From NCBI GenBank assembly GCA_021821045.1, contig JAKACW010000011.1:1-64000 (forward strand): a stretch of 64,000 bases of DNA, written 5' to 3'. Below are positions 1 to 64,000 of this stretch, piece by piece. Both the position numbers and the translations under genes were made by a program. The stretch comes from Pseudomonadota bacterium. Lineage in GTDB: Bacteria; Pseudomonadota; Gammaproteobacteria; JAADHS01. Positions within the stretch are counted from its first letter, which is position 1. Each line of letters begins with the position of its first letter. The notes beneath the pieces are model-generated. The model saw nothing but the letters and a program-made list of their open reading frames with translations, was not told where the DNA came from and did no database searches.

Positions 1-957
1 GCCGAAAACACCGCCGTTGCTGATGGTGAACGTGCCGCCGCTCAGGTCCTCGATGGTCAGTTTGCCGTCGCGCGCCTTGGTGCCGTATTCGGCGATCTGT
101 TTTTCGATCTCCGCCAGACTGAGCGCATCGGCATCGCGCACGACGGGCACAACGAGACCGCGCGGAGAACTGACCGCGATGCTGATGTCGTAGTAGCCAT
201 GATAGATGATGTCGGTGCCATCGACGGAGGCATTGACGACGGGGTATTTTTTCAAGGCTTCGACGCAGGCCTTGGTGAAAAAGGACATGAATCCGAGCTT
301 GACCCCGTGTTCGCGCTCGAACTGTTCCTTGTAACGCGCGCGAAGATCCATCACCGGTTTCATGTTGACCTCGTTAAAGGTCGTCAAAATGGCCGCGGTG
401 TTCTGGGCGTCTTTAAGGCGTTCGGCGATTCGAGCCCGCAAGCGAGTCATGGGTGCGCGTTTCTCGGGACGTCCGTTGCCCGTACTTATTTCTTGCGGCG
501 TCGCGGCTTGCACCGCCGGCTCGACCTTTTCCAGGTAGGCGACGACGTCGGCCTTTGTGATGCGGCCGGCTTTGCCCGTCGCGGGCACGCGTTCCGCCTC
601 GATCGCGTTTTCGCCAAGGATCTTGCGCACGGCGGGGCTGAGTTTGGCGGGCTCGGCGCTAGGTGTTGGCGCCGCAGCTCCCTTAGTGGGCGCGCGAGTC
701 GACTGCATGCTTGCCTTGGCCTCGGTGTCAATCACGGCGAGCGCCTGCTCGCTGGTCACGGTCGTGCCGTCGGTACATTTCACTTCCGTTAGAACGCCGT
801 TTTCCGGCGCATTGATTTCCAGCACGACTTTGTCGGTCTCGATCTCGACCAGAACTTCGCCGCGGCGCACGAAGTCCCCTTGGTTTTTTCGCCACTTCAA
901 CAGCGTACCCTCGCTGATGGATTCGGAAAACACCGGGACTTTGACGTCGATTAACAT
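1..957 (-). CDS. sucB: Dihydrolipoamide succinyltransferase (E2 of 2-oxoglutarate dehydrogenase), 3'-truncated by window edge
   Basis: E2 core of the 2-oxoglutarate dehydrogenase complex, which transfers succinyl groups from lipoamide to CoA in the TCA cycle. The visible 319 residues start at an ATG (LIDVKVPVFSES) 37 bp after sucA. An N-terminal lipoyl domain carries the lipoylation motif ETDKVVLEI (about residues 39-47). A peripheral subunit-binding domain follows (LSPAVRKILGEN, AGRITKADV), then the first half of the acyltransferase domain (MTRLRARIAERLK, FNEVNMKPVMDLR, SIAVSSPRGLVVPVV). The catalytic His and Asp lie beyond base 1, so the gene is cut by the window and not visibly broken. It is downstream of sucA on the same strand, as in classical suc operons. 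Confidence 0.96.
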   Translation of the reverse strand, partial: MLIDVKVPVFSESISEGTLLKWRKNQGDFVRRGEVLVEIETDKVVLEINAPENGVLTEVKCTDGTTVTSEQALAVIDTEAKASMQSTRAPTKGAAAPTPSAEPAKLSPAVRKILGENAIEAERVPATGKAGRITKADVVAYLEKVEPAVQAATPQEISTGNGRPEKRAPMTRLRARIAERLKDAQNTAAILTTFNEVNMKPVMDLRARYKEQFEREHGVKLGFMSFFTKACVEALKKYPVVNASVDGTDIIYHGYYDISIAVSSPRGLVVPVVRDADALSLAEIEKQIAEYGTKARDGKLTIEDLSGGTFTISNGGVFG

Positions 958-994
958 AGTTGCTCTCTCCCTGACCAACAATAGTCCAATAGAT

Positions 995-3826
995 CTAAAT
1001 ACTGAAGGCGTCTTCCACAAGTTGTCGTTGCTGTTCGAGGTGCTTCTTCAAGTAGCCCACCGCGGGCGACGCTGCGGCCGGGCGGCCGGCATAAAGCACC
1101 TTTTGCCTGGACGATGCGAGTTTGGCCAGGTACGGGTGCATAAACTGCCAGGCGCCCTGATTGTTGGGTTCCTCCTGGCACCACACAATCTTCTTCGCGT
1201 GTGAGTAGCGCTTGAGCACTTCCGTCAGCAGAGTCTCCGGGAACGGATACAGCTGCTCAACCCGGACGATGGCCGTGTCATGGCTCTCGAGACGTTTTCG
1301 CTCTTGGATCAGGTCGAAGTACACCTTGCCGCAGCACAAGACAACCCGGGTTACGCTCATGGGATCGGCGACTTCGTTATCGTCGAAAACGCACTGAAAG
1401 CCGCCGTCGCTGATATCGCTAAGCTGCGAAGTGGAGTCGCGATGACGCAGCAAGCTTTTGGGCGTCATGATGATCAGCGGTTTGCGGTACGGGCGCAGCA
1501 TCTGCCGGCGTAAAACGTGAAACATCTGCGCCGGAACGCTGGGCACAACGACCTGAATGTTTTCTTCGGCGCACAATTGCAGGTAGCGTTCGAGCCGCGC
1601 CGAGGAGTGTTCCGGTCCCTGGCCATCGAAGCCGTGGGGCAAGAACATGACCAAACCGCTCAAGCGGCTCCATTTCGATTCGCCTGAGCAGATGAATTGA
1701 TCGATGACCACCTGGGCGCCGTTGGCGAAATCGCCGAATTGCGCTTCCCATATGGTCAAGCAGCGCGGATCGGTCGCGCTGTAGCCGTACTCGAAGCCAA
1801 GCACGGCCTCTTCGGAGAGCAGCGAATCGATCACGATGAAGTAGGTATTCTCTTGGGCGAGCGTCTGCAACGGAGTGAACGGCTCGCCCGAATTTTGATC
1901 GTGCAGTACCGCGTGACGATGGAAAAACGTGCCGCGACCGCTGTCCTGGCCCGAAATGCGGACGGAAAAGCCGTCGCGCAACAGCGTGGCGTGGGCAAGT
2001 GTCTCGGCGAATCCCCAGTCGAGGCCCAACTCGCCGTTGGCCATCGCTTGCCGCTCTTCGATGATTTTGGCCACCCGCGGATGCAGCCGGAAGCCGTCGG
2101 GTATGGCGGTGAAGGCAGCGGTCAAATCGGCGATGACTTCGCGCGAAATGGTCGTCTTCACCGGGTAGTCCCAGGCGGTCTTGCGGTAGACCGACCAATC
2201 GACCATTTTTGGATTGGCCTCTTTCTTGACCTGAGGAGCCACGGTGATGCCCTGATCGAGCGCTTCGCGGTACGCCGTTTCGATGCGCTGAATTTCCTCG
2301 GCACCAATAACGCCCTGACTGACCAAACGCTCTGCATAGATCTTGGTGACGGAGTCGTGACGGCGGATTTTTTGGTACATCATGGGTTGGGTTGCGGCGG
2401 GCTCATCGGCCTCGCTGTGACCGTGGCGGCGGTAGCAAACCAAGTCGATGACGACGTCGCGGCGAAACTGACTGCGGAAATCGAAGGCGAGTTCCGTCGC
2501 GAACAAAACGGCTTCCGGATCGTCGCCATTGACGTGGATAATGGGCGCCTGAACCATGCGGGCGACCTCTGTGCAGTACGGTGTCGAGCGCGCGTCCAGC
2601 GGATTGCTGGTAGTGAACCCGATTTGGTTATTGATGATGACATGCACCGAGCCGCCGGTCTTGTAGCCGCGCGCTTGGGACATATTGAAGGACTCCATGA
2701 CCACGCCCTGACCGGCGAAAGCGGCGTCGCCATGGATCAATATCGGGAGCACCTTTCTACCCTCGCCGTCGTTTCGGCGCTGCTGACGCGCGCGAACGGA
2801 CCCTTCCACTACGGGGCTGATGATTTCCAGATGGGACGGGTTAAAGGACAGAGCCAAATGCACGGTATTGCCGGCGGTTTGAATGTCCGATGAAAAGCCT
2901 TGATGGTACTTTACGTCGCCGGAACCCTCGTTCGTGCTTGGGTCGAAGTAGCCTTCAAATTCTTGAAAGAGCACCGCGGGCGATTTGCCAAGCACATTGA
3001 TCAAAACATTCAGACGTCCGCGATGCGCCATGCCGAGAACGACTTCCTCGACGCCGTTCACGCCTGCGCGCTGAATCAGGCAGTCGAGGAGGGGAATAAC
3101 AGACTCGGCGCCCTCGACGGAGAAACGCTTTTGTCCCACATACTTGGTGTGCAGGTACTTCTCCAACCCCTCGGCCGCCGCGAGGCGCGCTAAAACTTCG
3201 CGCTTGCGCTCAGGGGTTAGGGTCAGTTTGCTGCGCGGACCTTCGAGGCGTTCCTGGAGCCAGCGCTTTTGCGACGTGCTGGTGATGTGCATGTACTCGG
3301 CGCCGATGTGCTCGCAGTAAGTCTCCTGAAGGTGAGACAGAATCTCGCGCAGCGTGGCGTGTTCCGGCCCGACTAGGGATCCGACGTTGAAAATCACATC
3401 CATGTCAGACTCGCTCAGCCCGTGGTACTGGGCCTGCAAGTCGGGTAGCGGTGGATTAGGATTCAATCCAAGAGGATCGATATTGGCGTCTTGATGGCCG
3501 CGGAAGCGATACGCGTTGATGATCTGGAGAATGGCAACCTGTTTGGTTTCGACCGAGGCGATAACTTGGGAGAAGTCCTGCTGTCGCAACTGGCGCGCAA
3601 GTTTGGATTGTTGAACGAACGCGTTGCGGATGGCGTCGTGATCGACGTCCTTCGCGCTGCCATTGCCTTTCGCAGCCGGCAGGCTGTCGAAAAAGCCGCG
3701 CCACTCTTCGCCGACGTCATCAGGATTGTGTAGATACGCAGCGTAGATGTCTTCGATAAATCCGGCGTTGCCGGCGAAGAGGTACGAATTGTCGAGAAAA
3801 TCTTGCCAACTAGTTTTTCGTTTCAC
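995..3826 (-). CDS. sucA: 2-oxoglutarate dehydrogenase E1 component
   Basis: Thiamine-diphosphate-dependent E1 subunit that decarboxylates 2-oxoglutarate and succinylates the E2 lipoyl domain. It has 943 residues, the usual length for bacterial SucA. The N-terminal E2-binding segment is present (WQDFLDNSYLFAGNAGFIE). The ThDP/Mg motif appears as HGDAAFAGQGVVMESFNMSQ followed by NNQIGFTTS. The C-terminal transketolase-like domain is complete (SGQDSGRGTFFHRHAVLHD, LSEEAVLGFEYGYS, PHGFDGQGPEHSSARLER). It is followed 37 bp later by sucB, so the two are probably co-transcribed. An 80-bp gap separates it from the PilZ gene upstream on the same strand. Confidence 0.98.
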   Translation of the reverse strand: MKRKTSWQDFLDNSYLFAGNAGFIEDIYAAYLHNPDDVGEEWRGFFDSLPAAKGNGSAKDVDHDAIRNAFVQQSKLARQLRQQDFSQVIASVETKQVAILQIINAYRFRGHQDANIDPLGLNPNPPLPDLQAQYHGLSESDMDVIFNVGSLVGPEHATLREILSHLQETYCEHIGAEYMHITSTSQKRWLQERLEGPRSKLTLTPERKREVLARLAAAEGLEKYLHTKYVGQKRFSVEGAESVIPLLDCLIQRAGVNGVEEVVLGMAHRGRLNVLINVLGKSPAVLFQEFEGYFDPSTNEGSGDVKYHQGFSSDIQTAGNTVHLALSFNPSHLEIISPVVEGSVRARQQRRNDGEGRKVLPILIHGDAAFAGQGVVMESFNMSQARGYKTGGSVHVIINNQIGFTTSNPLDARSTPYCTEVARMVQAPIIHVNGDDPEAVLFATELAFDFRSQFRRDVVIDLVCYRRHGHSEADEPAATQPMMYQKIRRHDSVTKIYAERLVSQGVIGAEEIQRIETAYREALDQGITVAPQVKKEANPKMVDWSVYRKTAWDYPVKTTISREVIADLTAAFTAIPDGFRLHPRVAKIIEERQAMANGELGLDWGFAETLAHATLLRDGFSVRISGQDSGRGTFFHRHAVLHDQNSGEPFTPLQTLAQENTYFIVIDSLLSEEAVLGFEYGYSATDPRCLTIWEAQFGDFANGAQVVIDQFICSGESKWSRLSGLVMFLPHGFDGQGPEHSSARLERYLQLCAEENIQVVVPSVPAQMFHVLRRQMLRPYRKPLIIMTPKSLLRHRDSTSQLSDISDGGFQCVFDDNEVADPMSVTRVVLCCGKVYFDLIQERKRLESHDTAIVRVEQLYPFPETLLTEVLKRYSHAKKIVWCQEEPNNQGAWQFMHPYLAKLASSRQKVLYAGRPAAASPAVGYLKKHLEQQRQLVEDAFSI

Positions 3827-3906
3827 GGTCGACTGCCTTGTCTTACCTTTTCCTGTCGAGGGGTCGTGCCCCTAGACTCCTTGGGCCCAGCGACTATACC
3901 CGTCGG

Positions 3907-5700
3907 TCAGATCGATGACCAAATGGATTCAAAACTCTTTGATTCAGCGGCCGTCGTTTCGTGTTCGCATACAAAGCGGAACTGCTTAAAGGTGGCGGTC
4001 AACTGGGACATGCCCTCAAGTTTGGCGGTTCGTTCTCCGGCTGCTGACTTCAACACGACGGCATCGCCGCTGCGGAACATTGTCGACGTGACCAAAGTGG
4101 CCGGTCGTTGCAGCGCGTCCACAGCCGGCAGTATAAGGCCGCGTGTGTAGGTGGTGCTACGTTGTTCGCTTGCGTCGACGAGTCTCACAGCCACGGACTC
4201 GGCGCCCGCGGCGAGAATTTCAACGCCCATTACCATCATGTCGCCGATGTTCTTCATCCAACGCACGACGCAGATGTTGTAGGCCTCACGATCGTCGTCG
4301 GACCCGCGCATGTACAGCAGTTCGCCGACTTTGAGATTGCCGGAGAGTTTCTGCTTCCACAGCAGGCAATAGCCGCCTGCGCTCTCGTTCGTGACATTGA
4401 AGGTCTGGATGTCAACGCTAGAGGGTGTCACGCGATTCAATTCCTGGCGTTTTTGAACGCGGCTGAACGAGCCATCTTTCTCATGGCGCAGTTCGGTCTG
4501 CGATGCGGCAGTGAAATCCCAGATCTCGGGATAGGCGCCGCTGCCGTCCGCGCCGACGATGGCTTGCGAAGTAAACGTCGACGATAAGTCCACGGAAAGC
4601 GGTTCGGCGCGGGAGCCGCGGCCGCGCTTGGCCCCGAGTCCGCGCAAGGCGTCGTGAATCGCGCTCAGTCCGATGATGACGCTGGTTTGGGCGCGGGTGC
4701 CGCGGCGTCTGAATGTGCGCTTGGACAGCGATCCCCAAGATAGCAGCATGCGCTTGACGGTGTCTTTGGACAGACGGCGGGCGCTGTCGCCGGTGGCTAT
4801 GGTGATGTGCTCGGCGCCGCCATGGCGTACGAGTTGTCTCACGTAAGTCGCCAGTTCAGTCGTATCCAAAACTAGGCAGTCACCGTGTTGGCCGGTGTAG
4901 TGGGCGTAGTAGGCGGGTGGACCGTCCATGGCCAAATTGACGGCGAAAAGGCCAGCCGACTCGTGATTGCCGTCGGATTGGGTCAACACGGCATAACCCG
5001 ACCAAAAACTCAGACATGCGCGTATGGCATCGACGTCATCTTGTGACAGTTGATATGGATTAACGAGCGCCAACAGCAGCTGTTGTTTGTAAAGATCATC
5101 GAGGTTGTCCGGTTGCAGAAACATATGCTGCAGATCGGACAGCGACGTGCGGTGTATGTTCGCGGCGCGTGCGAAGCCATAGAGTTTGTGGATGTCGAGC
5201 CATGTTCCTGTGGAATGGGGCGAGTAGGTTTGGTAGCAGTTGAATGCCAGCAGACTCAAATATTCTACGGCGCGGTACAAGGACCGCGCCATCAGGCGGT
5301 TGTCGGGGGAATGGGAGCGGCTGGAAAGCAGTGTTTCGACGATGATCTTATAGCCGCTCGCGTACTCGGCCGAAAGCTCGCGAACCAGTGCGGCGACTTT
5401 CGCGCTCTTTTGCGACAGCGGGAACGGGCTGCCAAGAAAGTGCTTGCGCAGGGATTTGACCACGTAATCCAACGGTTCAAATAGAAGCTCTAATACGGCG
5501 AAACGCTGGTCCGGCGGCAGATCCGTTCGGTTGATCTCATTCAATGCGCTATAGACCAGTCGGCTGGTCTCCCCGACATGGGCGCGGGGAAGCGCAGCAA
5601 TCCATGCTTCAACCTTTTTCGGTTGGGCATCGAAACTCTGTCCTTTGGTGAACGTCTGGGAGGGTATGGTTAACCCTAGGGGTGCCCACGTGTGCGCCAC
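3907..5700 (-). CDS. Large PilZ-domain protein, probable cyclic-di-GMP effector
   Basis: About 597 residues. The C-terminal third carries both halves of the PilZ signature: an RxxxR (RVQKR) and an (D/N)xSxxG box (NESAGG), which in this family contact cyclic di-GMP. The first 380 or so residues are largely helical-looking (e.g. YRAVEYLSLLAFNCYQTYSPH) and are not a domain I can name; similar two-part proteins occur in other gammaproteobacteria. No signal peptide or membrane segment is seen, so it is probably cytoplasmic. The start is the GTG at 5700, preceded by a strong purine-rich site (GAGGAAGGA); a second GTG at 5727 has no such site. It may respond to the GGDEF-EAL protein at 15.4 kb (inference). 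Confidence 0.75.
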   Translation of the reverse strand: MAHTWAPLGLTIPSQTFTKGQSFDAQPKKVEAWIAALPRAHVGETSRLVYSALNEINRTDLPPDQRFAVLELLFEPLDYVVKSLRKHFLGSPFPLSQKSAKVAALVRELSAEYASGYKIIVETLLSSRSHSPDNRLMARSLYRAVEYLSLLAFNCYQTYSPHSTGTWLDIHKLYGFARAANIHRTSLSDLQHMFLQPDNLDDLYKQQLLLALVNPYQLSQDDVDAIRACLSFWSGYAVLTQSDGNHESAGLFAVNLAMDGPPAYYAHYTGQHGDCLVLDTTELATYVRQLVRHGGAEHITIATGDSARRLSKDTVKRMLLSWGSLSKRTFRRRGTRAQTSVIIGLSAIHDALRGLGAKRGRGSRAEPLSVDLSSTFTSQAIVGADGSGAYPEIWDFTAASQTELRHEKDGSFSRVQKRQELNRVTPSSVDIQTFNVTNESAGGYCLLWKQKLSGNLKVGELLYMRGSDDDREAYNICVVRWMKNIGDMMVMGVEILAAGAESVAVRLVDASEQRSTTYTRGLILPAVDALQRPATLVTSTMFRSGDAVVLKSAAGERTAKLEGMSQLTATFKQFRFVCEHETTAAESKSFESIWSSI

Positions 5701-6350
5701 GTTCCTTCCTCGTCTTTTTGTTGTCACGACGCAGGACGAAAAATTTCTCGCCGGCGTTACCGTTAGTAATCGACTCCTTTCTATATAAGTTTAGTATCAT
5801 AATCAATCGACTAGTGTCCTTGATGGCAACTGGTGTCGAGCGCGAGAGCGGGCCTTCTCGGCGCGACCATCCTTGATCAGACATAGCGTGTGAGCAGCGC
5901 GCCCGGCGCCGGATTCCAAGCGCAGTTCGATCGCCATCGGAACTAAAATTGGCCATTTAAAGACCAAGGTGAAGGAGTCGGTGAGGCACGACGTCGGTGC
6001 CATTCGCGAGGCCTTATCTCGGTTTACTACTACTAACTATAAGAAAAATATGTAGTCGCGGGGCCGAAAAACCGTCAGGTATAATACGAGAACCGCTAAA
6101 CCCCCATGGTTTATGTGCTCAAGGCGGTCAGGAGACGACCGATAACCAACCCGAAGCGCCTGATTTGTCGGCAAATTAGCGCTCTGCGATTTTAAGGTTG
6201 TGTCCAAGAACGAAGAGAGCGCGAGCATGAGAGGGTTGGTGGCGCGATGGGTACCCTGATTGAGTCACGGCGTGTCCCGCTCGCGGGCGCAGTTATTGTT
6301 GCCGCTTGCGTGGCGAATCGAGCACAGAAGCACGGCCGGTGGAGCGCAGC
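5701..6350. other. Divergent intergenic region between the PilZ gene and the receiver-adaptor fusion gene
   Basis: About 650 bp with no convincing coding sequence on either strand; short open frames here lack start sites and family features. It must contain promoters for both flanking genes, which point away from each other. A perfect TATAAT at 6080-6085 on the plus strand is a possible -10 box, but no good -35 hexamer lies at the right distance. If used, it would give a leader of about 260 nt before the fusion gene. No known RNA family was recognised. Confidence 0.4.
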
Positions 6351-9300
6351 ATGAACTTTGACTCGTTATCAGACGTTAGCGATGGCGAGGAGAAGGGCGG
6401 CGCCGAATCACCCCGTTTGTGCCTGATCGAGGACGTCGTACATTCTTCGGGCAGCGATCGTGCGAGTTTGGAACGCCTGGGTTTTCGTGTCGATGCGTTC
6501 AGTGTAACGGACGACGCGCTTAACGCGATTTTGCGCGGGAACTATGATCTCGCCCTAGTGAACTTTGCCTCGCCAGCGCGGGGCATGGGTGGTCCAGAGC
6601 TCATTGGGTTGATTCGCGGTTGCGGTCACCCCGTGGTGAGCAGACTGCCTGTCGTGGCGGTGATCGGCGCGCGGCAAATAGCCCACGCGGCTAAAATTAT
6701 GGCGCTGGGCGTTGACGAGGTTGTCGCCGACCCGATCGATTTGGTGGATTTGAGTCAACGGGTGCGACGATTGGCCAGCCGCGGTGTCCAGCCGGCCGGC
6801 AAGGTCGTCGGCGCCGAGAGCAAATTTAGTGAAGGTCCAAGCGATACACATGCGCGGGAAGAATACGCGCTTGGAAATGAGCACAGTAGAGTCGGTCCCG
6901 CACGGCAATATGACAATGTGGTAATTGCCATGAAGCAAAAACAAAATTTGGCCCAAGGTTCGGGTGACGATTCGCTGTCAGGTGAAAAGCGGGGGTTATT
7001 GGAGCGCTGGGGCGACAAGATTCTGCAACGGCTGGCGAAAACGGCTGATGATACTCCGGCAGAGAACGTGACGTTTGCGGCGCCGCCGCCGGCGGCAACT
7101 GATCGCGAAAAAGCGATCTCGGATGCCCTGCGAAACCTCGGTCAACCGGCTTCACCCGCCGCAAAGACGTCTGCGCCGGTGCCGCCCGCAGTTCCCGCCA
7201 ATTCAATGTCCGCGGCGACACCTGCCGCGCGTGTTGCGCCCACCGCCCGGCCTAATCCGCGGCAGCCAGCGGCGGGCAATGGGCCAAAGCAAGGTTACGT
7301 GTCACCGGTAAAATGGCGCACGATGCCGCCGACGCTGGCCGGCGCTAAGCCCGCGCCGGCGCGCACGCCCGAATTGACCGGCGCCGGTGTGGCGACTCGC
7401 ACACCACAGAAGGCTGCGGCGGCCGCAGTCAGATCGCCGAGCGGAAGCGACGACGTCCGGCTCTCGCCGGCCGAAAAGAACAAAGTCTACGAGCGCGTGC
7501 GCAACCTGATTTCCACGGCGCGGGAAACCGCCGCGGACAAGACGCCGCGTAAGCGAGTGACTAAGACGTTAAAAGTGTGTTTTCTCGAAGACAGCTGCAC
7601 CTCCAGTCACGCCATTCGCGAAATGCTCGGCGAGTCCGGTCACGAAGTCGATCATTTTTCCCTGGCCGAAGAAGCACTGGATGCTCTGAAGGAAAAGGAA
7701 TACGACTTGTTGCTGGCGAGCGAAGTCGAAGCCGTCGGCGGAATGGATTGTCACGCGCTTATTAAAGCTGTCCGCAACGCGGCACAGGCCATTAAGCGAA
7801 ATTTGCCGATCATCGTGCTGACGGCCAAAGGCGACCGCGCAAACGTGCAGTCCTTCATCGCCGCAGGTGCAAATGAGGTGATCGTCAAGCCGGTGGACGG
7901 CAAGAAGCTTAACGACCAGATTCTCACCGTCGTCACCGTTCAGCGCATGCCGGTGCGCGGAGTGAAGAAATCGCTTTCAATCTGTTTCCTGGAAGACAGC
8001 TGCACGTCGAGTCACGCGATTCGCGAAATGCTGGGTGAAGCAGGGCACGAAGTGGACCATTTCTCCTCCGCCGAGGAAGCGCTCGATGCGGTTCTGGAAA
8101 AGGGCTATGACGTGCTGCTGGCCAGTCAGATCGTGGCCCTGGGCGGCATGGATTGCGAGGGTTTGGTGCGCACTTTGCGCAATTCATCCAATCCAGCGGC
8201 CCGCACCCTGCCCATCGTGGTGATAACCGCCAATTCCGATCCGAGCAATCTCGAAGCGTTCTACATGGCCGGCGCGAGCGACGTGGTGGTCAAGCCCATC
8301 GAGGGCAAGGAACTCAACGGGCGCATCCGCGAAGTCGTGCAAACGGTTCCGGCCCATGACTTGACTCCGCGGCCCCGACGCAATTTCCGCATCTGCTTTT
8401 TGGAAGACAGTTGCACGTCCAGCCACGCGATTCGCGAAATGCTCGGCAATGAAGGTCATGAGGTGGATCACTTCAATTCCGCCGAGGAAGCGCTCGATGC
8501 GATCATGGAAAAGGATTACGACTTGTTGCTGTCCAGTCAGATCGTGGCCCTGGGCGGCATGGATTGCGAGGGTTTGGTGAAAACCATTCGCGGCTCGAAA
8601 CAGCCGGCGAAGCGGCAACTTCCCATCGTGGTCATCACTGCAAACGCCGAGTCAGCCAACCTGGACACGTTTTTCAAGGCCGGTGCGAATGATGTCGTCG
8701 TCAAGCCGATCGAAGGCAAAGCTTTAAACGAGCGTATCCAACAGACAATCACGGCCAAAACCGAAGCGTTGCCGTTTACAGCGCCCACGCCGGCGCCGAA
8801 GAATCTCAAGGTCTGTTTCCTAGAGGACAGCTGCACGTCCAGCCATGCCATCCGTGAAATGTTGGGCGAGGCCGGGCATGAGGTCGATCATTTCTCGACC
8901 ATCGAGGAAGCGCTGGATGCGTTCCTCGAGAAGGACTATGACATTTTGCTTGCCAGCCAGATCCCGACTTTGGGCGGGATGGATACCGAGGGACTGATCA
9001 AGGAGATCCGCATCTCGAAGAAACCGGGCAAAGCGAAAAAGCCGATTGCGGTACTGACGACGGATACGTCCGCAGAAAATTTGAATGCATTCCGCGCGGC
9101 CGGGGCGAATGACGTAATGACCAAACCCGTCAAAGGCGATCTTGGCGAGCGACTGCGCGCCACCATCGAGAATCGCGGCAAAGCGGTCACTCGTCCCGCG
9201 CGGACGTCCGCCGCGCCGGCGGTCCCGCCGCCTGTGGTGGTGCCGAAGAACCTCAAAGTGTGCTTTCTTGAGGACAGCTGCACGTCCAGCCACGCCATCC

Positions 9301-10970
9301 GGGAAATGTTGGGCGAATCCGGGCATGAGGTGGATCACTTTTCCTCGCCTGAGGAAGCGCTCGATGCACTGATGGAAAAGAAATATGACGTGTTACTGGC
9401 CAGTCAAATCGTCGCCCTCGGCGGCTTGGACTGCGAGAGCCTGATCACCACCGTTCGTTCGGCCGGCCAACCGGACAAGCGGGCGATTCCCATTGTGGCC
9501 ATCACGGCCAACGGCGATCCGGCCAATCTGCAGGGCTTTCGCAATGCGGGCGCTGATGACGTGGTCGTGAAACCCGTCGAAGGCAATTTGGGTGACCGAC
9601 TCAAGACGGTCATTAGGACGCGTCCTCCGGGCGGCACTCGACCGAACTTGCGCGTCGTACCCCCGGCGACCGCAAAGCCGGCGAGTTTGCCCAAGCCCGG
9701 TGCGGCGGCTTCCGCGACAGTGGCCAAGCCTGCTGTGGGACTTCAGGATTCGATTGGGAAGTTGGGTCACCCCGGCAAAATCGCGCCGCAACCGACGCCT
9801 GCTGCCAAAAAGCCCAGCTTGGCGGATTTGCTCGAAGGCAAGCAGCAGCCGGCCGCATTGCCGGCGTCTCGACCGGCGGAGACTCGCGCGTCGGGGTCTG
9901 ATCGCAAGATCATTTATGCTTTGGTTGCCGCGGGCGTTTTTGCAGTGGTCGCTTCGACATGGCATCACTTTGGCGAGCACGTTCCGGTCGACGTTGTGAC
10001 GGTTGAGTCGGGTCCGATTTTCGAGGCCATCAGCGCGCCGGGTCGGGTCGAAAGCAAGCGCAAAGTCAACTTGACGACTGCGTTTCCCGGTCAGATCACC
10101 AAGGTCACCGCAAAGGAGGGCGACACAGTCACCCGTGGCGACGTACTCGCGACCTTGGATGACCGCACCGCGATCATCGGACTGCAACGAGCGGAGGCTC
10201 AGTTGGAGAGCGCCAAGCGCGAAGTCGCTTTGACCGAGCGAACCTTGGACCGTTTGGTGCGCGCCTTGCAGATGGGCGCCGTGTCTCGACAAATGGCGGA
10301 AGATGCCGAAGCGGCGGTACATGCCTCGCGGGCCAAACAACGGGTCGCCCAAGAAGAGGTTAACGCGGCGCGATTGTCGTCCGAGCGCGTAAATGTTACC
10401 GCGCCGTTTGACGGAACGGTAACGGTGTCGTATGCCGTCGAAGGCTTATGGGCCGAGCCGCCCGGTCCGTTGTTTACCATCGTGGACATGGAGCAGCGGG
10501 AAGTCGAGGTACGCGTCGCCGCCGAGGACAGCTCGCGCCTGAGCGTCGGACAATCGGTTACCCTGACGAGCGATGCGTTTCCGGAGCATCAGTGGAACGA
10601 AGAGATCGTTCGTATTGCGCCGGCGGCCAGTCGCGATACCGGTATGGCCAATACCGTGAGCGTCTACATCAGCCTTGGTCCGGACGCGCCACCGCTGCGC
10701 TACGGGCAGCAAGTCGATGCCCAGATCCGTACCGCCTCGAGCAACAATGCGATGCGTGTTCCATACGACGCGGTGACGCAGCGTAACGGGCGCACGATGG
10801 TTGCCGTGATCGAGGAAGGCCGTGTTCACTTCATACCGGTTCGAACCGGCATCGAGTCTCCGACTCATATCGAAGTGCTCGAGGGGCTGAAGCCGGGCCA
10901 ACAAATTGTGCTGCTGCGAAAAGACATCGAAGAGGGCGCTCGGGTCGAACCGGTCGAGATTCCCGGATAG
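6351..10970 (+). CDS. Fusion protein: six receiver-like domains plus MacA/HlyD-type periplasmic adaptor
   Basis: 1,539 residues, starting at ATG 6351 behind GGTGGAG. Residues about 22-145 form a divergent receiver-like domain. A long Ala/Pro-rich linker follows, then five similar receivers starting near residues 407, 542, 679, 819 and 968, each opening with FLEDSCTSSHAIREMLG. After a second Pro/Ala linker comes one membrane segment (about 1187-1204, IIYALVAAGVFAVVAS), then a membrane-fusion-protein body: barrel-sandwich hybrid (GRVESKRKVNLTTAFPGQI, APFDGTVTVSYAVEGLWAEP), a helical hairpin and beta-barrel (VEVRVAAEDSSRLSVGQSV). The topology puts the receivers in the cytoplasm and the adaptor in the periplasm. 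The phospho-acceptor Asp is absent from all six receivers (Ser in five, Asn in the first), while the KP lysine is kept in the five repeats. The ATPase gene starts 6 bp downstream, so this is the adaptor of that transporter. Confidence 0.9.
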   Translation: MNFDSLSDVSDGEEKGGAESPRLCLIEDVVHSSGSDRASLERLGFRVDAFSVTDDALNAILRGNYDLALVNFASPARGMGGPELIGLIRGCGHPVVSRLPVVAVIGARQIAHAAKIMALGVDEVVADPIDLVDLSQRVRRLASRGVQPAGKVVGAESKFSEGPSDTHAREEYALGNEHSRVGPARQYDNVVIAMKQKQNLAQGSGDDSLSGEKRGLLERWGDKILQRLAKTADDTPAENVTFAAPPPAATDREKAISDALRNLGQPASPAAKTSAPVPPAVPANSMSAATPAARVAPTARPNPRQPAAGNGPKQGYVSPVKWRTMPPTLAGAKPAPARTPELTGAGVATRTPQKAAAAAVRSPSGSDDVRLSPAEKNKVYERVRNLISTARETAADKTPRKRVTKTLKVCFLEDSCTSSHAIREMLGESGHEVDHFSLAEEALDALKEKEYDLLLASEVEAVGGMDCHALIKAVRNAAQAIKRNLPIIVLTAKGDRANVQSFIAAGANEVIVKPVDGKKLNDQILTVVTVQRMPVRGVKKSLSICFLEDSCTSSHAIREMLGEAGHEVDHFSSAEEALDAVLEKGYDVLLASQIVALGGMDCEGLVRTLRNSSNPAARTLPIVVITANSDPSNLEAFYMAGASDVVVKPIEGKELNGRIREVVQTVPAHDLTPRPRRNFRICFLEDSCTSSHAIREMLGNEGHEVDHFNSAEEALDAIMEKDYDLLLSSQIVALGGMDCEGLVKTIRGSKQPAKRQLPIVVITANAESANLDTFFKAGANDVVVKPIEGKALNERIQQTITAKTEALPFTAPTPAPKNLKVCFLEDSCTSSHAIREMLGEAGHEVDHFSTIEEALDAFLEKDYDILLASQIPTLGGMDTEGLIKEIRISKKPGKAKKPIAVLTTDTSAENLNAFRAAGANDVMTKPVKGDLGERLRATIENRGKAVTRPARTSAAPAVPPPVVVPKNLKVCFLEDSCTSSHAIREMLGESGHEVDHFSSPEEALDALMEKKYDVLLASQIVALGGLDCESLITTVRSAGQPDKRAIPIVAITANGDPANLQGFRNAGADDVVVKPVEGNLGDRLKTVIRTRPPGGTRPNLRVVPPATAKPASLPKPGAAASATVAKPAVGLQDSIGKLGHPGKIAPQPTPAAKKPSLADLLEGKQQPAALPASRPAETRASGSDRKIIYALVAAGVFAVVASTWHHFGEHVPVDVVTVESGPIFEAISAPGRVESKRKVNLTTAFPGQITKVTAKEGDTVTRGDVLATLDDRTAIIGLQRAEAQLESAKREVALTERTLDRLVRALQMGAVSRQMAEDAEAAVHASRAKQRVAQEEVNAARLSSERVNVTAPFDGTVTVSYAVEGLWAEPPGPLFTIVDMEQREVEVRVAAEDSSRLSVGQSVTLTSDAFPEHQWNEEIVRIAPAASRDTGMANTVSVYISLGPDAPPLRYGQQVDAQIRTASSNNAMRVPYDAVTQRNGRTMVAVIEEGRVHFIPVRTGIESPTHIEVLEGLKPGQQIVLLRKDIEEGARVEPVEIPG
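7569..9620 (+). repeat. Five tandem intragenic receiver-domain repeats
   Basis: Five direct, diverged copies of a receiver-domain coding unit begin at 7569, 7974, 8385, 8805 and 9252, that is 405 to 447 bp apart. The first 30 or so residues of each copy are nearly invariant, while linkers and C-terminal thirds vary. Codon-level divergence between copies shows that the array is not a simple assembly duplication. Internal recombination between copies could change their number. Confidence 0.9.
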
Positions 10971-10976
10971 GAGCCA

Positions 10977-11657
10977 ATGATCTCCTTACAGGGTGTTAGT
11001 AAGGCGTACAAATTAGGTGACACGATCGTTCCGGTTTTGCGCGGCGTCTCGCTGGAGATTGCGCCGGGACAATTTATAGCCATCACCGGACCCTCCGGGT
11101 CGGGTAAATCCACTCTGATGAATATTCTCGGACTGCTCGAATCCTATGATTCGGGCAGTTACCGTTTTTGGGGCCACGACGTCTCCACCATGACGGACGA
11201 TCAACTGGCCGGGCTGCGTAATCAGCGCATCGGTTTTGTGTTCCAGTTGTTCAACTTGATTCCTCGTCTGAACGCCTTGCGCAATGTGGAGATTCCTCTG
11301 ATGTACGCGGGAGTTGGTACAGCGGAGCGGCGCCACCGTGCGCAGATCGCGCTGCAACTGGTGGGATTGGGCGAGCGTATGGATCACACCGCTTCGCAGT
11401 TGTCCGGAGGACAGCAGCAGCGCGTCGCCATCGCGCGCGCCTTGGTCACTGATCCGGAAATCATCATCGCCGACGAGCCAACCGGGAGTTTGGATTCTCA
11501 GACCTCCCATGACATCATGGCGTTGCTGCAGACCCTCAACCAAAGCGGCAAGACCGTTATATTGGTAACCCACGAAGACGAGATCGCGGCCTACGCCAGC
11601 CGCATTATTTATCTGCGCGATGGTGAAATCCGATTGGATCACCAGTCCACTACATAA
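10977..11657 (+). CDS. ABC transporter ATP-binding protein, MacB/LolD-like
   Basis: 226 residues; the nucleotide-binding subunit of a split MacB-type exporter. Walker A is GPSGSGKS, the signature is LSGGQQQR, Walker B is [12 protein letters not shown] and the switch His is in VTHED. The ATG at 10977 follows GGAG by a few bases and lies 6 bp after the adaptor stop codon, so translation is probably coupled. Lengths and motifs fit the family that energises FtsX-type permeases used for macrolides, peptides, lipoproteins or siderophores. The substrate cannot be told from sequence. In E. coli MacB this domain is fused to the permease; here it is separate. Confidence 0.93.
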
Positions 11658-11667
11658 GGCCGCAACG

Positions 11668-12924
11668 GTGTACCGTCCCACCTTCACACGTTTTTGGCTC
11701 GACTCGCTTGAACAGGCGATGTTCGCACTGCGCGAGAATCGGCTCAGAACGCTCTTGAGCATTCTCGGCGTGATGATCGGCGTTTTGGCGGTGATCGTCG
11801 TGGGGACGGTGGGCAAGACGGGTCGCGACATGGTATTCGCGGAGTTCCAGACATTCGGTCTCAACGCGATGTGGATTTATCGCTTTTGGGGTGAGCAGCA
11901 CCCCTTCGCCAGCGTTCCGGCGGGGAGCGGGATAACGACCGAGGACGTGATGGCGATACGAGCCGGGGCCTGTTGTCCGGCCGTCTCCAGGGTCAGCCCG
12001 TGGGTGTACACCAACCCTTGGGAAGTGCTCATCCGCGTGGGCAATCGCTATAGTCGAATTAAAGTCGATGGCGTCGACGTGGACTACTTCAACATCGTGA
12101 ACGAAGAAGTCAAATATGGTCGCCTTTTTCGCGAGGACGATATTCGCGACCGCAAGCCGGTGGTGCTTATCGGCACCAAGGTCCAAGAGAGATTCTTTTC
12201 GATGAACTCAAATCCGGTGGGCGAGTCCATCCGGATGGGCGACATCCGTCTGACGATCATCGGCGTGCTCAAAAACAAAGATCGACAATTTCTTTCCTCC
12301 ATCGGCGCCGTCGCCTACGACGTCAATGATCGAATCGTCATCCCCTATTCGCTCTATCAGCAAGTCCTCGCTTCCAAAGATGTCCACACATTGGTGGCAG
12401 AAGCCAAGGATACCTCGCTGGTCCAGTCGGCGTTGCAGCAGATCAACTCCTTCCTTACCCGAAAGCACGGAGGCAAGTATGCGTATATCTTGGAGGACAT
12501 GCAGACATGGGTGGAAACTGCCAACCGCTACCTCCGCATTATTACGGTGATCGGCGTTGTGGGCGCCGGCGTGTCGTTGTTGGTCGGCGGCTTGGGCATC
12601 ATGAATATCATGGCGACCTCTGTGGTCGAACGTACCCGCGAGATTGGCATTCGCAAAGCCATTGGCGCGCGGCAAAAAGACATTTTGTCGCAGTTTATTC
12701 TCGAGGCCTTATTTATCAGCGCCATCGGCGGCGTTTTGGGTTTGGCGTTGGGTTTGGTGGTCGGCCTCATTGCCAGTTCGACGCTGGGGATCAGCCTCAT
12801 GCCGCCTTTTTCGTTGCTCATCATCGCCGTGGGCGTGGCCAGCCTCACCGGCATCGTGTCGGGATACTACCCGGCCAAACGGGCGGCCGCAATGCGTCCG
12901 GTGGACGCGCTGCGCTACGAGTAG
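11668..12924 (+). CDS. ABC transporter permease, MacB/FtsX family
   Basis: 418 residues from the GTG at 11668 (MYRPTFTRFWLDSLEQAM), 10 bp after the ATPase stop; an ATG at 11620 would overlap the ATPase gene and is less likely. There is one N-terminal membrane segment (LLSILGVMIGVLAVIVVGTVG), then a large periplasmic MacB core domain, then three C-terminal segments in the FtsX arrangement. The coupling region VERTREIGIRKAIGARQKDI and the terminal PVDALRYE are characteristic. With the adaptor and ATPase it completes a tripartite inner-membrane assembly; no outer-membrane TolC partner is encoded nearby. Confidence 0.92.
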   Translation: MYRPTFTRFWLDSLEQAMFALRENRLRTLLSILGVMIGVLAVIVVGTVGKTGRDMVFAEFQTFGLNAMWIYRFWGEQHPFASVPAGSGITTEDVMAIRAGACCPAVSRVSPWVYTNPWEVLIRVGNRYSRIKVDGVDVDYFNIVNEEVKYGRLFREDDIRDRKPVVLIGTKVQERFFSMNSNPVGESIRMGDIRLTIIGVLKNKDRQFLSSIGAVAYDVNDRIVIPYSLYQQVLASKDVHTLVAEAKDTSLVQSALQQINSFLTRKHGGKYAYILEDMQTWVETANRYLRIITVIGVVGAGVSLLVGGLGIMNIMATSVVERTREIGIRKAIGARQKDILSQFILEALFISAIGGVLGLALGLVVGLIASSTLGISLMPPFSLLIIAVGVASLTGIVSGYYPAKRAAAMRPVDALRYE

Positions 12925-12940
12925 GGCCGCCAGCGCTGCG

Positions 12941-14272
12941 TTACCACACACCGGGAATCAGCCGATACCTGACTTTGTCCATGTACGCCCGGTATTCGGG
13001 AAAACGCTTGAGATGTCTTTCCTCGCTCAGTGCCCGCAGGATGTAAATGACGTTCCACATGAGGTGTCCGAAAACGATCTCCCAGCTCCAGAAGTTTACG
13101 TACAGCAGTGACTGCGACCACCATAACACCATCTTGCAGGTGGTGGCGGGATGGCGCACGATCCCGTAGGGACCGCGATCTTGCAGCTTCTTGAAGGTGA
13201 TGTTGGCCCCGGACGGCCCGAGTGACAGATCGCTATACACCAACGCGGCCAGAATTCCGACCTCGACGAACTTCAAGATCAGCAGCAGGGTTTGGTCGAC
13301 GAAGATCAAATCCGCTGCGTTGTTGGTGGCAACGAGGGGAGCGAACGGAAACAGCGTGCCCGTGACTTGATTAAACGGCGCGTAGCAGCACAAACAGATC
13401 AACCAACCGCCGGCCGTGAGATCAATCGAGCGCGAGCGGTTCTCGACCCAGCGCGATTCAATGCAATAGGCCGACGCAGCGGACAGTGCATCGGCGAACC
13501 ACAGTATTCCCGAAATCCACAACAGCATTGTCATGATGTTGTAATGGGAAAAGTCGTCGGCGGACAGCGATATGCTGCCTTTCAATCCACTGTAGATCTG
13601 AACGACCATCACGGGAATAAAGTAGGCGCGCATAAAAAGGTTGAGCACGACTTTGCGATTGTAGGTGTTGCGCCAGGCGATTCGGGCTCGTTTCCGATCG
13701 CGGCGCGAGAAGGTGGCAAGAAGGGTGTATTTGCAGAGCGCCAAGAGCCGAATGGCGTTGTCGTAAAAGTCCTCGGTGCGCGAAGCCTTGAACTTGAGCG
13801 TGGCGATAAAATACAACACGCCGTAAGTCACGTACAGGTCGAACCATTCGCGTAGAAACAGCAGATTCGTGAGTTGTTTCGAGTAATAGTCGTGGGTTTC
13901 GTAAAACGTTAGCGCTAGAAAAAAAACGCCCAGCCACACGAAGTAACGCACGATTGCGCGGCGCAGGAGCTGAAGCAAGGACTGGCCGCGTTCGATCGAA
14001 AAGTAATCATCCCGTCGTTGTCGCCACAGATTGCCCAGCGCCCAGACCAGGGGCGCGACGAAAATGGGAATGTAAAAAAGCTGGTCGTGATAACCGTAAG
14101 TCTTGAATCCCCAAAACGCGCCGAGCGCGGTGAGCAGCGTGGCTGCGACATAAAAATGGGGCGAGAGGTGAAATTTCTGCATGCCGGATCGAATCAATTG
14201 TCGAATCTTATTGTTATCGACAGTAGGAGTAAAGGTTTTACCGCAGGCATTGTTGCATGCACTTCGATGCAT
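12941..14272 (-). CDS. Polytopic membrane protein with isoprenylcysteine/phospholipid methyltransferase-like C-terminus
   Basis: Up to 443 residues; a Met at 14182 (QKFHLSPHFYVAATLL) is an equally good start and gives 413. Many hydrophobic segments are visible (e.g. FYVAATLLTALGAFWGF, LWISGILWFADALSAASAY). The C-terminus reads DRGPYGIVRHPATTCKMVLWW and later SEERHLKRFPEYRAYMDKV. This matches the SAM-binding RHP...EE pattern of the ICMT/PEMT membrane methyltransferase fold. The 250 residues before it have no family I can name. It converges on the MacB-like permease gene with 16 bp between them. The substrate is unknown; a lipid or prenyl methylation role is inference. Confidence 0.65.
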   Translation of the reverse strand: MHRSACNNACGKTFTPTVDNNKIRQLIRSGMQKFHLSPHFYVAATLLTALGAFWGFKTYGYHDQLFYIPIFVAPLVWALGNLWRQRRDDYFSIERGQSLLQLLRRAIVRYFVWLGVFFLALTFYETHDYYSKQLTNLLFLREWFDLYVTYGVLYFIATLKFKASRTEDFYDNAIRLLALCKYTLLATFSRRDRKRARIAWRNTYNRKVVLNLFMRAYFIPVMVVQIYSGLKGSISLSADDFSHYNIMTMLLWISGILWFADALSAASAYCIESRWVENRSRSIDLTAGGWLICLCCYAPFNQVTGTLFPFAPLVATNNAADLIFVDQTLLLILKFVEVGILAALVYSDLSLGPSGANITFKKLQDRGPYGIVRHPATTCKMVLWWSQSLLYVNFWSWEIVFGHLMWNVIYILRALSEERHLKRFPEYRAYMDKVRYRLIPGVW

Positions 14273-14417
14273 CGCAGCGCCTTGCCGGACTGCCTCGCGG
14301 CTGGAGAACGAGCGGCCATTGCGCTTTGGCTGGGGGAGACTACTGTGTTGAATAGGTAGTTGCTAAAGTTTCACCGAGCTGTATCCGAAAGCGGGGTATA
14401 AGGAAAACGGGGGATAC

Positions 14418-15305
14418 ATGCAGACGGACTGGGGTTTAAAGCGAGAGCGGGCCACCCATTTGGTGAAAGGCGTAGCCACGCTGGTGTCGTTGCCGGAGGT
14501 GTGCACGCGGGTCAACGATATGGTCGACGACGCGCGCTCCTCGGCCGCCGACATCGGCAACGTGATTTGTCAGGATCCCGGCCTCACGGCGCGCCTGCTG
14601 AAGATTGCCAACAGTTCGTTCTACCGATTTCCATCGAAGATCGAAACCGTGTCGCGCGCAGTCACCATCATCGGAACGCGGGAGCTGCGCTTTTTGGTGC
14701 TGGCCTCTTGCGCAATTCGTTCATTCGACCGCCTGGATAACGATCTGATCGACATGGCGAGCTTTTGGCGCCACAGTTTATATACTGCGGTCATTGCCCG
14801 GGAACTGGCCGGTCGCTGCAACGTTTTGCATCGGGAACGCCTGTTCGTCGCCGGGTTATTGCACGACATCGGTCATCTGGTGATGTACAACAAGATCCCC
14901 GACTTGGTGCAGGTCATGCTGGACCGAGCCAATCGCAGCGGCGAGCCGCTGTATCAGGCGGAGCGCGACGTGTTCGACATCGATCACGGCGTCGTGGGCG
15001 CAGAGCTGCTGAAGCTGTGGAATTTGCCTCAATCGCTTCAGGAGGCCGTGGAGCACCATCATGAGCCCCAGAAGGCCGAGTCTTATGCCCTTGAGGCGGC
15101 GATTGTGCACATTGCCAATTCCCTCGCCCGATTGGCCGAGCGGGGCTGCACGAATGCGCAGGATGGACCCCCGATTGCTCCCGAGGCATGGGAAATAACC
15201 CGACTCAACGGCGATATTATCGAGCCCACCCTCATCGAGGCACGTGCCCAGTTCATCGAAGCACTGCTGCTGTTTCTTCCCGGCGTTCTCGCAGGCTCCA
15301 AATAA
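14418..15305 (+). CDS. HDOD-domain signalling protein
   Basis: 295 residues, a single HDOD domain spanning most of the chain. Typical HDOD features are VATLVSLPEVCTRVNDMV near the N-terminus, QDPGLTARLLKIANSSFY, and VSRAVTIIGTRELRFLVLA. An HD-like motif remains at GLLHDIGHLVMY, and HHHEP follows later. HDOD proteins act as output or scaffold modules in bacterial signalling, and most are thought non-catalytic. It lies immediately before the GGDEF-EAL gene on the same strand with a 141-bp gap, so the two may be linked functionally. Cytoplasmic; no transmembrane segment seen. Confidence 0.88.
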   Translation: MQTDWGLKRERATHLVKGVATLVSLPEVCTRVNDMVDDARSSAADIGNVICQDPGLTARLLKIANSSFYRFPSKIETVSRAVTIIGTRELRFLVLASCAIRSFDRLDNDLIDMASFWRHSLYTAVIARELAGRCNVLHRERLFVAGLLHDIGHLVMYNKIPDLVQVMLDRANRSGEPLYQAERDVFDIDHGVVGAELLKLWNLPQSLQEAVEHHHEPQKAESYALEAAIVHIANSLARLAERGCTNAQDGPPIAPEAWEITRLNGDIIEPTLIEARAQFIEALLLFLPGVLAGSK

Positions 15306-15446
15306 ATCCACACCCTGCCGTTTTGACTTAAAGAAATAGGCGCGGCAAGCCGCTAATTTGCTGTGCAAAACATAGCATTTTGCATGGGCTCGGGTTCGTA
15401 AAACAAAATCGAATTTAAGGGAACGCCACCGGCGGGAAGCGAGTAG

Positions 15447-17864
15447 ATGTTGCGCCGACAACTTTCACTGCGCATCAGTTTGGGCGTCACAATTTGCCTG
15501 ATGGGTGTGTTGGGCATGGTACTGGCGCTGGTAGCGGGCGAGGTCTATCGCCGCCACGCGGTCGAGTCGCATCGTGAGGCGCTCGTTGATCTGTTGACTC
15601 TGAAAAGCCACGACTTGCTGGCAGTAGGCGACGATCGCGCGCGCGATCTCGGATTGGCGATTCAAAGCGACCACGAATTCGCTCAACTCTTGCGAGCCCG
15701 TAACCGCGATGCGCTCGTCGCGCGACTGAACAGTCAGTTCCATCAGTACTTCGTCACGACCGGCGTCATCAAGCTTGAGAAAATGTTTGTTTATGATACC
15801 GGCCTGCGCTTATTGGCGGCGTCCACCGAGGGCGCGCCCGAACTTCACAATGGTACGTTCGTTTGTCCGGATCTGATTAAGAACGCGCTGGGACGCGAAG
15901 GCCCCGAGCGGCTCAAAGTCATCAGCAGTCTCTGCGTCTACGATGGAACCCCGCACCTTTCGGTTCTCGTGCCCATCGGCGGTCTTCGCCTGCTTGGTTA
16001 CTTGCAGGTTATCACCGATCCGTCCCATGCATTGCGGCCATTGGAATCGGCGCTGGGAATGCCGCTGAAAGCGGTAACGGCAGGCGGTCAACTTCGAATC
16101 GAGTCGGCCAGCTGGCCGCAAGTGATCGATCCGAACGACACTCTCATCGTCGAGCACCTTGTGGAGACGCCGCAGGGGCATCCCGCATTGTACGTCTACA
16201 CGGCCGCGGACGTTAGACCGTTCAACGAAGGTTTGACGCGCACGCGCTGGCAGGTAATGGCCGTGGCGACGGGCACGACCATCGGCGCGATCCTCCTGGC
16301 ATTGTTCGTTTTTCAAAGATCGACGTTATCGCCGCTGCGGATTCTTACGGAACAATTGCAGTTGTTGCGTCGCGACAGAACTCATCTCGGAGAGCATGTT
16401 TCCGTGGGCGGAAATCTGGAGCTTCGCGAGCTGGCGAATGATTTTAACAAGATGACGTCGGAACTCAGCACGCTGTACGCGAAACTCGAGAACATCGCGT
16501 ACATTGATCCGGTCACCAAATTGGCCAATCGCACCCGGTTTCACGATCTCCTGCATGAGCACGCCGAGCGATCGCAGCACAACGGTGAGCCGTTTGCGCT
16601 GTTCATCATCGACGTTGATCGCTTCAAGGCGGTCAATGATTCTCTGGGACACGATGTCGGCGATCAATTGCTGGTGCAAGTCGGCGTGCGCGTGGAGCAG
16701 ATCCTGCGCAAATCAGACGTCACCACTCGACTGGACAACGAGGCGATTACGCGTTTGGCCGATCAACACTACGCGGCCGCGCGTCTCGGAGGCGACGAAT
16801 TCGCCGTTCTGCTCCCAGGCGTGCGAAGCGATGACGAAGCCTCGATCGTCGCGCAGAAGATTCTGGCGATGATGCAAACGCCCTTTGCCCTCGAAGGCAA
16901 GAGCTTCAATATCAATGTCAGCATCGGCATCGTCCTGGCGCCTCAGCACGGCACGGACGCCAGCACATTGCTGCGCCGCGCCGACGTTTCCGTCGCCGAA
17001 GCCAAGCAGTATCAATGCGGTTATCAGCTCTACAATCGGTCGAAGGATCAGCATCGATTGTTCCAGCTCACTTTGGAGCGCGAGCTGAGGGAAGCCATCG
17101 AACAAGACGAGCTGGAATTGTATTTCCAGCCCCAATTGGACGCCCAGCGCGGGACCGTGTGGGGAGCCGAAGCATTGGTTCGCTGGCAGCACGATGAACG
17201 CGGTTTCATCCCGCCCGACCAGTTCATACCCTTGGCCGAGCAGTCGGGTCTGATTCATCCGTTAACGGTTTGGGTTCTTCATCAGGCCCTCAAGCAGTGC
17301 GCCCAGTGGCAATCCACCGGGCATCAGCTCAACGTGGCCGTGAATCTCTCGGCCCGCAGTCTGCAGGTCAAGGAACTGCCGGAATTGGTCCACAGCGCGC
17401 TCGAACAGTGGCGTATGGCGCCTAGCCGACTGTGCCTTGAGATCACCGAGAGCGCCGTCATGGCCGACCCCGCCAGCGCGCTAAAAATATTGTCACGGCT
17501 CGACGCGATGGGTGTCCATCTGTCTATCGATGACTTCGGGACGGGATACTCATCCATGGCCTATTTAAAGCGGATGCCGGTGGACGAAATCAAGATTGAT
17601 CGCTCGTTTGTGATGGAAATGGCAGCCGAAGCGAACGATGCCGTTATTGTTCGATCCATAGTTGACCTGGCCCACAACATGGGATTGCGGGCTGTCGCCG
17701 AGGGCGTCGAAAGCGAAGCGGTGTGGCGGGCGCTGGTGAATCTGGGCTGCGATTTGGTGCAAGGATACTATTTCGCGAAGCCGATGCCGGCACAGACGTT
17801 TTTGCAGTGGCTGATCACCACCGCCCCGGAATGGAGCGAAAAAAAGGCCACAAACAGCATGTAA
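15447..17864 (+). CDS. Membrane-bound GGDEF-EAL protein (cyclic-di-GMP synthesis/hydrolysis)
   Basis: 805 residues. A membrane segment (about 8-30), a periplasmic sensor of about 235 residues and a second segment (about 270-290) are followed by a HAMP-like linker (RSTLSPLRILTEQLQLL). The GGDEF domain has an intact GGDEF at 448-452 and DVDRFKAVNDSLGHD. The EAL domain has EAL at 575-577, NLSARSL, EITESAV, DDFGTGYSS, KID and EGVE, so both activities are possible by residue content. A stretch of about 19 residues (around TRLDNEAITRLADQHY) is inserted just before the GGDEF strand. A Pro/Gly-poor linker ties the domains closely. It could supply or remove the ligand for the two PilZ proteins in this window (inference). 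Confidence 0.94.
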   Translation: MLRRQLSLRISLGVTICLMGVLGMVLALVAGEVYRRHAVESHREALVDLLTLKSHDLLAVGDDRARDLGLAIQSDHEFAQLLRARNRDALVARLNSQFHQYFVTTGVIKLEKMFVYDTGLRLLAASTEGAPELHNGTFVCPDLIKNALGREGPERLKVISSLCVYDGTPHLSVLVPIGGLRLLGYLQVITDPSHALRPLESALGMPLKAVTAGGQLRIESASWPQVIDPNDTLIVEHLVETPQGHPALYVYTAADVRPFNEGLTRTRWQVMAVATGTTIGAILLALFVFQRSTLSPLRILTEQLQLLRRDRTHLGEHVSVGGNLELRELANDFNKMTSELSTLYAKLENIAYIDPVTKLANRTRFHDLLHEHAERSQHNGEPFALFIIDVDRFKAVNDSLGHDVGDQLLVQVGVRVEQILRKSDVTTRLDNEAITRLADQHYAAARLGGDEFAVLLPGVRSDDEASIVAQKILAMMQTPFALEGKSFNINVSIGIVLAPQHGTDASTLLRRADVSVAEAKQYQCGYQLYNRSKDQHRLFQLTLERELREAIEQDELELYFQPQLDAQRGTVWGAEALVRWQHDERGFIPPDQFIPLAEQSGLIHPLTVWVLHQALKQCAQWQSTGHQLNVAVNLSARSLQVKELPELVHSALEQWRMAPSRLCLEITESAVMADPASALKILSRLDAMGVHLSIDDFGTGYSSMAYLKRMPVDEIKIDRSFVMEMAAEANDAVIVRSIVDLAHNMGLRAVAEGVESEAVWRALVNLGCDLVQGYYFAKPMPAQTFLQWLITTAPEWSEKKATNSM

Positions 17865-18154
17865 TTGTCGATCGGTCACTAGAAATGTGTTAGTAATTAC
17901 TTTAAAATATTTTTGCTACATTATGTATCGACAATAAAAATTATCCTGTTTGTCCGTCATGTGGCAGGAAAGCATCGTAACATATTGTTGTATAACAAAA
18001 ATTCTCCGTTGACTTTGATGCTTCACAAACGGGCCCGTATTTTTGGACGCTGACGGGGGATGTGGGTTTTCGGCCGCCGAATTTCAGTGTACTGTAGAAA
18101 ACGGTATAGCGCCTGACTCTTTAGTCGGGTCGTGGAACCGCGGAAAAGGTGAAC
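17865..18154. other. AT-rich intergenic region upstream of the HTH regulator
   Basis: About 290 bp that are much richer in A and T than the flanks, especially 17890-18010. No open frame with family features and no RNA family was recognised. It probably holds the promoter of the HTH gene; TTGACT at 18009-18014 is a possible -35 box, but no good -10 box follows at the right distance. Confidence 0.4.
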
Positions 18155-18772
18155 ATGCAGAACAAGCAGATTCGACTAACCAATCTGCGGCAGTTGATCA
18201 AACGCGAGGGGGCGGTGAGCCAACTTGCGTTGCGGTTACAGATTTCGCCGATTTATATTTACCGTGTTTTAGATGGCAAATTTAATATTGGCGATTCCAT
18301 GGCGCGCAAAATTGAAGACGCTTATGGTTTTCCGTTTGGCTGGATGGACGCGCCGCAAGGCGAGCCCGAAAGCGAGGCGGAAATCCCAACCTTGGGCGCT
18401 GAACAGCGAGTCGATCCCCAGACCGATGCCGTTGGGGTTCGCGGTCCAGCCCAGGAGTCGGCGCGACCGTCGATCAAACCGCGGTCGGCTCCCATGGCGG
18501 CAGCAGCCGCCACCGACGTCAAACCGGTTCCCGATAAAACATCCGCGGACCGCCCTGGCTCGCCTGTCGGGAGTGCGATACCGGATGCACTCAACGAACG
18601 CATCGTCATGGGCATTATCAATACCCTGAATCGCATCCTTGCCGCGCATGGTCTCGAGGTCAGCGACATGGAAAAGGCGAAACTGCTGATGAAAGTCGCG
18701 GAGAAGATACTCGATCAAAAAAAGTCTTCGTCCGGGACTGATGGTCAAAAGCCCTTTCTGAAGATCTCGTAG
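18155..18772 (+). CDS. HTH (Cro/CI-like) regulator with long linker
   Basis: 205 residues from the ATG at 18155, which follows AAAGGTG; a GTG two codons upstream would put the start inside that site. The first 65 or so residues look like a phage-type helix-turn-helix (LTNLRQLIKREGAVSQLALRLQI, ISPIYIYRVLDGKFNIGDSMARKIEDAY). A Pro/Ala-rich, probably disordered middle follows, then a predicted helical tail (LNERIVMGIINTLNRILAAHGLEV, EKAKLLMKVAEKIL) that may mediate oligomerisation. It stands alone after an AT-rich intergenic stretch, so autoregulation is plausible. Targets are unknown. Confidence 0.75.
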   Translation: MQNKQIRLTNLRQLIKREGAVSQLALRLQISPIYIYRVLDGKFNIGDSMARKIEDAYGFPFGWMDAPQGEPESEAEIPTLGAEQRVDPQTDAVGVRGPAQESARPSIKPRSAPMAAAAATDVKPVPDKTSADRPGSPVGSAIPDALNERIVMGIINTLNRILAAHGLEVSDMEKAKLLMKVAEKILDQKKSSSGTDGQKPFLKIS

Positions 18773-18859
18773 CATTACGCTCTATCGCGCTTTGATCGGG
18801 CGCGAGGAATCCTTCTAACCATTGTAAGCGGTGCGACTCAGTGGCACCATCCTGTGCCT

Positions 18860-19084
18860 ATGGCAGAGACGCGTTTTCGCTTAGCAATTCCCGCTGAGAA
18901 ATACTTGGCCTACTACGCTGGTGCGGCGAAAGCGGTGATTGTTCGGGCCAGCGATGGCCGACGAATCCAATTCCCCGCCGAACACCTTCGGCCTTTCGTA
19001 ACCCACCAAGGCGTCTACGGCGAGTTCGTTCTGGTGTATGACGCCAACAATCGGCTGCAGTCGCTCAAGCGCGTGGCCGATTAG
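18860..19084 (+). CDS. DUF2835 family protein
   Basis: 74 residues from ATG 18860 (a GTG two codons earlier is also possible). The sequence RFRLAIPAEKYLAYYAGAAK, VIVRASDGRRIQFPAEHLRP and FVTHQGVYGEFVLVYD matches the small conserved gammaproteobacterial DUF2835 family over its whole length. The function of the family is not known. It sits alone between the HTH regulator and a convergent glycosyltransferase gene that ends 10 bp away. Confidence 0.85.
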   Translation: MAETRFRLAIPAEKYLAYYAGAAKAVIVRASDGRRIQFPAEHLRPFVTHQGVYGEFVLVYDANNRLQSLKRVAD

Positions 19085-19093
19085 CCTGCCAAT

Positions 19094-20176
19094 CTAATAG
19101 GATTCGAGCAACTCGCGCACGAGACTGGCGGCCTGTGGGGCGCCGTCCGGGTGCGGGGGGCTGACGGGTGGATGCTGTCCCAGCAATTGGTCCAGGGCGC
19201 TCAACAGATGCGGCGAGGCAAGTTCCGCGCGAGGCACCAGGCAGGCGCGGCCGTTCTTGCGCAGCCATTCCTGCAAATAGGGTTCTTCGGGCCAATCACC
19301 GCGCTCACAGAACATGAGCGGGACGCCGTTGCAGGCGCATTCACTGACGATGCCGTATCCCAGTTTGCTGAGAACGGCGCTTGATGAGCGCATCAAATCG
19401 ATAAAGGGGATACCTACGCTTTCGAAAGCAACCATATCATCCCGATGGGGGGCCCAAACGGCCGGGAGCAACCAAAATACATCAGCGCGTCGCGGCCAGT
19501 GGTCGAGGTTGAACGCCGTCTCAATTCCCCCGAAGGTGGCGAGGACCAGTCTGGTCGTGGTGCTTAAGCCCAAAAGACGACGGATTTCGTCGCCGCGGTC
19601 GCGGCCCAGCGACGCGACCGGATCGACCGCGCGACGATTGGCCAGCCACGTCATGGGCATGCTCGGTGTCAGCTGCACGAACACCGAAGCACCCGCGTAG
19701 GATTCCTGCATCTGGTCCAGAATCGAGGCATTGGTTTTGTCGGGAAAATAGTGGGCGAAGATATCAGCCCAGTTGAGTGAACTCATTCCCGCGCACGAAA
19801 TCCCGGCGCGCTTCGCCGCGGCAAGCGGCAGATAGGCCACGTTCGACAGCACCGCGTCAGGTCGCAGCGCGCGCAGGACCGCCGCTTCTTCGTCAATGCG
19901 TTGCCGCCAATTGGCGTGCAGCGCCCGATAGCGCGACAGGCTTTCTTCCGCCTTGACGTCGAATACAGAGTCCATGGCGAGCCCGAAGTCAAAGGCGTTG
20001 GGACGCAACGCGAAAGGCATTCTCAGTCGGGAACGCAAGAAGTCCACCGGCAGTCCGCTGACCACGGTGACCTTGAGCTGGGGCATCTGTTCAACCAGTG
20101 CGTTGAGCACGGAGGTGGTTTGGGCGCCGTGACCATAACCGTGATGAGAGATGTAGACGACGAGGTGGGGGTTCAT
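19094..20176 (-). CDS. Glycosyltransferase-like (GT-B fold) protein
   Basis: 360 residues from the ATG at 20176 (NPHLVVYISHHGYGHGAQT). The N-terminus has the GT-B style opening HHGYGHGAQTTSVLNALVE, like MurG- or MGT-type enzymes. The C-terminal half has LVLATFGGIE, FIDLMRSSSAVLSKLGYGIVSE and NGVPLMFCERGDWPEEPYL, which match the nucleotide-sugar-binding region of that fold. No donor or acceptor can be inferred. It is 33 bp downstream of the cyclic-nucleotide-binding gene on the same strand, suggesting one transcript. No signal peptide seen, so probably cytoplasmic. Confidence 0.75.
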   Translation of the reverse strand: MNPHLVVYISHHGYGHGAQTTSVLNALVEQMPQLKVTVVSGLPVDFLRSRLRMPFALRPNAFDFGLAMDSVFDVKAEESLSRYRALHANWRQRIDEEAAVLRALRPDAVLSNVAYLPLAAAKRAGISCAGMSSLNWADIFAHYFPDKTNASILDQMQESYAGASVFVQLTPSMPMTWLANRRAVDPVASLGRDRGDEIRRLLGLSTTTRLVLATFGGIETAFNLDHWPRRADVFWLLPAVWAPHRDDMVAFESVGIPFIDLMRSSSAVLSKLGYGIVSECACNGVPLMFCERGDWPEEPYLQEWLRKNGRACLVPRAELASPHLLSALDQLLGQHPPVSPPHPDGAPQAASLVRELLESY

Positions 20177-20209
20177 ATGGCGTTCACTGGGGCTGGGACA
20201 ACCGATCAA

Positions 20210-20908
20210 CTAGGCGAGAGGCTGGACGCAAATGCTGGCCAAATAGGACCTAAGAATCGTCGTATTGACTCGAAAGGTGATGATATCGGGGGCGAGTATG
20301 TTGAACTGGGAGATAATGTTCAAACGTTTGTAGTTGGCCAATGCGTTGGTCGCCTGCAGATTATCGAGTTGGGTCTTCTTCAACAATTTTTGCATGTAGA
20401 GCGTCATTTCCCCGCGGGAAAGGGCCGTGGATTCAAGTTGATCGATTATATACGTTCCGACCATGATCATGATTTTGTTGTTGACGATCGCGACGAACCG
20501 CTCGTTCAGATGATTCAACCGCCCTGACAATGACTTCAATAGACGGAAGGTCACGTCGGGATAGTGCTGCAGCGCTTCCATGAATTTGGCGTGGCTAAGC
20601 GCGAGAACCGTCAGGTTTGTTCTTGCGGCAATGGTGGCCGAGCGGCGGACGTTCAGAAATACGCCCATCTCGCCGAAAACCGTGCCTTTTTCGGCGGTGG
20701 CGATGACGACCGTATTGCCGATGCTATCGCGTTTGCGAATTTCGACTTCGCCTTCGAGAATAATAAACACCGCGTCCGAGGGCGAGTCTTCCTCAAGAAC
20801 GATTTCGCCCGGAACATAGCTGTTCGTCGTGCCGTGATCACGCAAGAAATCGGTGATCGGCTGGGTCAGTCGACTTGGGCGCGTTTCTAAGATGTCATAA
20901 ATGTTCAC
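20210..20908 (-). CDS. Cyclic-nucleotide-binding-domain protein
   Basis: 232 residues from the GTG at 20908 (NIYDILETRPSRL). Residues about 30-140 form a cNMP-binding domain with VFIILEGEVEIRKRD and the phosphate-binding cassette FGEMGVFLNVRRSAT. The C-terminal part is helical and ends TFRVNTTILRSYLAS; I see no clear DNA-binding winged helix, so it is not an obvious Crp-type regulator. The start overlaps by 4 bases the stop of a short upstream frame (20905-21090), a pattern of translational coupling. It precedes the glycosyltransferase gene, perhaps as its regulatory partner (inference). Confidence 0.82.
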   Translation of the reverse strand: MNIYDILETRPSRLTQPITDFLRDHGTTNSYVPGEIVLEEDSPSDAVFIILEGEVEIRKRDSIGNTVVIATAEKGTVFGEMGVFLNVRRSATIAARTNLTVLALSHAKFMEALQHYPDVTFRLLKSLSGRLNHLNERFVAIVNNKIMIMVGTYIIDQLESTALSRGEMTLYMQKLLKKTQLDNLQATNALANYKRLNIISQFNILAPDIITFRVNTTILRSYLASICVQPLA

Positions 20909-21090
20909 GAGTAACCCTGCCTTGGGTCGGCGCGACGAAGCGGACGCGGCTGGCACCCGCCCCAACCGTCGCTCGCCAGGCGTTCCAGAAAGTCATGAAA
21001 TTTCCCTGTGTAGATATCTGAGTTTTCGGCGTCTGCGTCGGGCAACTTTACTTGCCATTTCCCAGAGTGCGGTTTTGTGTGTCGCGTCAC
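20905..21090 (-). CDS. Possible small protein coupled to the cNMP-binding gene
   Basis: A 61-residue frame with a GTG start at 21090. Its stop overlaps the next gene's start by GTGA. The core (GKWQVKLPDADAENSDIY, GKFHDFLERLASDGW) has the composition of a real protein, but I recognise no family and see only a weak ribosome-binding site. It may instead be untranslated leader of the cNMP-binding gene. Confidence 0.35.
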   Translation of the reverse strand: MTRHTKPHSGKWQVKLPDADAENSDIYTGKFHDFLERLASDGWGGCQPRPLRRADPRQGYS

Positions 21091-21174
21091 GATTGTTTAC
21101 TCGAGCGGCATCGTCGCGCGTCGATATGCCGGGGGACGTTGCCTAAATCCTGATCAAGCGAAGGAAGAGAATTG

Positions 21175-21549
21175 ATGAAATCGAAGACGCTAGCAAAACT
21201 CGCCGCGACCTTATGTCTGGCGACCGTCGGTGCCGTAGGCGCGCAAGACCTCACCGTTGGGATCGAAAAAGCCCGCCAAGGCGATTTCCCGGGAGCCTAT
21301 GACGTGCTTCATCCGCTAGCCAAAGACGGAGACGCCCAGGCCCAGTTCAATCTTGGCTTGCTCTACCACAGCGGGATGGGCGTGGCCCGCAATGAAGCCG
21401 AGGCCGTGCGGCTCTATGCCGCCAGTGCCGAAAAGGGCTTTCCGTTGGCGGAAGAATACCTGGCGATCGGCTACGAGGAGGGCTGGTTCGGTTTGCCTAA
21501 AGATCCGCGTCAAGCGAATTACTGGCGCGAGAAGCTGCGGGACAACTAA
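21175..21549 (+). CDS. Secreted Sel1/TPR-like repeat protein
   Basis: 124 residues from ATG 21175, behind an excellent site AAGGAAGAGA. A signal peptide is evident (MKSKTLAKLAATLCLATVG, cleavage near AVGAQ). Sel1-like repeats follow: GDAQAQFNLGLLYHSGMGVA, EAVRLYAASAEKGFPLAEEY and a degenerate third unit. Such proteins are periplasmic and bind other proteins; no partner is indicated. It diverges from the cNMP-binding gene and is probably monocistronic. Confidence 0.83.
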   Translation: MKSKTLAKLAATLCLATVGAVGAQDLTVGIEKARQGDFPGAYDVLHPLAKDGDAQAQFNLGLLYHSGMGVARNEAEAVRLYAASAEKGFPLAEEYLAIGYEEGWFGLPKDPRQANYWREKLRDN

Positions 21550-21743
21550 AGCCTACAATAGAAAATGATTCAAAAAATGCGGCCGGGGCGTTGCCGGTAA
21601 CCCCGTTAGGTGCTCGGCCGCTTTCCTATCGCCTCTATAACTCTATGATTCTAATGCCCTAAATACTTCCCCCGCGCGTACCCGTTCTGAACCGTAAGGA
21701 GGGCTGGTAAACTATCCAAACCCTTCCTCCTCGGAGAGTACGC

Positions 21744-22211
21744 ATGCAAGAAATACAACGTCCCGTGCCCGAACGGCGGACACGCTCTGTCGGCATGATT
21801 CGCAAGTTGGTCAATTCGCGCACACAAATGTTGAGCCTGTACAACGACTTGGCTAACAAAAAGCCGTTCAATGACCCGGATGAATCGACCGAGTTGCTAG
21901 GCGAGTTTTGTTCGGCATTGGTCGACTATACGGCCAACGCGCATTTTCAGTTGTACCGCTATTTCGCCGAGAACAGGGAGCGTCGTTCCACCGTATTCAA
22001 TGTCGCCGACCGAATCTATCCGCGCATTGTAGATATCACCCAAGAGATCCTGGACTTCAACGACAAATACGACAGCGAAGCTCAGCGCCGAGCACAGCTT
22101 GATCAGTTGGCGCGGGACTTATCCAAACTGGGAGAAAATCTGGCCGAACGAATCGAACTCGAGGACCAGTTGGTTAACAGCCTCTCGGCTAACTCGCGCC
22201 ATTCGGCCTAG
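21744..22211 (+). CDS. rsd: Rsd/AlgQ family regulator of sigma 70
   Basis: 155 residues, matching the Rsd/AlgQ family over its length: a first helix with RTQMLSLYNDLANKKPF, then LGEFCSALVDYTANAHFQLY, RIYPRIVDITQEILDFNDKY and a final ENLAERIELEDQLV. In E. coli Rsd binds sigma 70 and favours alternative sigma factors in stationary phase; in Pseudomonas AlgQ has a related role. An ATG at 21744 follows GGAG at a good distance. A rho-independent terminator lies downstream at 22296-22327. Confidence 0.85.
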   Translation: MQEIQRPVPERRTRSVGMIRKLVNSRTQMLSLYNDLANKKPFNDPDESTELLGEFCSALVDYTANAHFQLYRYFAENRERRSTVFNVADRIYPRIVDITQEILDFNDKYDSEAQRRAQLDQLARDLSKLGENLAERIELEDQLVNSLSANSRHSA

Positions 22212-22295
22212 TAAAGTGCGGTGACGCGTGCGCGTTACGCGTCGCGAGTGAAACAAGCGGGTCGATTCCGCCTCAGGTCGAGGAGGAAAAGCGAG

Positions 22296-22327
22296 AGCGG
22301 CGATACCCAACGGTGGCGCCGCTTTTT
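22296..22327 (+). terminator. Rho-independent terminator after rsd
   Basis: A seven-base-pair stem AGCGGCG / CGCCGCT (22296-22302 with 22317-22323) with a 14-nt loop is followed by a run of five T. It separates rsd from the Lon-like protease gene. Confidence 0.65.
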
Positions 22328-22389
22328 CGTTTATCTCGGCATGGCCAACGCGGTTTGAAAGACACTTCAAAGGCTATTCAAGCAGAACG

Positions 22390-24876
22390 ATGAAAAAAAC
22401 GAGCCCCCTCACGGCGGAGCAGCTCTATCACTCTTGTGATTTGAGCGTCCTGGATTTCGTCACCACCGACTCACTGCCCGAGTTCGAAGGATTATTTGGT
22501 CAGGACAGAGCGCTGGAGGCCCTGCGTTTCGGCGTGGGGATCAAAAAGCGCGGCTTCAACATTTTTGTTCTCGGCCCGCCCGGCATCGGCAAACACACCC
22601 TGGTGCAGTCCCTGCTGGATACCGAATCGGATCGGCGCGGTCCGCCCAACGACTGGTGCTATGTCAATAATTTTCAGGCGGCGCACCAGCCAAGCGTATT
22701 GCAGTTGCCCGCCGGCGAAGGCGATGGGCTCGCCCGAGCCATGACTGAGTTTGTTGAGGCGTTGCGCCACGATATTCCCGCGGCCTTTGCCAGCGATGAG
22801 TATCGATCTCAGCTGCAAAAAATAGAGCAGACGTTAAAGGATGAGCAAGACAAAGCGATCGAAGCGATCCGGGAGAAGGCGAAAACCAAGGGCATCGCGC
22901 TGATGCGCACGCCCAATGGATTCGCGTTTGCGCCCATTACTGACGGCGATGTGCTTACGCCGGAGCAGTTCGAGCAGCTCCCCGATGAGGAAAAGCAGCG
23001 CATCGAACGCGAAGTTGACACCCTCCAGGACGAATTGCGGCAGCTTATTCAACGTGTTCCGGCGTGGCGTGCCGAAGCGCGCGCGCAAACCCGCGCCCTC
23101 GAAAAGGCCACGGCGCAGGCCGCGGTTGCGTATGCTATGTCCAAGCTCAAAACCCAGTTCCAGCACCTCCCGGCGATCGTGGCGTTCTTAGAGGCGGTTG
23201 AAAATGACGTGTTGGAAAATATCGACGAGTTTCGCGAATCCGACGACAGCGAGCGCGGCCGAATCCCAATGTTGGCCCACGTGCCCGACGGCCCGTTCGC
23301 CCGCTATCAGGTCAACCTTCTGGTCGACAACGCGGCCACCAAAGGCGCCCCCGTGATTTATGAAGATCACCCCACTTACCTCAATCTGGTGGGGCGGGTC
23401 GAGCATGTGGCATTGATGGGCGCGCTGATAACCGACTTTCGGCTGATCAAACCGGGGGCTCTGCATCGCGCCAATGGCGGCTATCTCATCCTCGACGCCT
23501 TCAAGGTGCTGCAGCACCCCTACGCCTGGGAAGGGCTGAAGCGCGCCTTGCAGTCGGCGGAAATCAGAATTCAGTCGTTGGAACAGATGCTCAGTCTTGC
23601 TTCTACAGTGTCATTGGAACCGGAGCGAATACCGCTCGATGTCAAAGTGGTTCTGTTGGGCGATCGGATGCTGTATTACCTCCTTTATCAGCTGGATCCG
23701 GATTTCGCCGAGCTGTTCAAAGTGGCGGCGGATTTCGAGGACACGGTCGAGCGCAGCGGTCAGAGTGTAAAGGCCTACGCCCATCTCATCGCGACGTTGG
23801 CGCGCCGCCATGAGCTCAAACCCTTGACGGCGACCGCCGTGCAACGGGTGATCGAGCACGCATCGCGCATCATCGAAGACCAGGAACGATTGTCCACCCA
23901 CATGCGCAGCATCACCGATGTCTTGTGCGAGGCGGATTATTGGGCGGGCGAAGCGGGACGAAACGCGATCGACCGCGAGGATATCGAAGCAACCCTCGCG
24001 GCCAAGCTGCGTCGCAGTGATCGGGTGCGCGAGCGCACCATCGACGCTATTCGGCGCGGCATCGTGCTGGTCGACACCCAAGGCGCAAAGGCGGGCGTGG
24101 TCAATGGGTTGTCGGTCGTCGCCGTGGGCGATTTGGACTTCGGCATGCCCAGCCGCATAACCGCCACTGTCCGGCTGGGCGATGGGGAAGTAGTCGACAT
24201 CGAGCGGGAGGTGGATTTGGGCGGTCCGTTCCACTCCAAGGGCGTGCATATTCTGACCGGCTACATCGGACATTACTTTGCCAAAGAGCGACCCTTGTCG
24301 TTGGCGGCACGCGTGGTTTTCGAGCAATCCTATGCCGAGATCGACGGCGACAGCGCCAGCGCGGCGGAATTGTTCGCGCTGTTGTCAGCCATCGCCGACG
24401 TGGCGTTAACGCAGTCCTTGGCCGTAACGGGATCGGTAAGTCAAAAGGGCGATATCCAGGCCATCGGCGCCGTAAACGAAAAAATCGAAGGCTTCTTCGA
24501 TGTCTGCAAGACCCGCGGCTTGACGGGCGAGCAAGGTGTGATCATTCCCGCGTCCAACGTCTGTCACTTGATGCTGCGTCAGGATATTATCGAAGCGGCG
24601 CGGCAGGGCCGTTTCCACATTTATCCCATAAGCCATGTCAATGAAGGAATCACCCTGTTGAGCGGGCTCGATGCGGGCGAGGCCAACGAGGCGGGAGAAT
24701 TTCCCGAAGGAACGTTCAATCACAAGGTGAGCACCATTCTGCGCCGTATGGAAGAACACCGGCACGAACACATCTCACCTGGCAAGGGAATCGAGGATGA
24801 GTCGAACACCGCGGAGCGTCAAGACAGGGAAGGCGACGACCACGACGGCAGCGACGAAGACTCCGACGGCCATTAG
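22390..24876 (+). CDS. ATP-dependent Lon-like protease (LonB/LonC type, COG1067 group)
   Basis: 828 residues. It lacks the N-terminal substrate domain of classical Lon and begins with the ATPase-like region. Walker A is LGPPGIGKHT (about 61-70), and a long coiled-coil-like insert follows (residues about 130-270). The protease domain has the catalytic Ser in DGDSASAAEL and the Lys in VNEKIEG, both present, with the typical FHSKGVHILTGYI and TGSVSQKGDIQAIGAVNEK. The C-terminus is charged. It is probably a cytosolic AAA+ protease of damaged or regulatory proteins; the substrate is unknown. Its last 80 bases overlap the next gene. Confidence 0.9.
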   Translation: MKKTSPLTAEQLYHSCDLSVLDFVTTDSLPEFEGLFGQDRALEALRFGVGIKKRGFNIFVLGPPGIGKHTLVQSLLDTESDRRGPPNDWCYVNNFQAAHQPSVLQLPAGEGDGLARAMTEFVEALRHDIPAAFASDEYRSQLQKIEQTLKDEQDKAIEAIREKAKTKGIALMRTPNGFAFAPITDGDVLTPEQFEQLPDEEKQRIEREVDTLQDELRQLIQRVPAWRAEARAQTRALEKATAQAAVAYAMSKLKTQFQHLPAIVAFLEAVENDVLENIDEFRESDDSERGRIPMLAHVPDGPFARYQVNLLVDNAATKGAPVIYEDHPTYLNLVGRVEHVALMGALITDFRLIKPGALHRANGGYLILDAFKVLQHPYAWEGLKRALQSAEIRIQSLEQMLSLASTVSLEPERIPLDVKVVLLGDRMLYYLLYQLDPDFAELFKVAADFEDTVERSGQSVKAYAHLIATLARRHELKPLTATAVQRVIEHASRIIEDQERLSTHMRSITDVLCEADYWAGEAGRNAIDREDIEATLAAKLRRSDRVRERTIDAIRRGIVLVDTQGAKAGVVNGLSVVAVGDLDFGMPSRITATVRLGDGEVVDIEREVDLGGPFHSKGVHILTGYIGHYFAKERPLSLAARVVFEQSYAEIDGDSASAAELFALLSAIADVALTQSLAVTGSVSQKGDIQAIGAVNEKIEGFFDVCKTRGLTGEQGVIIPASNVCHLMLRQDIIEAARQGRFHIYPISHVNEGITLLSGLDAGEANEAGEFPEGTFNHKVSTILRRMEEHRHEHISPGKGIEDESNTAERQDREGDDHDGSDEDSDGH

Positions 24877-25693
24877 TCGCATCGTGGTGGCCGCCGGTTC
24901 GCCGGCCAGTGGTCAGCGCCTCTACGCCGCGGCGTCCCGCCTTGCCGAAATTTGCGGCGCGCAGCTCGATGCGCTGTTTGTCGAGGACAGCGCTTTGCTG
25001 CAGATGGCGTCCTTGCCGTTTGCGCGGGTCGTCAACGCCGATTCGGCCCGAATCGAATCGCTTGATATCGAAACCCTGGCGCGCCAGATCCGCGCGGAAG
25101 CCGATCAATTGCGCGCGCTATTTTTCCAGACGGTGAGCAATCAGCCGTGGTCGGGGCAGTTTTCGGTGCTACATGGCAACGTTTGCCAACAACTTCTCTC
25201 ACAGGTAAGTCGCCGCGACGTGCTGGTGTGCGCGACCAACGATTCTCGATTGCAGTCCCTTTCTCACTTGGGGCAGACGTTGTGCGGTCTGCTGAACGCG
25301 GGCCGGTGTTCGCTGTGGATCGAGGGTGGAGTGAGTCGAGCCGGCGGCTCGATTGTCAGCGTTGTCGATCGCACGCCCATCCCCTGGCATGTGATACAGC
25401 AGGCGGTCTTTTGGTCGCAGCGGCGGCGCGCGCCCTTCGTCTGCCTGGTTATGGCCGCTTGCCCCGGCGCGGCGGACGTCGTGCAGACAATTACTGATTT
25501 CATCGCGGCGGCCGAGATACAGAGTGGCGAAGTGGTTTTAGCGCCTTCAGCCAGCGACGTAATCGACCTATTGGAGCGCTACTCGGCGGATTTGCTGGTG
25601 CTGGACGCGTATCGATTCCGCAACGCGCCGGAGCAGTTGCAGCACTGGCTGATGTATTCGATGGTCAGTGTTTTGCTAGCAACGGAGAGTTGA
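24797..25693 (+). CDS. Universal-stress-like two-domain protein of unknown function
   Basis: 298 residues. The ATG at 24797 has an upstream AGGGA site and overlaps the end of the Lon-like gene by 80 bases; starts after its stop codon (GTG at 24884) are possible. The region RIVVAAGSPASGQRLYAAASRLAE with LDALFVED resembles the first strand and helix of Usp/nucleotide-binding alpha/beta folds. A second half of similar style is SIVSVVDRTPIPWHVIQQAVFW and LLERYSADLLVLDAYRF. No nucleotide-binding G2xG9xG(S/T) signature is clear. The link to the Lon-like protease is only by position. The assignment is tentative. Confidence 0.6.
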   Translation: MSRTPRSVKTGKATTTTAATKTPTAISRIVVAAGSPASGQRLYAAASRLAEICGAQLDALFVEDSALLQMASLPFARVVNADSARIESLDIETLARQIRAEADQLRALFFQTVSNQPWSGQFSVLHGNVCQQLLSQVSRRDVLVCATNDSRLQSLSHLGQTLCGLLNAGRCSLWIEGGVSRAGGSIVSVVDRTPIPWHVIQQAVFWSQRRRAPFVCLVMAACPGAADVVQTITDFIAAAEIQSGEVVLAPSASDVIDLLERYSADLLVLDAYRFRNAPEQLQHWLMYSMVSVLLATES

Positions 25694-25767
25694 GGAACCT
25701 CCGCGCGGATTTGGTGACATACAGCGAAACACCCGTTTTGGTTGGGAGAGGAAACTCAGAGGCCGCA

Positions 25768-27975
25768 ATGGTCAGCGTTGTCAACAATTTGGGCACCCAG
25801 GGCGCGAATCCCGCCGAGTCGGTCGGTCATTGGCTGAACCACCTGGCACAGGCCCGTCCCGGCGCGTCATTGAGCCTGATCAAAAGCGCGGTCGAATTCG
25901 CGCAACAGGCGCACTCGGGCCAATTTAGGGCATCGGGCGAGCCCTATGTGCATCATGCCTTGGCGGTGGCCGACATTCTCGCCGGACTCAATCTCGACGA
26001 GGAAACCATTGTCGCGGCGTTGCTCCACGACGTGGTGGAAGACACGGACATCGGCCTTGATGAAATCGAGCGCAAATTCGGCGCGAGCGTTGCCCGGTTG
26101 GTTGACGGCGTTACTAAGATGGACGCCATCGAAGTGGGGCGCCGCGCCGACAGCGACGAGCGCAAGCATCAGCTCAACGCCGAGGCCATGCGCAAGATGC
26201 TGTTGGCCATGGTCGAGGACGTACGCGTGGTCCTCATCAAGCTGGCGGATCGTTTGCACAACATGCGCACGCTGTGCGCGCTGTCCGAGCAGCAGCAACG
26301 GCGCATCGCCCGCGAGACGATGGAAATCTTCGCGCCGTTGGCCAATCGTCTCGGAATTTGGGACATCAAATGGGAGCTCGAGGATCTTGCGTTTCGTTAT
26401 CTCGAGCCGGAGATGTACAAGAAAATCGCCCGCCTGCTCAACGAACGTCGCGTCGACCGTGAGCGCTATATCGCCGATTTCATCGATCAATTGTCGACGG
26501 CGCTGAAGGACGCCGGCATCGAGGCGGTGGTGAACGGCCGGCCGAAACATATTTACAGCATTTACCGTAAGATGCAGCGCAAGGAAATGGACTACGGCCA
26601 GATCTACGACGTGCGGGCTACCCGCGTGCTGGTCAAGGAAGTGCGCGATTGTTACGCCGCGCTGGGGATTGTGCACAGCAAGTGGCAGTACATCCCCGGC
26701 GAGTTCGACGACTATATCGCCACACCCAAAGCCAATCGCTACCGCTCGCTGCACACGGCGGTCATCGGGCCGGAGGGCAAGACGGTCGAGGTGCAGATTC
26801 GCACCCAGGAGATGCATCGCCATTCGGAATTCGGCGTCGCGGCCCATTGGCGCTACAAAGAAGGCGCCGCCGCCGACAGCGCGTTCGAGGGCAAGATCGC
26901 CGTCTTGCGCCAGGTGCTCGAGTGGAAGGATGAAGTGCGCGACGCCTCCGAGTTCGTCGACAAAATGCGCACTGAGGTATTCAGCGACCGCATTTATGTC
27001 TTCACGCCAAAGGGACACGTGATGGACCTGCCCCGTGGCGCCACGCCGTTGGACTTCGCCTACCACATCCACAGCGAGGTCGGTCACCGTTGTCGCGGCG
27101 CCAAGGTCAACGGCAAGATCGTCCCGCTAACGTATGAATTGGACAACGGCGAGCAAGTGGAGATCATCACCGTAAAGAAGGGCGATCCCAGCCGAGACTG
27201 GCTCAACCCTCATCTCGGGTATTTGCACTCGTCCAAGGCGCGGGCCAAAGTGCTGGCTTTCTTCAAGCTGCAAAGCCAGGAAGAAGCGGCGAAGATGGGT
27301 CGCCATACCCTCGATCGCGAACTCAAGCGGCTCGGTTTCCGCGAGGTCAATTTGGAGCGATTGGGGCGGGAGAGCGGTTTCGACACCATGGACGGCTTCT
27401 ATGCCGCGGTCGGCCGCGGCGAAGTGCGCATCTCGCAGGTGTTGGCCAAAGTCCAGGAAATCGCGCCCGCGCCAGCGGAGTTGAAAGTGCCGAAAGCTTC
27501 CATGCCGCGAGCGCGAAGTTTGAGCGGCGCGGTGGATGTGCTCGGCGTTGGCAATTTGTTGACCCACTTCGCCCAGTGTTGTCACCCGCTGCCCGGCGAT
27601 GAGATCAAGGGATTTATCACCCGGGGTCGCGGCGTGAGCATCCATCGCAGTGATTGTCCCAACATGCTGCGCTTTGGCATCGAGGTTCCCCAGCGGGTAT
27701 TGGAGGTGCATTGGGGGCAACAGGCCGACCAATCGTTTGCAGCCGCCATACAGATCATTGCCTACGACCGGCACGGTCTGCTGCGTGATATTTCGACCGT
27801 GCTCGCCAATGAGAAGGTGAACGTGACTGCGGTGGACACTCAATCCAATCCTAAGACCAATCGCGCCCACATGCGGTTGAATCTGGAAGTCGACGATATC
27901 GAAAAACTGAGCCGCGTTCTGACCAAGATAAGCCAGTTGCCCAATATCATCGAAGCGCGCCGCGTGGATCACTGA
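25768..27975 (+). CDS. relA: RelA/SpoT family (p)ppGpp synthetase, RelA type with intact HD motif
   Basis: 735 residues from ATG 25768, preceded by CAGAGG; the longer TTG frame from 25690 lacks such a site. Domain order is HD hydrolase, synthetase, TGS, helical, zinc-finger and ACT. The synthetase has the acidic EFDD motif of RelA-type enzymes (GEFDDYIATPK) rather than the RFKD of SpoT. Unlike E. coli RelA, the hydrolase residues are all there: YVHHALAVA, LLHDVVEDTD and KLADRLHNMRTL, so it may be bifunctional. TGS is VFTPKGHVMDLPRGATPLDF, and a Cys-rich ZFD reads HFAQCCHPLPGDE. It is followed 1 bp later by the uracil-DNA glycosylase gene. Stringent response synthesis is near-certain; hydrolysis is inferred from residues. 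Confidence 0.94.
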   Translation: MVSVVNNLGTQGANPAESVGHWLNHLAQARPGASLSLIKSAVEFAQQAHSGQFRASGEPYVHHALAVADILAGLNLDEETIVAALLHDVVEDTDIGLDEIERKFGASVARLVDGVTKMDAIEVGRRADSDERKHQLNAEAMRKMLLAMVEDVRVVLIKLADRLHNMRTLCALSEQQQRRIARETMEIFAPLANRLGIWDIKWELEDLAFRYLEPEMYKKIARLLNERRVDRERYIADFIDQLSTALKDAGIEAVVNGRPKHIYSIYRKMQRKEMDYGQIYDVRATRVLVKEVRDCYAALGIVHSKWQYIPGEFDDYIATPKANRYRSLHTAVIGPEGKTVEVQIRTQEMHRHSEFGVAAHWRYKEGAAADSAFEGKIAVLRQVLEWKDEVRDASEFVDKMRTEVFSDRIYVFTPKGHVMDLPRGATPLDFAYHIHSEVGHRCRGAKVNGKIVPLTYELDNGEQVEIITVKKGDPSRDWLNPHLGYLHSSKARAKVLAFFKLQSQEEAAKMGRHTLDRELKRLGFREVNLERLGRESGFDTMDGFYAAVGRGEVRISQVLAKVQEIAPAPAELKVPKASMPRARSLSGAVDVLGVGNLLTHFAQCCHPLPGDEIKGFITRGRGVSIHRSDCPNMLRFGIEVPQRVLEVHWGQQADQSFAAAIQIIAYDRHGLLRDISTVLANEKVNVTAVDTQSNPKTNRAHMRLNLEVDDIEKLSRVLTKISQLPNIIEARRVDH

Positions 27976-27976
27976 C

Positions 27977-28636
27977 ATGGCCGGCGCGAAAGTGAAAGGC
28001 TGCGCGTTCAGCACGGACTGCGTGCTGTGTCCGCGTCTCGCGGCGAATCTGCGCGAGATTCGCCGCGCCCACAGCGACTACTTCGCACGCCCCGTGCCGC
28101 CCTTCGGCGATATGAAGGGTCGATTGATGATCGTAGGCCTCGCGCCGGGCATGCACGGCGCCAACCGCACCGGGCGGCCGTTTACGGGCGATTACGCGGG
28201 TATCCTGTTGTACGAGACGCTGCATGCCTACGGTTTCAGCAATCGCAAGACCGCTACCGAAGCCAACGATGGATTGAAACTGCGCAACTGTTTCATTACC
28301 AATGCGGTGAAATGTCTGCCGCCGGAGAACAAACCCACCTTGAATGAGATCAAGACCTGCAATCCGTATTTGGCGCAGGAGATCGCCGCCGCGCGAACCG
28401 ATGCGGTCATCTTGGCCCTGGGCAGTATTGCCCACGACGCGGTCTTGCGGGCGCTCGGGCTCAAGAAAAGTCAGTATCCATTCATTCACGCCCGCGTGCA
28501 TGAATTGCCTGACGGCCGCCGACTCGTCGACTCCTACCACTGCAGCCGCTACAACACTCAAACGAAACGTCTGACGCCGGCGATGTTCCGCAACGTGTTC
28601 GATGTCATCCAGCATTTGCTGAGCGGCAAGAAATAG
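27977..28636 (+). CDS. Uracil-DNA glycosylase, family 5 (UDGb)
   Basis: 219 residues; removes uracil and some deaminated purines from DNA as the first step of base-excision repair. Motif A reads GLAPGMHGANRTGRPFTGD, which is the family-5 form. Motif B is represented by SYHCSRYN with the His. Cysteines consistent with a 4Fe-4S cluster are at CAFSTDC, CPRL, NAVKC and YHC. The start is 1 base after the relA stop codon, and 12 bases separate its stop from the uvrC start, so the three genes plus pgsA form an operon. Linking base-excision and nucleotide-excision repair genes is plausible but not mechanistically shown. Confidence 0.9.
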   Translation: MAGAKVKGCAFSTDCVLCPRLAANLREIRRAHSDYFARPVPPFGDMKGRLMIVGLAPGMHGANRTGRPFTGDYAGILLYETLHAYGFSNRKTATEANDGLKLRNCFITNAVKCLPPENKPTLNEIKTCNPYLAQEIAAARTDAVILALGSIAHDAVLRALGLKKSQYPFIHARVHELPDGRRLVDSYHCSRYNTQTKRLTPAMFRNVFDVIQHLLSGKK

Positions 28637-28648
28637 AAGTTGCTCGGA

Positions 28649-30472
28649 ATGACAAGCGCCTTCGATCCGAAATCATTCGTCAAAACGCTGTCCAAGCGGC
28701 CGGGCGTATATCGCATGCTCGATGAGACGGGCAAGGTGATCTACGTGGGCAAAGCGCGCAACTTGCGCAATCGAGTGGGGAGCTACTTCAGCGGACGTCC
28801 GGTGTCGGGCAAAACCATGGTCATGCTCGATCGCGTGGCGAGCATTGAAGTCATCGTAACGCACACCGAAAACGAAGCGCTTATTCTCGAAAACACGCTG
28901 ATCAAACAGCACAAGCCGCGCTACAACGTATTGCTGCGTGATGACAAGAGTTACCCGTACATCTATGTATCGAGCCAGGATGCTTTTCCGCGGCTGGCGT
29001 TTCATCGCGGGGCCAAGCGGGCCAAAGGCCGTTATTTCGGACCCTATCCCAACGCGGCGGCGGTGCGGGAAAGCCTGCAATTGTTGCAGAAGATTTTCCC
29101 GGTGCGCCAGTGCGAAGACAGCTTTTTTCGCAATCGTTCGCGACCGTGCCTACAGTATCAGATCAAGCGCTGCACAGCTCCGTGTGTCGGTCTTGTCGAT
29201 GAAAAAACCTACGCGGAAGATGTTCGCCACGTGGAGATGTTTCTCGAAGGCAAGAGTGTATCGGTCATCGAAGAGTTAGTGGCGCGTATGGAACAGGCGG
29301 CCGCCAATCTCGACTACGAAAAGGCGGCGGTGTATCGCGATCAAATCGCCAATCTCAAGCGGGTTCAGGAGAAGCAATACGTCAGCGCCGAGCAGGGCAA
29401 TCTCGATATTGTGGCCTGCGCCGTTACGGCGGGCTCTGCTTGCGTACAGGTATTTTACGTTCGCAATGGATTGAACTTGGGCAACCGCGTCTACTATCCC
29501 CAGCATGCCGGCGACTTGACGCCCGCGGAAGTTTTGGCGGCATTCATTCCGCAGCACTATTTGGGCAAGCCGACGCCCCATGAAATTTTGCTGAGCCACG
29601 AGTTGGAGGATGGGACATGGTTGGCGGCGGCACTCAGCGACGCCAGCGGCCATAAAGTCCAACTCAGCAGCCGCGTGCGCGGCGAACGCGCCCGCTGGGT
29701 GGCCATGGCGCAGGAAAACGCGCAGCGGGCGCTCGCGGCGCGCCTGGCCGATCACGCCAATCACGAGCAGCGGGTGGACGAGCTGCGCAAGGTGCTCGGA
29801 TTGGCGGAGGCGCCCAAGCGCATGGAGTGTTTCGACGTGAGTCATTCGCAAGGCGCGCAGACCGTCGCATCGTGCGTTGTTTTTGAAAACGGATTGCCCA
29901 AGAAGAGCGACTATCGGCGTTTCAATATCCGCCAGGCAACCGAAGGCGACGATTATGCCGCCCTGCGCGAAGCGCTGACCCGGCGCATGCGTCGCCTGCA
30001 AGAAGGGGACGCGCCGTGGCCGGATCTGTTATTGATCGACGGCGGCGTCGGGCAGGTTAATATCGCCTTGGACGTGTTGCGCGAACTGCAGGTGGCGGCC
30101 GTGACTGTGATCGGCGTGGCCAAGGGGCCGGGGAGAAAACCGGGATTGGAGACGATGTACCTGGCCACGCAGAAACGCAAGCTGATCCTGCCGGCAAACT
30201 CCGGCGCTTTGCATTTGATCCAGCATATTCGCGATGAGGCCCATCGTTTCGCGATCGGCGCCCACCGTGCGCGACGCGCCAAGGCGCAGGCCCACTCATC
30301 GCTGGACGATATTCCGGGCCTGGGACGGGCGCGGCGACGGACGCTGCTCAACCATTTCGGCGGCGTGCAGGAACTGGCCCGGGCGGGGGTGGAGGACTTG
30401 TCGAGCGTCCCCGGCATAAGTCGGTCGTTAGCGCAACGCATTTACGATCTTTTCCATTTTGACGACAATTAG
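28649..30472 (+). CDS. uvrC: UvrC, excinuclease ABC subunit C
   Basis: 607 residues; makes the two incisions in nucleotide-excision repair with UvrA and UvrB. The N-terminal GIY-YIG nuclease is visible (KRPGVYRMLDETGKVIYVGK, NLRNRVGSYF), then the cysteine-containing region (CEDSFFRNRSRPCLQYQIKRC), the UVR motif (ARMEQAAANLDYEKAAVYRDQ), the RNase H-like 5' nuclease (RMECFDVSHSQGAQTVAS, DLLLIDGGVGQVNIAL) and the terminal tandem HhH (LDDIPGLGRARRRTLL, VEDLSSVPGIS). Start ATG 28649; a TTG three codons earlier is possible. The next gene, pgsA, starts 3 bases after its stop, an arrangement also seen in other gammaproteobacteria. Confidence 0.97.
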   Translation: MTSAFDPKSFVKTLSKRPGVYRMLDETGKVIYVGKARNLRNRVGSYFSGRPVSGKTMVMLDRVASIEVIVTHTENEALILENTLIKQHKPRYNVLLRDDKSYPYIYVSSQDAFPRLAFHRGAKRAKGRYFGPYPNAAAVRESLQLLQKIFPVRQCEDSFFRNRSRPCLQYQIKRCTAPCVGLVDEKTYAEDVRHVEMFLEGKSVSVIEELVARMEQAAANLDYEKAAVYRDQIANLKRVQEKQYVSAEQGNLDIVACAVTAGSACVQVFYVRNGLNLGNRVYYPQHAGDLTPAEVLAAFIPQHYLGKPTPHEILLSHELEDGTWLAAALSDASGHKVQLSSRVRGERARWVAMAQENAQRALAARLADHANHEQRVDELRKVLGLAEAPKRMECFDVSHSQGAQTVASCVVFENGLPKKSDYRRFNIRQATEGDDYAALREALTRRMRRLQEGDAPWPDLLLIDGGVGQVNIALDVLRELQVAAVTVIGVAKGPGRKPGLETMYLATQKRKLILPANSGALHLIQHIRDEAHRFAIGAHRARRAKAQAHSSLDDIPGLGRARRRTLLNHFGGVQELARAGVEDLSSVPGISRSLAQRIYDLFHFDDN

Positions 30473-30475
30473 CCG

Positions 30476-31039
30476 ATGTTGAATCTGCCCAACCTTTTAA
30501 CCCTACTGCGCATCGCGCTTATTCCGGTGTTCGTGGTGGTGTTCTATGCGCCGATGAAGTGGGCTCACTTGGCCAGCGCGGCCATTTTTGGCTTGGCCGC
30601 CGTGACGGACTGGGTCGACGGCTACCTCGCGCGGCGCTGGTCCCAGACCTCAGCATTCGGGGCCTTTCTCGACCCGGTCGCCGACAAGCTGATGGTGGCG
30701 GTGGCGCTGGTATTGTTGGTACAGGTGAACCCGACGCCGATCTTGGCGATTCCGGCCGCCATCATCATTGGTCGCGAAATCGCCGTGTCGGCGCTGCGCG
30801 AGTGGATGGCGGAGATCGGCGAAAGGGCGCAGGTCGCGGTTTCAGCCCTGGGAAAATTCAAAACGACGGCCCAAATGGCGGCGCTGTTGTTGCTGCTTTA
30901 TCGCGACCCGATCGGCGACCTGCCCACCATGACGGTGGGCTATGTGCTGCTTTATACGGCCGCAGCGCTGACGTTTTGGTCAATGGTTGTCTATTTGCAG
31001 GCCGCCTGGCCCACTTTGCGGGGCGGAAAGGGCGGTTGA
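30476..31039 (+). CDS. pgsA: CDP-diacylglycerol-glycerol-3-phosphate 3-phosphatidyltransferase
   Basis: 187 residues; makes phosphatidylglycerol phosphate, the committed step to phosphatidylglycerol and cardiolipin, in the inner membrane. The CDP-alcohol phosphotransferase signature DG(x)2AR(x)8G(x)3D(x)3D appears as DWVDGYLARRWSQTSAFGAFLDPVAD. Several hydrophobic helices follow. The start ATG is 3 bases after the uvrC stop codon, so translation is coupled. A tRNA-gene promoter follows. Confidence 0.96.
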   Translation: MLNLPNLLTLLRIALIPVFVVVFYAPMKWAHLASAAIFGLAAVTDWVDGYLARRWSQTSAFGAFLDPVADKLMVAVALVLLVQVNPTPILAIPAAIIIGREIAVSALREWMAEIGERAQVAVSALGKFKTTAQMAALLLLLYRDPIGDLPTMTVGYVLLYTAAALTFWSMVVYLQAAWPTLRGGKGG

Positions 31040-31052
31040 GGCCACGAACTGC

Positions 31053-31080
31053 TTGACACTGTCGAGCCGATGAATAAAAT
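31053..31080 (+). promoter_or_regulatory. Sigma-70 promoter for tRNA-Gly
   Basis: A perfect TTGACA (31053-31058) and TAAAAT (31075-31080) are separated by 16 bp. Transcription would start near 31087, about 16 nt before the tRNA. The strength fits a stable-RNA promoter and it may also drive the two tRNAs downstream. Confidence 0.8.
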
Positions 31081-31102
31081 ACTACCTCTTTCATAGGTTT
31101 GT

Positions 31103-31178
<76 letters not shown>

Positions 31179-31311
31179 TTTTTAGGCGTCATCGTTCCAC
31201 CGTCCCGAGCGCGCTGTTGACTAACAAAGCGACAACAAAGCGCGGCGGGAGAACGAAAAGAAACTCGGGGACGACTGCCGCGTATTCTCTTTCCCCGACG
31301 TTCGTGTTTCA

Positions 31312-31385
31312 GGCTGGATGGCAGAGTGGTTATGCAGCGGCCTGCAAAGCCGTGTACCTCGGTTCGATTCCGGGTCCAGCCTCCA
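31312..31385 (+). tRNA. tRNA-Cys (anticodon GCA)
   Basis: A 74-base cloverleaf with acceptor stem GGCTGGA/TCCAGCC, anticodon loop CCTGCAAAG giving GCA, T arm GGTTCGATTCC and encoded CCA at 31383-31385. It lies 133 bp after tRNA-Gly. Confidence 0.95.
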
Positions 31386-31399
31386 CATCCCACTTCCTT

Positions 31400-31488
31400 G
31401 CCCGGGTGGCGAAATTGGTAGACGCAAGGGACTTAAAATCCCTCGACTGGAGACGGTCGTACCGGTTCGATTCCGGTCCTGGGCACCA
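31400..31488 (+). tRNA. tRNA-Leu (anticodon TAA), insertion site of the element
   Basis: An 89-base class II tRNA with acceptor stem GCCCGGG/CCTGGGC, anticodon loop CTTAAAA giving TAA, a long variable arm and encoded CCA. Its 3' half is the left copy of the 58-bp att repeat. The tRNA is complete and should be functional after integration. Confidence 0.95.
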
Positions 31489-31489
31489 A
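31432..31489 (+). repeat. attL: 58-bp tRNA-Leu 3'-end direct repeat
   Basis: Exactly repeated at 41712-41769. It runs from the anticodon loop to one base past CCA. The base before each copy differs (A versus G) and so does the base after (A versus T), so the boundary is sharp. This is the usual outcome of tyrosine-integrase insertion into a tRNA gene. Confidence 0.95.
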
Positions 31490-31546
31490 AAAAATCAAGA
31501 CGTTAGCGAATGGCGTGGCCGCCAAGTCTCGGCGCGAAAACAAAGC

Positions 31547-31573
31547 GGGTCTACGTAGGGTCTACACCCTACG
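31547..31573. other. Direct and inverted repeats near attL (candidate integrase arm sites)
   Basis: GGGTCTAC occurs at 31547-31554 and 31558-31565, 11 bp apart. An inverted repeat with 8-bp arms, CGTAGGGT and ACCCTACG, spans 31554-31573. The same octamer occurs near attR (41487, 41573). Position just inside attL suggests integrase or excisionase binding, by analogy with arm-type sites. Confidence 0.4.
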
Positions 31574-31621
31574 CCAAGCAGCGTTGACACCCAGCCCGCC
31601 GCCGCCTACAGTGAATGTAAG

Positions 31622-31788
31622 GGCTCAAAACCCAGCATAGAGCGGACACCACACCCGACAGTCTCGTGGTTTTTTTATGTCTATCCTTCGTCGGGCGTGC
31701 GGCTAATACAATACCCTTTCGGGGGGAATATGCCCGCCGTCTCTGTGCGGTTTTGAGCGCCCGACACCATCTTAATTGGCTCAAAACC
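31622..31788. repeat. Three copies of GGCTCAAAACC upstream of the left-end gene
   Basis: GGCTCAAAACC at 31622-31632 and again at 31778-31788, plus an inverted 10-bp match (GGTTTTGAGC) at 31749-31758. The last two could form a 10-bp stem with a 20-nt loop. They lie in the 320-bp non-coding stretch before the plus-strand gene at 31808 and could be operator or replication-protein sites. Confidence 0.4.
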
Positions 31789-31807
31789 ATTCACGGAGAG
31801 AGACACA

Positions 31808-32254
31808 ATGAACACCAAACAGCCTGCAATGATTCCACGGTCCGATCTTAGCGTCACGGATGCGCTTGACGCGCTACAGTCCCGGCTTTGCCAAGCGAAC
31901 GACGTCGTTACAGTGATGGTCGACGACGACTTCGACACATTGGCAACGCCGGTCAAAGTCGGGGTCGCGTGGTCCGTTCAGCAATCCATCGAGGATAGCC
32001 GCGAGCTGGTCGAGCACCTATGGAAGAAGGTCCGGCCGCTGGTCAACGCCAGCGAGAACGACTTCGCCGGGCATGAACTGACCCTGCCCGAGCACATGGA
32101 GCGGGTCGACTACATCACTGCCGCCATAAAGGAATTCATCGCCGCGGCGGATCGCTTCCCCCAGGTCGACGACGTTGATGAACTGGTGGGCAAGGTACTA
32201 CCGAAAATGGTCAAGGCCCGGCAATTCGGCGAACCTCACCAGCCCGCGCAGTAA
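31808..32254 (+). CDS. Unknown acidic protein, only plus-strand gene of the element
   Basis: 148 residues with a good ribosome-binding site (GGAGAG). No family recognised. The N-terminal part (LSVTDALDALQSRLCQANDV) and the rest look helical and acidic; there is no signal peptide or membrane segment. It is the first gene inside attL, transcribed towards the tail-tip gene, and ends at a clear terminator. Cargo or a regulator are both possible; position alone does not decide. Confidence 0.72.
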   Translation: MNTKQPAMIPRSDLSVTDALDALQSRLCQANDVVTVMVDDDFDTLATPVKVGVAWSVQQSIEDSRELVEHLWKKVRPLVNASENDFAGHELTLPEHMERVDYITAAIKEFIAAADRFPQVDDVDELVGKVLPKMVKARQFGEPHQPAQ

Positions 32255-32277
32255 ACCCGTTTCGCTGTACCAACTCA

Positions 32278-32302
32278 GACCCGCCTAGCGCGGGTCTTTT
32301 TT
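32278..32302 (+). terminator. Rho-independent terminator
   Basis: A seven-base-pair GC-rich stem (GACCCGC with GCGGGTC) and a 5-base loop, followed by six T. It ends the plus-strand gene and overlaps the last codon of the opposing tail-tip gene. Confidence 0.9.
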
Positions 32303-34823
32303 ACCCCGTGTACAGCCTGATCGGCAACGACCGCAACACAGGCGGTGCCGTTCCTGATTTCGTTCCGGTCACTTTCACTTTGAGATACCGCAGCGTGACG
32401 GCCGAGCCGGGTATCGCGCCGAATCCGGCGTATGAGCCCGCTGCCGTTTTGTAATCAACCGTGATCGCCGCTGTTGCCGAATTGATACCGGCCGCGACAC
32501 CGATAACGACAAGCGTATCTGCGCCGATGTCGATCTCGGTGTGCTCATAGGTAATCGTCGCCGCTGGCGACATATTCCACTGCGTCCACCCGTCCCACGT
32601 AGAGCGGTCGTTCCACGTCGCCGAGTCGGTCGCCTCGAGTGATGCGCCGGTTGACAGGAAGCAATTTGTTTTTGTTCCAGGCCACCCATCGAGATGCGGA
32701 TCTGTGCCGTACACGAGCGACCCGAGTCGCGGGTTCCCCAGCTCGTAGTCTGTCAACAGCCGCGCATTAACGCTTTCGTTGCCGCTCGTGTCGACCGCCT
32801 TGCACGCGAAATTGTACGAGCCGGCCAGTAGCTGATTGGTCTCCCACGGTGACGAGGTCAGCACGTCGGTATGTAGCGCCGTCATGTCGTCCCATGCGGT
32901 TTCTGTGGCGTGGTAGCGGATCACGTACCCCCACAAGTCAACCGGGGGGTTATCGATACCGAACCGAAACTCGCGCGTACCATCGCCCTGCACGGCCAGT
33001 GAAAACGTCGTCACATCGGGCGGCGGCGCAGTCTTTCCGACAATCGTATGGTTGAGCGCCGATACCCATTCGGACGAGCGCCCGAAGGTGTTGATTGCGC
33101 GAATTCGAAAATCATAAGCAACGCCGTCCGCGACGCCGGACAAATACACTTCCTCGGTGAGTCGGCCATGTACGAAAAACGCGGGCAGGTAGTTCGCATC
33201 GATGCTTCGCTTCATCTCGACGATGTAGCCCGTGACATAGATCGAGGTCGACGCCGTCCATGTCACGCGCACGCGCGTGAATATCTCGCCGGTTGCGATG
33301 GACTGTACGAGGTGCGTATCGCCAGAATTGATCTGTAACCCCGTCGGCGCATCGACCGTGAACGGACTGGGTAGCGTGGTATCCGGTTGGTTTCGCGCCT
33401 CGTCGCGCGCCGTCGCCGTGTAGGCGTTCGGCTCATGCTCGACCAGTCCAACGTCGACCAGCCCGGTCATCAGCAGCGACACGCTGTTGACGCGAAACAG
33501 CTTGCCCTCCCAGCCGGGCGTAGCATGCGTGACGTCGACTACATCTCCGGGCACGACCGTGAGCGCGGCGGGCGAGGCAAGGAACGAGCACCCCAGTTGT
33601 TGCCGCGATTTGTTCAGCGTAAGCTCGGCCTCGTTTAGCGCACGATAAACGTTCGTGGTCGCCGGCAACTTGAGCTCCAGTTCCAAAACCTCGCCGTTAT
33701 CGGCGGCGCGATAGGTCGCCGACTCAACAACCGCAACGTCCTGCTCCCAGTTTTTATCTGGGTTCGTAAACAGCGCCTTGACTCGGTTAAACCGCGCGCT
33801 CTTGCCGCCGTGCGAAATCAACAGTCCGCCGATGATGTTGTCACGGTCGAACGAGAACGTACTCGCAACGTCGCGGTCAATGCCAATCGTCCACCCGCCG
33901 CCCGCCTTGTAGACGCGGGCACGGCACGACGTTCCCAGGATTGCGATATTGTTCTTGACGGGCTGCGACGTATCGATCACCGCACCGCACGCGTGGCGAC
34001 GAATGCTGACGCCTACAGCCGGGGCAATCACTGTGTCACAATAATCCGCGGCCGCAGCGAACGCCGCCGCGTCGATCCCGCTGGTAGAGATGCCTTTCCC
34101 GTATCGCGTGTTCGTCAGCAAATCGTAGAGGCACAGCACGGGGTTTGCCGCATCGTCATATGACTGCGCGGTGTCGCCGATCCGAAAGTCCGTAACCATG
34201 CGTCCATAGACCAGCGCGTTGATGCGTGGAACGGACGCGATGCCATCCGTGTCGTATTTGATCCTGACGTGAACGTAGGCCGTGCCCGGCCCGGCGTGAT
34301 CGGCGGCTGTCCACTCCGCAAACGCCGCCGCCAGTGTCGCGCTCACCTCCTGATCCGTCGTCCCGGAAAACGTCTCAATGTAAACCGCGTCCGTATCGTA
34401 CTCGGCGCGGTAGTCGTCCTCCGTCGCGATCAGTGAATATTCCGTGTCATCCAACCACACGGTATAGATCGGCCATACCGGCCCCTCGCACAGCGCGACG
34501 ACGAGGTGTAGGTATTGGTTATCGCCCGACAATCCGCCGAAAACGACGGGGCCGCCGACGCGGCGCGTGCCGTAGACGAGCGGCAGGAATAGAGCGTTGC
34601 CGGTTTTGTTGATCCGAACGTCATAACTTGGTTCGCCGGCGTTAGGCGTCGGGAATTCCGGGCGCGCGAACAAATCCTTGAACGGCTCCCATATCTCATT
34701 GTCGATTTTCCGACCGACGCGGCGAACCTCGTCCTCGATGTCGCGCCCGACTTCGCGGATGTCGTCGCGCCGCTCTTGGACCCAATCAACGGCGTCGTCG
34801 AGGTGGTCCTTGATCCAACCCAT
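32301..34823 (-). CDS. Lambda gpJ-like phage tail-tip / host-specificity protein
   Basis: 840 residues, the largest gene in the element. The N-terminal third resembles gpJ-type central tail-tip proteins (GNALFLPLVYGTRRVGGPVVF, NALVYGRMVTDFRIGDTAQ, DLLTNTRYGKGISTSGIDAAAF). A middle region resembles fibronectin-type beta-sandwiches (VRVTWTASTSIYVTGYIVEMK, GVAYDFRIRAINTFGRSSEW). The C-terminal part is likely the receptor-binding region, of unknown class. GpJ fixes host range in lambda-like phages. The start codon shares one A with the terminase stop codon. No other tail gene accompanies it, which is unusual. Confidence 0.82.
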   Translation of the reverse strand: MGWIKDHLDDAVDWVQERRDDIREVGRDIEDEVRRVGRKIDNEIWEPFKDLFARPEFPTPNAGEPSYDVRINKTGNALFLPLVYGTRRVGGPVVFGGLSGDNQYLHLVVALCEGPVWPIYTVWLDDTEYSLIATEDDYRAEYDTDAVYIETFSGTTDQEVSATLAAAFAEWTAADHAGPGTAYVHVRIKYDTDGIASVPRINALVYGRMVTDFRIGDTAQSYDDAANPVLCLYDLLTNTRYGKGISTSGIDAAAFAAAADYCDTVIAPAVGVSIRRHACGAVIDTSQPVKNNIAILGTSCRARVYKAGGGWTIGIDRDVASTFSFDRDNIIGGLLISHGGKSARFNRVKALFTNPDKNWEQDVAVVESATYRAADNGEVLELELKLPATTNVYRALNEAELTLNKSRQQLGCSFLASPAALTVVPGDVVDVTHATPGWEGKLFRVNSVSLLMTGLVDVGLVEHEPNAYTATARDEARNQPDTTLPSPFTVDAPTGLQINSGDTHLVQSIATGEIFTRVRVTWTASTSIYVTGYIVEMKRSIDANYLPAFFVHGRLTEEVYLSGVADGVAYDFRIRAINTFGRSSEWVSALNHTIVGKTAPPPDVTTFSLAVQGDGTREFRFGIDNPPVDLWGYVIRYHATETAWDDMTALHTDVLTSSPWETNQLLAGSYNFACKAVDTSGNESVNARLLTDYELGNPRLGSLVYGTDPHLDGWPGTKTNCFLSTGASLEATDSATWNDRSTWDGWTQWNMSPAATITYEHTEIDIGADTLVVIGVAAGINSATAAITVDYKTAAGSYAGFGAIPGSAVTLRYLKVKVTGTKSGTAPPVLRSLPIRLYTG

Positions 34824-35317
34824 TAAGGAACCTCCTTCTCGGCGGGTCCGGTTCGCTCGGCAAGTTCAGGCAAACCATTGGTCGATAATTCCGACAAAGC
34901 TTCGTGAACCAGTCGTTCCGCCTCGATCTTGGTTTCATGTAGGCCCTGCGCAGATATGGCGACTTGCGCTAACTTCGTCGGCAACGCAATGAATCGCGAG
35001 CGCATCGCCGACAGCAGGCGTTGCCAGTATTCGGTCACGATGTCCGCATCAACCAGCCGGCCGCGGAGTTTGGAAACTTCCAGCTCCGTTTTATTGGCCT
35101 GCGCCGCCGCCAGTCGCGCGCGTTCGGCGGTCAGATCGAGGGGTCCCGCTTCCGCGTCAGAACCGCCGATCAAGATCGCCGGCAGCGCGTCTCGCGATTC
35201 GTACAACGTGGAATTCTTCGGCCCCGGGCGAGTGGGGAGCAGTTCACAGCGACGGCGCGCGGTGCGCGTGCTGGTCCCGGTCAGTTCTGCAAGCCGCGAA
35301 ACGGATTCCCAAGTCAC
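34823..35317 (-). CDS. Nu1-like terminase small subunit (DNA packaging)
   Basis: 164 residues. The N-terminus has a winged-helix look (SVSRLAELTGTSTRTARRR). A central ERARLAAAQANKTELEVSKLRG and VTEYWQRLLSAMRSRFIALPTKLAQ match the Nu1-type small terminase family, which recognises cos DNA and recruits the large subunit. No large terminase is present, so it would have to act with one from a helper phage. It overlaps the tail-tip gene by one base. A GC palindrome lies about 130 bp upstream. Confidence 0.78.
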   Translation of the reverse strand: MTWESVSRLAELTGTSTRTARRRCELLPTRPGPKNSTLYESRDALPAILIGGSDAEAGPLDLTAERARLAAAQANKTELEVSKLRGRLVDADIVTEYWQRLLSAMRSRFIALPTKLAQVAISAQGLHETKIEAERLVHEALSELSTNGLPELAERTGPAEKEVP

Positions 35318-35446
35318 TTAATTCCCCTTGTTGGTGTGATGCCTCTGTGGAGCGCTGTCTCTAGGAAAAGATCGCGGCGTACACCACCCGCCGTTTGTTA
35401 TTCCGTAGAAGGACCCGGGTTTATGTGCGGTCGTCCGAGTCACGCA

Positions 35447-35460
35447 ACCCCCTGGGGGGT
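35447..35460. other. GC-rich palindrome, candidate cos-type site
   Basis: ACCCCC and GGGGGT arms flank a TG centre, 130 bp upstream of the small-terminase start in a 150-bp gap between otherwise tightly packed genes. In lambda, cosN also lies just upstream of Nu1. The assignment is positional only. Confidence 0.3.
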
Positions 35461-35468
35461 ACCGCCCG

Positions 35469-35660
35469 CTACCCGAACGTGACATTGTGTTTCACGGATC
35501 GAACGAACCGCTCGAACGAGTGGCCATGCTCGGCCCGCAACTCAGGATGCCGCAACCAGGCGCGCTCAAGGTTGTTCATGATGCGTCGCTGGCGGCCGTC
35601 GTCGACGGATCGATACGCGGGCTGGGCCGTTGTGCGGAACCCGTCGGAATCGTCACTCAC
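35469..35660 (-). CDS. Small unknown protein of the element
   Basis: 63 residues starting at a GTG that overlaps the upstream stop codon (GTGA), the same overlap style as its neighbours. The core NNLERAWLRHPELRAEHGHSFERFVRSV has a plausible helical composition. No family recognised. Confidence 0.55.
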   Translation of the reverse strand: MSDDSDGFRTTAQPAYRSVDDGRQRRIMNNLERAWLRHPELRAEHGHSFERFVRSVKHNVTFG

Positions 35661-36169
35661 AACGCCACACCCGCCGCCTTGGCCTCAGCCGTCAGCGTCG
35701 CCAACTTGCCTTCGATGTCGGCGATCTTCGAATCAAGCGCCGCCAGTTGCTTCGTGCGCTCGGTCGTGGTCAACCCGCCTTGCGGGTAAGCATCGCTGGC
35801 GGCGAACCGCGCCAGACCGTCTTTGATTGCCGCGCCGAAGAAATACAGCGCCGCCTCGCGGTTAACGGCCGTGCCGTTGATGAAGCCGACGCGGTCAGTG
35901 TTCAGCATCGCCGGGTGATGGCCAGCGGCCGCGCGGCCATGCTCATGCGTGAAGTGCCTCAACACGTTCGCCAGTCCGCCCTCGAATTCCGTTGATGCCT
36001 GGTCAATGTACTGACCCATCGACTCCAAAAACTCAGCGGGCGCAACCGGAGCCGCGGCCACCACGTCGCGCTCTTGGCGAAGCGCTTCGAGCTGCTTTTG
36101 AAGTTTGGAGTGCTCGCTGGTGAGGCTGTTCAACGACTTTTTGATCAGCGAAAAATCGAACACGGTCAT
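35657..36169 (-). CDS. Unknown protein with coiled-coil ends
   Basis: 170 residues. The N-terminus (LIKKSLNSLTSEHSKLQKQL, EALRQERD) and the C-terminus (QLAALDSKIADIEGKLATLT) are coiled-coil-like. The middle (HGRAAAGHHPAMLNTDRVG) is not recognised. It overlaps both neighbours by 4 bases within the long minus-strand operon. It could be structural or a scaffold-like satellite protein, but no family supports that. Confidence 0.7.
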   Translation of the reverse strand: MTVFDFSLIKKSLNSLTSEHSKLQKQLEALRQERDVVAAAPVAPAEFLESMGQYIDQASTEFEGGLANVLRHFTHEHGRAAAGHHPAMLNTDRVGFINGTAVNREAALYFFGAAIKDGLARFAASDAYPQGGLTTTERTKQLAALDSKIADIEGKLATLTAEAKAAGVAL

Positions 36170-36453
36170 TTGCTCCCGTCGATGCGGCGGGCAAGCTTAA
36201 CCGCATTCCGCGCCTCGGCTCGGGCGAACGCGGAGTACAGCGCGAAGTCATCCAGAAACTCTTCACGCAAACCGGCGTCGCGGTCCCATTGTTGTTTGAT
36301 GCTGGCCTCGAAGGCGCCGCGGTCCGCGCCGTCATTGGTTGCGTCGGGATGGCGCGCGGCCTGCGCGCTCGGCGTGGCCGATGATTCCCCGAATTTGGCC
36401 TTGGTCCGTGCGACGGTCGCTTCGCGCATTTTGGAAAAAATGTTTTCGGTCAT
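36166..36453 (-). CDS. Small unknown protein of the element
   Basis: 95 residues from ATG 36453 (TENIFSKMREATVARTK), preceded by GGAACC; an earlier ATG at 36525 gives an implausible N-terminus. It is charged and helical (EEFLDDFALYSAFARAEARN). The stop overlaps the next start by ATGA. No family recognised. Confidence 0.62.
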   Translation of the reverse strand: MTENIFSKMREATVARTKAKFGESSATPSAQAARHPDATNDGADRGAFEASIKQQWDRDAGLREEFLDDFALYSAFARAEARNAVKLARRIDGSK

Positions 36454-36598
36454 GGGATCGGTTCCTTTTAAAAACCTCGGAGCCAGGCAGAGGATCCAGC
36501 CCCGAGGCGATGAGCACGCAAGCATGGACTGTTGCGCTTACAAAGAGCCGTCGGTGTACGGCTCGTCAGCAGGTCACCGCCCACTGACAGTTTCAAAG

Positions 36599-37054
36599 TT
36601 ACGCCGATTCGGTCGGTTCGTCACTGCGGTCGAATGCTGGGTTTTCTTTCAGCAGGTCGTGAAGCTGCCGGACGCTGGCGGGAATACCGACGCAGCACTT
36701 TTGCGCGCGCCAAAGATGCCGGTACAGTCCGGACGTTGGCGGCGTGGTCGGGTCCCAAATTGTGTCGATGAATATCTGGTAATGCGCGGCCAGCCGCTCG
36801 GCCCGTTGCCAGGGGTTAGGCGCGTCGATCAACGCCGCTGCCCGCATCAAATGCGCGTCGCGCTGCGCACGTCGTAGAGCGCGTCTTGCCGACGTTCCGC
36901 GAGAAGTCAGACCCAACGCCACCTCCAGGCGGCCGCCGTCGGAAACGTAGCCCGACAAGCCAGCCAACAACCACACCCGAACGTCGGCCGGCAGTTGGTC
37001 GCCGGATTCGAGCGCCGCCAAGCATTCGGCCAGCAGTGTGACGGGGTCGCTCAC
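36599..37054 (-). CDS. Unknown protein of the element
   Basis: 151 residues; its start overlaps the upstream stop by 4 bases. The N-terminal half (LLAECLAALESGDQLPADVR) and RGTSARRALRRAQRDAHLM are helical with a run of Arg. AAHYQIFIDTIW and KCCVGIPASVRQLHDLL follow. Similar small proteins occur in replication regions of phage and islands, but I cannot name the family. Confidence 0.62.
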   Translation of the reverse strand: MSDPVTLLAECLAALESGDQLPADVRVWLLAGLSGYVSDGGRLEVALGLTSRGTSARRALRRAQRDAHLMRAAALIDAPNPWQRAERLAAHYQIFIDTIWDPTTPPTSGLYRHLWRAQKCCVGIPASVRQLHDLLKENPAFDRSDEPTESA

Positions 37055-37266
37055 GCTTTTCGCTCAGACCCGCCAGCAGCCAGTTGGATCAGCATTTCGG
37101 CCGTTCGCGAATCGGCGCACGCCCTTTTGAATGATGCCGGGCAGGTGTCGCGCAGCTGGGCCAACAGCCGGCCGGCCACCTTGCGATGCTCAAGCGCCAA
37201 CCGGTCAAGTTCGGCGGCCGTGCTCAGGGTTTCGGCGATGGCGGTCACAATCTGCGCGCTATTCAT
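37051..37266 (-). CDS. Small unknown protein of the element
   Basis: 71 residues. The sequence (IVTAIAETLSTAAELDRLALE, HRKVAGRLLAQLRD) is helical. It is joined by 4-base overlaps to genes on both sides, which is the best evidence that it is real. No family recognised. Confidence 0.6.
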   Translation of the reverse strand: MNSAQIVTAIAETLSTAAELDRLALEHRKVAGRLLAQLRDTCPASFKRACADSRTAEMLIQLAAGGSERKA

Positions 37267-37529
37267 GGTTGGCTCCGCTGTTCGTTGCGGTAATCGTCGA
37301 TCAGCACCAGCTCGATGCCGTGTTCATCGATGGCGGCTTGGGCAAATCGCGCAAGCTCGGTCGTTTTCGTCTCGAACTCCACAGCCTCCGAGTAATTCAG
37401 ACCGGCCGTTGGCGGCGGTGACCATTCGGAAAAAACGCGTTTTCGGCCTTGGCGGTCGCGGGCGGCAATCGCCTTGACGACGTAGGGGCCAATCTGCCAC
37501 GTGGCGGTTATTGGGGTGGGATTTTTCAT
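37263..37529 (-). CDS. Small unknown protein of the element
   Basis: 88 residues with a beta-rich start (ITATWQIGPYVVKAIAARD) and a helical end (ELARFAQAAIDEHGIELVLID). It is linked to the AAA ATPase gene by a 4-base overlap. No family recognised. Confidence 0.6.
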   Translation of the reverse strand: MKNPTPITATWQIGPYVVKAIAARDRQGRKRVFSEWSPPPTAGLNYSEAVEFETKTTELARFAQAAIDEHGIELVLIDDYRNEQRSQP

Positions 37530-38998
37530 GGCTCAATGTCCCCGGTGGGGTCCGACGCACCGCATTCCGCCAATTCCGCCGTATTCCGCCGATCAATCCC
37601 GGCGGATTCGAGGGACCGGGGAAGAACGGGCGGCTCAATTCCGCCGCCGGTTCCCTCCTTATGGGCGGCGGAATAATAGAAGCCGGTTTCGACCGGCGGC
37701 TTACCAATGGGCGCTTGGGCTAATCCGCCGTATTCCGCCGGTGCGAGATAAGTTTTCCGGCGGCCTTGTCGTTCGGCGGCCGGCAGGTCAAGCTCAACGA
37801 TCCGATTGCTAACCACCAATTCGGTCAGAGCGGCGCGGAAGTCGTTGCGCGTCATGTTTGGCACGCTCGCTTCCAGGGTGTTCTTGGTGTGCTTTCGGCC
37901 TTGTTTGATCTGCGACTCAATGAACCTTACGACCTGGTCGGCATTGGCCCGTTGACTTTCCGCTTTGGTGGCGCGGTACTCGATAAAGCTTTCGAATCGA
38001 AAGCCAGTGCGGCGAAGCCAAATCTTGGGCAGGTTGGGCGGGGAATAGCTCAACTTAGGCCGCGCCAAAATTGCGATACTGGCGTCTGTTGACACCGTGC
38101 AACCAGCCGGCGGGCGATCCTTGTCGGCGTCATCCCACGCCTGGAGCACGGCCACCATGCGGGAGCCGTCAGGCAACGCCGAACCGCCGCGGCTCGAATA
38201 CTGATCGAGCGATTTTTCTCTGGCGTTGGCCTTGCCGACGTGAGCAATGAGTCTGACGCAACAATCGAACGCCCTAATTATTCGCCGCGCGGCCGTAATG
38301 ATGGCTTGTTCGTTGTCATTGATTTGGCCCTCGCTGGCTCCAAAGCTTACCAAAGGGTCAAAAACCACGCCTATCGGCGGATTGCCTCGGTAGGCGTCGA
38401 CGATGTTGTCGGCGAGCGAGGTTAGAATAATATTGCCGTCCCCGCACTGAACGAGCCGCACTTGTTCGCCGGTAACGTCCCAAAAACGCACCCGATCTAA
38501 AACGGTGTCGCGCTCATCGTCGGTCAAGTTCATCGCCCGCATGATCTCGCGCAGTCGCGCCGCCAACCGTGCGCGCTGGTCCTCAGAGGTGATAAAAAGC
38601 CACCATCCCTTCGCGTCGGCTTGCAGGCCGTGAACGGGGCGACCTAGAGCCATGCAGGTCATCTCGTACAGCATCAATGTGGTCTTGCCGGACCCGCCGG
38701 GCGCCGCGAGCACTGCGACATCGGCGTAAAGGTAATCGCGAACGAAGCACCGCGGGGCGAGGTCCGCCGATTCGAGTTCGGCGACCGTTAGGCGAGTCTC
38801 AGCGAAGGCGGGCGGTTTCATCGGATTGCGCCAGCCGGGAACCTGGATGGCCCGGTTCTGCGCGTCGAGCCGCTCAACTATTTGCTGCTTCGCCGCGATC
38901 TCGCCGGCAAGGTTTCGCGCCTCGGCGTCGAGTCGAGAAAGTTCGGCTCGACCGATCTCGGCGCGCATCGCTGCAAGGTCAACGACTTCGTCGGTCAT
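37526..38998 (-). CDS. RepA-like AAA (RecA-fold) ATPase, replication helicase candidate
   Basis: 490 residues with a strong ribosome-binding site (GGGAGG). An N-terminal coiled coil precedes a RecA-type core: Walker A APGGSGKTTLM near residue 100, Walker B IGVVFDPLVSF, and HVGKANAREKSLDQYSSRGGSAL, features of AAA_25/RepA-like helicases in plasmids, prophages and satellites. The C-terminal 150 residues have a helical, possibly winged-helix region (RNDFRAALTELVVSNRIVEL). It probably drives element replication together with host enzymes; no primase domain is seen. Confidence 0.82.
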   Translation of the reverse strand: MTDEVVDLAAMRAEIGRAELSRLDAEARNLAGEIAAKQQIVERLDAQNRAIQVPGWRNPMKPPAFAETRLTVAELESADLAPRCFVRDYLYADVAVLAAPGGSGKTTLMLYEMTCMALGRPVHGLQADAKGWWLFITSEDQRARLAARLREIMRAMNLTDDERDTVLDRVRFWDVTGEQVRLVQCGDGNIILTSLADNIVDAYRGNPPIGVVFDPLVSFGASEGQINDNEQAIITAARRIIRAFDCCVRLIAHVGKANAREKSLDQYSSRGGSALPDGSRMVAVLQAWDDADKDRPPAGCTVSTDASIAILARPKLSYSPPNLPKIWLRRTGFRFESFIEYRATKAESQRANADQVVRFIESQIKQGRKHTKNTLEASVPNMTRNDFRAALTELVVSNRIVELDLPAAERQGRRKTYLAPAEYGGLAQAPIGKPPVETGFYYSAAHKEGTGGGIEPPVLPRSLESAGIDRRNTAELAECGASDPTGDIEP

Positions 38999-39323
38999 TG
39001 TGAACCTCCCGCAGCGCGCGGCGTGCTTTTACTTGTTCAGGCGCGGTCAGCCAATAACGGGCTACCGACGTTGTGCCACCGAATCTGTTCGGCACACATT
39101 CGCGCTCGCGCTCGAAGCGGACGCCATGCTTCCGTTGAAGCGCGCTGATAGTGCTCGGTAAGCAATGGTCGCCAACGCGCTCGGCCTCAAAACGATTTTG
39201 ACTTGCGCCCGCGGCGAAGCGTTGAAGCTGCGCAGATTCTTTGGTATGCTTGAAACGTCGCGTTTCTGCTGTGCCCGCTCGGGGTGCGACCAACACCCCG
39301 GCGGCGATTCTCCCCGGTCTCAT
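38979..39323 (-). CDS. Winged-helix-like protein of the element
   Basis: 114 residues joined to the AlpA-like gene by a 4-base ATGA overlap and overlapping the next start by 20 bases. The segment LPSTISALQRKHGVRFERER and GTTSVARYWLTAPEQVKARRAL matches the small helix-turn-helix/winged-helix proteins common in phage replication regions. A role in DNA binding at the replication module is inferred. The N-terminal 40 residues are probably unstructured. Confidence 0.62.
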   Translation of the reverse strand: MRPGRIAAGVLVAPRAGTAETRRFKHTKESAQLQRFAAGASQNRFEAERVGDHCLPSTISALQRKHGVRFERERECVPNRFGGTTSVARYWLTAPEQVKARRALREVHNDRRSR

Positions 39324-39538
39324 GCGTCACCCCCGGGCTTCACTCGGTTCTCCGAGATGAAAGCGCGAAGATCCCCCATGCGGTATCGAATCTTGCGAAG
39401 CTTCACGAATGGAAGCGTGCGCCGGCCAGTACACCTCCACACGGCCAACGTGCTGGGTTTGACGCCCAACAATTCCGCCGCGGTCGTTGGATCAACCGTA
39501 GCGTCATCAGGGAGCGCGTAAACGTCGGAGAATTTCAT
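39320..39538 (-). CDS. AlpA-like/excisionase-type HTH protein
   Basis: 72 residues with a MerR/AlpA-type helix-turn-helix: TTAAELLGVKPSTLAVWRC followed by LPFVKLRKIRYRMGDLRAFI. In satellites and cryptic prophages AlpA-like proteins activate integrase or excision genes and the replication module. It opens the long operon that runs to the tail-tip gene, and two palindromes lie immediately upstream (39551-39615). GAGG precedes the start. Confidence 0.82.
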   Translation of the reverse strand: MKFSDVYALPDDATVDPTTAAELLGVKPSTLAVWRCTGRRTLPFVKLRKIRYRMGDLRAFISENRVKPGGDA

Positions 39539-39550
39539 ATTCGGCCTCGT

Positions 39551-39615
39551 TAATGTTTGTCAACATTACGAAGCCTATGGGTCGGCGCGTGTTTGAAATA
39601 GGTTCTAAAACCTAT
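39551..39615. promoter_or_regulatory. Two operator-like palindromes upstream of the AlpA gene
   Basis: Perfect 7-bp arms with 4-bp spacers: TAATGTT-TGTC-AACATTA (39551-39568) and ATAGGTT-CTAA-AACCTAT (39598-39615). Both share GTT-N4-AAC. On the minus strand the first palindrome contains TTGACA. They are probably binding sites of a repressor that controls the element's main operon; the repressor gene is not obvious. Confidence 0.6.
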
Positions 39616-39639
39616 CTCTGACAGGTAGGGTTTCGGAAC

Positions 39640-40230
39640 TTATAGCCAGTCGGCGCCGCGCATGACGGCTTTTCGGTAGTTGGGCGTTTTCTCCCCGGCA
39701 CACTCCAAGGCGAACCGCACGCAATCGGCATACGGGCTCGATTGTTCGTACTCCGCGCTGACGTACTTGGTCGGGGCCTGGTCGAGCAGATCCGCAAACA
39801 GTCGCCCGATCTTTTCGGCAAGGACGTTTTTAACCTCGCTCGATGGTCGTCCGCCTTGACTCGTACCAACATCCTCGGACGCAATGCCAATCGCTTCTGA
39901 CAGCGTTTCCAAGCGGCTTTGCAGGTCGACAAGAAACCGCTGGGGGTTTTGGTTAAGGTCGGCCGCCAATGCGCCGTGAACTAGGCCGTTTGTGTCAGTG
40001 GCAATGGTCCCAAGCGTTCGGGATAGGGCGGCCGCTTCCGTTTGGAGTCTGGCGAGGCAATCTCTCGCCTGTTTGGTCGTCGCCGGCCGCCGCGCCCGAA
40101 GATAGCCCCCGATCAGCGCTTGAAGCTCTGCGACAAACTCCACCGCCTTGGAGTCGGATCGGTCGCGTTTTATGATCTTCAATACCTCGGCGACTTGATC
40201 ACGCGAAAACGTAAAGGGCGCGTTATCCAT
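39640..40230 (-). CDS. Unknown protein following the integrase
   Basis: 196 residues. The start overlaps the integrase stop by 8 bases, so the two genes share a transcript. It is mainly helical (VAEVLKIIKRDRSDSKAVEF, VLAEKIGRLFADLLDQAPTK). I see no helix-turn-helix or catalytic motif. Its place between the integrase and the operators makes it a candidate control protein, but that is only positional. Confidence 0.68.
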   Translation of the reverse strand: MDNAPFTFSRDQVAEVLKIIKRDRSDSKAVEFVAELQALIGGYLRARRPATTKQARDCLARLQTEAAALSRTLGTIATDTNGLVHGALAADLNQNPQRFLVDLQSRLETLSEAIGIASEDVGTSQGGRPSSEVKNVLAEKIGRLFADLLDQAPTKYVSAEYEQSSPYADCVRFALECAGEKTPNYRKAVMRGADWL

Positions 40231-41515
40231 GACCCTGCCCCCGCGCCATGTCCTGAATGTTGGCCAGCTGGAGAAAACGTTGCGTGATCGCTTCCATAGC
40301 CGCTCTGAGCCGCTCCACGTCCCACGCCAGGTAGTGGCGGTCGGTTACGTCGCCTTGGTCTATTCGATGGTTCACCAGGCGCTTGAGGCAGTAAGCGCTT
40401 ATGTCGGTCGATTCTGCGACAGTGATAAATGTTCGGCGTAAGGCGTGGGGGGTGAATGCGGTCTTACTTGTTTTCGCAATTTTGGCCTGCCATGCGCGGG
40501 TGTCTGTTATGGGGTTGCTTGGGTCGCTGGCGGGAAATACCCATTTCGACTTGCTGGCGGCCTTGCGTACCCGTAGCAGTCTGACGAGGTAGTCGCTTAG
40601 CGGTAGCGCGACGGCCTCCCGGTTCTTCGGGTCATCGAGAAAATAGCTCCGGTCCTTGAGGTCTACGCGGTCCCACGTCAGCCCCATAGCTTCGCCGGCA
40701 CGCAAACCGGTCAGAGCGAGGAACAGGAAGAAATCGCGGGCGGTCGCCGCATCCTCGTCAAAGCTCGATCGGTCGGCCTCAAGGTTCAGGGTAGCGGCGA
40801 ACCATGCGGGGAGTTCGTGTGCCTTAACGAAATTCTTGCGAGGCGCGATTTTATGCCAAGACTTGGCGTGGCTGAGAATGGTCGCCGGGTTGCTGGTGAA
40901 GATCGGTTTCCCATGCTCATCATCGTAGGCGTGGTGCGCGAAGTTCAGCAACGCTCGAAGCATCCGGAAGGCATTATTGGCCCGTGCCTTGCTTTTCTTG
41001 GTCTGGCGCTCAAATCGTCGCTGTACGGCTTCTTTATCAATCCCGGCAATAGGGTTGTCCTTCCAGTCGTCGAAGGCTTCCTTGAGGTTGCGTTCATAGT
41101 CCTTCACGGTCGCCGGTTTCAGGTTGCTGCGGGATCGCAAGTAATCATTGAAAACGGTTTGTAGGGTTATGCCCGATTGCTCGTCGGCTCGCCGTTTTTT
41201 GATCGGGTCAACGCCTTCGACCATTTGCGCCAAGACTGAGGCGGCTTTCTTGCGGGCTTGTTCAATGGTCATGCCGTCGTAGTTGCCGGTGAATCGGCCA
41301 AGGGTTACTCGCTGGGGCTTGCCGCCATTGATTCGCCTGTAGACAACGAACGATTTGGCGCCGGTATGGGTGACGCGCAGAAGTAGCCCCGGGGTCATCT
41401 TGTCGCGGACCTCAAGGCGCTTACCGGGTTGCGGTATCGGAAGGGTGGAGAGGGCGTTTTTCGTGAAGGTGAAGCGGGTCTTGATCGGGTCTACAGTCGG
41501 GTGAATAGCGTCCAT
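40223..41515 (-). CDS. Tyrosine-family integrase
   Basis: 430 residues from ATG 41515; a longer frame starts at 41584, but its first 23 codons overlap candidate arm-site repeats and lack a ribosome-binding site. It has the P4/prophage integrase layout: an N-terminal arm-binding domain (TPGLLLRVTHTGAKSFVVYR), a core-binding domain (LQTVFNDYLRSRSNLKPATV) and the catalytic domain with TGLRAGEAMGLTW (Arg), HALRRTF (His, Arg), LVNHRID (His) and DRHYLAWD (Tyr). All catalytic residues are present, so it should be active. It sits next to attR. Confidence 0.93.
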   Translation of the reverse strand: MDAIHPTVDPIKTRFTFTKNALSTLPIPQPGKRLEVRDKMTPGLLLRVTHTGAKSFVVYRRINGGKPQRVTLGRFTGNYDGMTIEQARKKAASVLAQMVEGVDPIKKRRADEQSGITLQTVFNDYLRSRSNLKPATVKDYERNLKEAFDDWKDNPIAGIDKEAVQRRFERQTKKSKARANNAFRMLRALLNFAHHAYDDEHGKPIFTSNPATILSHAKSWHKIAPRKNFVKAHELPAWFAATLNLEADRSSFDEDAATARDFFLFLALTGLRAGEAMGLTWDRVDLKDRSYFLDDPKNREAVALPLSDYLVRLLRVRKAASKSKWVFPASDPSNPITDTRAWQAKIAKTSKTAFTPHALRRTFITVAESTDISAYCLKRLVNHRIDQGDVTDRHYLAWDVERLRAAMEAITQRFLQLANIQDMARGQGHG

Positions 41516-41580
41516 GTGATTTCGCATCCCCTGCGTGGTGAGCGTCCCTTGTGACCTATTCGGGGCTACGCGGGGTCTAC
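41487..41580. other. Right-end GGGTCTAC repeats (candidate integrase arm sites)
   Basis: GGGTCTAC at 41487-41494 and 41573-41580, plus a one-base-different form GGGGCTAC at 41562-41569. They mirror the copies at 31547 and 31558 beside attL. The 41487 copy lies inside the integrase coding region. Confidence 0.4.
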
Positions 41581-41711
41581 TCATTTGATGAAACTGGCGT
41601 AAAGTGTATTAAATATCGGGAATGAATGTAAAGAGGTAAATGCTTGTTTAGGAGGGAATTGTTAAAGACCGGAAGAAATGGGAAAAACTGCGAAAACACT
41701 GCGGAAGATAG

Positions 41712-41769
41712 CTTAAAATCCCTCGACTGGAGACGGTCGTACCGGTTCGATTCCGGTCCTGGGCACCAA
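41712..41769 (+). repeat. attR: 58-bp tRNA-Leu 3'-end direct repeat
   Basis: Exact copy of 31432-31489. It lacks the 5' half of the tRNA, so it is not a functional tRNA gene. It marks the right end of the integrated element. Confidence 0.95.
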
Positions 41770-41797
41770 TACCTTGGCGAAGACGTTTCCTCGACAC

Positions 41798-41833
41798 AAA
41801 AAAACGCGACGAGTCCGCTCGCCGCGTTTTTTT
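41798..41833. terminator. Bidirectional rho-independent terminator
   Basis: Stem CGCGACGAG / CTCGCCGCG (one wobble pair) with a TCCG loop, a run of seven A before and seven T after. It lies between attR and the end of the minus-strand gene at 41852 and can work on both strands. Confidence 0.85.
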
Positions 41834-41851
41834 CTGATCAAAAAATTTAGA

Positions 41852-42211
41852 TTATTGAGTCGTGACCGCCGGCCACTTACCGCCTTCTTGAATCACGGTG
41901 TTCGACGCGTGACCGACGGTGTGGATGTTGATGACGATTTCACGATATTTTTGGCCGTCAACGATCCATTCCCGCGCGGCGCGAACGGTGCAGTCGCCAC
42001 GCACTTCGGCGCATTCGACTTCGGCGTCGATAGGCGCGTCGAATGCCTTTTCGACGGCGCTCTTTACGGCGCTTAACGTGTCTTTATTCAGATTCAAATT
42101 GCCCAGCCAGTTGGGCGCACTCAAATTGACGGCAGCAGCGGCTGCGCCATGCGTGAAAGCGGCGAACAACAGCGCCGCACACGCACTCACCGTGGCAGAT
42201 GTGTTTTTCAC
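41852..42211 (-). CDS. Small exported protein of unknown function
   Basis: 119 residues with a signal peptide (KNTSATVSACAALLFAAFTH, cleavage near GAAAAA). The mature part has a Cys pair (VECAEVRGDCTV) that could form a disulfide, and a C-terminal beta-like region (YREIVINIHTVGHASNTVI). No family recognised. Probably periplasmic. It ends at the bidirectional terminator by the element. Confidence 0.75.
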   Translation of the reverse strand: MKNTSATVSACAALLFAAFTHGAAAAAVNLSAPNWLGNLNLNKDTLSAVKSAVEKAFDAPIDAEVECAEVRGDCTVRAAREWIVDGQKYREIVINIHTVGHASNTVIQEGGKWPAVTTQ

Positions 42212-42652
42212 GACGTCCCCCTAATAAGCAGCAGTTGGTACTCGATTACGATTGTTATTCGCCGCAAAAACGCCACAGTGGATCGCCGTAGTGGATAACC
42301 CCCGCGCGCTAGCGGCAGGAGTGATGGTAACACACTTTTTTGGCGTGTCTTTAGGTGCCCTATTGCGAGCCCGCCTGGTCGCTGCTGTTCCCTGCTTGCC
42401 CATGGATAGGATGTGGAAAAACGCTATGGAGCGGGCATTGTTGCGGCGCTGAGTCTTGCGCCCTGTTCTCTGTCACGGTCAATTTTTACGTCACTTCCGG
42501 AGCCGGATTTGAGCTGGAACGGCTGCGGGTCAGGGGTAAAAGCCCAGCACCTGCGGTCGATATCGCTTGGGGAGCGCGGAACGAAAGTGCCGCGATCGAG
42601 GTACACTTTGCCCCGAGTCTTGCTAGACGATCAATTGCCAAGGATGTGAACC
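42212..42652. other. Intergenic region between divergent genes
   Basis: About 440 bp with no frame that resembles a protein; the short open frames here overlap on several phases. It must contain the promoter of the receiver gene at 42653 and of the exported protein on the other strand. No strong -35/-10 pair was seen. Confidence 0.35.
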
Positions 42653-43051
42653 ATGCCAGGACAAGTATTGCAGCGCATTCTTTATGTCGAGGACGAGCCC
42701 GATATCCAGGCGGTCGTTCGATTAGCGCTGGAGAATATCGGCGGTTATACGCTTGAGATTTGCAGCTCGGGCCAGGAAGCGATCGCCAGAGGCGAGGCAT
42801 TCAAGCCGGATATGTTGTTGCTCGATGTCATGATGCCGGGACTCGATGGCCCGACGACCCTGAAGGAGTTGCGCAAGAAGCCGTCCCTCGCAGACAAACC
42901 CGCTGTTTTTATGACGGCGAAAGTGCAACCGCAGGAGGTTGCGCACTACAAAGAGATCGGCGCCGTGGATGTCATCGTCAAGCCTTTTGATCCCACAACA
43001 CTGTCCGATGACGTCAACAGGATCTACCAGAAGTGGCTAGAGAGCCGTTGA
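42653..43051 (+). CDS. Single-domain CheY-like response regulator
   Basis: 132 residues, one complete receiver: acidic pair in YVEDEPDIQ, phospho-acceptor Asp in LLLDVMMPGLDG, Thr in VFMTAK and Lys in VIVKPFD. All functional residues are present, unlike the receiver array at 7.5-9.6 kb. No output domain. An Hpt gene follows 61 bp later, so a phosphorelay partnership is likely. Confidence 0.93.
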   Translation: MPGQVLQRILYVEDEPDIQAVVRLALENIGGYTLEICSSGQEAIARGEAFKPDMLLLDVMMPGLDGPTTLKELRKKPSLADKPAVFMTAKVQPQEVAHYKEIGAVDVIVKPFDPTTLSDDVNRIYQKWLESR

Positions 43052-43112
43052 TGCATATGCAGACTGACCGCGGGCCTAAGCACGGCGCGAATCGATAAAG
43101 GAACCACAAACC

Positions 43113-43466
43113 ATGGCGGCGGACAAAGTTACGTTGGACGAACAACTGGCCGAGCTTCGCAGAACCTATGTCGCCCAGTTGCCTGCCAAGGTAAAGGAAC
43201 TGCGAGCAGCGCATGCCGCGGCGTTCGATGCCGACTTCGACCAAGACGCTCAGTTTAAGTATTACCGGCTGGCCCACAGTCTGGCCGGTTCTGGCGCGAT
43301 TTATGGGTTTCAAGTGATCGGGGACAAAGCGCGCCAGCTCGAGCAGCTTTTGAAGCCCCATGCCGAACTGGCCGAGTCGCCCCCGGCAACCGTTGTACGG
43401 GCCGCCGTCGCCCACCTCGACGACCTCGAGGTCTTGGTTCGAGAGTCGTGTTCCGCGCCCGCCTAA
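43113..43466 (+). CDS. Hpt-domain protein
   Basis: 117 residues, an all-helical histidine phosphotransfer domain. The phospho-accepting His is in AHSLAGSGAIYGF, which matches the Hpt H-x-L-x-G-S pattern. It lies directly after a CheY-like gene on the same strand. No kinase is nearby, so the phosphate donor is unknown; it may serve a hybrid kinase elsewhere. Confidence 0.83.
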   Translation: MAADKVTLDEQLAELRRTYVAQLPAKVKELRAAHAAAFDADFDQDAQFKYYRLAHSLAGSGAIYGFQVIGDKARQLEQLLKPHAELAESPPATVVRAAVAHLDDLEVLVRESCSAPA

Positions 43467-43556
43467 AGCACCACGAAGACGTTGCCCGATAGGGCCTAAT
43501 CCCGAGTTACTGTTTCGCTGCACCGTCGCCATCTCGCGGGTTCATTCGTGTACCTA

Positions 43557-43587
43557 TTGCAAAAAAGCGTTTAAAGAGTAAGATAAT
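43557..43587 (+). promoter_or_regulatory. Possible promoter for the small membrane protein
   Basis: TTGCAA (43557-43562) with TAAGAT (43579-43584, spacing 16) or GATAAT (43582-43587, spacing 19). A hairpin CCGCCG/CGGCGG (43623-43652) lies in the leader. Confidence 0.45.
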
Positions 43588-43680
43588 AAGACCCTATTAA
43601 ACGAAAGGGTAATAGGGCTGGACCGCCGCCTATGCATCGAGCAGAACGGCGGAACCGCGTAACGGTGAGGAGAGAGACAG

Positions 43681-43779
43681 ATGAAAAAAAATCGCATGGC
43701 GGGGGACGATGATGCCCCCATTGTGATCGGCTCGGCCGCGATTGTATTTCTGCTGATGTTGTTGGCGATGACGTTCTAG
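43681..43779 (+). CDS. Small single-pass membrane protein, 32 residues
   Basis: ATG 43681 follows a strong GAGGAGAG site. The protein is basic at the start (KKNRMAG), then acidic (DDD), then one hydrophobic segment (IVIGSAAIVFLLMLLAMTF) that runs to the C-terminus. It has its own likely promoter. No family recognised. The strong ribosome-binding site makes it more likely a real small protein than a chance frame. Confidence 0.6.
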   Translation: MKKNRMAGDDDAPIVIGSAAIVFLLMLLAMTF

Positions 43780-43825
43780 CGGCCTTTTCGCGTTCCGCCG
43801 TTACGATCAGCTGCGGCGGGCAGGG

Positions 43826-43854
43826 CCCTGATCCGGACACCGTCCGGATCAGGG
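43826..43854. terminator. Strong hairpin between convergent genes
   Basis: A 13-base-pair perfect stem (CCCTGATCCGGAC with its complement) and a 3-base loop, symmetrical for both strands. No long T run, but its position between convergent genes makes a terminator role likely. Confidence 0.6.
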
Positions 43855-43867
43855 CGGCAACAGGCGG

Positions 43868-44674
43868 CTAGGGAAGCGACACGTTTATGTTCGCTTTCTC
43901 CTTCGCCGCTTGAATGTGCAGAGTAATTCGGTTGTTCTCCAGAATGGGTTTGATCTGATCTTTAACCGCTTCCAGCGTCGGGGGCGTGTACGGTCGGGTT
44001 TCGTCCACCGCAAGCACGTGCCAACCGGCCGGCGTGCGTACGGGGGCCGCGGCGACCTCACCGGTTTTTAAGTTTTTTACGGCTGCCGCGATGGGCGGCG
44101 GCATTTGGTCGGGACTCATCCAGTTCAGTTTCGCGCTATTGGGTTTAACGCCTGGGCGTGTTTTCAAGTCCTCGAACTTCGCCCCTTTCGCCATCTCCTC
44201 GCGCAGCGTATCCGCGAGCAATTCGTCGTCAGTCACCAGATTGCTCAGCCTATAATCTTGTTTGGGAAGTTCATCCAACCGCTTTTGATAGGCCTCTTTG
44301 ACCTCCTCGTCGGTCACGGGCTGATCGGTCAGCAGTTGACGCACCAAGGCGTTGGCGAGGGTGCTGCGGCGTTGATTTTCGATTTCCGCCGCGATGGCGG
44401 GTCGCTCGGCGAACCCCTTGGCTTTGGCTTCTTGGGCCATCACCTCCAGGTTGATCATCTCATCGAGTAACGTCTTGTCGGTGGTGGTGGCGCTGGTTCG
44501 GCCGACTTTGTATGCGTCGAGGTGGGCGCGGGTGATGGCGACGCCATTGACCGTCGCTAGCGCATCATCCGCGACGGCGAGCGTTGACAGAACGGTGCAA
44601 AAAAAAGCGCCAATCAGCGCGGTCAGCCCCGCGCGGCGCGGTGTACTGATTATCCGAGCGGTTTTTTGGTTCAT
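43868..44674 (-). CDS. Periplasmic PpiC-type (parvulin) peptidyl-prolyl isomerase / foldase
   Basis: 268 residues with a signal peptide (LTALIGAFFCTVLSTLAVAD). An N-terminal SurA-like helical region (VNGVAITRAHLDAYK) precedes a rotamase domain (LPKQDYRLSNLVTDDELLAD, KFEDLKTRPGVKPNSAKLNW, VRTPAGWHVLAVDE). Some substitutions in the rotamase core leave catalytic activity uncertain, so it may mainly act as a chaperone of outer-membrane proteins. It is followed by yciI and yciB in the same direction (upstream). Confidence 0.85.
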   Translation of the reverse strand: MNQKTARIISTPRRAGLTALIGAFFCTVLSTLAVADDALATVNGVAITRAHLDAYKVGRTSATTTDKTLLDEMINLEVMAQEAKAKGFAERPAIAAEIENQRRSTLANALVRQLLTDQPVTDEEVKEAYQKRLDELPKQDYRLSNLVTDDELLADTLREEMAKGAKFEDLKTRPGVKPNSAKLNWMSPDQMPPPIAAAVKNLKTGEVAAAPVRTPAGWHVLAVDETRPYTPPTLEAVKDQIKPILENNRITLHIQAAKEKANINVSLP

Positions 44675-44696
44675 GGTCTCTCCCTGACTGATTGAT

Positions 44697-44996
44697 TCAC
44701 GGCAGTACTTTCAAAAACGGCTTGACGGTGACTCTGGCATATACGCCGGCATGGCGATAGGGGTCATCATTGGCCCACGCCGTCGCCTCGTCGAGAGATG
44801 GGAATTCCGCAACCACCAGGCTGCCGGAAAAACCCGCCGCGCCGGGGTCGGCGCTGTCGATGGCCGGGTGCGGCCCCGCTAAGATCAATCGCCCCTGGTT
44901 GCGCAGTTGCTCTAGCCGGGCCAAATGAGCCGGCCGGGTGGCTCGGCGCTTTTCCAACGAATCGGCCGCGTCCTCGGCGATGACGGCGTATAACAT
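44697..44996 (-). CDS. yciI: YciI-family protein
   Basis: 99 residues, a dimeric ferredoxin-like fold of the YciI family: [39 protein letters not shown] and [19 protein letters not shown]. The conserved His and Asp of the family (RPAHL, NDDPY) are there. The biochemical role is not known. It lies between yciB and the parvulin gene, 12 bp after yciB; yciB and yciI also neighbour each other in E. coli. Confidence 0.9.
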
Positions 44997-45008
44997 AGCA
45001 CTCTCCTC

Positions 45009-45566
45009 CTATGAGCCGTTGCGGGGCGGTTCGTCGGCCTCGGGCTTGATATGACGGGCGATGAAGAAGCCTTGAATCAACACGAATCCAAACGTCAACG
45101 CCAGCATGCCGAAAAGCTTAAAGTTCACCCAAGTATCGGTGTCGAACGTGTAGACCACATACAGATTGGCAGCGCCGAGCACGGCGAAGAACACCACCCA
45201 ACTCATATTGAGGCGAAGCCAGATCGATTCAGGAAGACTCACCGTGGTTCCGAGCATGCGTTGAATGATCGGCTTTTTACCGATGAACTGACTGCCGAGA
45301 AAAGCCACCGCGAAGAGCCAATTCACAACGGTCGGTTTCCATTTGATGAAGGTTTCGTCTTGCAAATAAAGCGTCGCGCCGCCCATCACGACCAGCAATA
45401 CCAGGGTAATGATATGAGCGTTTTCGATGCGGCGATTCTTGAGCCAGGTATAACCGACTTGCGCGATGCCCGCGACGATAGCAACGACAGTGGCGACATA
45501 AATATCGCTTGTTTTGTAGGCGATAAAAAACAATATGACAGGAAAAAAATCAAATAGGAATTTCAT
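45009..45566 (-). CDS. yciB: Septation protein A / YciB family membrane protein
   Basis: 185 residues with five or so membrane segments (FDFFPVILFFIAYKT, ATVVAIVAGIAQVGYTWL, HIITLVLLVVMGGATLYL). FIKWKPTVVNWLFAVAFLGS and LNMSWVVFFAVLGAANLYV are hallmarks of the family. In E. coli it is an inner-membrane protein linked to cell-envelope synthesis. It heads the yciB-yciI-parvulin operon and diverges from the YciO gene. Confidence 0.93.
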   Translation of the reverse strand: MKFLFDFFPVILFFIAYKTSDIYVATVVAIVAGIAQVGYTWLKNRRIENAHIITLVLLVVMGGATLYLQDETFIKWKPTVVNWLFAVAFLGSQFIGKKPIIQRMLGTTVSLPESIWLRLNMSWVVFFAVLGAANLYVVYTFDTDTWVNFKLFGMLALTFGFVLIQGFFIARHIKPEADEPPRNGS

Positions 45567-45604
45567 GCGCTGGGCTTGTCTAATTAAGATCGAATTTTTG
45601 CGAG

Positions 45605-45631
45605 AATGCGGTATGATACCGCATTTTTTTC
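45605..45631 (+). promoter_or_regulatory. Perfect palindrome with T run in divergent promoter region
   Basis: AATGCGGTAT and ATACCGCATT (45605-45614 and 45616-45625) around a single G, followed by seven T. It lies between yciB and the YciO gene, which point apart. It could be an operator or a terminator/attenuator in the YciO leader. Confidence 0.45.
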
Positions 45632-45661
45632 AGGTCACATAAGGCAATTTACGGCATAGCC

Positions 45662-46285
45662 ATGGCGCAGCTTTTTCACGTCCATCCGGAGAATCCACAG
45701 CGGCGCTTGTTGGCCCAGGCGGCGGACTGCCTGCGGCGGGGCGGGATCATCGTTTATCCGACCGATTCCTGCTACGCGTTGGGTTGTCATATCGGCGATC
45801 AAGACGCCATGCAGCGCATGCGCGCCGTGCGGCGGCTGGATGACAAGCATCATTTCACGCTGCTGTGCCGTGACCTGTCCGAGATCGCGACTTACGCCAA
45901 GGTGGAAAACAGCGCCTATCGCTTACTAAAAGCGCTCACCCCAGGGCCGTACACGTTTATCCTCAGGGCAAGCAGGGAAGTCCCGCGCCGATTGCAGAAT
46001 CCCAAGCGCAAGACCATTGGCATTCGGGTGCCGGCGCACAAGATTGCGCAAGAGTTGCTCTCCGAATTGGGCGAGCCTTTCTTGACCACGAGCTTGGTGC
46101 TGCCAGGGGCGGAACTGGCCATGACGGATCCGGAAGAGATTCGCGATGCGCTAAATCATGCGGTGGATCTCGTTATCGATGGTGGCGCATGCGGCGTCGA
46201 AGAAACCAGCGTGGTGGACTTGTCGGAAGAGGTTCCCGAACTCGTGCGGCGCGGCAAAGGCGATGTGACGATGTTCGAAGAATAG
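45662..46285 (+). CDS. YciO/YrdC/Sua5 family protein
   Basis: 207 residues of the YrdC/Sua5 fold: GGIIVYPTDSCYALGCHIGD, DDKHHFTLLCRDLSEIATYA, LTPGPYTFILRAS, TIGIRVPAHKIAQELL and EPFLTTSLVL. This most resembles the YciO branch, which is related to the threonylcarbamoyl-AMP synthase TsaC, though it may not perform that reaction. It starts a plus-strand run with the site-2-protease-like gene. Confidence 0.9.
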   Translation: MAQLFHVHPENPQRRLLAQAADCLRRGGIIVYPTDSCYALGCHIGDQDAMQRMRAVRRLDDKHHFTLLCRDLSEIATYAKVENSAYRLLKALTPGPYTFILRASREVPRRLQNPKRKTIGIRVPAHKIAQELLSELGEPFLTTSLVLPGAELAMTDPEEIRDALNHAVDLVIDGGACGVEETSVVDLSEEVPELVRRGKGDVTMFEE

Positions 46286-46292
46286 GCGGATC

Positions 46293-46946
46293 ATGAACGA
46301 ACTCAGTTTTTTGCAGACGGTTGCGGTGTGGGCTTTGCCCGTTATTTTCGCCATCACTGTTCATGAAGTGGCTCACGGCTGGATGGCTAAACGCTTTGGC
46401 GATCCCACCGCGGATATGCTCGGTCGTCTGACGCTCAATCCGGTCAAGCACATCGACCCCATAGGCACGGTGGCGGTGCCGCTCATCCTGCTGTGGCTGG
46501 GCGGACTGTTGTTCGGTTGGGCAAAACCGGTGCCCGTAGCCACCGAAAATTTTCGGCGGCCGAAGCAGGACATGGCGTGGGTTGCCGCGGCGGGCCCGGC
46601 GTCGAATCTGATCATGGCGCTGCTGTGGGGGATGATATTCAAGTTGGGCGCCGCCTTGGGCGGATCACTGGCTTGGGTCGCCATCCCGCTGATGTACATG
46701 GGTCTGGCGGGAATGCAGATCAACATCATTCTGGCGGTGCTCAATCTGTTGCCGTTTCCGCCCTTGGACGGCGGGCGGGTGTTAAGCGGATTCTTGCCGG
46801 ACAAATGGGCGAACCAGTACAACCGGATCGAACCTTACGGCTTGTTGATTCTGTTGGTTCTGCTGGCCAGCGGCGCATTGGGAACCCTACTGCAACCGCT
46901 GGTGACCGGCGCCTACACAATTCTCGAGAAAGTACTTCAACTCTAG
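46293..46946 (+). CDS. Site-2-protease (M50) family membrane metalloprotease
   Basis: 217 residues, starting 7 bases after the YciO gene. The zinc motif HEVAH and the second motif LNLLPFPPLDGGRV (with Asp) are both present. About six membrane segments and FGWAKPVPVATENFRRPKQD mark the compact M50B group with no PDZ domain. The substrate is unknown. This gene usually precedes trpS/scpAB in related genomes. Confidence 0.9.
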   Translation: MNELSFLQTVAVWALPVIFAITVHEVAHGWMAKRFGDPTADMLGRLTLNPVKHIDPIGTVAVPLILLWLGGLLFGWAKPVPVATENFRRPKQDMAWVAAAGPASNLIMALLWGMIFKLGAALGGSLAWVAIPLMYMGLAGMQINIILAVLNLLPFPPLDGGRVLSGFLPDKWANQYNRIEPYGLLILLVLLASGALGTLLQPLVTGAYTILEKVLQL

Positions 46947-46973
46947 CGGGCTGCCGGACCCGGCGGCGATGCG

Positions 46974-46979
46974 TATAAT
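46974..46979 (+). promoter_or_regulatory. Possible -10 box for trpS
   Basis: A perfect TATAAT 51 bases before the trpS start. A -35 box at the right distance is weak (CTGCCG), so this call is tentative. Confidence 0.35.
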
Positions 46980-47030
46980 AGCGGGCCACGCAGCGAACAC
47001 ATTTTCACTTCACGATATAGAGGCAAGGTT

Positions 47031-48251
47031 TTGACGACACCATCGGCTTTGGTTCCCAAGCGGGTACTTTCCGGCATGCGCCCGACGGGCCAGCTGCATT
47101 TGGGTCACTATCACGGCGTCGTGAAGAACTGGGTGAAGCTGCAGCATGAATACGACTGTTACTTCTTCGTTGCCGATTGGCACGCCCTGACCACCGACTA
47201 CGAGTCCCCTCATCGCCTGTCCGAGTACAGCTGGGAAATGGTGATCGATTGGCTGGCGGCGGGCGTGAACCCGGGTTCGGCCAAGGTGTTCATTCAATCC
47301 CGCGTGCCGGAACATGCCGAGCTGCACTTGTTGCTGTCCATGATGACGCCGCTGGGCTGGTTGGAGCGGGTGCCGACATACAAGGATCAGCAAGAGAAAC
47401 TAAGAGAGAAAGATCTTGCAACCTACGGATTTCTCGGATATCCGCTGCTGCAGAGTGCGGACATTCTTATCTACAAATCGACCATGGTCCCGGTGGGCGA
47501 GGATCAAGTGTCCCATATCGAACTGACCCGCGAAGTGGCGCGGCGCTTCAATTATCTCTACGGTCGGGAGCCCAATTTCGAGGACAACGCCCTCGCGGCC
47601 GTCAAAAAGATGGGCAAAAAGAATAGCAAGCTTTATCAAGAGTTGCGCAAGAAATTTCAAGAGCAAGGTGATCAAGAAGCGCTGGCGACGGCGCGCGAGT
47701 TGGTTAAGTCCCAGCAGAATCTGACCCTGGGCGACCGCGAGCGGTTATTTGGCTATCTCGACGGAACCGGCAAGGTGATTCTGCCCGAACCCCAAGCCCT
47801 GCTGACCGTTGCGTCTAAAATGCCCGGGTTGGACGGACAAAAGATGTCGAAGTCCTATGGCAACACGATTACCTTGCGGGAGGATCGCGCCTCCATAGAG
47901 CAAAAGGTTCGCACCATGCCCACTGACCCGGCGCGGGTGCGGCGCACCGATCCGGGCGATCCGGACAAATGTCCCGTCTGGCAGTTGCACCAAGTCTATT
48001 CGAACCCCGAGACCAAACAGTGGGTCCAGAAGGGGTGTCGCGAAGCCGGCATCGGTTGTCTCGACTGCAAGCAGCCCGTGATCGACGCCATCGACGCCGA
48101 GCTGGCGCCCATGCGCGAGCGCGCCTTGGAATACCAGCAAAATCCCACCCTGGTGCGAAAAATCCTCACCGAGGGTTGCGAACAGGCGCGTACTGTGGCA
48201 AAAGAGACGCTGGATGAAGTTCGCCAGGCCATGGGCCTGAACTATCGCTAG
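47031..48251 (+). CDS. trpS: Tryptophanyl-tRNA synthetase
   Basis: 406 residues; charges tRNA-Trp. Class I signatures are GQLHLGHYHG (HIGH type) and DGQKMSKSYGN (KMSKS). The start is a TTG at 47031, with AGAGG eight bases upstream. It is longer than the E. coli enzyme (about 334 residues), with an insert near KKMGKKNSKLYQELRKKFQE, like those of some proteobacterial TrpRS. It precedes scpA by 24 bp. Confidence 0.96.
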   Translation: MTTPSALVPKRVLSGMRPTGQLHLGHYHGVVKNWVKLQHEYDCYFFVADWHALTTDYESPHRLSEYSWEMVIDWLAAGVNPGSAKVFIQSRVPEHAELHLLLSMMTPLGWLERVPTYKDQQEKLREKDLATYGFLGYPLLQSADILIYKSTMVPVGEDQVSHIELTREVARRFNYLYGREPNFEDNALAAVKKMGKKNSKLYQELRKKFQEQGDQEALATARELVKSQQNLTLGDRERLFGYLDGTGKVILPEPQALLTVASKMPGLDGQKMSKSYGNTITLREDRASIEQKVRTMPTDPARVRRTDPGDPDKCPVWQLHQVYSNPETKQWVQKGCREAGIGCLDCKQPVIDAIDAELAPMRERALEYQQNPTLVRKILTEGCEQARTVAKETLDEVRQAMGLNYR

Positions 48252-48274
48252 TTTTCAGGATTGCGCCACACAGC

Positions 48275-49126
48275 ATGACCCAAGAAACCCTAGATCCACC
48301 CGTCGCAGAGCCTGCCGCGGCGGTTCCCCACGCCATTGTTCTGGGAACGCCTCTGCTCAAGCTGCCGGAGGATCTATACATCCCGCCGGACGCATTGGAA
48401 ATTTTTCTAGAGGCTTTCGAAGGTCCGCTGGACTTGTTGCTGTATCTGATTCGGCGCCAAAACCTGGATATCCTCGACATCCCGATCGCGGAGATCACTC
48501 GCCAGTATGTCGATTACATCGAGCTGATGAGCGACTTGCGCTTGGAGCTGGCCGCCGAGTACTTGGTCATGGCGGCCATGCTGGCGGAGATCAAATCCCG
48601 CATGCTGTTGCCCCGGCCGATGGAAGAAGAGGGCGACGAAGAAGATCCACGCGCCGAGTTGGTTCGCCGCTTACAGGAATACGAGCGTTTCAAGCAGGCG
48701 GCGGAGAATCTCAACAACATGCCCCAGCTGGGACGGGATATTTTCGAGGCCATGGCGGCGGTTCCGGCGTTGGACATCGAACGGCCCCAGCCGCAGGTGG
48801 AATTGCGCGAGATTTTGCTGGCATTGCGCGACGTGATGCAGCGGGCGGCCAATTTCACTCATCACCACGTTCAACTCGAGCCTTTGTCGGTGCGGGAGCG
48901 AATGTCCATCGTATTATCCGCTGTTCGTCCCGATAGCTACATCGATTTCACCCGTTTGTTCGACGTTCAGGAAGGGCGCATGGGCGTGGTGGTGACCCTG
49001 CTGGCCATTCTTGAATTGGTCAAGGAATCACTGATCGAATTGGTGCAGAACGAGATGTACGGTCCTATTTACGTGAAGGCGGCACACCATGAGCATGAAC
49101 CTACAGCAGCTGAAGAAAATCCTTGA
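48275..49126 (+). CDS. scpA: Segregation and condensation protein A
   Basis: 283 residues; kleisin that bridges SMC or MukB-like heads. The kleisin pattern is FEGPLDLLLYLIRRQNLDILD near residue 50, IAEITRQYVDYIELMSDLRL and AAEYLVMAAMLAEIKSRMLL. A winged-helix C-terminus follows (VVVTLLAILELVKESLIEL). Its 3' end overlaps scpB by 38 bases, so the two subunits are translated together. Confidence 0.95.
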   Translation: MTQETLDPPVAEPAAAVPHAIVLGTPLLKLPEDLYIPPDALEIFLEAFEGPLDLLLYLIRRQNLDILDIPIAEITRQYVDYIELMSDLRLELAAEYLVMAAMLAEIKSRMLLPRPMEEEGDEEDPRAELVRRLQEYERFKQAAENLNNMPQLGRDIFEAMAAVPALDIERPQPQVELREILLALRDVMQRAANFTHHHVQLEPLSVRERMSIVLSAVRPDSYIDFTRLFDVQEGRMGVVVTLLAILELVKESLIELVQNEMYGPIYVKAAHHEHEPTAAEENP

Positions 49127-49781
49127 AGCCGCGCTGTTCGCGTCGACCCAGCCTTTGACGTTGGACAGGCTGACGGCGCTGTTCGCCGAGGACGAAGCGC
49201 CGAGCCGCGACGAACTGCGTGCCGCGCTTCAGGCACTGGGCGAGGAGTGCGAGCCGCGGGGCATCGAACTCAAGGAAGTGGGGTCCGGCTTCCGTATGCA
49301 AGTGAAAAAGGAACTGGGGCCGTGGATTGCGCGGCTGTGGGAAGAAAAGCCGCCCAAGTATTCTCGCGCAACTATGGAAACGCTGGCGTTGATCGCCTAC
49401 AAACAGCCCATCACGCGGGCGGAGATCGAAGACGTGCGTGGGGTGGCGGTGAGTTCGCACATCATCAAGTCGCTTCTCGAACGCGAATGGATTCGCGTGG
49501 TCGGCCATCGCGACGTTCCGGGGAAGCCGGCATTGTTCGGCACGACCCGCGCGTTTCTCGACTACTTCAACCTCAAAAGTCTGGACGAACTGCCGCCGCT
49601 GGCGGAGATCCGCAGTCTGGAGGACATCACGCTGCCGCCGGATATCGAAGAAACGCTGGCCAAAGTGATGGCCGAGCATGCGGGCGCGGACGAGGGTGAC
49701 GATGAGTCCTCGGAGGAGATCGCGGCCAACGACGAGGTCGAAGACGCGGACGAACCCGCCTCGGCGAAGCTGCCGGCGTAG
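49089..49781 (+). CDS. scpB: Segregation and condensation protein B
   Basis: 230 residues; two winged-helix domains that bind the kleisin ScpA. Typical segments are LKKILEAALFASTQPLTLDRL, YSRATMETLALIAYKQPITR, VSSHIIKSLLEREWIRVVG and TRAFLDYFNLKSLDELPPL. An acidic tail follows (EEIAANDEVEDADEPA). The start may be ATG 49089 or 49095; both overlap scpA. Confidence 0.95.
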   Translation: MSMNLQQLKKILEAALFASTQPLTLDRLTALFAEDEAPSRDELRAALQALGEECEPRGIELKEVGSGFRMQVKKELGPWIARLWEEKPPKYSRATMETLALIAYKQPITRAEIEDVRGVAVSSHIIKSLLEREWIRVVGHRDVPGKPALFGTTRAFLDYFNLKSLDELPPLAEIRSLEDITLPPDIEETLAKVMAEHAGADEGDDESSEEIAANDEVEDADEPASAKLPA

Positions 49782-49812
49782 GTGACGGCACGACTAATTC
49801 AATAATCATCCC

Positions 49813-50772
49813 GTGGAACGACTACACAAGCTCTTGGCCCAGGCCGGCTACGGCTCTCGGCGCCAGATCGAAACCTGGATTCAAGCCGGCCGCGTCACGG
49901 TTAACGGTCAACCCGCTGCCGTCGGCGCGTCTGTGCAAGGTGATGAAACGATCTGTATCGATGGTCAGCCGGTCAGACTGAACCGCGTCGGCGAGCGCGG
50001 TTATCAAGTGCTGCTCTACCACAAGCCCGACGGCGAAGTGGTGACGCAAAAGGATCCCGAAGGACGGCCCACCGTGTTCGAGCATTTGCCGCGGCCCAAG
50101 GGCGGCAAATGGATCGCCGTGGGACGATTGGATATCAATTCGAGCGGTCTGCTGCTCTTCACCAACGACGGCGAGTTGGCCAATGGGCTGATGCATCCGT
50201 CCGCGCAAGTCGAGCGCGAGTATGCAGTGCGTGTGCGTGGCGAGGTGACGCCGGAGATCCTCACGCGTCTGACCCGCGGGGTTGAGTTGGAGGATGGGCC
50301 GGCGCGCTTCAAAGCGATCCAGGAGCGGGGCGGCACGGGATCCAATCAATGGTTCCACGTAATCCTCAGCGAAGGTCGCAACCGGGAAGTGCGGCGGCTG
50401 TGGGCTAGCCAGGGCATTACGGTGTCGCGCTTGATGCGGGTCCGTTATGGGCCGCTTGCCTTGCCCCCGCAACTGCGCCGCGGCCGCTCGCGCTTGGCCA
50501 CCGACGAGGAGGTGGCCGCGCTGCGACAGGCTGCCGGCCTGGCGGAAGTGCCTGCACCCATCGTCAAAACTAAAAAGCCATCAGAACAAAAAGGAAAAAA
50601 GGCGCCTCGTTCAGTCCCTTCCGCGCCAGCCGATAAAAGGCCAAGAGCACGGTCGGATGGCCGTGGCACGCGACAAGGCGGGAGAGACCATGAGCGAGGA
50701 AAAGAAAGTCCTTCACGAAGAACGTCGGCGCAATCAAAGAAAAGCGCTCAACATAAAGCGCGGCGGCGTTGA
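49813..50772 (+). CDS. rluB: 23S rRNA pseudouridine(2605) synthase
   Basis: 319 residues from a GTG at 49813. An N-terminal S4 domain (LHKLLAQAGYGSRRQIETWI) precedes the RsuA-type catalytic domain. The catalytic Asp is in VGRLDINSSGLLLFTNDGEL, with RNREVRRLWASQG later. A basic, probably disordered tail of about 70 residues (KKPSEQKGKKAPRS to KKSAQHKARRR) may bind rRNA. The last 83 bases overlap the PilZ gene in another frame. Confidence 0.94.
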   Translation: MERLHKLLAQAGYGSRRQIETWIQAGRVTVNGQPAAVGASVQGDETICIDGQPVRLNRVGERGYQVLLYHKPDGEVVTQKDPEGRPTVFEHLPRPKGGKWIAVGRLDINSSGLLLFTNDGELANGLMHPSAQVEREYAVRVRGEVTPEILTRLTRGVELEDGPARFKAIQERGGTGSNQWFHVILSEGRNREVRRLWASQGITVSRLMRVRYGPLALPPQLRRGRSRLATDEEVAALRQAAGLAEVPAPIVKTKKPSEQKGKKAPRSVPSAPADKRPRARSDGRGTRQGGRDHERGKESPSRRTSAQSKKSAQHKARRR

Positions 50773-51082
50773 GTTCGCGGTGCAGATCGGCGGCGACGTC
50801 CTGGCGATTAGCGAAGTTCATGATGTATCCATCTCCGGTATTCGCCTGCTGTTGGAGCGCAGCTTGAATACGGGTCAGGAACTGACCTTGTCGGCGCGCG
50901 AAGGCGAATTCTCGATTTCGCTGGTGGGCAATGTGCGTTGGTGCCGCAAGTCGACCGACCATGAAGGCTTCGAAGCCGGGGTCGAGTTCAGCAACATGGA
51001 TATGGACAACAACATTTTGTTTTTCATGTCTCTACGCAAGTATCTCGACGGGTTCGATGACGTTCCCGTCAAAGAGATCTGA
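50690..51082 (+). CDS. Small PilZ-domain protein
   Basis: 130 residues from ATG 50690 (SEEKKVLHEERRRNQR), behind GGGAGAGACC. It holds a single PilZ domain with RRNQRK (RxxxR) and DVSISG (DxSxxG), so cyclic di-GMP binding is plausible. Its first 83 bases lie within the rluB 3' end. It is monodomain and may act on a flagellar or export partner. Confidence 0.85.
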   Translation: MSEEKKVLHEERRRNQRKALNIKRGGVEFAVQIGGDVLAISEVHDVSISGIRLLLERSLNTGQELTLSAREGEFSISLVGNVRWCRKSTDHEGFEAGVEFSNMDMDNNILFFMSLRKYLDGFDDVPVKEI

Positions 51083-51122
51083 TCCAAGCCAAGCGCTGCA
51101 AAATATGTTTTAATGACGGGCC

Positions 51123-52370
51123 ATGTTCAGACCCGTCCCCCTCTTTGTCGGCCTGCGTTACACCCGCGCCAAGCGGCGCAATCATTTCATCTCGTTTATC
51201 TCGCTCATTTCGATGCTCGGTATCGGCCTGGGCGTTACGGCGTTGATCACCGTATTGTCCGTGATGAACGGTTTCGAGAAGGAACTGCGCGAACGCATTC
51301 TCGGTGTCGTGTCCCACGCCACGGTGAGTTCGCAAGAGGGTGAACTGCAGGATTGGCGCGACGTCATCGCGCGTTTGGACGGACAGCCCGATGTCATCGC
51401 CGCCGCGCCCTATGTGCACGGCGAGGCCATGCTTTACACGACCCACGGCGTCACCGGCACCGTTTTGCGCGGCGTCTTGCCCGCCGCCGAGCCGGGAGTT
51501 TCCGATTTGCAGCAGCACGTGGTCAAGGGGGACTGGTCCGCGCTGCGTCCGGGCGAGTTCGGCGCGATCTTGGGCAAAGCGCTGGCTCGCACGTTGGGCG
51601 TCGATGTGGGAGACAAAGTCACCGTGATCGTGCCGCAGACGCTCGTGACACCCGCCGGTATTTTGCCGCGCCTCAAGCGATTCACGGTCGTCGGCATTTT
51701 CGAAGCCGGCGTGTATCAATACGACAGCGCGCTGGCTCTGCTTCACTTGCAGGACGCCGCGACGTTGCTGCAAATGGATAACCACGTCAGCGGCGTGCGC
51801 CTGCGTCTGACCGATTTGCTCAAAGCCCGCGAGATCAGCCGGCGCCTTACCAAGGAACTTGGCTGGCCCTATTGGGTGAGCGACTGGACGCAAACTCACA
51901 GCAACTACTTTCGCGCCGTGCAAATGGAAAAGACGGTTATGTTCGTCATCTTGTTTTTGATTGTGGCTGTGGCGGCCTTCAACATCGTTTCGACCTTGGT
52001 CATGATGGTGCAGGACAAGCGGGCCGATATCGCCATCCTGCGCACGCTGGGCGCCAGCCCGGGGCAAATCATGTCGGTGTTCATGGTGCAGGGTACACTC
52101 ATCGGGACCATCGGCACCCTGATCGGCGCCGTCGGCGGCGTGGCGCTGGCGCTCAATGTCGAAGGCCTGGTGGCGGCCATCGAGCATTTTTTCAGTGTCG
52201 AGTTTTTAGCAGCCGACGTGTATTACATCACCGAACTGCCCTCGGATATGCGTTGGCCGGACGTGGCGTGGATTACGCTCATTTCGTTCAGCATTAGTAT
52301 TTTTGCCACGCTTTATCCTGCATGGCGCGCGTCGCGTACCCATCCGGCGGAGGCGCTGCGTTATGAGTGA
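51123..52370 (+). CDS. lolC: Lipoprotein-releasing ABC transporter permease (LolC/E type)
   Basis: 415 residues; inner-membrane permease that frees outer-membrane lipoproteins for LolA. The N-terminus [20 protein letters not shown] and four membrane segments of the LolC/LolE family are clear, with [21 protein letters not shown] and the terminal [14 protein letters not shown]. Only one permease gene is next to lolD, whereas E. coli has both LolC and LolE; many gammaproteobacteria have a single one acting as a homodimer (LolF). Confidence 0.94.
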
Positions 52371-53064
52371 TGGGGCCGGCCGGGCGGAAACCGTATTGCG
52401 AGCGCAAGGCGTGAGCAAGACGTTCGCCGACGGCAAGTTGCGAGTCGACGTCCTGACGAAGGTGGATTTCACGGTGGCGCGCGGGGAGCGCTTGGCGATT
52501 CTGGGTCGTTCGGGCGCGGGCAAGAGCACGCTGCTTCATGTCTTGGGCGGTTTGGATCTTCCCACCGAGGGGAAGGTGCTGATCGGCGAGAAGGATCTGG
52601 CGAAAATCAGCGACAAAGCCCGTGGCCGGCTGCGCAACCAAAAGCTTGGCTTTGTATATCAGTTTCATCACCTGCTGCCGGAATTCACGGCGGTGGAGAA
52701 CGTCGCCATGCCGCTGTTGTTGCGCGGACTCGGGCGGCGCGAGGCTCGGGCCGAGGCAGAATCGATGTTGAGCCGCGTGGGGCTGGGGGCGCGCTTTGCC
52801 CACAAACCGGGGGAGCTTTCCGGCGGCGAACGCCAACGAGCTGCGATTGCCCGAGCGTTGGTGACCAAGCCGGCGTGTGTCTTGGCCGATGAACCCACCG
52901 GTAACCTTGACCGGCAAACCGCCGAAACCGTTTACGAACTCATGTTGGAGTTAAATCGCGAACTGGGCATCAGCGTGGTGGTCGTGACCCACGATCAAAG
53001 TCTCGCGGCGCGGATGGACAGACGGTATTTGCTGGAAGAGGGGACGCTACGGCAGATCGCTTGA
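52363..53064 (+). CDS. lolD: Lipoprotein-releasing ABC transporter ATPase
   Basis: 233 residues. Walker A is GRSGAGKST, the signature is [10 protein letters not shown], Walker B is [11 protein letters not shown] and the switch His is in VVVTHDQS. The start ATG 52363 overlaps the permease stop by 8 bases, so translation is coupled. It partners LolC. Its 3' end overlaps by 18 bases the end of the minus-strand DUF2062 gene. Confidence 0.96.
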
Positions 53065-53586
53065 GCGCGGCGCGCGGCGCCGCTCGCGACGCCGGCGGAT
53101 ATATTTCAGGATTTGCAGCCGCCACAACATGCGAACTAAAACGTTGCCGGCGATGGCGCTGAAGGTGCTGAGCAGCAGGCACCCCAGGATGAATGGCGCG
53201 AACATGGTGCCAAGCTCACTGGTCAGCCACGACCAGGACAACTCGAAATGAAACTCCGAGGGCGGAATGCCGAGCAACCACGTGCCGATTTTATAAGCGG
53301 TGTAAAAGACGGGCGGCATGGTCACCGGATTGGTCAGCCAGACCAGTGCCACGGAAATCGGCAAGTTGACCCGGCAGGGGATGGCCGCGATGGCAGCGAA
53401 TACCATTTGAAAGGGCACCGGTATGAATGCCACGAACAGCCCGACGGAAAAGGCCCCGGCGACGGATCGGCGGTTCAAATGCCACAAATTGGGATCATGG
53501 AGCAATTTGCCCAAAAAGCGCAGGTGCTTATGGTCGCGTACTGTGCGGTGGTCCGGCAAATACCGTTTAATCAGCCGTCGCGGCAT
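53047..53586 (-). CDS. DUF2062 family membrane protein
   Basis: 179 residues from ATG 53586 ([18 protein letters not shown]). Typical DUF2062 stretches are [40 protein letters not shown] and [16 protein letters not shown], with at least two membrane segments. The role is not known. It converges on lolD and diverges from comEC. Confidence 0.9.
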
Positions 53587-53671
53587 ACAATTCTGACGTC
53601 GTCCCTTGCTATGCGTCGCGCCAACGAGGCGAGCGCGCTTCATTATCCATAATTTTCGTTACAACAGGAAC

Positions 53672-55969
53672 GTGACTTTAGTCGTTTTTGGTTTTTTTGC
53701 TGGCGTGGTGACATTTCAGCAGCTGTCGGAAACCCCCGCTGTTGAATGGGCTTTCGCCATCCCGTTGTTTTTGTTCACGGCGGTGGTTTGTCGCGGATTG
53801 CGATTTCCTGCTGCATTCCTGCTGGGTTTCCTGTGGACTTTGGTGACGGCACACGGTGTCACCAGCCGCCTTCTACCTGAGCAGTTGGCCGGTCGCGATA
53901 TTACCGTGGAAGGGACCGTTGTGGGGTTGCCGGCCTTGCGCGAACGCGGGATGCGGTTCGAGTTCTTGGCGGATTCCGCCCGAGACGCCGTGGCGGGACT
54001 CGAGCTCCCAATGCGTTTGCGCCTAAGTTGGTATGACCGCGACAACCTGGAGACGAACACGCGCTGGCGGTTGATTGTTCGTCTCAAGCCGCCTCACGGT
54101 TTTGCCAACCCGGGTGGGTTCGATTATGAAGGCTGGTTGTTCAGTCATCGCATTCACGCTACCGGCTATGTGCGCAGTGGTTCGTTGCTGCAAGGCGATG
54201 CGCGCAGTGTTTCGTTGGATGCGCTGCGTCAGTCGCTTGCTGACGCGGCGGGCCGGCAACTCGCCGATTCGCCGACCCGCGGCTTGGTCGTTGCGCTGGC
54301 CATGGGGGATCAGAGCGGCATTGCATCGGAGCAGTGGGACGTCATGTCGGCCACGGGAACCACCCATCTCATGGCGATATCGGGGATGAACATTGGGTTG
54401 ATCGCCTCGGCGGTTTTTTTCCTCGTTCGCCAGGCGTGGCGCCAGTCGGCGCGGCTAACCTCGTGGCTGCCGGCTCCTAAAGCCGCCGGGTGGGCGGCGT
54501 TGTTCGCCGCGGCGGGTTATGCGGCGCTGGCCGGGTTTTCCATCCCGACCCAACGCGCCTTCATTATGGTGGCAGTCATGATGTGGGGACTGTTGCGGGC
54601 GCGTCCCTTGCCGGTGATGGACGCGTTTTCGGCCGCGGCGCTGGCAGTGCTGGTGTACGATCCGCTCTCGATCATGGCGCCGGGCTTCTGGTTATCGTTT
54701 GGCGCCGTGGCGATTTTGTTCTACGGCCTGCTGGGCCGGTGGCGTCGCCCCGATTGGCTGCGCGGTACGTTGCATGCCCAGGGATTGGTGTTCCTCGGAC
54801 TGGCGCCTTTCCTGGTCGCGTTTTTCGGTCAGATCTCCCTGATCGCGCCGCTGGCCAATTTGTTCGCCGTGCCATGGGTGGGTTGGCTGACCACGCCGTT
54901 GGCCTTGATTGGCACGGCATTAGCGTCGTGGTTTCCAACGCCTGCCGGATGGATCCTATCTGCAGCCGCGTACTCCATGGAGTTACTTATGCGGGGGCTG
55001 ACGCTGGCGGGCGATTTGCCCATGGCGACGTGGAATCCCGGTGCATTGCCACCGTGGGTTGTCGGCGCCGCGCTGCTGGGCGGAGCGCTCGCGCTGGCGC
55101 CAAGGGGCGTGCCCTTGCGCATGTTGGCGTTCGCGTGGTGGTTGCCGTTGCTGACAGTTCGTCCACCCGCGCCCGAGCCGGGCGAAGTGTGGTTTACCCT
55201 GCTCGATGTTGGGCAAGGCCTCGCGGCGGTCGCGCGAACCGCGAACCACACGCTTGTGTACGACACCGGACCGGCGTTTGGCGAAACCTTCGACGCCGGT
55301 GAATCGGTGCTGGTGCCGTTTTTGCGCCATCAAGGTGTGCAGAAAATCGACAGTTTGGTAATCGGGCATAGCGATGGAGATCACGCCGGCGGCACTGACT
55401 CTTTGTTGCGGCTGATGCCTGTGGAACAGCGCTATGCCAGCATCGATGCCGAGGCGTTGGTAGCGGGCTCTGTTCGCTGCGATCGAGCGCTACGCTGGAC
55501 TTGGGACGGTGTGGACTTTCAGTTTCTAAACAGCGCGGGCGACGCGTTTCGCAACGATAACGACAATTCCTGTGTGCTGCGCATCAGCGCGGGTGCGAAT
55601 GCCATCCTGGTAACGGGTGATATCGAGAAGTCCGCGGAACGGGCATTGCTTGCGGGAAATCCAAACGCGTTACGCGCCCAGGTGCTCGTTGCACCGCATC
55701 ATGGCAGCCGCACCTCGTCCACCGTCGAATTCATCCGCGCCGTAGCGCCCGATACCGTTCTTATTCCCGCCGGTTATCGCAATCGCTACCGCTTCCCCGC
55801 GGACCAAGTGATGTCGCGTTACGCGGCCGTTGGTGCGCAGTCATGGATCACGGGTGAAACGGGCGCGCTGGAGATCAAAATCGATGCCGCCAGCGCGCAA
55901 TTTCAACCTAATGCTTTTCGCGCGTCCAGCCGTTACTACTGGCATTGGAAACTTGTCGAATCACTTTGA
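53672..55969 (+). CDS. comEC: ComEC/Rec2-type DNA internalisation protein
   Basis: About 765 residues; the inner-membrane channel for DNA uptake in natural transformation. Domain order is DUF4131-like N-terminus, the Competence membrane region (DQSGIASEQWDVMSATGTTH, AISGMNIGLIASAVFFLV) and a C-terminal metallo-beta-lactamase-like domain (LLDVGQGLAAVARTANHTLV, HSDGDHAGGTDSLL, APHHGSRTS). I chose GTG 53672; frames open from 53606. It is a full-length, single gene. Transformation ability in this organism is inferred only from this gene. Confidence 0.9.
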   Translation: MTLVVFGFFAGVVTFQQLSETPAVEWAFAIPLFLFTAVVCRGLRFPAAFLLGFLWTLVTAHGVTSRLLPEQLAGRDITVEGTVVGLPALRERGMRFEFLADSARDAVAGLELPMRLRLSWYDRDNLETNTRWRLIVRLKPPHGFANPGGFDYEGWLFSHRIHATGYVRSGSLLQGDARSVSLDALRQSLADAAGRQLADSPTRGLVVALAMGDQSGIASEQWDVMSATGTTHLMAISGMNIGLIASAVFFLVRQAWRQSARLTSWLPAPKAAGWAALFAAAGYAALAGFSIPTQRAFIMVAVMMWGLLRARPLPVMDAFSAAALAVLVYDPLSIMAPGFWLSFGAVAILFYGLLGRWRRPDWLRGTLHAQGLVFLGLAPFLVAFFGQISLIAPLANLFAVPWVGWLTTPLALIGTALASWFPTPAGWILSAAAYSMELLMRGLTLAGDLPMATWNPGALPPWVVGAALLGGALALAPRGVPLRMLAFAWWLPLLTVRPPAPEPGEVWFTLLDVGQGLAAVARTANHTLVYDTGPAFGETFDAGESVLVPFLRHQGVQKIDSLVIGHSDGDHAGGTDSLLRLMPVEQRYASIDAEALVAGSVRCDRALRWTWDGVDFQFLNSAGDAFRNDNDNSCVLRISAGANAILVTGDIEKSAERALLAGNPNALRAQVLVAPHHGSRTSSTVEFIRAVAPDTVLIPAGYRNRYRFPADQVMSRYAAVGAQSWITGETGALEIKIDAASAQFQPNAFRASSRYYWHWKLVESL

Positions 55970-56068
55970 ATCGAAAGTTGGCGTGCGGCTATACTCTCAA
56001 CCTACTTGTCGACGTTAGTCGCGCCGAACGGAACCACGGCGATTCACGCAACCGAAAAGGACTTTCAC

Positions 56069-56686
56069 GTGTTTGAGATGATTAAGGCCGGCGGCTGGCT
56101 CATGTTACCGATACTGCTGTGTTCGGTTGCGGCTGTCGCGATCATTTGCGAGCGATTTTGGTCTTTGCAAAGGAAACGCAATTGCCCCGAAAATCTGGTG
56201 GCTCAAGTATGGCATTGGGCAAAGAGTGGTCAGCTTGACGCCAATCGCATCGCATCGTTGCGGACTTCCTCGCCTTTAGGTCGCGTGCTCGCTTCGGGTC
56301 TGGTCAATCTGCGCCAGGATCGCACGATCATGAAGGAAGGCATCGAGGAAACGGGTCGCCACGTTGCCCATGAATTGGAGCGGTTTCTCACGGCGCTGGG
56401 AACGATCGCCGTGGTCACGCCGTTACTCGGCTTGCTCGGAACAGTTATCGGGATGATCGATATTTTCTCGGTCATCGCCAGCAAAGGGGTCGGAAACCCG
56501 ACCCTGCTCGCCGATGGCATTTCCAAGGCGCTCATTACTACTGTGGCCGGTATGACGGTGGCCATTCCCGCGTTGTTCTTCCATCGCTTTTTCAATCGCC
56601 GGGTCGATGAACTGGTGGTTACCATGGAGCAGGAAGCGCTCAAAATGGTGGAAGTGTTGCACGGTGAACGCGAGCGACCGGAATAA
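56069..56686 (+). CDS. exbB: ExbB/TolQ/MotA family proton channel protein
   Basis: 205 residues from GTG 56069 behind AAAAGGA. Three membrane segments are clear (GGWLMLPILLCSVAAVAIIC, LTALGTIAVVTPLLGLLGTV, ALITTVAGMTVAIPALFFH). Family residues for proton use in the last two segments are present. It is followed 15 bp later by exbD, so they form a proton-driven energiser for TonB-type or other envelope transport. Confidence 0.9.
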   Translation: MFEMIKAGGWLMLPILLCSVAAVAIICERFWSLQRKRNCPENLVAQVWHWAKSGQLDANRIASLRTSSPLGRVLASGLVNLRQDRTIMKEGIEETGRHVAHELERFLTALGTIAVVTPLLGLLGTVIGMIDIFSVIASKGVGNPTLLADGISKALITTVAGMTVAIPALFFHRFFNRRVDELVVTMEQEALKMVEVLHGERERPE

Positions 56687-56701
56687 GCGAGGAGTTAGCC
56701 C

Positions 56702-57115
56702 ATGCGTTTGCGCACATCTCGACGAGACGACCTGGAAATTAACCTGGCCCCGATGATCGACGTGGTCTTTTTGTTGCTAATCTTTTTTATGGTCACGACG
56801 TCCTTTAATCGCGAGTCGGAAATCCAAGTCAATTTGCCCGAAGCGAGTGCCAAGCCCCAGGAAATGAAAGAAGAGCCCATTGAAATCAGCATTGATTCCT
56901 CCGGGCGGTTTTTTGTCAATCGCGAAGTGCTTATCAACACCCAAGTCGCCACGCTCAAGTTGGCCCTGCAAAAGGTAGCGGCGGGGCGGACCGATGTTCC
57001 GCTGATCATCAGCGCCGATGCGGTAACTCCCCATCAGGCAGTGGTGACGGCAATGGACGCGGCGCGCCAAGTGGGACTGACCCAAGTTTCCATCGCGACC
57101 AAATCCGCGCAGTAG
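56702..57115 (+). CDS. exbD: ExbD/TolR family protein
   Basis: 137 residues with one N-terminal membrane segment; the proton-carrying Asp is in INLAPMIDVVFLLLIFFMVT. A periplasmic domain follows (IQVNLPEASAKPQEM, VPLIISADAVTPHQAVVTAM). It partners ExbB. No tonB gene is adjacent. It lies just before lpxK, an exbB-exbD-lpxK order common in gammaproteobacteria. Confidence 0.93.
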   Translation: MRLRTSRRDDLEINLAPMIDVVFLLLIFFMVTTSFNRESEIQVNLPEASAKPQEMKEEPIEISIDSSGRFFVNREVLINTQVATLKLALQKVAAGRTDVPLIISADAVTPHQAVVTAMDAARQVGLTQVSIATKSAQ

Positions 57116-57170
57116 ACCGGCAACGGCACCGCGTTGCTCATTGGGCGACCAGTGGGTAACATGGTCGCCC

Positions 57171-58148
57171 ATGAACCTGTGGAATCCCGCCGGCGCCAGT
57201 CTGCTCGTGCGTATCCCTCTATCCTGGATTTTCGGCGTCCTCGCGGCGTTGCGTCGCGCGCTTTATCGGCGCGGATCGTTGCGCGTCGAGCGGCTGGATG
57301 TGCCGGTCATCGTCGTCGGTAATATCACCGTGGGCGGCAGCGGCAAGACACCGTTGACCATTTGGCTGGTGGATCGTTTGGGCGAGTGGGGTTGGCAGCC
57401 GGGCATCGCTAGCCGCGGTTACGGCGGCCAATCGCGGCAACCCGCATTGGTCGAACCGACCAGCGATCCGGCGCGCATGGGTGACGAACCCGTCATGTTG
57501 GCCCGCCGCACCGGCCGTCCGGTGGTGGTGGCGAAGCGCCGAGTTGAAGCGGCGAAAGCGCTGCAGCAAAGCGGTTGCACGATTATTGTCGCCGATGACG
57601 GCTTGCAGCATTACGCGTTGGGTCGCGATCTCGAGATCGCCATGGTGGATGGGACGCGGCGCTTTGGCAACGGCAGATTGTTGCCCGCGGGCCCGTTGCG
57701 CGAGCCGATCGCGCGACTGGAGAACGTCGACATCGTCGTGACGAAAGGGCATCCCCATCCCGGCGAGTTCGGCATGGAGCTGACGGCGTCCTGTTGGCGT
57801 AATGTCACGGCGCCTGATTTGTCCCGTCCGTCTGAATTCTTTCGCGACCGCTCCGCTCACGCCGTGGCCGGGATTGCCTATCCGCCTTCGTTTTTCGAGG
57901 CCTTGCGCCGGCTCGGCATACGCGTCATCGAACACCCTTATCCCGATCACCACGTCTTCGCGAGAAATGAATTGGCGTTCGATGACGATTTGCCGGTTCT
58001 GATGACCGAGAAAGATGCGGTAAAATGCCAACGCTTAGGGCTGCAGAACGCGTGGTATTTGGAAGTGGAAGCCTGTTTCGATACGGCCTTCGTGGCCGCG
58101 TTGCGGGAGCGATTGGAAAGAATGCGCAAAACCTCGGGAGGCGCGTAA
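57171..58148 (+). CDS. lpxK: Tetraacyldisaccharide 4'-kinase
   Basis: 325 residues from ATG 57171; phosphorylates the lipid A precursor at the inner membrane. An N-terminal amphipathic/membrane region precedes VIVVGNITVGGSGKTPLTIW, which is the P-loop. DDGLQHYALGRDLEI and HPYPDHHVFARNEL with VLMTEKDAVKC are hallmarks of LpxK. It overlaps no gene and is followed directly by the Trm112-like gene. Confidence 0.95.
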   Translation: MNLWNPAGASLLVRIPLSWIFGVLAALRRALYRRGSLRVERLDVPVIVVGNITVGGSGKTPLTIWLVDRLGEWGWQPGIASRGYGGQSRQPALVEPTSDPARMGDEPVMLARRTGRPVVVAKRRVEAAKALQQSGCTIIVADDGLQHYALGRDLEIAMVDGTRRFGNGRLLPAGPLREPIARLENVDIVVTKGHPHPGEFGMELTASCWRNVTAPDLSRPSEFFRDRSAHAVAGIAYPPSFFEALRRLGIRVIEHPYPDHHVFARNELAFDDDLPVLMTEKDAVKCQRLGLQNAWYLEVEACFDTAFVAALRERLERMRKTSGGA

Positions 58149-58340
58149 ATGAGTGCTGCACTGGATAGAAGACTGCTGGATGTTTTGGTCTGCCCGATTT
58201 GCAAATCGTCGTTGGTTTACGTGCAGTCGGCGCAGGAGTTAGTGTGCAAGGCCGATCGGGTCGCGTTTCCCATTCGCGACGGCATTCCGGTGATGCTGGA
58301 GGAAGAAGCGCGCCAGCTTGGGCCGGAAGAAGAGTATTGA
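58149..58340 (+). CDS. ycaR: Trm112/YcaR family protein
   Basis: 63 residues starting directly after the lpxK stop codon. [12 protein letters not shown] and [20 protein letters not shown] show the YcaR/Trm112 fold. In other bacteria it is encoded between lpxK and kdsB as here. Its role there is not settled; Trm112 homologues activate methyltransferases. Confidence 0.93.
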
Positions 58341-58383
58341 GCGTCGGCGGCGCCGCGCGCCTGTCTGTCACGTGGAATCGGGC

Positions 58384-59160
58384 ATGAATCAGGATTTTGT
58401 TGTCGTTATTCCGGCGCGATTCGCTGCGACGCGCCTGCCCGGAAAACCCTTGCGCATGCTGGCGGGGAAACCGCTGATTCAGCATGTGTGGGAGCGGGCC
58501 TGCGAAAGCGGCGCCAGCGAGGTCGTCGTTGCGACGGATGATCAGCGCATTTTCGATGCGGCCCGGGGTTTCGGCGCCGACGTGTGTCGCACAGCGTCCA
58601 GCCACCCCTCCGGCACCGATCGGTTGGCGGAAGTTGCGCAGGTCAGAAACTTCGATGCGCAGCGCATCCTGGTCAACTTGCAGGGTGACGAACCGCTCGT
58701 GCCGCCGTCGCTGATTGCCCAAGTCGCGGATGATCTGGCCGCCGCGCAAGAGGCCGCCGTCGCGACGCTGTGTACGCCGATTCACGACGCGGCGGAACTC
58801 TTCGACCCCCACGCCGTGAAGGTCGTGCGCGATCAACGCGGTTACGCGTTGTACTTTAGCCGGGCGCCCATTCCGTGGGATCGGGAGACGTTTTCCCTGG
58901 CGAAGGCGTTGTCGCAGACCGTCACGCACTATCGCCACATCGGGCTGTACGCTTACCGCGCCGGTTTTCTCCAGGAGTATCGCAATTGGCCGGCGTGCGA
59001 TCTGGAGCGGTCCGAAGCGCTGGAGCAACTGCGCGTCTTATGGCAGGGGTATCGAATCCATGTCGGCGTAACGCAGGAACGCTTCGCCGCCGGGGTCGAT
59101 ACGGAAGCGGATTTGGCGCGAGTCGAGAACGCGCTATTGAGCCGCAACAAAAAATCGTAG
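58384..59160 (+). CDS. kdsB: 3-deoxy-manno-octulosonate cytidylyltransferase
   Basis: 258 residues from ATG 58384 (NQDFVVVIPARFAATRLPG); makes CMP-Kdo for lipopolysaccharide core assembly. The nucleotidyltransferase motif is PARFAATRLPGKPL, with HPSGTDRLAEV and LVNLQGDEPLVPP. It is full-length. It follows the Trm112-like gene in the lpxK-ycaR-kdsB block. Confidence 0.95.
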   Translation: MNQDFVVVIPARFAATRLPGKPLRMLAGKPLIQHVWERACESGASEVVVATDDQRIFDAARGFGADVCRTASSHPSGTDRLAEVAQVRNFDAQRILVNLQGDEPLVPPSLIAQVADDLAAAQEAAVATLCTPIHDAAELFDPHAVKVVRDQRGYALYFSRAPIPWDRETFSLAKALSQTVTHYRHIGLYAYRAGFLQEYRNWPACDLERSEALEQLRVLWQGYRIHVGVTQERFAAGVDTEADLARVENALLSRNKKS

Positions 59161-59172
59161 GAAAAACGTTCG

Positions 59173-59454
59173 TCAGGGAAGCTCGTCGATCAAGTCCAGA
59201 TTGAGAAACGGCGCACTCAATCCTCTGCGATCCGGTGCGAAGATGGGAATCGTCATCGTGGGCGGGACCTTGCGATGGGCCTCGCCGTGTTGGTCGGCTT
59301 GGATGACGGGAAACGCCTCGCAATTTTGTAGGATTAACGCCGGGCCATCCTCGAGAATCTCAATGATTTCGCAGTGCATGCCCTCGTGTTCGACACGCAC
59401 CCCGATTAATTCGCGCAATTGCTCGAGGCTGAGATTTAGGTCGGCGACGTCCAT
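59173..59454 (-). CDS. Small unknown protein opposite kdsB
   Basis: 93 residues from ATG 59454 (DVADLNLSLEQLRELI); an upstream TTG at 59478 gives 101. The core GMHCEIIEILEDGPALILQN and RKVPPTMTIPIFAPDRRGL have conserved-looking composition, but no family is recognised. It converges on kdsB with a 12-bp gap and diverges from the phosphatase gene. Confidence 0.65.
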   Translation of the reverse strand: MDVADLNLSLEQLRELIGVRVEHEGMHCEIIEILEDGPALILQNCEAFPVIQADQHGEAHRKVPPTMTIPIFAPDRRGLSAPFLNLDLIDELP

Positions 59455-59573
59455 ACGGGGTATGCTAAACGAATACAATTGTCGTCGCCAGTTGGTAAAA
59501 TCGTGCCGATGGTAAGGGTGATACGCCGCGTGGAACGGTTTACCTGCCGAGTGTCTGAGGGAAACGAATTGTC

Positions 59574-60059
59574 ATGAGCAAAGTGAGTGTCTTGTTCGTT
59601 TGCATGGGCAATATTTGCCGGTCTCCAACCGCCGAAGGCGTATTCCGTCACGTGGTCACGCGTTCTGGCATGGCGGAGCGGATTGTCATCGATTCGGCGG
59701 GCACCCATGCCTACCATGTCGGCGAACCGCCGGATCGGCGAGCACAACAGGCGGCGTTGCGTCGCGGCATCGATATCAGCGCGCAACGGGCGCGCAAGGT
59801 GATGTTGGAGGATTTTGACCGCTTCAACTATGTGTTGAGCATGGATGAAGAGAACCTGCAGCATTTACTGACGCTGAGCGAACCCACTCACCGCGATAAA
59901 GTGCGGCTGCTGATGGAGTTTGCGCCGGACTTTGGCGAGCGTGAAGTGCCTGATCCGTACTACGGCGGGGCGGCCGGTTTCGAGCGGGTGCTTGATATGG
60001 TCGAGGTCGCGTCCGAAGCGTTGCTTGCCCATATTCGCGAGCGTCATTTTCGCGGCTGA
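59574..60059 (+). CDS. Low-molecular-weight protein tyrosine phosphatase
   Basis: 161 residues. The catalytic P-loop is VCMGNICRSPTAEG, with the nucleophilic Cys and invariant Arg, and the general-acid Asp is in VPDPYYGGAAGFERVLDMVE. All catalytic residues are there. Such enzymes act on bacterial tyrosine kinases of polysaccharide export or other targets; none is adjacent. A hairpin follows. Confidence 0.93.
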   Translation: MSKVSVLFVCMGNICRSPTAEGVFRHVVTRSGMAERIVIDSAGTHAYHVGEPPDRRAQQAALRRGIDISAQRARKVMLEDFDRFNYVLSMDEENLQHLLTLSEPTHRDKVRLLMEFAPDFGEREVPDPYYGGAAGFERVLDMVEVASEALLAHIRERHFRG

Positions 60060-60072
60060 GCGAACGGTTGAG

Positions 60073-60095
60073 CGGCGCGGATGTGATCCGCGCCG
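60073..60095. terminator. Hairpin between convergent phosphatase and rne genes
   Basis: A 10-base-pair GC-rich stem CGGCGCGGAT / ATCCGCGCCG with a GTG loop, symmetrical on both strands. It lacks a clear T run but sits in the 57-bp gap between convergent genes. Confidence 0.5.
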
Positions 60096-60116
60096 TCACC
60101 GTGTCATGCTTGGAAT

Positions 60117-62486
60117 TTAGCTGCTTTTCTCCGCCACGTCGGATGGGGCTGATGACGATCCCACCGCGGGTTCACTGCGCCGTTCCGGTGCGGGTTGACT
60201 GGAGCCGTAATCGCTGCCACCCGTATGAGAGGGAGCCTCACTGAAAGAGCCATTCCCTTGCCGCGGTTCGCGGCGCGGCGCGTCATCGAAAGCCAGCGCG
60301 CTTTGGGCCGGTTCGGCCGCCTGCGACTCGCTGCCGCCCTGTTGTGATCCTCGTTCCTCTCTCGGACCGCGACCTTCTCCTCGATTGCGATTGCGGCCGT
60401 CGTGACGGCGTCCGCGCCGGCGATGCGAACCTGAGCGTTCGCCTTGCTGGCCGCGGCTTTGTTGTTCACCGGCCGGTCGTTCGGCACCAGCTTGCTCGTT
60501 GCTAGCGCGCTGGTCCGTCCCGCCACCAGCACGCTCGCCGCTCGGGCGTTCGGCGCCGGCGGCGCGCTCGCCACCGGTATGCTCGCCACCGCTGGCGCGC
60601 TCGCCACCGGTACGTTCGCCACGCTCGGGTCGGCGGCCTTTACCGCCGCGACGTCCGCGTTGCTGCGCACGGTCGCGATGGCGCGGCCGTCCGCCCTCGC
60701 GCTGCTCGTCGGCCGGCGCGGGTTGGACTTGGGGTTTCGCGGCCGGTGCCACCGGTTCGGCGGTCGGTTTGACGCCAAGCGAGGAGGCAATGGAAGTCCA
60801 CAGCCGGGTGATGAAGCCCTTTTCACCGCTTTCCGGCACAGCGGCCACCGCCGGACTGAAGCGGGGCGACGGCGGCGGCGCGGGGGTCGAAGGCACGATG
60901 GACTTGACCATGGGTTCCTCGGCTTGGACCGCCTGCACTCTGGCCTCGAGCATGTCTGTGTCCAGGCCTTCCAGGCGGGTGTAGCTCGGCTGCTCCATTT
61001 GCTTGTCCATTTCGCTGGCTTTGAAGCGCTTGATTTCGTAGTGCGGCGTCAGCAGGTTCGGGTTGGGAATCAGCAGGACTTGGGTATGATGCCGCTGCTC
61101 GATGGATGCCAAGCCGGCGCGTTTCTCGTTCAGCATGAACGTAGCGACATCGACCGGCAGTTGCACGACCAACTGCCCCGTCTTTTCCTTCATGGCCTCT
61201 TCTTCCATCATGCGCAACACGGAAAGTCCGAGGGACTCCACAGTGCGCACGCGGCCTTGACCGCTGCAGCGCGGGCAGGCCTTTTGGATGGACTCGCCGA
61301 TGGCCGGGCGCAGCCGCTGGCGGGACATTTCGAGCAGTCCGAAGCGTGAGATGCGGCCGATCTGCACGCGGGCCCGATCCATGCGCAGGGCATCGCGCAG
61401 GCGCTGCTCCACTTCGCGTTGATTTTTGACCGGGGTCATATCGATAAAATCGATGACAATCAGTCCGCCGATGTCGCGTAGACGCAACTGACGGGCGATC
61501 TCTTCCGCCGCTTCCAGGTTCGTATTGAGCGCCGTTTCCTCGATGTCGCCGCCCTGGGTCGCCCGGGAGGAGTTGACGTCGATCGAAACCAGCGCCTCGG
61601 TGTGGTCGATCACGATCGCGCCGCCGGAGGGCAGGCGAACTTCGTGCTGGAAAGCAGATTCGATCTGATTCTCGATTTGAAAGCGCGAAAACAGCGGCAC
61701 GTGGTCGGTGTAGAGTTTGACCTTGCTGACGTTTTGGGGCATGACCTGTTGCATGAACTCCACCGCCTTTTGATATACGGCGGCGTTGTCGATCAGCACT
61801 TCGCCCACGTCATGACGGAAGTAATCGCGTATGGCTCTGATAATGATGCTGCTTTCCTGGAAAATCAGAAACGGCGCCGATTTCTCCTTGGACGCTTTAT
61901 CAATCGCCTCCCATAAGCGGAGCATGTATTCCAGATCCCACTGCAGTTCCTCCTGGTTACGACCCACCCCGGCCGTGCGAGCAATGAGACCCATTCCGTC
62001 CGGAACCTGCAGGTTGGCAAGGATTTCGCGCAACTCGCTGCGTTCGTCGCCCTCGATGCGCCGCGAGACGCCACCCGCGCGGGGATTGTTGGGCATGAGC
62101 ACTAAATACCGTCCCGCCAGGCTGATGAACGTCGTCAGGGCGGCGCCTTTGTTGCCGCGCTCTTCCTTGTCGACTTGCACAATGACTTCCTGGCCTTCCG
62201 ATACCACCTCGCGGATGTTGATGCGGTCGTTGCCGCCTTCCGGAACGGTCTTGAAATAAGCCGGGGCAATTTCCTTGAGGGGGAGAAAGCCGTGGCGCTC
62301 GGCGCCATAGTCGACAAACGCCGCCTCGAGGCTGGGCTCGACGCGGGTGATGTTTCCCTTGTAGATATTTGACTTCTTCTGCTCGCGGCCGGGGGTTTCG
62401 ATATCGAGGTCGTATAAGTGCTGGCCATCAACCAGCGCCACACGCAACTCTTCTCGCTGAGTTGCGTTGATTAACATCCGCTTCAT
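60117..62486 (-). CDS. rne: Ribonuclease E
   Basis: 789 residues; the endoribonuclease of mRNA decay and rRNA/tRNA processing, scaffold of the degradosome. The N-terminal S1 domain ([39 protein letters not shown]) is followed by the DNase I-like active site: [14 protein letters not shown] and [15 protein letters not shown] carry the two catalytic Asp. The Zn-link CPRCSG is present. The C-terminal half is short (about 280 residues, compared with more than 500 in E. coli) and rich in Arg/Gly/Glu repeats ([19 protein letters not shown]), which bind RNA and partners. It diverges from rluC across a 960-bp region that may hold the rne leader used in autoregulation. Confidence 0.97.
60480..60640 (-). 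repeat. Short G-E-R-rich repeats in the RNase E tail
   Basis: A run of degenerate repeats with the theme GER(A/T)(G/S)GGE encodes a flexible basic/acidic linker. The DNA is correspondingly repetitive. It lies in the non-catalytic half of rne. Confidence 0.5.
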
Positions 62487-63448
62487 TCTTTTCGTCTCCG
62501 ATGTTGCTGCGAGTGGGCACGCAACAGCGGACTGTCACCGGACTAAAGGGCAGGCAATCTCAAACCCATGCGCGTATTCCTTGAGAATCGCTCAGGGTGT
62601 GGATGTTGCAAGAAATCGCTGATTCAATTACACATTCCGCGCGCTTCCGGAGCCGACTGTCGGTCGGCTGCATGGTAGGTCGCACGGCAGAAGTCAACGT
62701 GCTCAGCGAGTGTTGATGGCGCCCGAGTGGCGTCATTCTAAAAACCCTTGTTCAGTGTAAAGTCCGCGTTATCGCGTGTTCACATCGCCAAATGCTGTTC
62801 AATAAATTTACGGTCATTCTGTTTGGTTCCAGGCCGAACGACGTTTCGCCTTAGTGCCTCACTGCGGCCTTGCATTTGCCTTGCACATCCCATCTCCTTG
62901 GGCCGTGTCCAGTTTCACCATGGGTCTTCAGGCAATCGACCCACGTTCTCACTACGCCTCCGAGTGATGTCTGGGGCGGACAGCCTGCTGTGGAAAATTC
63001 AGCACGTCTTCCGCCAAGCGACTCGGCCCACCGGGTTATTGCCAAATCGGGCAACCCGGTGGCGCAACACTCGAAGGCACCATTGCTCTCATCGCGGTCC
63101 TTGCGTCGAGGACGGTGTCATATACAATAGCGGGCGCGTTACGCTTGACCCACACCGTACCGTCCCAGCTGCAGTACTCGCTGGAGCAAAACTGCCTGTC
63201 GCATCCGGGGTTAAAGAAACGCCGCCCCAGAATGCCGTACTTCAGATCGAATTGGGTATTGTTCGCCGTTTAAAATCGGCGCCAGAGGTTGGTTTTGATT
63301 CGCTCCTGCCTACTTTTCGCGCCATCATGAATGGCTCGAAGTTCAGTGTTGCGACCGCCGGTCGGCGAATAAATCAGTCGATCTATTCGTAATATAGCAG
63401 ATACTGTGCCCACATCAACGTGCTTAGTCAACTGTAATTGTTGGAAAA
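62487..63448. other. Divergent rne/rluC intergenic region with probable rne leader
   Basis: About 960 bp with no convincing gene; a 214-residue plus-strand frame at 62748-63392 has no family features or ribosome-binding site. In E. coli a long rne 5' leader mediates feedback by RNase E, and a similar role is likely here (inference). A hairpin AGCCGAC/GTCGGCT (62651-62669) lies in it. A rluC promoter is seen at 63101-63128. Confidence 0.45.
63101..63128 (+). promoter_or_regulatory. Possible rluC promoter
   Basis: TTGCGT (63101-63106) and TACAAT (63123-63128) with 16 bp spacing. It would give a leader of about 310 nt before rluC. Confidence 0.5.
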
Positions 63449-64000
63449 ATGGCGGAAATTAGCGAGACTCAACCGGCGCAGGTGCAGTTTATCGAGGTCG
63501 ATGCGGAGCGGGCCGGTCAGCGACTGGACAATTTTTTGATCGGCCTTCTGAAGAATGTACCGAAGAGTGCCATCTATCGCCTCATTCGGCGTGGCGAAAT
63601 AAGAGTCAACAAAAAACGCGCCAAAGCGGACACTCGCGTGAACGCCGGCGATCAAATTCGGCTTCCTCCCATCGAGCAGACGCCTCAGCCTGTCGCGGGC
63701 AGCGTGCCCGTGGCCCTTCAAAAACGGTTCGCCCAAGCCGTTCTTTATGAAGACAAGTCGGTGCTGGTGATCAATAAACCCGCAGGCGTTGCGGTTCACG
63801 GCGGTTCCGGCATCAAGTTCGGCGTCATCGAGGTGTTGCGGAGTCTTTATCCCAAATTGGATCTTGAATTGGTTCATCGCCTCGATCGGGATACCAGCGG
63901 TTGCTTGGTTGTGGCGAAGAAGCGCAGTGCCCTGCGGCGGTTGCATGAGGCGTTTCGCGGCGGGGAGGTCTCCAAAGTGTATTGGGCCTTGGTCAAGGGG
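63449..64000 (+). CDS. rluC: 23S rRNA pseudouridine synthase (RluC), 3'-truncated by window edge
   Basis: The visible 184 residues start at ATG 63449 behind GGAAA. An S4 domain (RAGQRLDNFLIGLLKNVPKS, IYRLIRRGEIRVNKKRAKAD) precedes the RluA-type catalytic domain with INKPAGVAVHGGSG and the catalytic Asp in ELVHRLDRDTSGCLVVAKK. It modifies uridines 955, 2504 and 2580 of 23S rRNA in E. coli. It diverges from rne, the usual arrangement. The rest lies beyond base 64000. Confidence 0.95.
   Translation, partial: MAEISETQPAQVQFIEVDAERAGQRLDNFLIGLLKNVPKSAIYRLIRRGEIRVNKKRAKADTRVNAGDQIRLPPIEQTPQPVAGSVPVALQKRFAQAVLYEDKSVLVINKPAGVAVHGGSGIKFGVIEVLRSLYPKLDLELVHRLDRDTSGCLVVAKKRSALRRLHEAFRGGEVSKVYWALVKG

Follow-up and report, generated by a model that had tools for sequence, protein, structure and literature searches.

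A transport adaptor carrying six receiver domains that lack the phosphoacceptor aspartate

A single gene in the 64,000-nucleotide stretch of DNA analysed here (the window) encodes six receiver-like domains, one membrane segment and a full periplasmic adaptor in one polypeptide, and all six receivers lack the phosphoacceptor aspartate. Members of the conserved family to which the protein belongs have, as a rule, one receiver with an intact phosphosite. We tentatively favour a reading in which the family comprises receiver-regulated tripartite exporters, and in which the input of the window protein has become a phosphorylation-independent, multivalent docking array.

Architecture of the fusion gene and its operon

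The frame at 6351–10970 translates into 1,539 residues with no internal stop, and the remaining five frames across this interval contain 17–53 stops each. The start ATG at 6351 has a GGAG ~7 nt on its 5′ side. Pfam recognised Response_reg in six stretches of the protein (E = 2.5e-73) and HlyD_D23, HlyD_3 and Biotin_lipoyl_2 in the adaptor. The fusion gene, its parts and three downstream genes are as follows.

6351–10970, + strand: fusion gene encoding six pseudo-receivers, linkers, a transmembrane segment and a MacA/RND-type adaptor; 1,539 aa (Pfam, NCBIfam)
6411–6788, + strand: pseudo-receiver R1, residues 21–146 (family receiver alignment)
6789–7568, + strand: Pro/Ala-rich linker of ~260 aa (composition P 0.11, A 0.17)
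7569–7946, + strand: pseudo-receiver R2, phosphosite Ser, AGC at 7719 (family receiver alignment)
7974–8351, + strand: pseudo-receiver R3, phosphosite Ser, AGT at 8124 (family receiver alignment)
8385–8762, + strand: pseudo-receiver R4, phosphosite Ser, AGT at 8535 (alignment and structure model)
8805–9179, + strand: pseudo-receiver R5, phosphosite Ser, AGC at 8955 (family receiver alignment)
9252–9626, + strand: pseudo-receiver R6, phosphosite Ser, AGT at 9402 (family receiver alignment)
9627–9905, + strand: second Pro/Ala-rich linker (composition P 0.16, A 0.20)
9906–9968, + strand: single transmembrane segment, residues ~1186–1206 (best hydropathy segment)
9969–10967, + strand: periplasmic adaptor, TIGR01730 RND_mfp (NCBIfam and MacA structure matches)
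10977–11657, + strand: MacB/LolD-like ABC ATPase, 226 aa (Pfam, NCBIfam)
11620–12924, + strand: MacB_PCD and FtsX permease, 434 aa (Pfam, NCBIfam)
14418–15305, + strand: HDOD protein (a homologue lies directly upstream of the fusion in three loci of another family, f101)

The order of domains and the two following genes described in the initial annotation were thus recovered by translation, Pfam, NCBIfam and hydropathy, including the 6-bp spacing between the fusion gene and the ABC ATPase gene and the FtsX-type permease gene that comes next. Arg/Lys precedes the transmembrane segment, which predicts a cytoplasmic location for the receivers. Because this one strong hydrophobic segment separates the two parts of the protein, the receivers are most likely cytoplasmic and the adaptor periplasmic by predicted topology. 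Frameshift and chimeric assembly were considered as sources of the fusion and rejected as unlikely: the receiver–linker–membrane segment–adaptor frame recurs in independently assembled genomes, third-position GC stays at 0.57–0.75 from one end of the gene to the other, and no exact repeat inside it is longer than 47 bp. Of the two features that would have undone the annotated fusion, a stop codon between receivers and adaptor is absent and a frameshift there is unlikely; the frame is open and its relatives share the same order. A search of genome contigs with the whole protein returned one unrelated Lachnospiraceae receiver match.

The adaptor scored 190.7 bits against TIGR01730 RND_mfp over residues 1213–1522 (cut-off 94.9; NCBIfam). 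Positions 6–336 of the 354-residue adaptor query aligned with MacA chains 9qgy and 5nik, spanning the hairpin, lipoyl, barrel and membrane-proximal regions, and MacA chain 4dk0 was likewise matched over nearly the whole adaptor. The ATPase and permease genes overlap by 38 bp, and this overlap together with the 6-bp gap suggests that the three genes form one operon. The permease contains MacB_PCD (3.5e-35) and FtsX (6.8e-21) domains (Pfam). The best NCBIfam model for both the ATPase and the permease is MacB PRK10535, with each half scoring well under the full-length cut-off. The system therefore resembles MacAB-TolC in having an adaptor with one N-terminal transmembrane segment that can be aligned to MacA structures over its full length, and an ATPase and a MacB_PCD/FtsX permease within the same gene cluster. 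Unlike MacB, which is a single polypeptide, the ATPase and permease are encoded here by two overlapping genes, and no gene for an outer-membrane factor was seen beside the operon; 18 OEP matches lie elsewhere in the genome. MacA-type adaptors usually have just a short cytoplasmic N-terminus, whereas ~1,185 residues bearing the six pseudo-receivers precede the membrane segment in the window protein, in agreement with the unusually large N-terminus annotated at the outset.

Several other genes of the window were noted. A 606-aa protein encoded beside the fusion gene on the minus strand (3907–5727) matches nothing in Pfam at E ≤ 0.01 or in NCBIfam at E ≤ 0.001. The minus-strand gene at 12941–14272, which lies between those for the permease and the HDOD protein, encodes a membrane protein of 443 aa whose C-terminal domain is isoprenylcysteine/phospholipid methyltransferase-like. 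The interval ~32301–41584 consists mostly of minus-strand genes, looks integrase-like by eye at its 3′ end (40223–41584) and is a possible prophage or island.

A family of receiver–adaptor fusions

A search with the adaptor alone across 369 genomes of the same class found close matches in 12 genomes, which contain nine receiver–linker–membrane segment–adaptor fusions beyond the window protein (a paralogue in its own genome counted) and three plain adaptors. In all, ~30 relatives were found in the class, and we therefore rejected the idea of a unique architecture. In the order of G300 the adaptor is present in 23 of 24 genomes, as 22 full single-receiver fusions and a 23rd cut by a contig end, and in the order of G317 it is present in four of five genomes. 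A phylum-wide sample of 399 genomes yielded no further match at E ≤ 1e-35, and the nearest plasmid-borne adaptors share only ~33% identity. In a TIGR01730 survey of 185 class genomes, nearly all frames among the ~150 top matches listed were 350–625 aa long. The single longer frame among those listed (1,297 aa, G157) has no receiver, and its start lies in sequence shared with an outer-membrane-factor gene that is read in a different frame.

No description of a receiver–adaptor fusion was found in the open-access full-text literature searched. The earlier statement that no family with this architecture has been described holds to that extent, with the correction that the fusion is conserved across a family whose members as a rule carry one functional-looking receiver. 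Sizable, poorly known cytoplasmic domains on ABC, MFS and type 1 adaptors, which matter for substrate recognition and assembly, are described in a review of tripartite systems that mentions receivers only under transcriptional control (PMC8277102). A review of pseudo-receivers reports neither a tandem array nor a transporter, words that do not appear in its text, and describes the working of the bacterial domains as largely unknown (PMC12632262).

Among the single-receiver members, 26 of 27 carry the phosphoacceptor Asp, the exception being L027 with Asn. The three multi-receiver members are the window protein with six receivers, its own-genome paralogue (G000:C19, L013:8153–10237) with two and L032 with two, and Asp is found in none of their ten receivers; six receivers occur in the window protein only among the family members found. 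The window protein thus shares with the single-receiver adaptors (L027–L031, L034, L060–L080) the order of receiver, Pro/Ala-rich linker, membrane segment and adaptor, and ABC genes adjoin many of those as well, whereas it differs from them in having six receivers without a phosphosite in place of one with the site intact. It resembles the paralogue and L032 in fusing several Asp-less receivers to a related adaptor, although each of those has two. In these alignments receiver number and phosphosite state go together. The link may reflect a single evolutionary event and no repeated correlation, because only three proteins are involved; a single genome supplies two of these, and all may belong to one clade. 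The adaptor tree groups the window protein with L034, L013 and L032 at modest support (89/88). In the receiver tree, window R1, L013 and L032 sit on long branches and their placement is unsafe, so we make no claim of one versus several multi-receiver origins. Most members have a single Asp-bearing receiver and three have two to six Asp-less ones, so that this adaptor family amounts to a natural experiment that lets the change from receiver to pseudo-receiver be studied inside one protein.

Within family f64, receiver identity exceeds adaptor identity in every one of the 210 pairs (medians 75% and 55%), which share ancestry and hence are not independent. A PhoQ-like histidine kinase gene lies 0.4–2.2 kb upstream of the fusion on the same strand in 17 of the 22 f64 loci; in the other five the contig ends within ~2.2 kb upstream. 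As an OmpR-type regulator gene is seen in 11 of the 17 loci with the kinase, which gives the kinase a partner of its own, its link with the fusion may be plain synteny. No homologue of this kinase was found near the fusion in the first 20 kb of the window; one with 43% identity is encoded elsewhere in the genome (G000:C57:59185–60522). Downstream of the fusion gene, ABC genes are present in the window, at three loci of f101 and at some dozen loci of f64, and they adjoin it in most members with enough flanking sequence, though not all: they are absent beside the fusion in genus g66, at some other loci and next to the own-genome paralogue. The HDOD gene of the window, 3.4 kb downstream of the fusion gene, is an association only. 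Many f64 loci have a divergently oriented gene for a kelch-like repeat protein upstream of the fusion (for example L028:11798–12895), with kelch-like homologues farther upstream in f101.

Two of the multi-receiver relatives have features of their own. The paralogue gene overlaps by 4 bp the gene for an NMT1-like substrate-binding protein (10234–11241), an unusual pairing without ABC genes. In L032 (1165–4281) the two pseudo-receivers and the adaptor are followed by a C-terminal rhodanese domain (PF00581, residues 824–916) and by more sequence. Many of the genomes compared are metagenome bins. Some loci agree across family boundaries: L014 (G002) and L069 are almost the same, and L036 and L081 have one and the same adaptor. 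On sequence identity these cases are ascribed to bin contamination or recent transfer, and no conclusion here draws on the four loci.

Loss of the phosphosite and conservation of the repeats

Receiver residues were called in an alignment of 37 receivers from the fusion family. The phosphoacceptor position is Asn in R1 and Ser in R2–R6, so the canonical response-regulator set (DD, D, T, K) is incomplete in all six window receivers through the loss of the D; recognised by PF00072 and missing this Asp, all six are pseudo-receivers. R2–R6 retain both acidic residues, the Thr and the Lys of the pocket and have no neighbouring Asp beside the phosphosite either (YDLLLASQ and variants). R1 is the most diverged receiver, with the conserved Thr replaced by Ile and the conserved Lys by Asp in addition to the Asn at the phosphosite. 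Ordinary His–Asp phosphotransfer into the six receivers is excluded on these residues, because the phosphoacceptor is Ser in five and Asn in one. The initial annotation had suggested that the array brings "signalling inputs, or binding partners" to the pump; with Asp in none of the six domains, ordinary phospho-signalling inputs fall away and binding partners fit better. The position three before the Lys is aromatic in 86% of receivers (PMC12632262), and it is Val, Ile or Thr in all receivers of the family, the Asp-bearing ones included, so that Tyr–Thr coupling to the α4–β5–α5 face is probably absent across the whole family. The R4 model, made with the other window repeats, adopts the five-fold β–α receiver fold (pLDDT 87). 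The solved structures closest to it are CheY3 and other receivers, and its structural matches include kinase-bound RR468 (PDB 3dge) and the D53A complexes with HK853 (6rh1, 6rh8).

The repeats R2–R6 are unevenly conserved along their length. Identity is 72–85% in the N-half (the first 65 codons) and 38–61% in the C-half (the rest), with pN of 0.09–0.18 and 0.28–0.45 and pS (silent differences per silent site) of 0.47–0.83 and 0.58–0.78, respectively. Where residues agree, the codons agree in the N-half at a rate of 0.54, versus 0.41 expected from local codon usage (sd 0.024), and in the C-half in 41% of cases, versus 40% expected. By this measure the C-halves are saturated, and the N-halves combine clear constraint at the protein level with a degree of similarity that is residual or converted and peaks between R3 and R4. 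Because identical codons are in excess there, gene conversion would explain part of the N-half homogeneity. Mapped on the model, the positions invariant across the five copies occupy the β1–α1 loop (5/5), α1 (10/11, with the invariant stretch SSHAIREMLG), β2 (5/5) and α2 (7/10), with few in α3 (2/9), α4 (3/10) and α5 (2/13). Conservation in the Asp-bearing single-receiver relatives is centred on the active site (β3, its loop, α3 and β4).

A possible docking array and the alternatives

Receivers dock on histidine kinases by helix α1, as in HK853–RR468, and the HK853 complexes with a D53A regulator reportedly show that a receiver without Asp is still able to bind the kinase. The array of the window protein is conserved on the α1 side and has no Asp, and it could bind a kinase or a similar partner without taking phosphate. 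In the mechanism we propose, the gene product would serve as adaptor in a tripartite exporter of MacAB-like type whose ATPase and permease are separate proteins. The widespread form would carry one phosphorylatable cytoplasmic receiver through which a histidine kinase sets pump assembly or activity directly, without transcription; control of the exporter by adaptor phosphorylation is the best reading of this single-receiver form. In the window lineage the phosphosite would have been lost and the receivers multiplied to six, such that R2–R6, five near-equivalent copies, offer one shared partner the same β1–α1–β2–α2 face. The likeliest partner would be a histidine kinase, through its four-helix bundle, or else another receiver-binding protein. 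Binding such a partner without accepting phosphate, the array might capture it, act as a decoy for it or tether it to the pump. MacA is a hexamer, and only if this adaptor is hexameric as well would each pump carry 36 such domains. Certain observations count against docking: gene conversion would account for part of the N-half homogeneity, conservation does not extend to α5, another helix that takes part in docking on kinases, the window fusion gene has no kinase gene beside it, the f64 kinase may be linked by synteny only, and the fusion occurs without neighbouring ABC genes in genus g66 and at some other loci. Taken whole, the proposal of an undescribed exporter class regulated at the adaptor, its receiver phosphorylated by a PhoQ-like kinase and the window array capturing the kinase or a partner independently of phosphate in up to 36 copies per pump, is possible but on the doubtful side. 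Two-component systems control export pumps via transcription; a receiver built into the adaptor would, if this is true, act on a tripartite pump at the protein level, a mode of control conserved throughout an order.

Pseudo-receivers with roles in protein–protein contacts are known, including the one in FrzS, which acts in polar positioning in Myxococcus, and the second domain of PleD (PMC1974792; PMC12632262). The window array is like these in its receiver fold, its lost phosphosite and its proposed role through protein contacts, and it could serve to localise or scaffold the pump, in the way of FrzS, or form a fixed cytoplasmic collar. The weak Pfam matches in the fusion protein to TadZ-like_ARD, AmiR_N and one KaiA_N would agree with such a role. 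We consider it unlikely: FrzS interacts through its α3–β4–α4 face (PMC12632262), which is variable in R2–R6, where α1 is conserved instead, and a two-repeat model (pTM 0.50, from an alignment only four deep) gives no sign that adjacent repeats pack in a fixed way. Known pseudo-receivers stand as one domain per protein or are coupled to enzymes or DNA binding, whereas the window protein carries five to six in tandem on a transport adaptor.

It is rather unlikely that the array is still a switch by other chemistry, whether through modification of the Ser that replaces the Asp, or of a different residue, or through binding of a metal or ligand in the acidic pocket. Five of the six receivers do hold the acidic residues, Thr and Lys together with Ser at the phosphosite, Ser also occupies this site in the paralogue and in one L032 receiver, and Ser/Thr phosphorylation and Lys acetylation are reported for the atypical response regulator GlnR (PMC12632262). 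Against a switch of this kind, the strongest conservation lies on α1–β2–α2 and not around the pocket, and R1 is without the Thr and Lys too. The missing active site, the strong divergence of R1 and the variable C-halves could likewise mark the repeats as decaying leftovers with no role beyond spacing; this is improbable, since all five copies agree at ~35 N-half positions although most of their silent-site similarity is gone, and the frame has stayed open for 1,539 codons. Ordinary phospho-signalling into all six receivers, for which one might cite their recognition by Pfam and the Asp of the single-receiver relatives, is contradicted by the sequence of every domain and has next to no probability.

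Receiver-like domains also occur apart from an adaptor in a genome that encodes a pseudo-receiver adaptor: the stand-alone protein L016:4623–5810 has two diverged receiver-like domains, of which the first lacks Asp at the phosphosite, and ends in a Pro-rich tail.

Follow-up and report, generated by a model that had tools for sequence, protein, structure and literature searches.

We found that an element of 10,280 bp (31490-41769) is integrated at a tRNA-Leu gene of a gammaproteobacterium (assembly GCA_021821045.1, contig JAKACW010000011.1; "the window" is the whole 64,000-nucleotide stretch that was analysed), that it carries its own integrase and replication ATPase, and that its sole recognisable virion-related genes are a small terminase gene (terS) with its cos and a gene for a gpJ-like tail-tip protein (J). 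The reading that we favour, and hold to be fairly probable as a whole, is that of a helper-dependent cos-type satellite which is packaged by means of its own TerS and builds its own J into chimeric tails. An earlier note, made from the sequence alone, had proposed a satellite with an intact J, and this proposal is well supported by the boundaries of the integrated element, its cos-terS arrangement, a sister element with a swapped module, the intact hub of J and a phage-like branch length.

Boundaries, gene content and class of the element

On either side the element is flanked by a 58-bp repeat that corresponds to the 3' end of the tRNA-Leu gene. Read from right to left, its genes run in the order integrase, 196-aa protein, AlpA-type HTH, AAA_25, p88, p71, p151, p119, p170, p63, cos, terS and J, with p148 on the opposite strand. 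The features are as follows.

31400-31488: tRNA-Leu(taa) gene (ARAGORN)
31432-31489: attL-like 58-bp repeat, the tRNA-Leu(taa) 3' end; direct repeat 100% identical with 41712-41769, spacing 10,280
31616-31790, plus strand: conserved non-coding stretch 5' of p148 (blastn, 76.6% identity with the sister element)
31808-32254, plus strand: p148, conserved backbone gene with no Pfam or PHROG match (50% identity with the 140-aa protein of the sister)
32277-32297: hairpin (8 pairs, 6 G-C) and T-run between the convergent p148 and gpJ genes, a probable terminator
32301-34823, minus strand: J, gpJ-like tail-tip or central tail fibre protein, 840 aa (PHROG, Pfam, AlphaFold2, Foldseek)
34823-35317, minus strand: terS, lambda-Nu1-like small terminase, 164 aa, N-terminal HTH (phrog_57, 3.2e-15; 43% to L008)
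35369-35417, minus strand: cos, with cosQ-like CGGGTCCTTC (35408-35417), then cosN-like AAACG-GCGGGTGGTGTA-CGCCGCG (sequence comparison)
35469-35660, minus strand: small ORF p63, its GTG start overlapping the p170 stop (ORF list, sequence reading)
35657-36169, minus strand: p170, coiled-coil protein with homologues in integrative elements L239 and L240
36166-36525, minus strand: p119, whose homologue adjoins the p170 homologue in L239 (E=1e-4)
36599-37054, minus strand: p151, whose homologue adjoins the p170 homologue in L240 (E=1e-6)
37051-37266, minus strand: p71, predicted ORF
37263-37529, minus strand: p88, backbone gene (27% to the counterpart in the sister)
37526-38998, minus strand: AAA_25 RepA/DnaB-like replication ATPase, 490 aa (PF13481, 2.1e-24; 60% identical copy in the sister element)
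39320-39538, minus strand: AlpA/HTH_17-type small regulator (PF12728, 2.4e-8)
39640-40230, minus strand: 196-aa protein (ORF)
40223-41584, minus strand: tyrosine integrase adjoining attR (PF00589, 8.4e-16; PF13356, 1.1e-14)
41712-41769: attR-like 58-bp repeat, exact copy of 31432-31489

Apart from terS and J, no tail, head or lysis match above the curated Pfam and PHROG cut-offs was obtained among the predicted proteins of the element, so the claim that J is its sole tail gene stands. A sub-threshold match of 29 residues in p170 to a tape-measure-like coiled coil (E=0.026) was left out of the count of tail genes. The possibility that p170 and p119 are head genes was considered and rejected, since neither gave a Pfam, PHROG or phage tblastn match and both occur in other integrative elements.

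The element has the general features of a phage satellite, as it is integrated and compact, lacks a complete virion gene set and carries a packaging-redirecting gene. It shares with Gram-negative PICIs the combination of int, an alpA-type regulator and a replication gene in one island; however, it has no Rpp-type packaging gene, the gene beside cos aligning instead with phage TerS through its C-terminal part, and it was not filed as a canonical PICI. Its J departs from the PICI trait of carrying no virion structural genes. None of the cf-PICI set (major capsid, portal, protease and terL) was found in the element with Pfam or PHROG.

The cos, terS and J genes

The J reading frame (32301-34823, minus strand) consists of 840 codons with an ATG start and zero internal stops. 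Base 34823 closes the TAA stop of terS and at the same time opens the ATG of J (TAATG), giving the one-base overlap that the earlier note had described. Just upstream of the J start lies AGAAGGAGGT, and in the junction, which reads ...GAGAAGGAGGTTCCTTAATGGGT..., a strong ribosome-binding site precedes the coupled stop and start codons. The protein matched phrog_31 ("central tail fiber J", E=1.2e-77), PF13550 (Phage-tail_3, 3.6e-11) and fn3 (1.4e-5), and among PDB profiles it matched pb3 (3.6e-60) and lambda J (1.9e-25). An AlphaFold2 model was obtained with a mean pLDDT of 77, the N-terminal 77 residues being low, and a Foldseek search with this model returned DT57C/T5 pb3 (1.8e-35) and lambda J (8iyk; 1.4e-29 over 841 alignment columns). 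The J of the element thus belongs to the gpJ type both by its sequence, which places the hub and FN3 region in the J family, and by the tail-tip hub fold of its predicted structure. It resembles lambda gpJ and T5 pb3 in sequence family, hub fold, FN3 domains and full length, but differs from them in residing in a satellite without the remaining tail genes.

The nearest relatives of this J are found in ordinary siphophage tail modules, namely L111 (41%), L112 (40%) and L113 (35%). The L113 protein (827 aa, from a complete tail module) has the same end point as the window J, whereas those of L111 and L112 have about 75 further C-terminal residues; the description of J as full length therefore holds with respect to L113. 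A C-terminal truncation, considered since several relatives are longer by 60-90 residues, was rejected because the L113 protein stops at the same point. Identity to L111-L113 was 35-41% over residues 55-300, 37-45% over residues 301-480 and 32-37% over residues 701-840, and the last of these regions also showed 34% identity to a gammaproteobacterial prophage-type J. In comparisons with more distant phage J proteins the hub was kept (about 27-42%) but the tip mostly was not (about 10-20%). A maximum-likelihood tree grouped the window J and L111-L113 in a clade of four (support 99/96); its terminal branch of 0.97 was similar to the 0.83 of phage L113. As judged from these comparisons, J is full length, its hub is intact and no decay is visible in it; of the two outcomes that the earlier note had named as damaging, loss of the hub on structural comparison with lambda gpJ was not seen, the hub being 35-45% identical to those of the nearest phages, and for the other, decay of the gene in relatives, no orthologous satellite J was found that could be compared.

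These data also bear on the proposal that J is a weapon, an excess of satellite J poisoning tail assembly or adsorption of the helper as a dominant-negative subunit and so protecting the host cell. Tail-assembly inhibitors that target J are known (Tai, PMC11364771), interference of a satellite with helper tails has a precedent in Rta of PLE11 (PMC12987554), and a J that is divergent yet keeps its hub could be taken up into mixed trimers. However, the inhibitors in both studies are not whole tail-tip proteins, and J is complete, including a receptor-binding end like that of L111-L113 which would be needless in an inhibitor, so that we regard this proposal as distinctly unlikely.

Upstream of terS, the cosQ word of the element, CGGGTCCTT, is identical to that in the right end of lambda, which reads CGGGTCCTTTCC; on the lambda sequence, we take GGGTCCT to be the cosQ core. 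The cosN-like part has two CG dinucleotides around 12 bases (CG-N12-CG), arranged like lambda ACG-GGGCGGCGACCT-CG and placed at +23/+26 in the element versus +28 in lambda, and by this comparison a lambda-type cos, with both cosQ and cosN, lies upstream of terS. The 7-bp cosQ of lambda is described as highly conserved, and the nick-flanking CGs of its cosN are conserved (PMC4669245). As judged by shuffling, a 340-bp stretch is expected to contain CGGGTCCTT by chance in about 0.1% of cases. As CG-N12-CG by itself is weak, with about 0.85 matches expected over the whole window, it was counted only for its place beside terS and cosQ.

The word CGGGTCCTT was also present 5' of related terS genes in L008, L009, L091, L093, L094, L095 and the L113 phage, and CG-N12-CG also in L008 and L009; the cos of the L113 phage has no exact CG-N12-CG, and some genes of this TerS type have no cosQ motif. 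As a possible trace of cosB, with its TerS-binding R elements, a TTTTCCTAG-like stretch was seen after cosN, as in L008/L009. More generally, CGGGTCCT (the lambda cosQ word; TGGGTCCT in L093) was seen 5' of Nu1-like terS in L091, L093, L094, L095, L008, L009 and L248, in phages of diverse proteobacteria, where a GC-rich near-palindrome often follows. Several viral contigs end ~50 bp upstream of terS; these ends were considered as physical cos ends and given no weight.

The TerS of the element aligned with phage TerS through the C-terminal region. Gram-negative cos-type PICIs such as EcCICFT073 (PMC6739421, PMC9026076) are likewise chromosomal islands with int, a replication gene and a lambda-like cosQ/cosN beside a TerS-like gene; they depend on a lambda-type terminase, as the element presumably does, and provide the precedents for cos piracy (PMC6739421, PMC9026076). 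In E. coli PICIs, however, Rpp binds the helper TerS (PMC6739421) and remodels it, whereas the element has an apparently complete TerS plus a tail-tip gene.

The junction of terS with J is a single instance in the collections searched, which weighs against the favoured reading. In the 80 viral J loci with a readable upstream gene, J always came after tail-module genes, mostly after an L-like minor tail gene or after the small gene that follows it, and terS stood directly 5' of J in 0 of the 80 and in none of the genome J loci or terS loci inspected. Single-protein scans of the viral and genome collections gave no close relatives of J or AAA_25, and no orthologous satellite J was found. At L209/L226 (G505:C399), one open frame fuses terminase-like and tape-measure-like sequence beside a truncated J; the locus is a decayed prophage or else a chimera made in assembly.

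A sister element and the origin of the cos-terS-J module

A sister element is present in the same genome at a tRNA-Lys (G000:C135, about 57911-67560; L034 12911 to L035 2560), where the 23-bp att repeats are exact and lie at a distance of 9,627 bp (~9.6 kb). The two elements have in common AAA_25 (60%), p148 (50%), p88 (27%) and the non-coding stretch (76.6%), and their integrases are only distantly similar. In place of cos-terS-J, the sister has a short gene in the terS position with no family match, a terL (phrog_9, 1.5e-23), a cement/head-type protein and a 219-aa protein; its further genes are an HTH, Prim-Pol+AAA_25, the p148 homologue and the integrase, and no capsid or portal gene was recognised in it. 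A gene beside it, at L034 11069-12448, encodes a protein of 459 aa that resembles the RuBisCO large subunit (by eye, form II-like), which suggests an autotrophic host.

Parts of the backbone recur elsewhere. AAA_25 was also found in other elements (G117, G175 and Chromatiaceae loci), and homologues of p170, p119 and p151 in L239 (G111:C18) and L240 (G137:C1), so that related backbone genes occur in integrative elements which have no J; p119, p170 and p151 thus make up a conserved module of non-phage-like islands. A Rhodocyclales element with a related AAA_25 (L057 13292-16768) has a 1158-aa protein of weak virion-structural similarity, possibly a further virion module, and the terS of a viral contig with a related AAA_25 (L063 7033-7614) is of a different type (phrog_309), so that this backbone bears yet another packaging module. 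Beside a tmRNA, L106 (G384:C16, about 3800-11900) carries int, AlpA, a primase-like gene (744 aa), a Nu1-like terS, SocA-like and small genes, with no J, and is a candidate terS-only satellite.

Because the backbone is common to the sister and to other integrative elements, the virion-related cassette is a unit set into a backbone of satellite type. This speaks against a prophage that shrank in place; on this comparative evidence, cos-terS-J is a swappable module. The alternative is a remnant of a lambda-type prophage, reduced by one deletion, from the terS end to the J start, that left cos-terS-J with no present joint function. Phages have cos 5' of terS, and their J overlaps the preceding L-like gene by 1-16 bases, so that a single deletion could make the junction; a decayed TerL-TMP-J fusion was seen at L209; and no helper was found in the genome. 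Against this, the replication, end and accessory genes are common to other integrative elements and to a sister in which the corresponding interval holds another packaging module; neither terS nor J is damaged, the ribosome-binding site is strong and the J branch length is phage-like; and a perfect TAATG coupling is rarely left by random deletion. We consider a remnant rather unlikely.

Possible helper phages, proposed chimeric tails and meaning

The favoured reading is that of a helper-dependent satellite. The helper prophage with a homologous gpJ for which the earlier note had suggested a search was not found, as neither a second J nor a GpA-type terminase was found in the 140-contig assembly; the helper is therefore presumably an outside phage, or lies in an assembly gap. 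Phage records with both a GpA terminase and a related J are L113 and L143, of which L143 also has a TerS related to that of the window, and phages of these two types are plausible helpers.

Starting from the integrity of the genes, the cos, the module structure and the J fold as the established parts, we infer the following course of induction, packaging, incorporation and benefit. When a siphophage that has a GpA-type large terminase infects the cell, the satellite would replicate, and its TerS would recruit the helper TerL to the satellite cos, bringing its DNA into helper heads. J would be translated right after TerS from the strong ribosome-binding site and would nucleate tails otherwise made of helper proteins, so that the satellite J is probably built into chimeric particles. 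As the usual partner of J, the L-like minor tail protein encoded immediately upstream, is absent from the satellite, its J must fit that of the helper. The likely gain would lie in controlling how tails assemble or adsorb: satellite particles may recognise receptors fitting the host of the satellite, or tails may still form when the J of the helper is blocked.

A further alternative keeps the satellite but has its J serve mainly to evade anti-tail defences of host or phage, as a resistant substitute for helper J, with receptor use unchanged. The same logic was shown for the tape measure protein of PLE11, which takes the place of a helper protein that Rta blocks (PMC12987554). Against it, Pfam and PHROG comparisons revealed nothing Tai/Rta-like in the element, although such genes are diverse, and we hold this proposal to be very improbable.

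Chimeric satellite tails have already been published. In PLE11 of V. cholerae, satellite TMP and baseplate hub were found in virions, joined with ICP1 tail parts (PMC12987554, Nature 2026). PLE11 is, like the element, an integrated satellite with its own tail proteins (TMP, tail assembly chaperone and baseplate hub); it differs in using central tail genes with the contractile-tailed ICP1, whereas the element has a sole siphophage J joined to terS and a lambda-type cos, and we set the PLE apart by this type of tail gene. Chimeric tails were shown for PLE11 and would be expected for the element. The Streptomyces satellite MiniFlayer (PMC10690885) also has its own tail fibre gene, but is not integrated, makes its own capsid and has podovirus-like fibres binding the helper neck. 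Capsid-forming PICIs (cf-PICIs) likewise carry virion genes and need helper tails, but they bring capsid and terminase genes (PMC10690885), whereas the element brings no capsid gene and supplies the opposite end of the particle. The sister element is closer to cf-PICIs (terS-terL-cement), yet has no recognised capsid or portal gene. The earlier statement that no satellite family was known with this combination therefore stood for the exact terS and J pair within the literature searched, and not for the general principle, which was known from PLE11 (PMC12987554) and MiniFlayer (PMC10690885). No satellite with a J gene was found in that literature, the coverage of which is incomplete, and the element is apparently the first with a siphophage J.

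Before PLE11 (2026), satellites were thought to simply take helper tails. We advance only tentatively, as a doubtful extension of the favoured reading, that helper-made siphophage particles with satellite DNA inside receive the satellite J as an adaptor, by which the satellite and not the helper decides which bacteria are entered, and that this adaptor is exchanged on the backbone for other virion modules, the sister being an example; the satellite J might re-target host range. A satellite with only a packaging specificity factor and a tail tip as virion-related genes would be the simplest chimeric-tail strategy, and would make testable whether satellite host range is uncoupled from that of the helper, while comparison with the sister element reveals one backbone on which the virion module can be exchanged as a unit.
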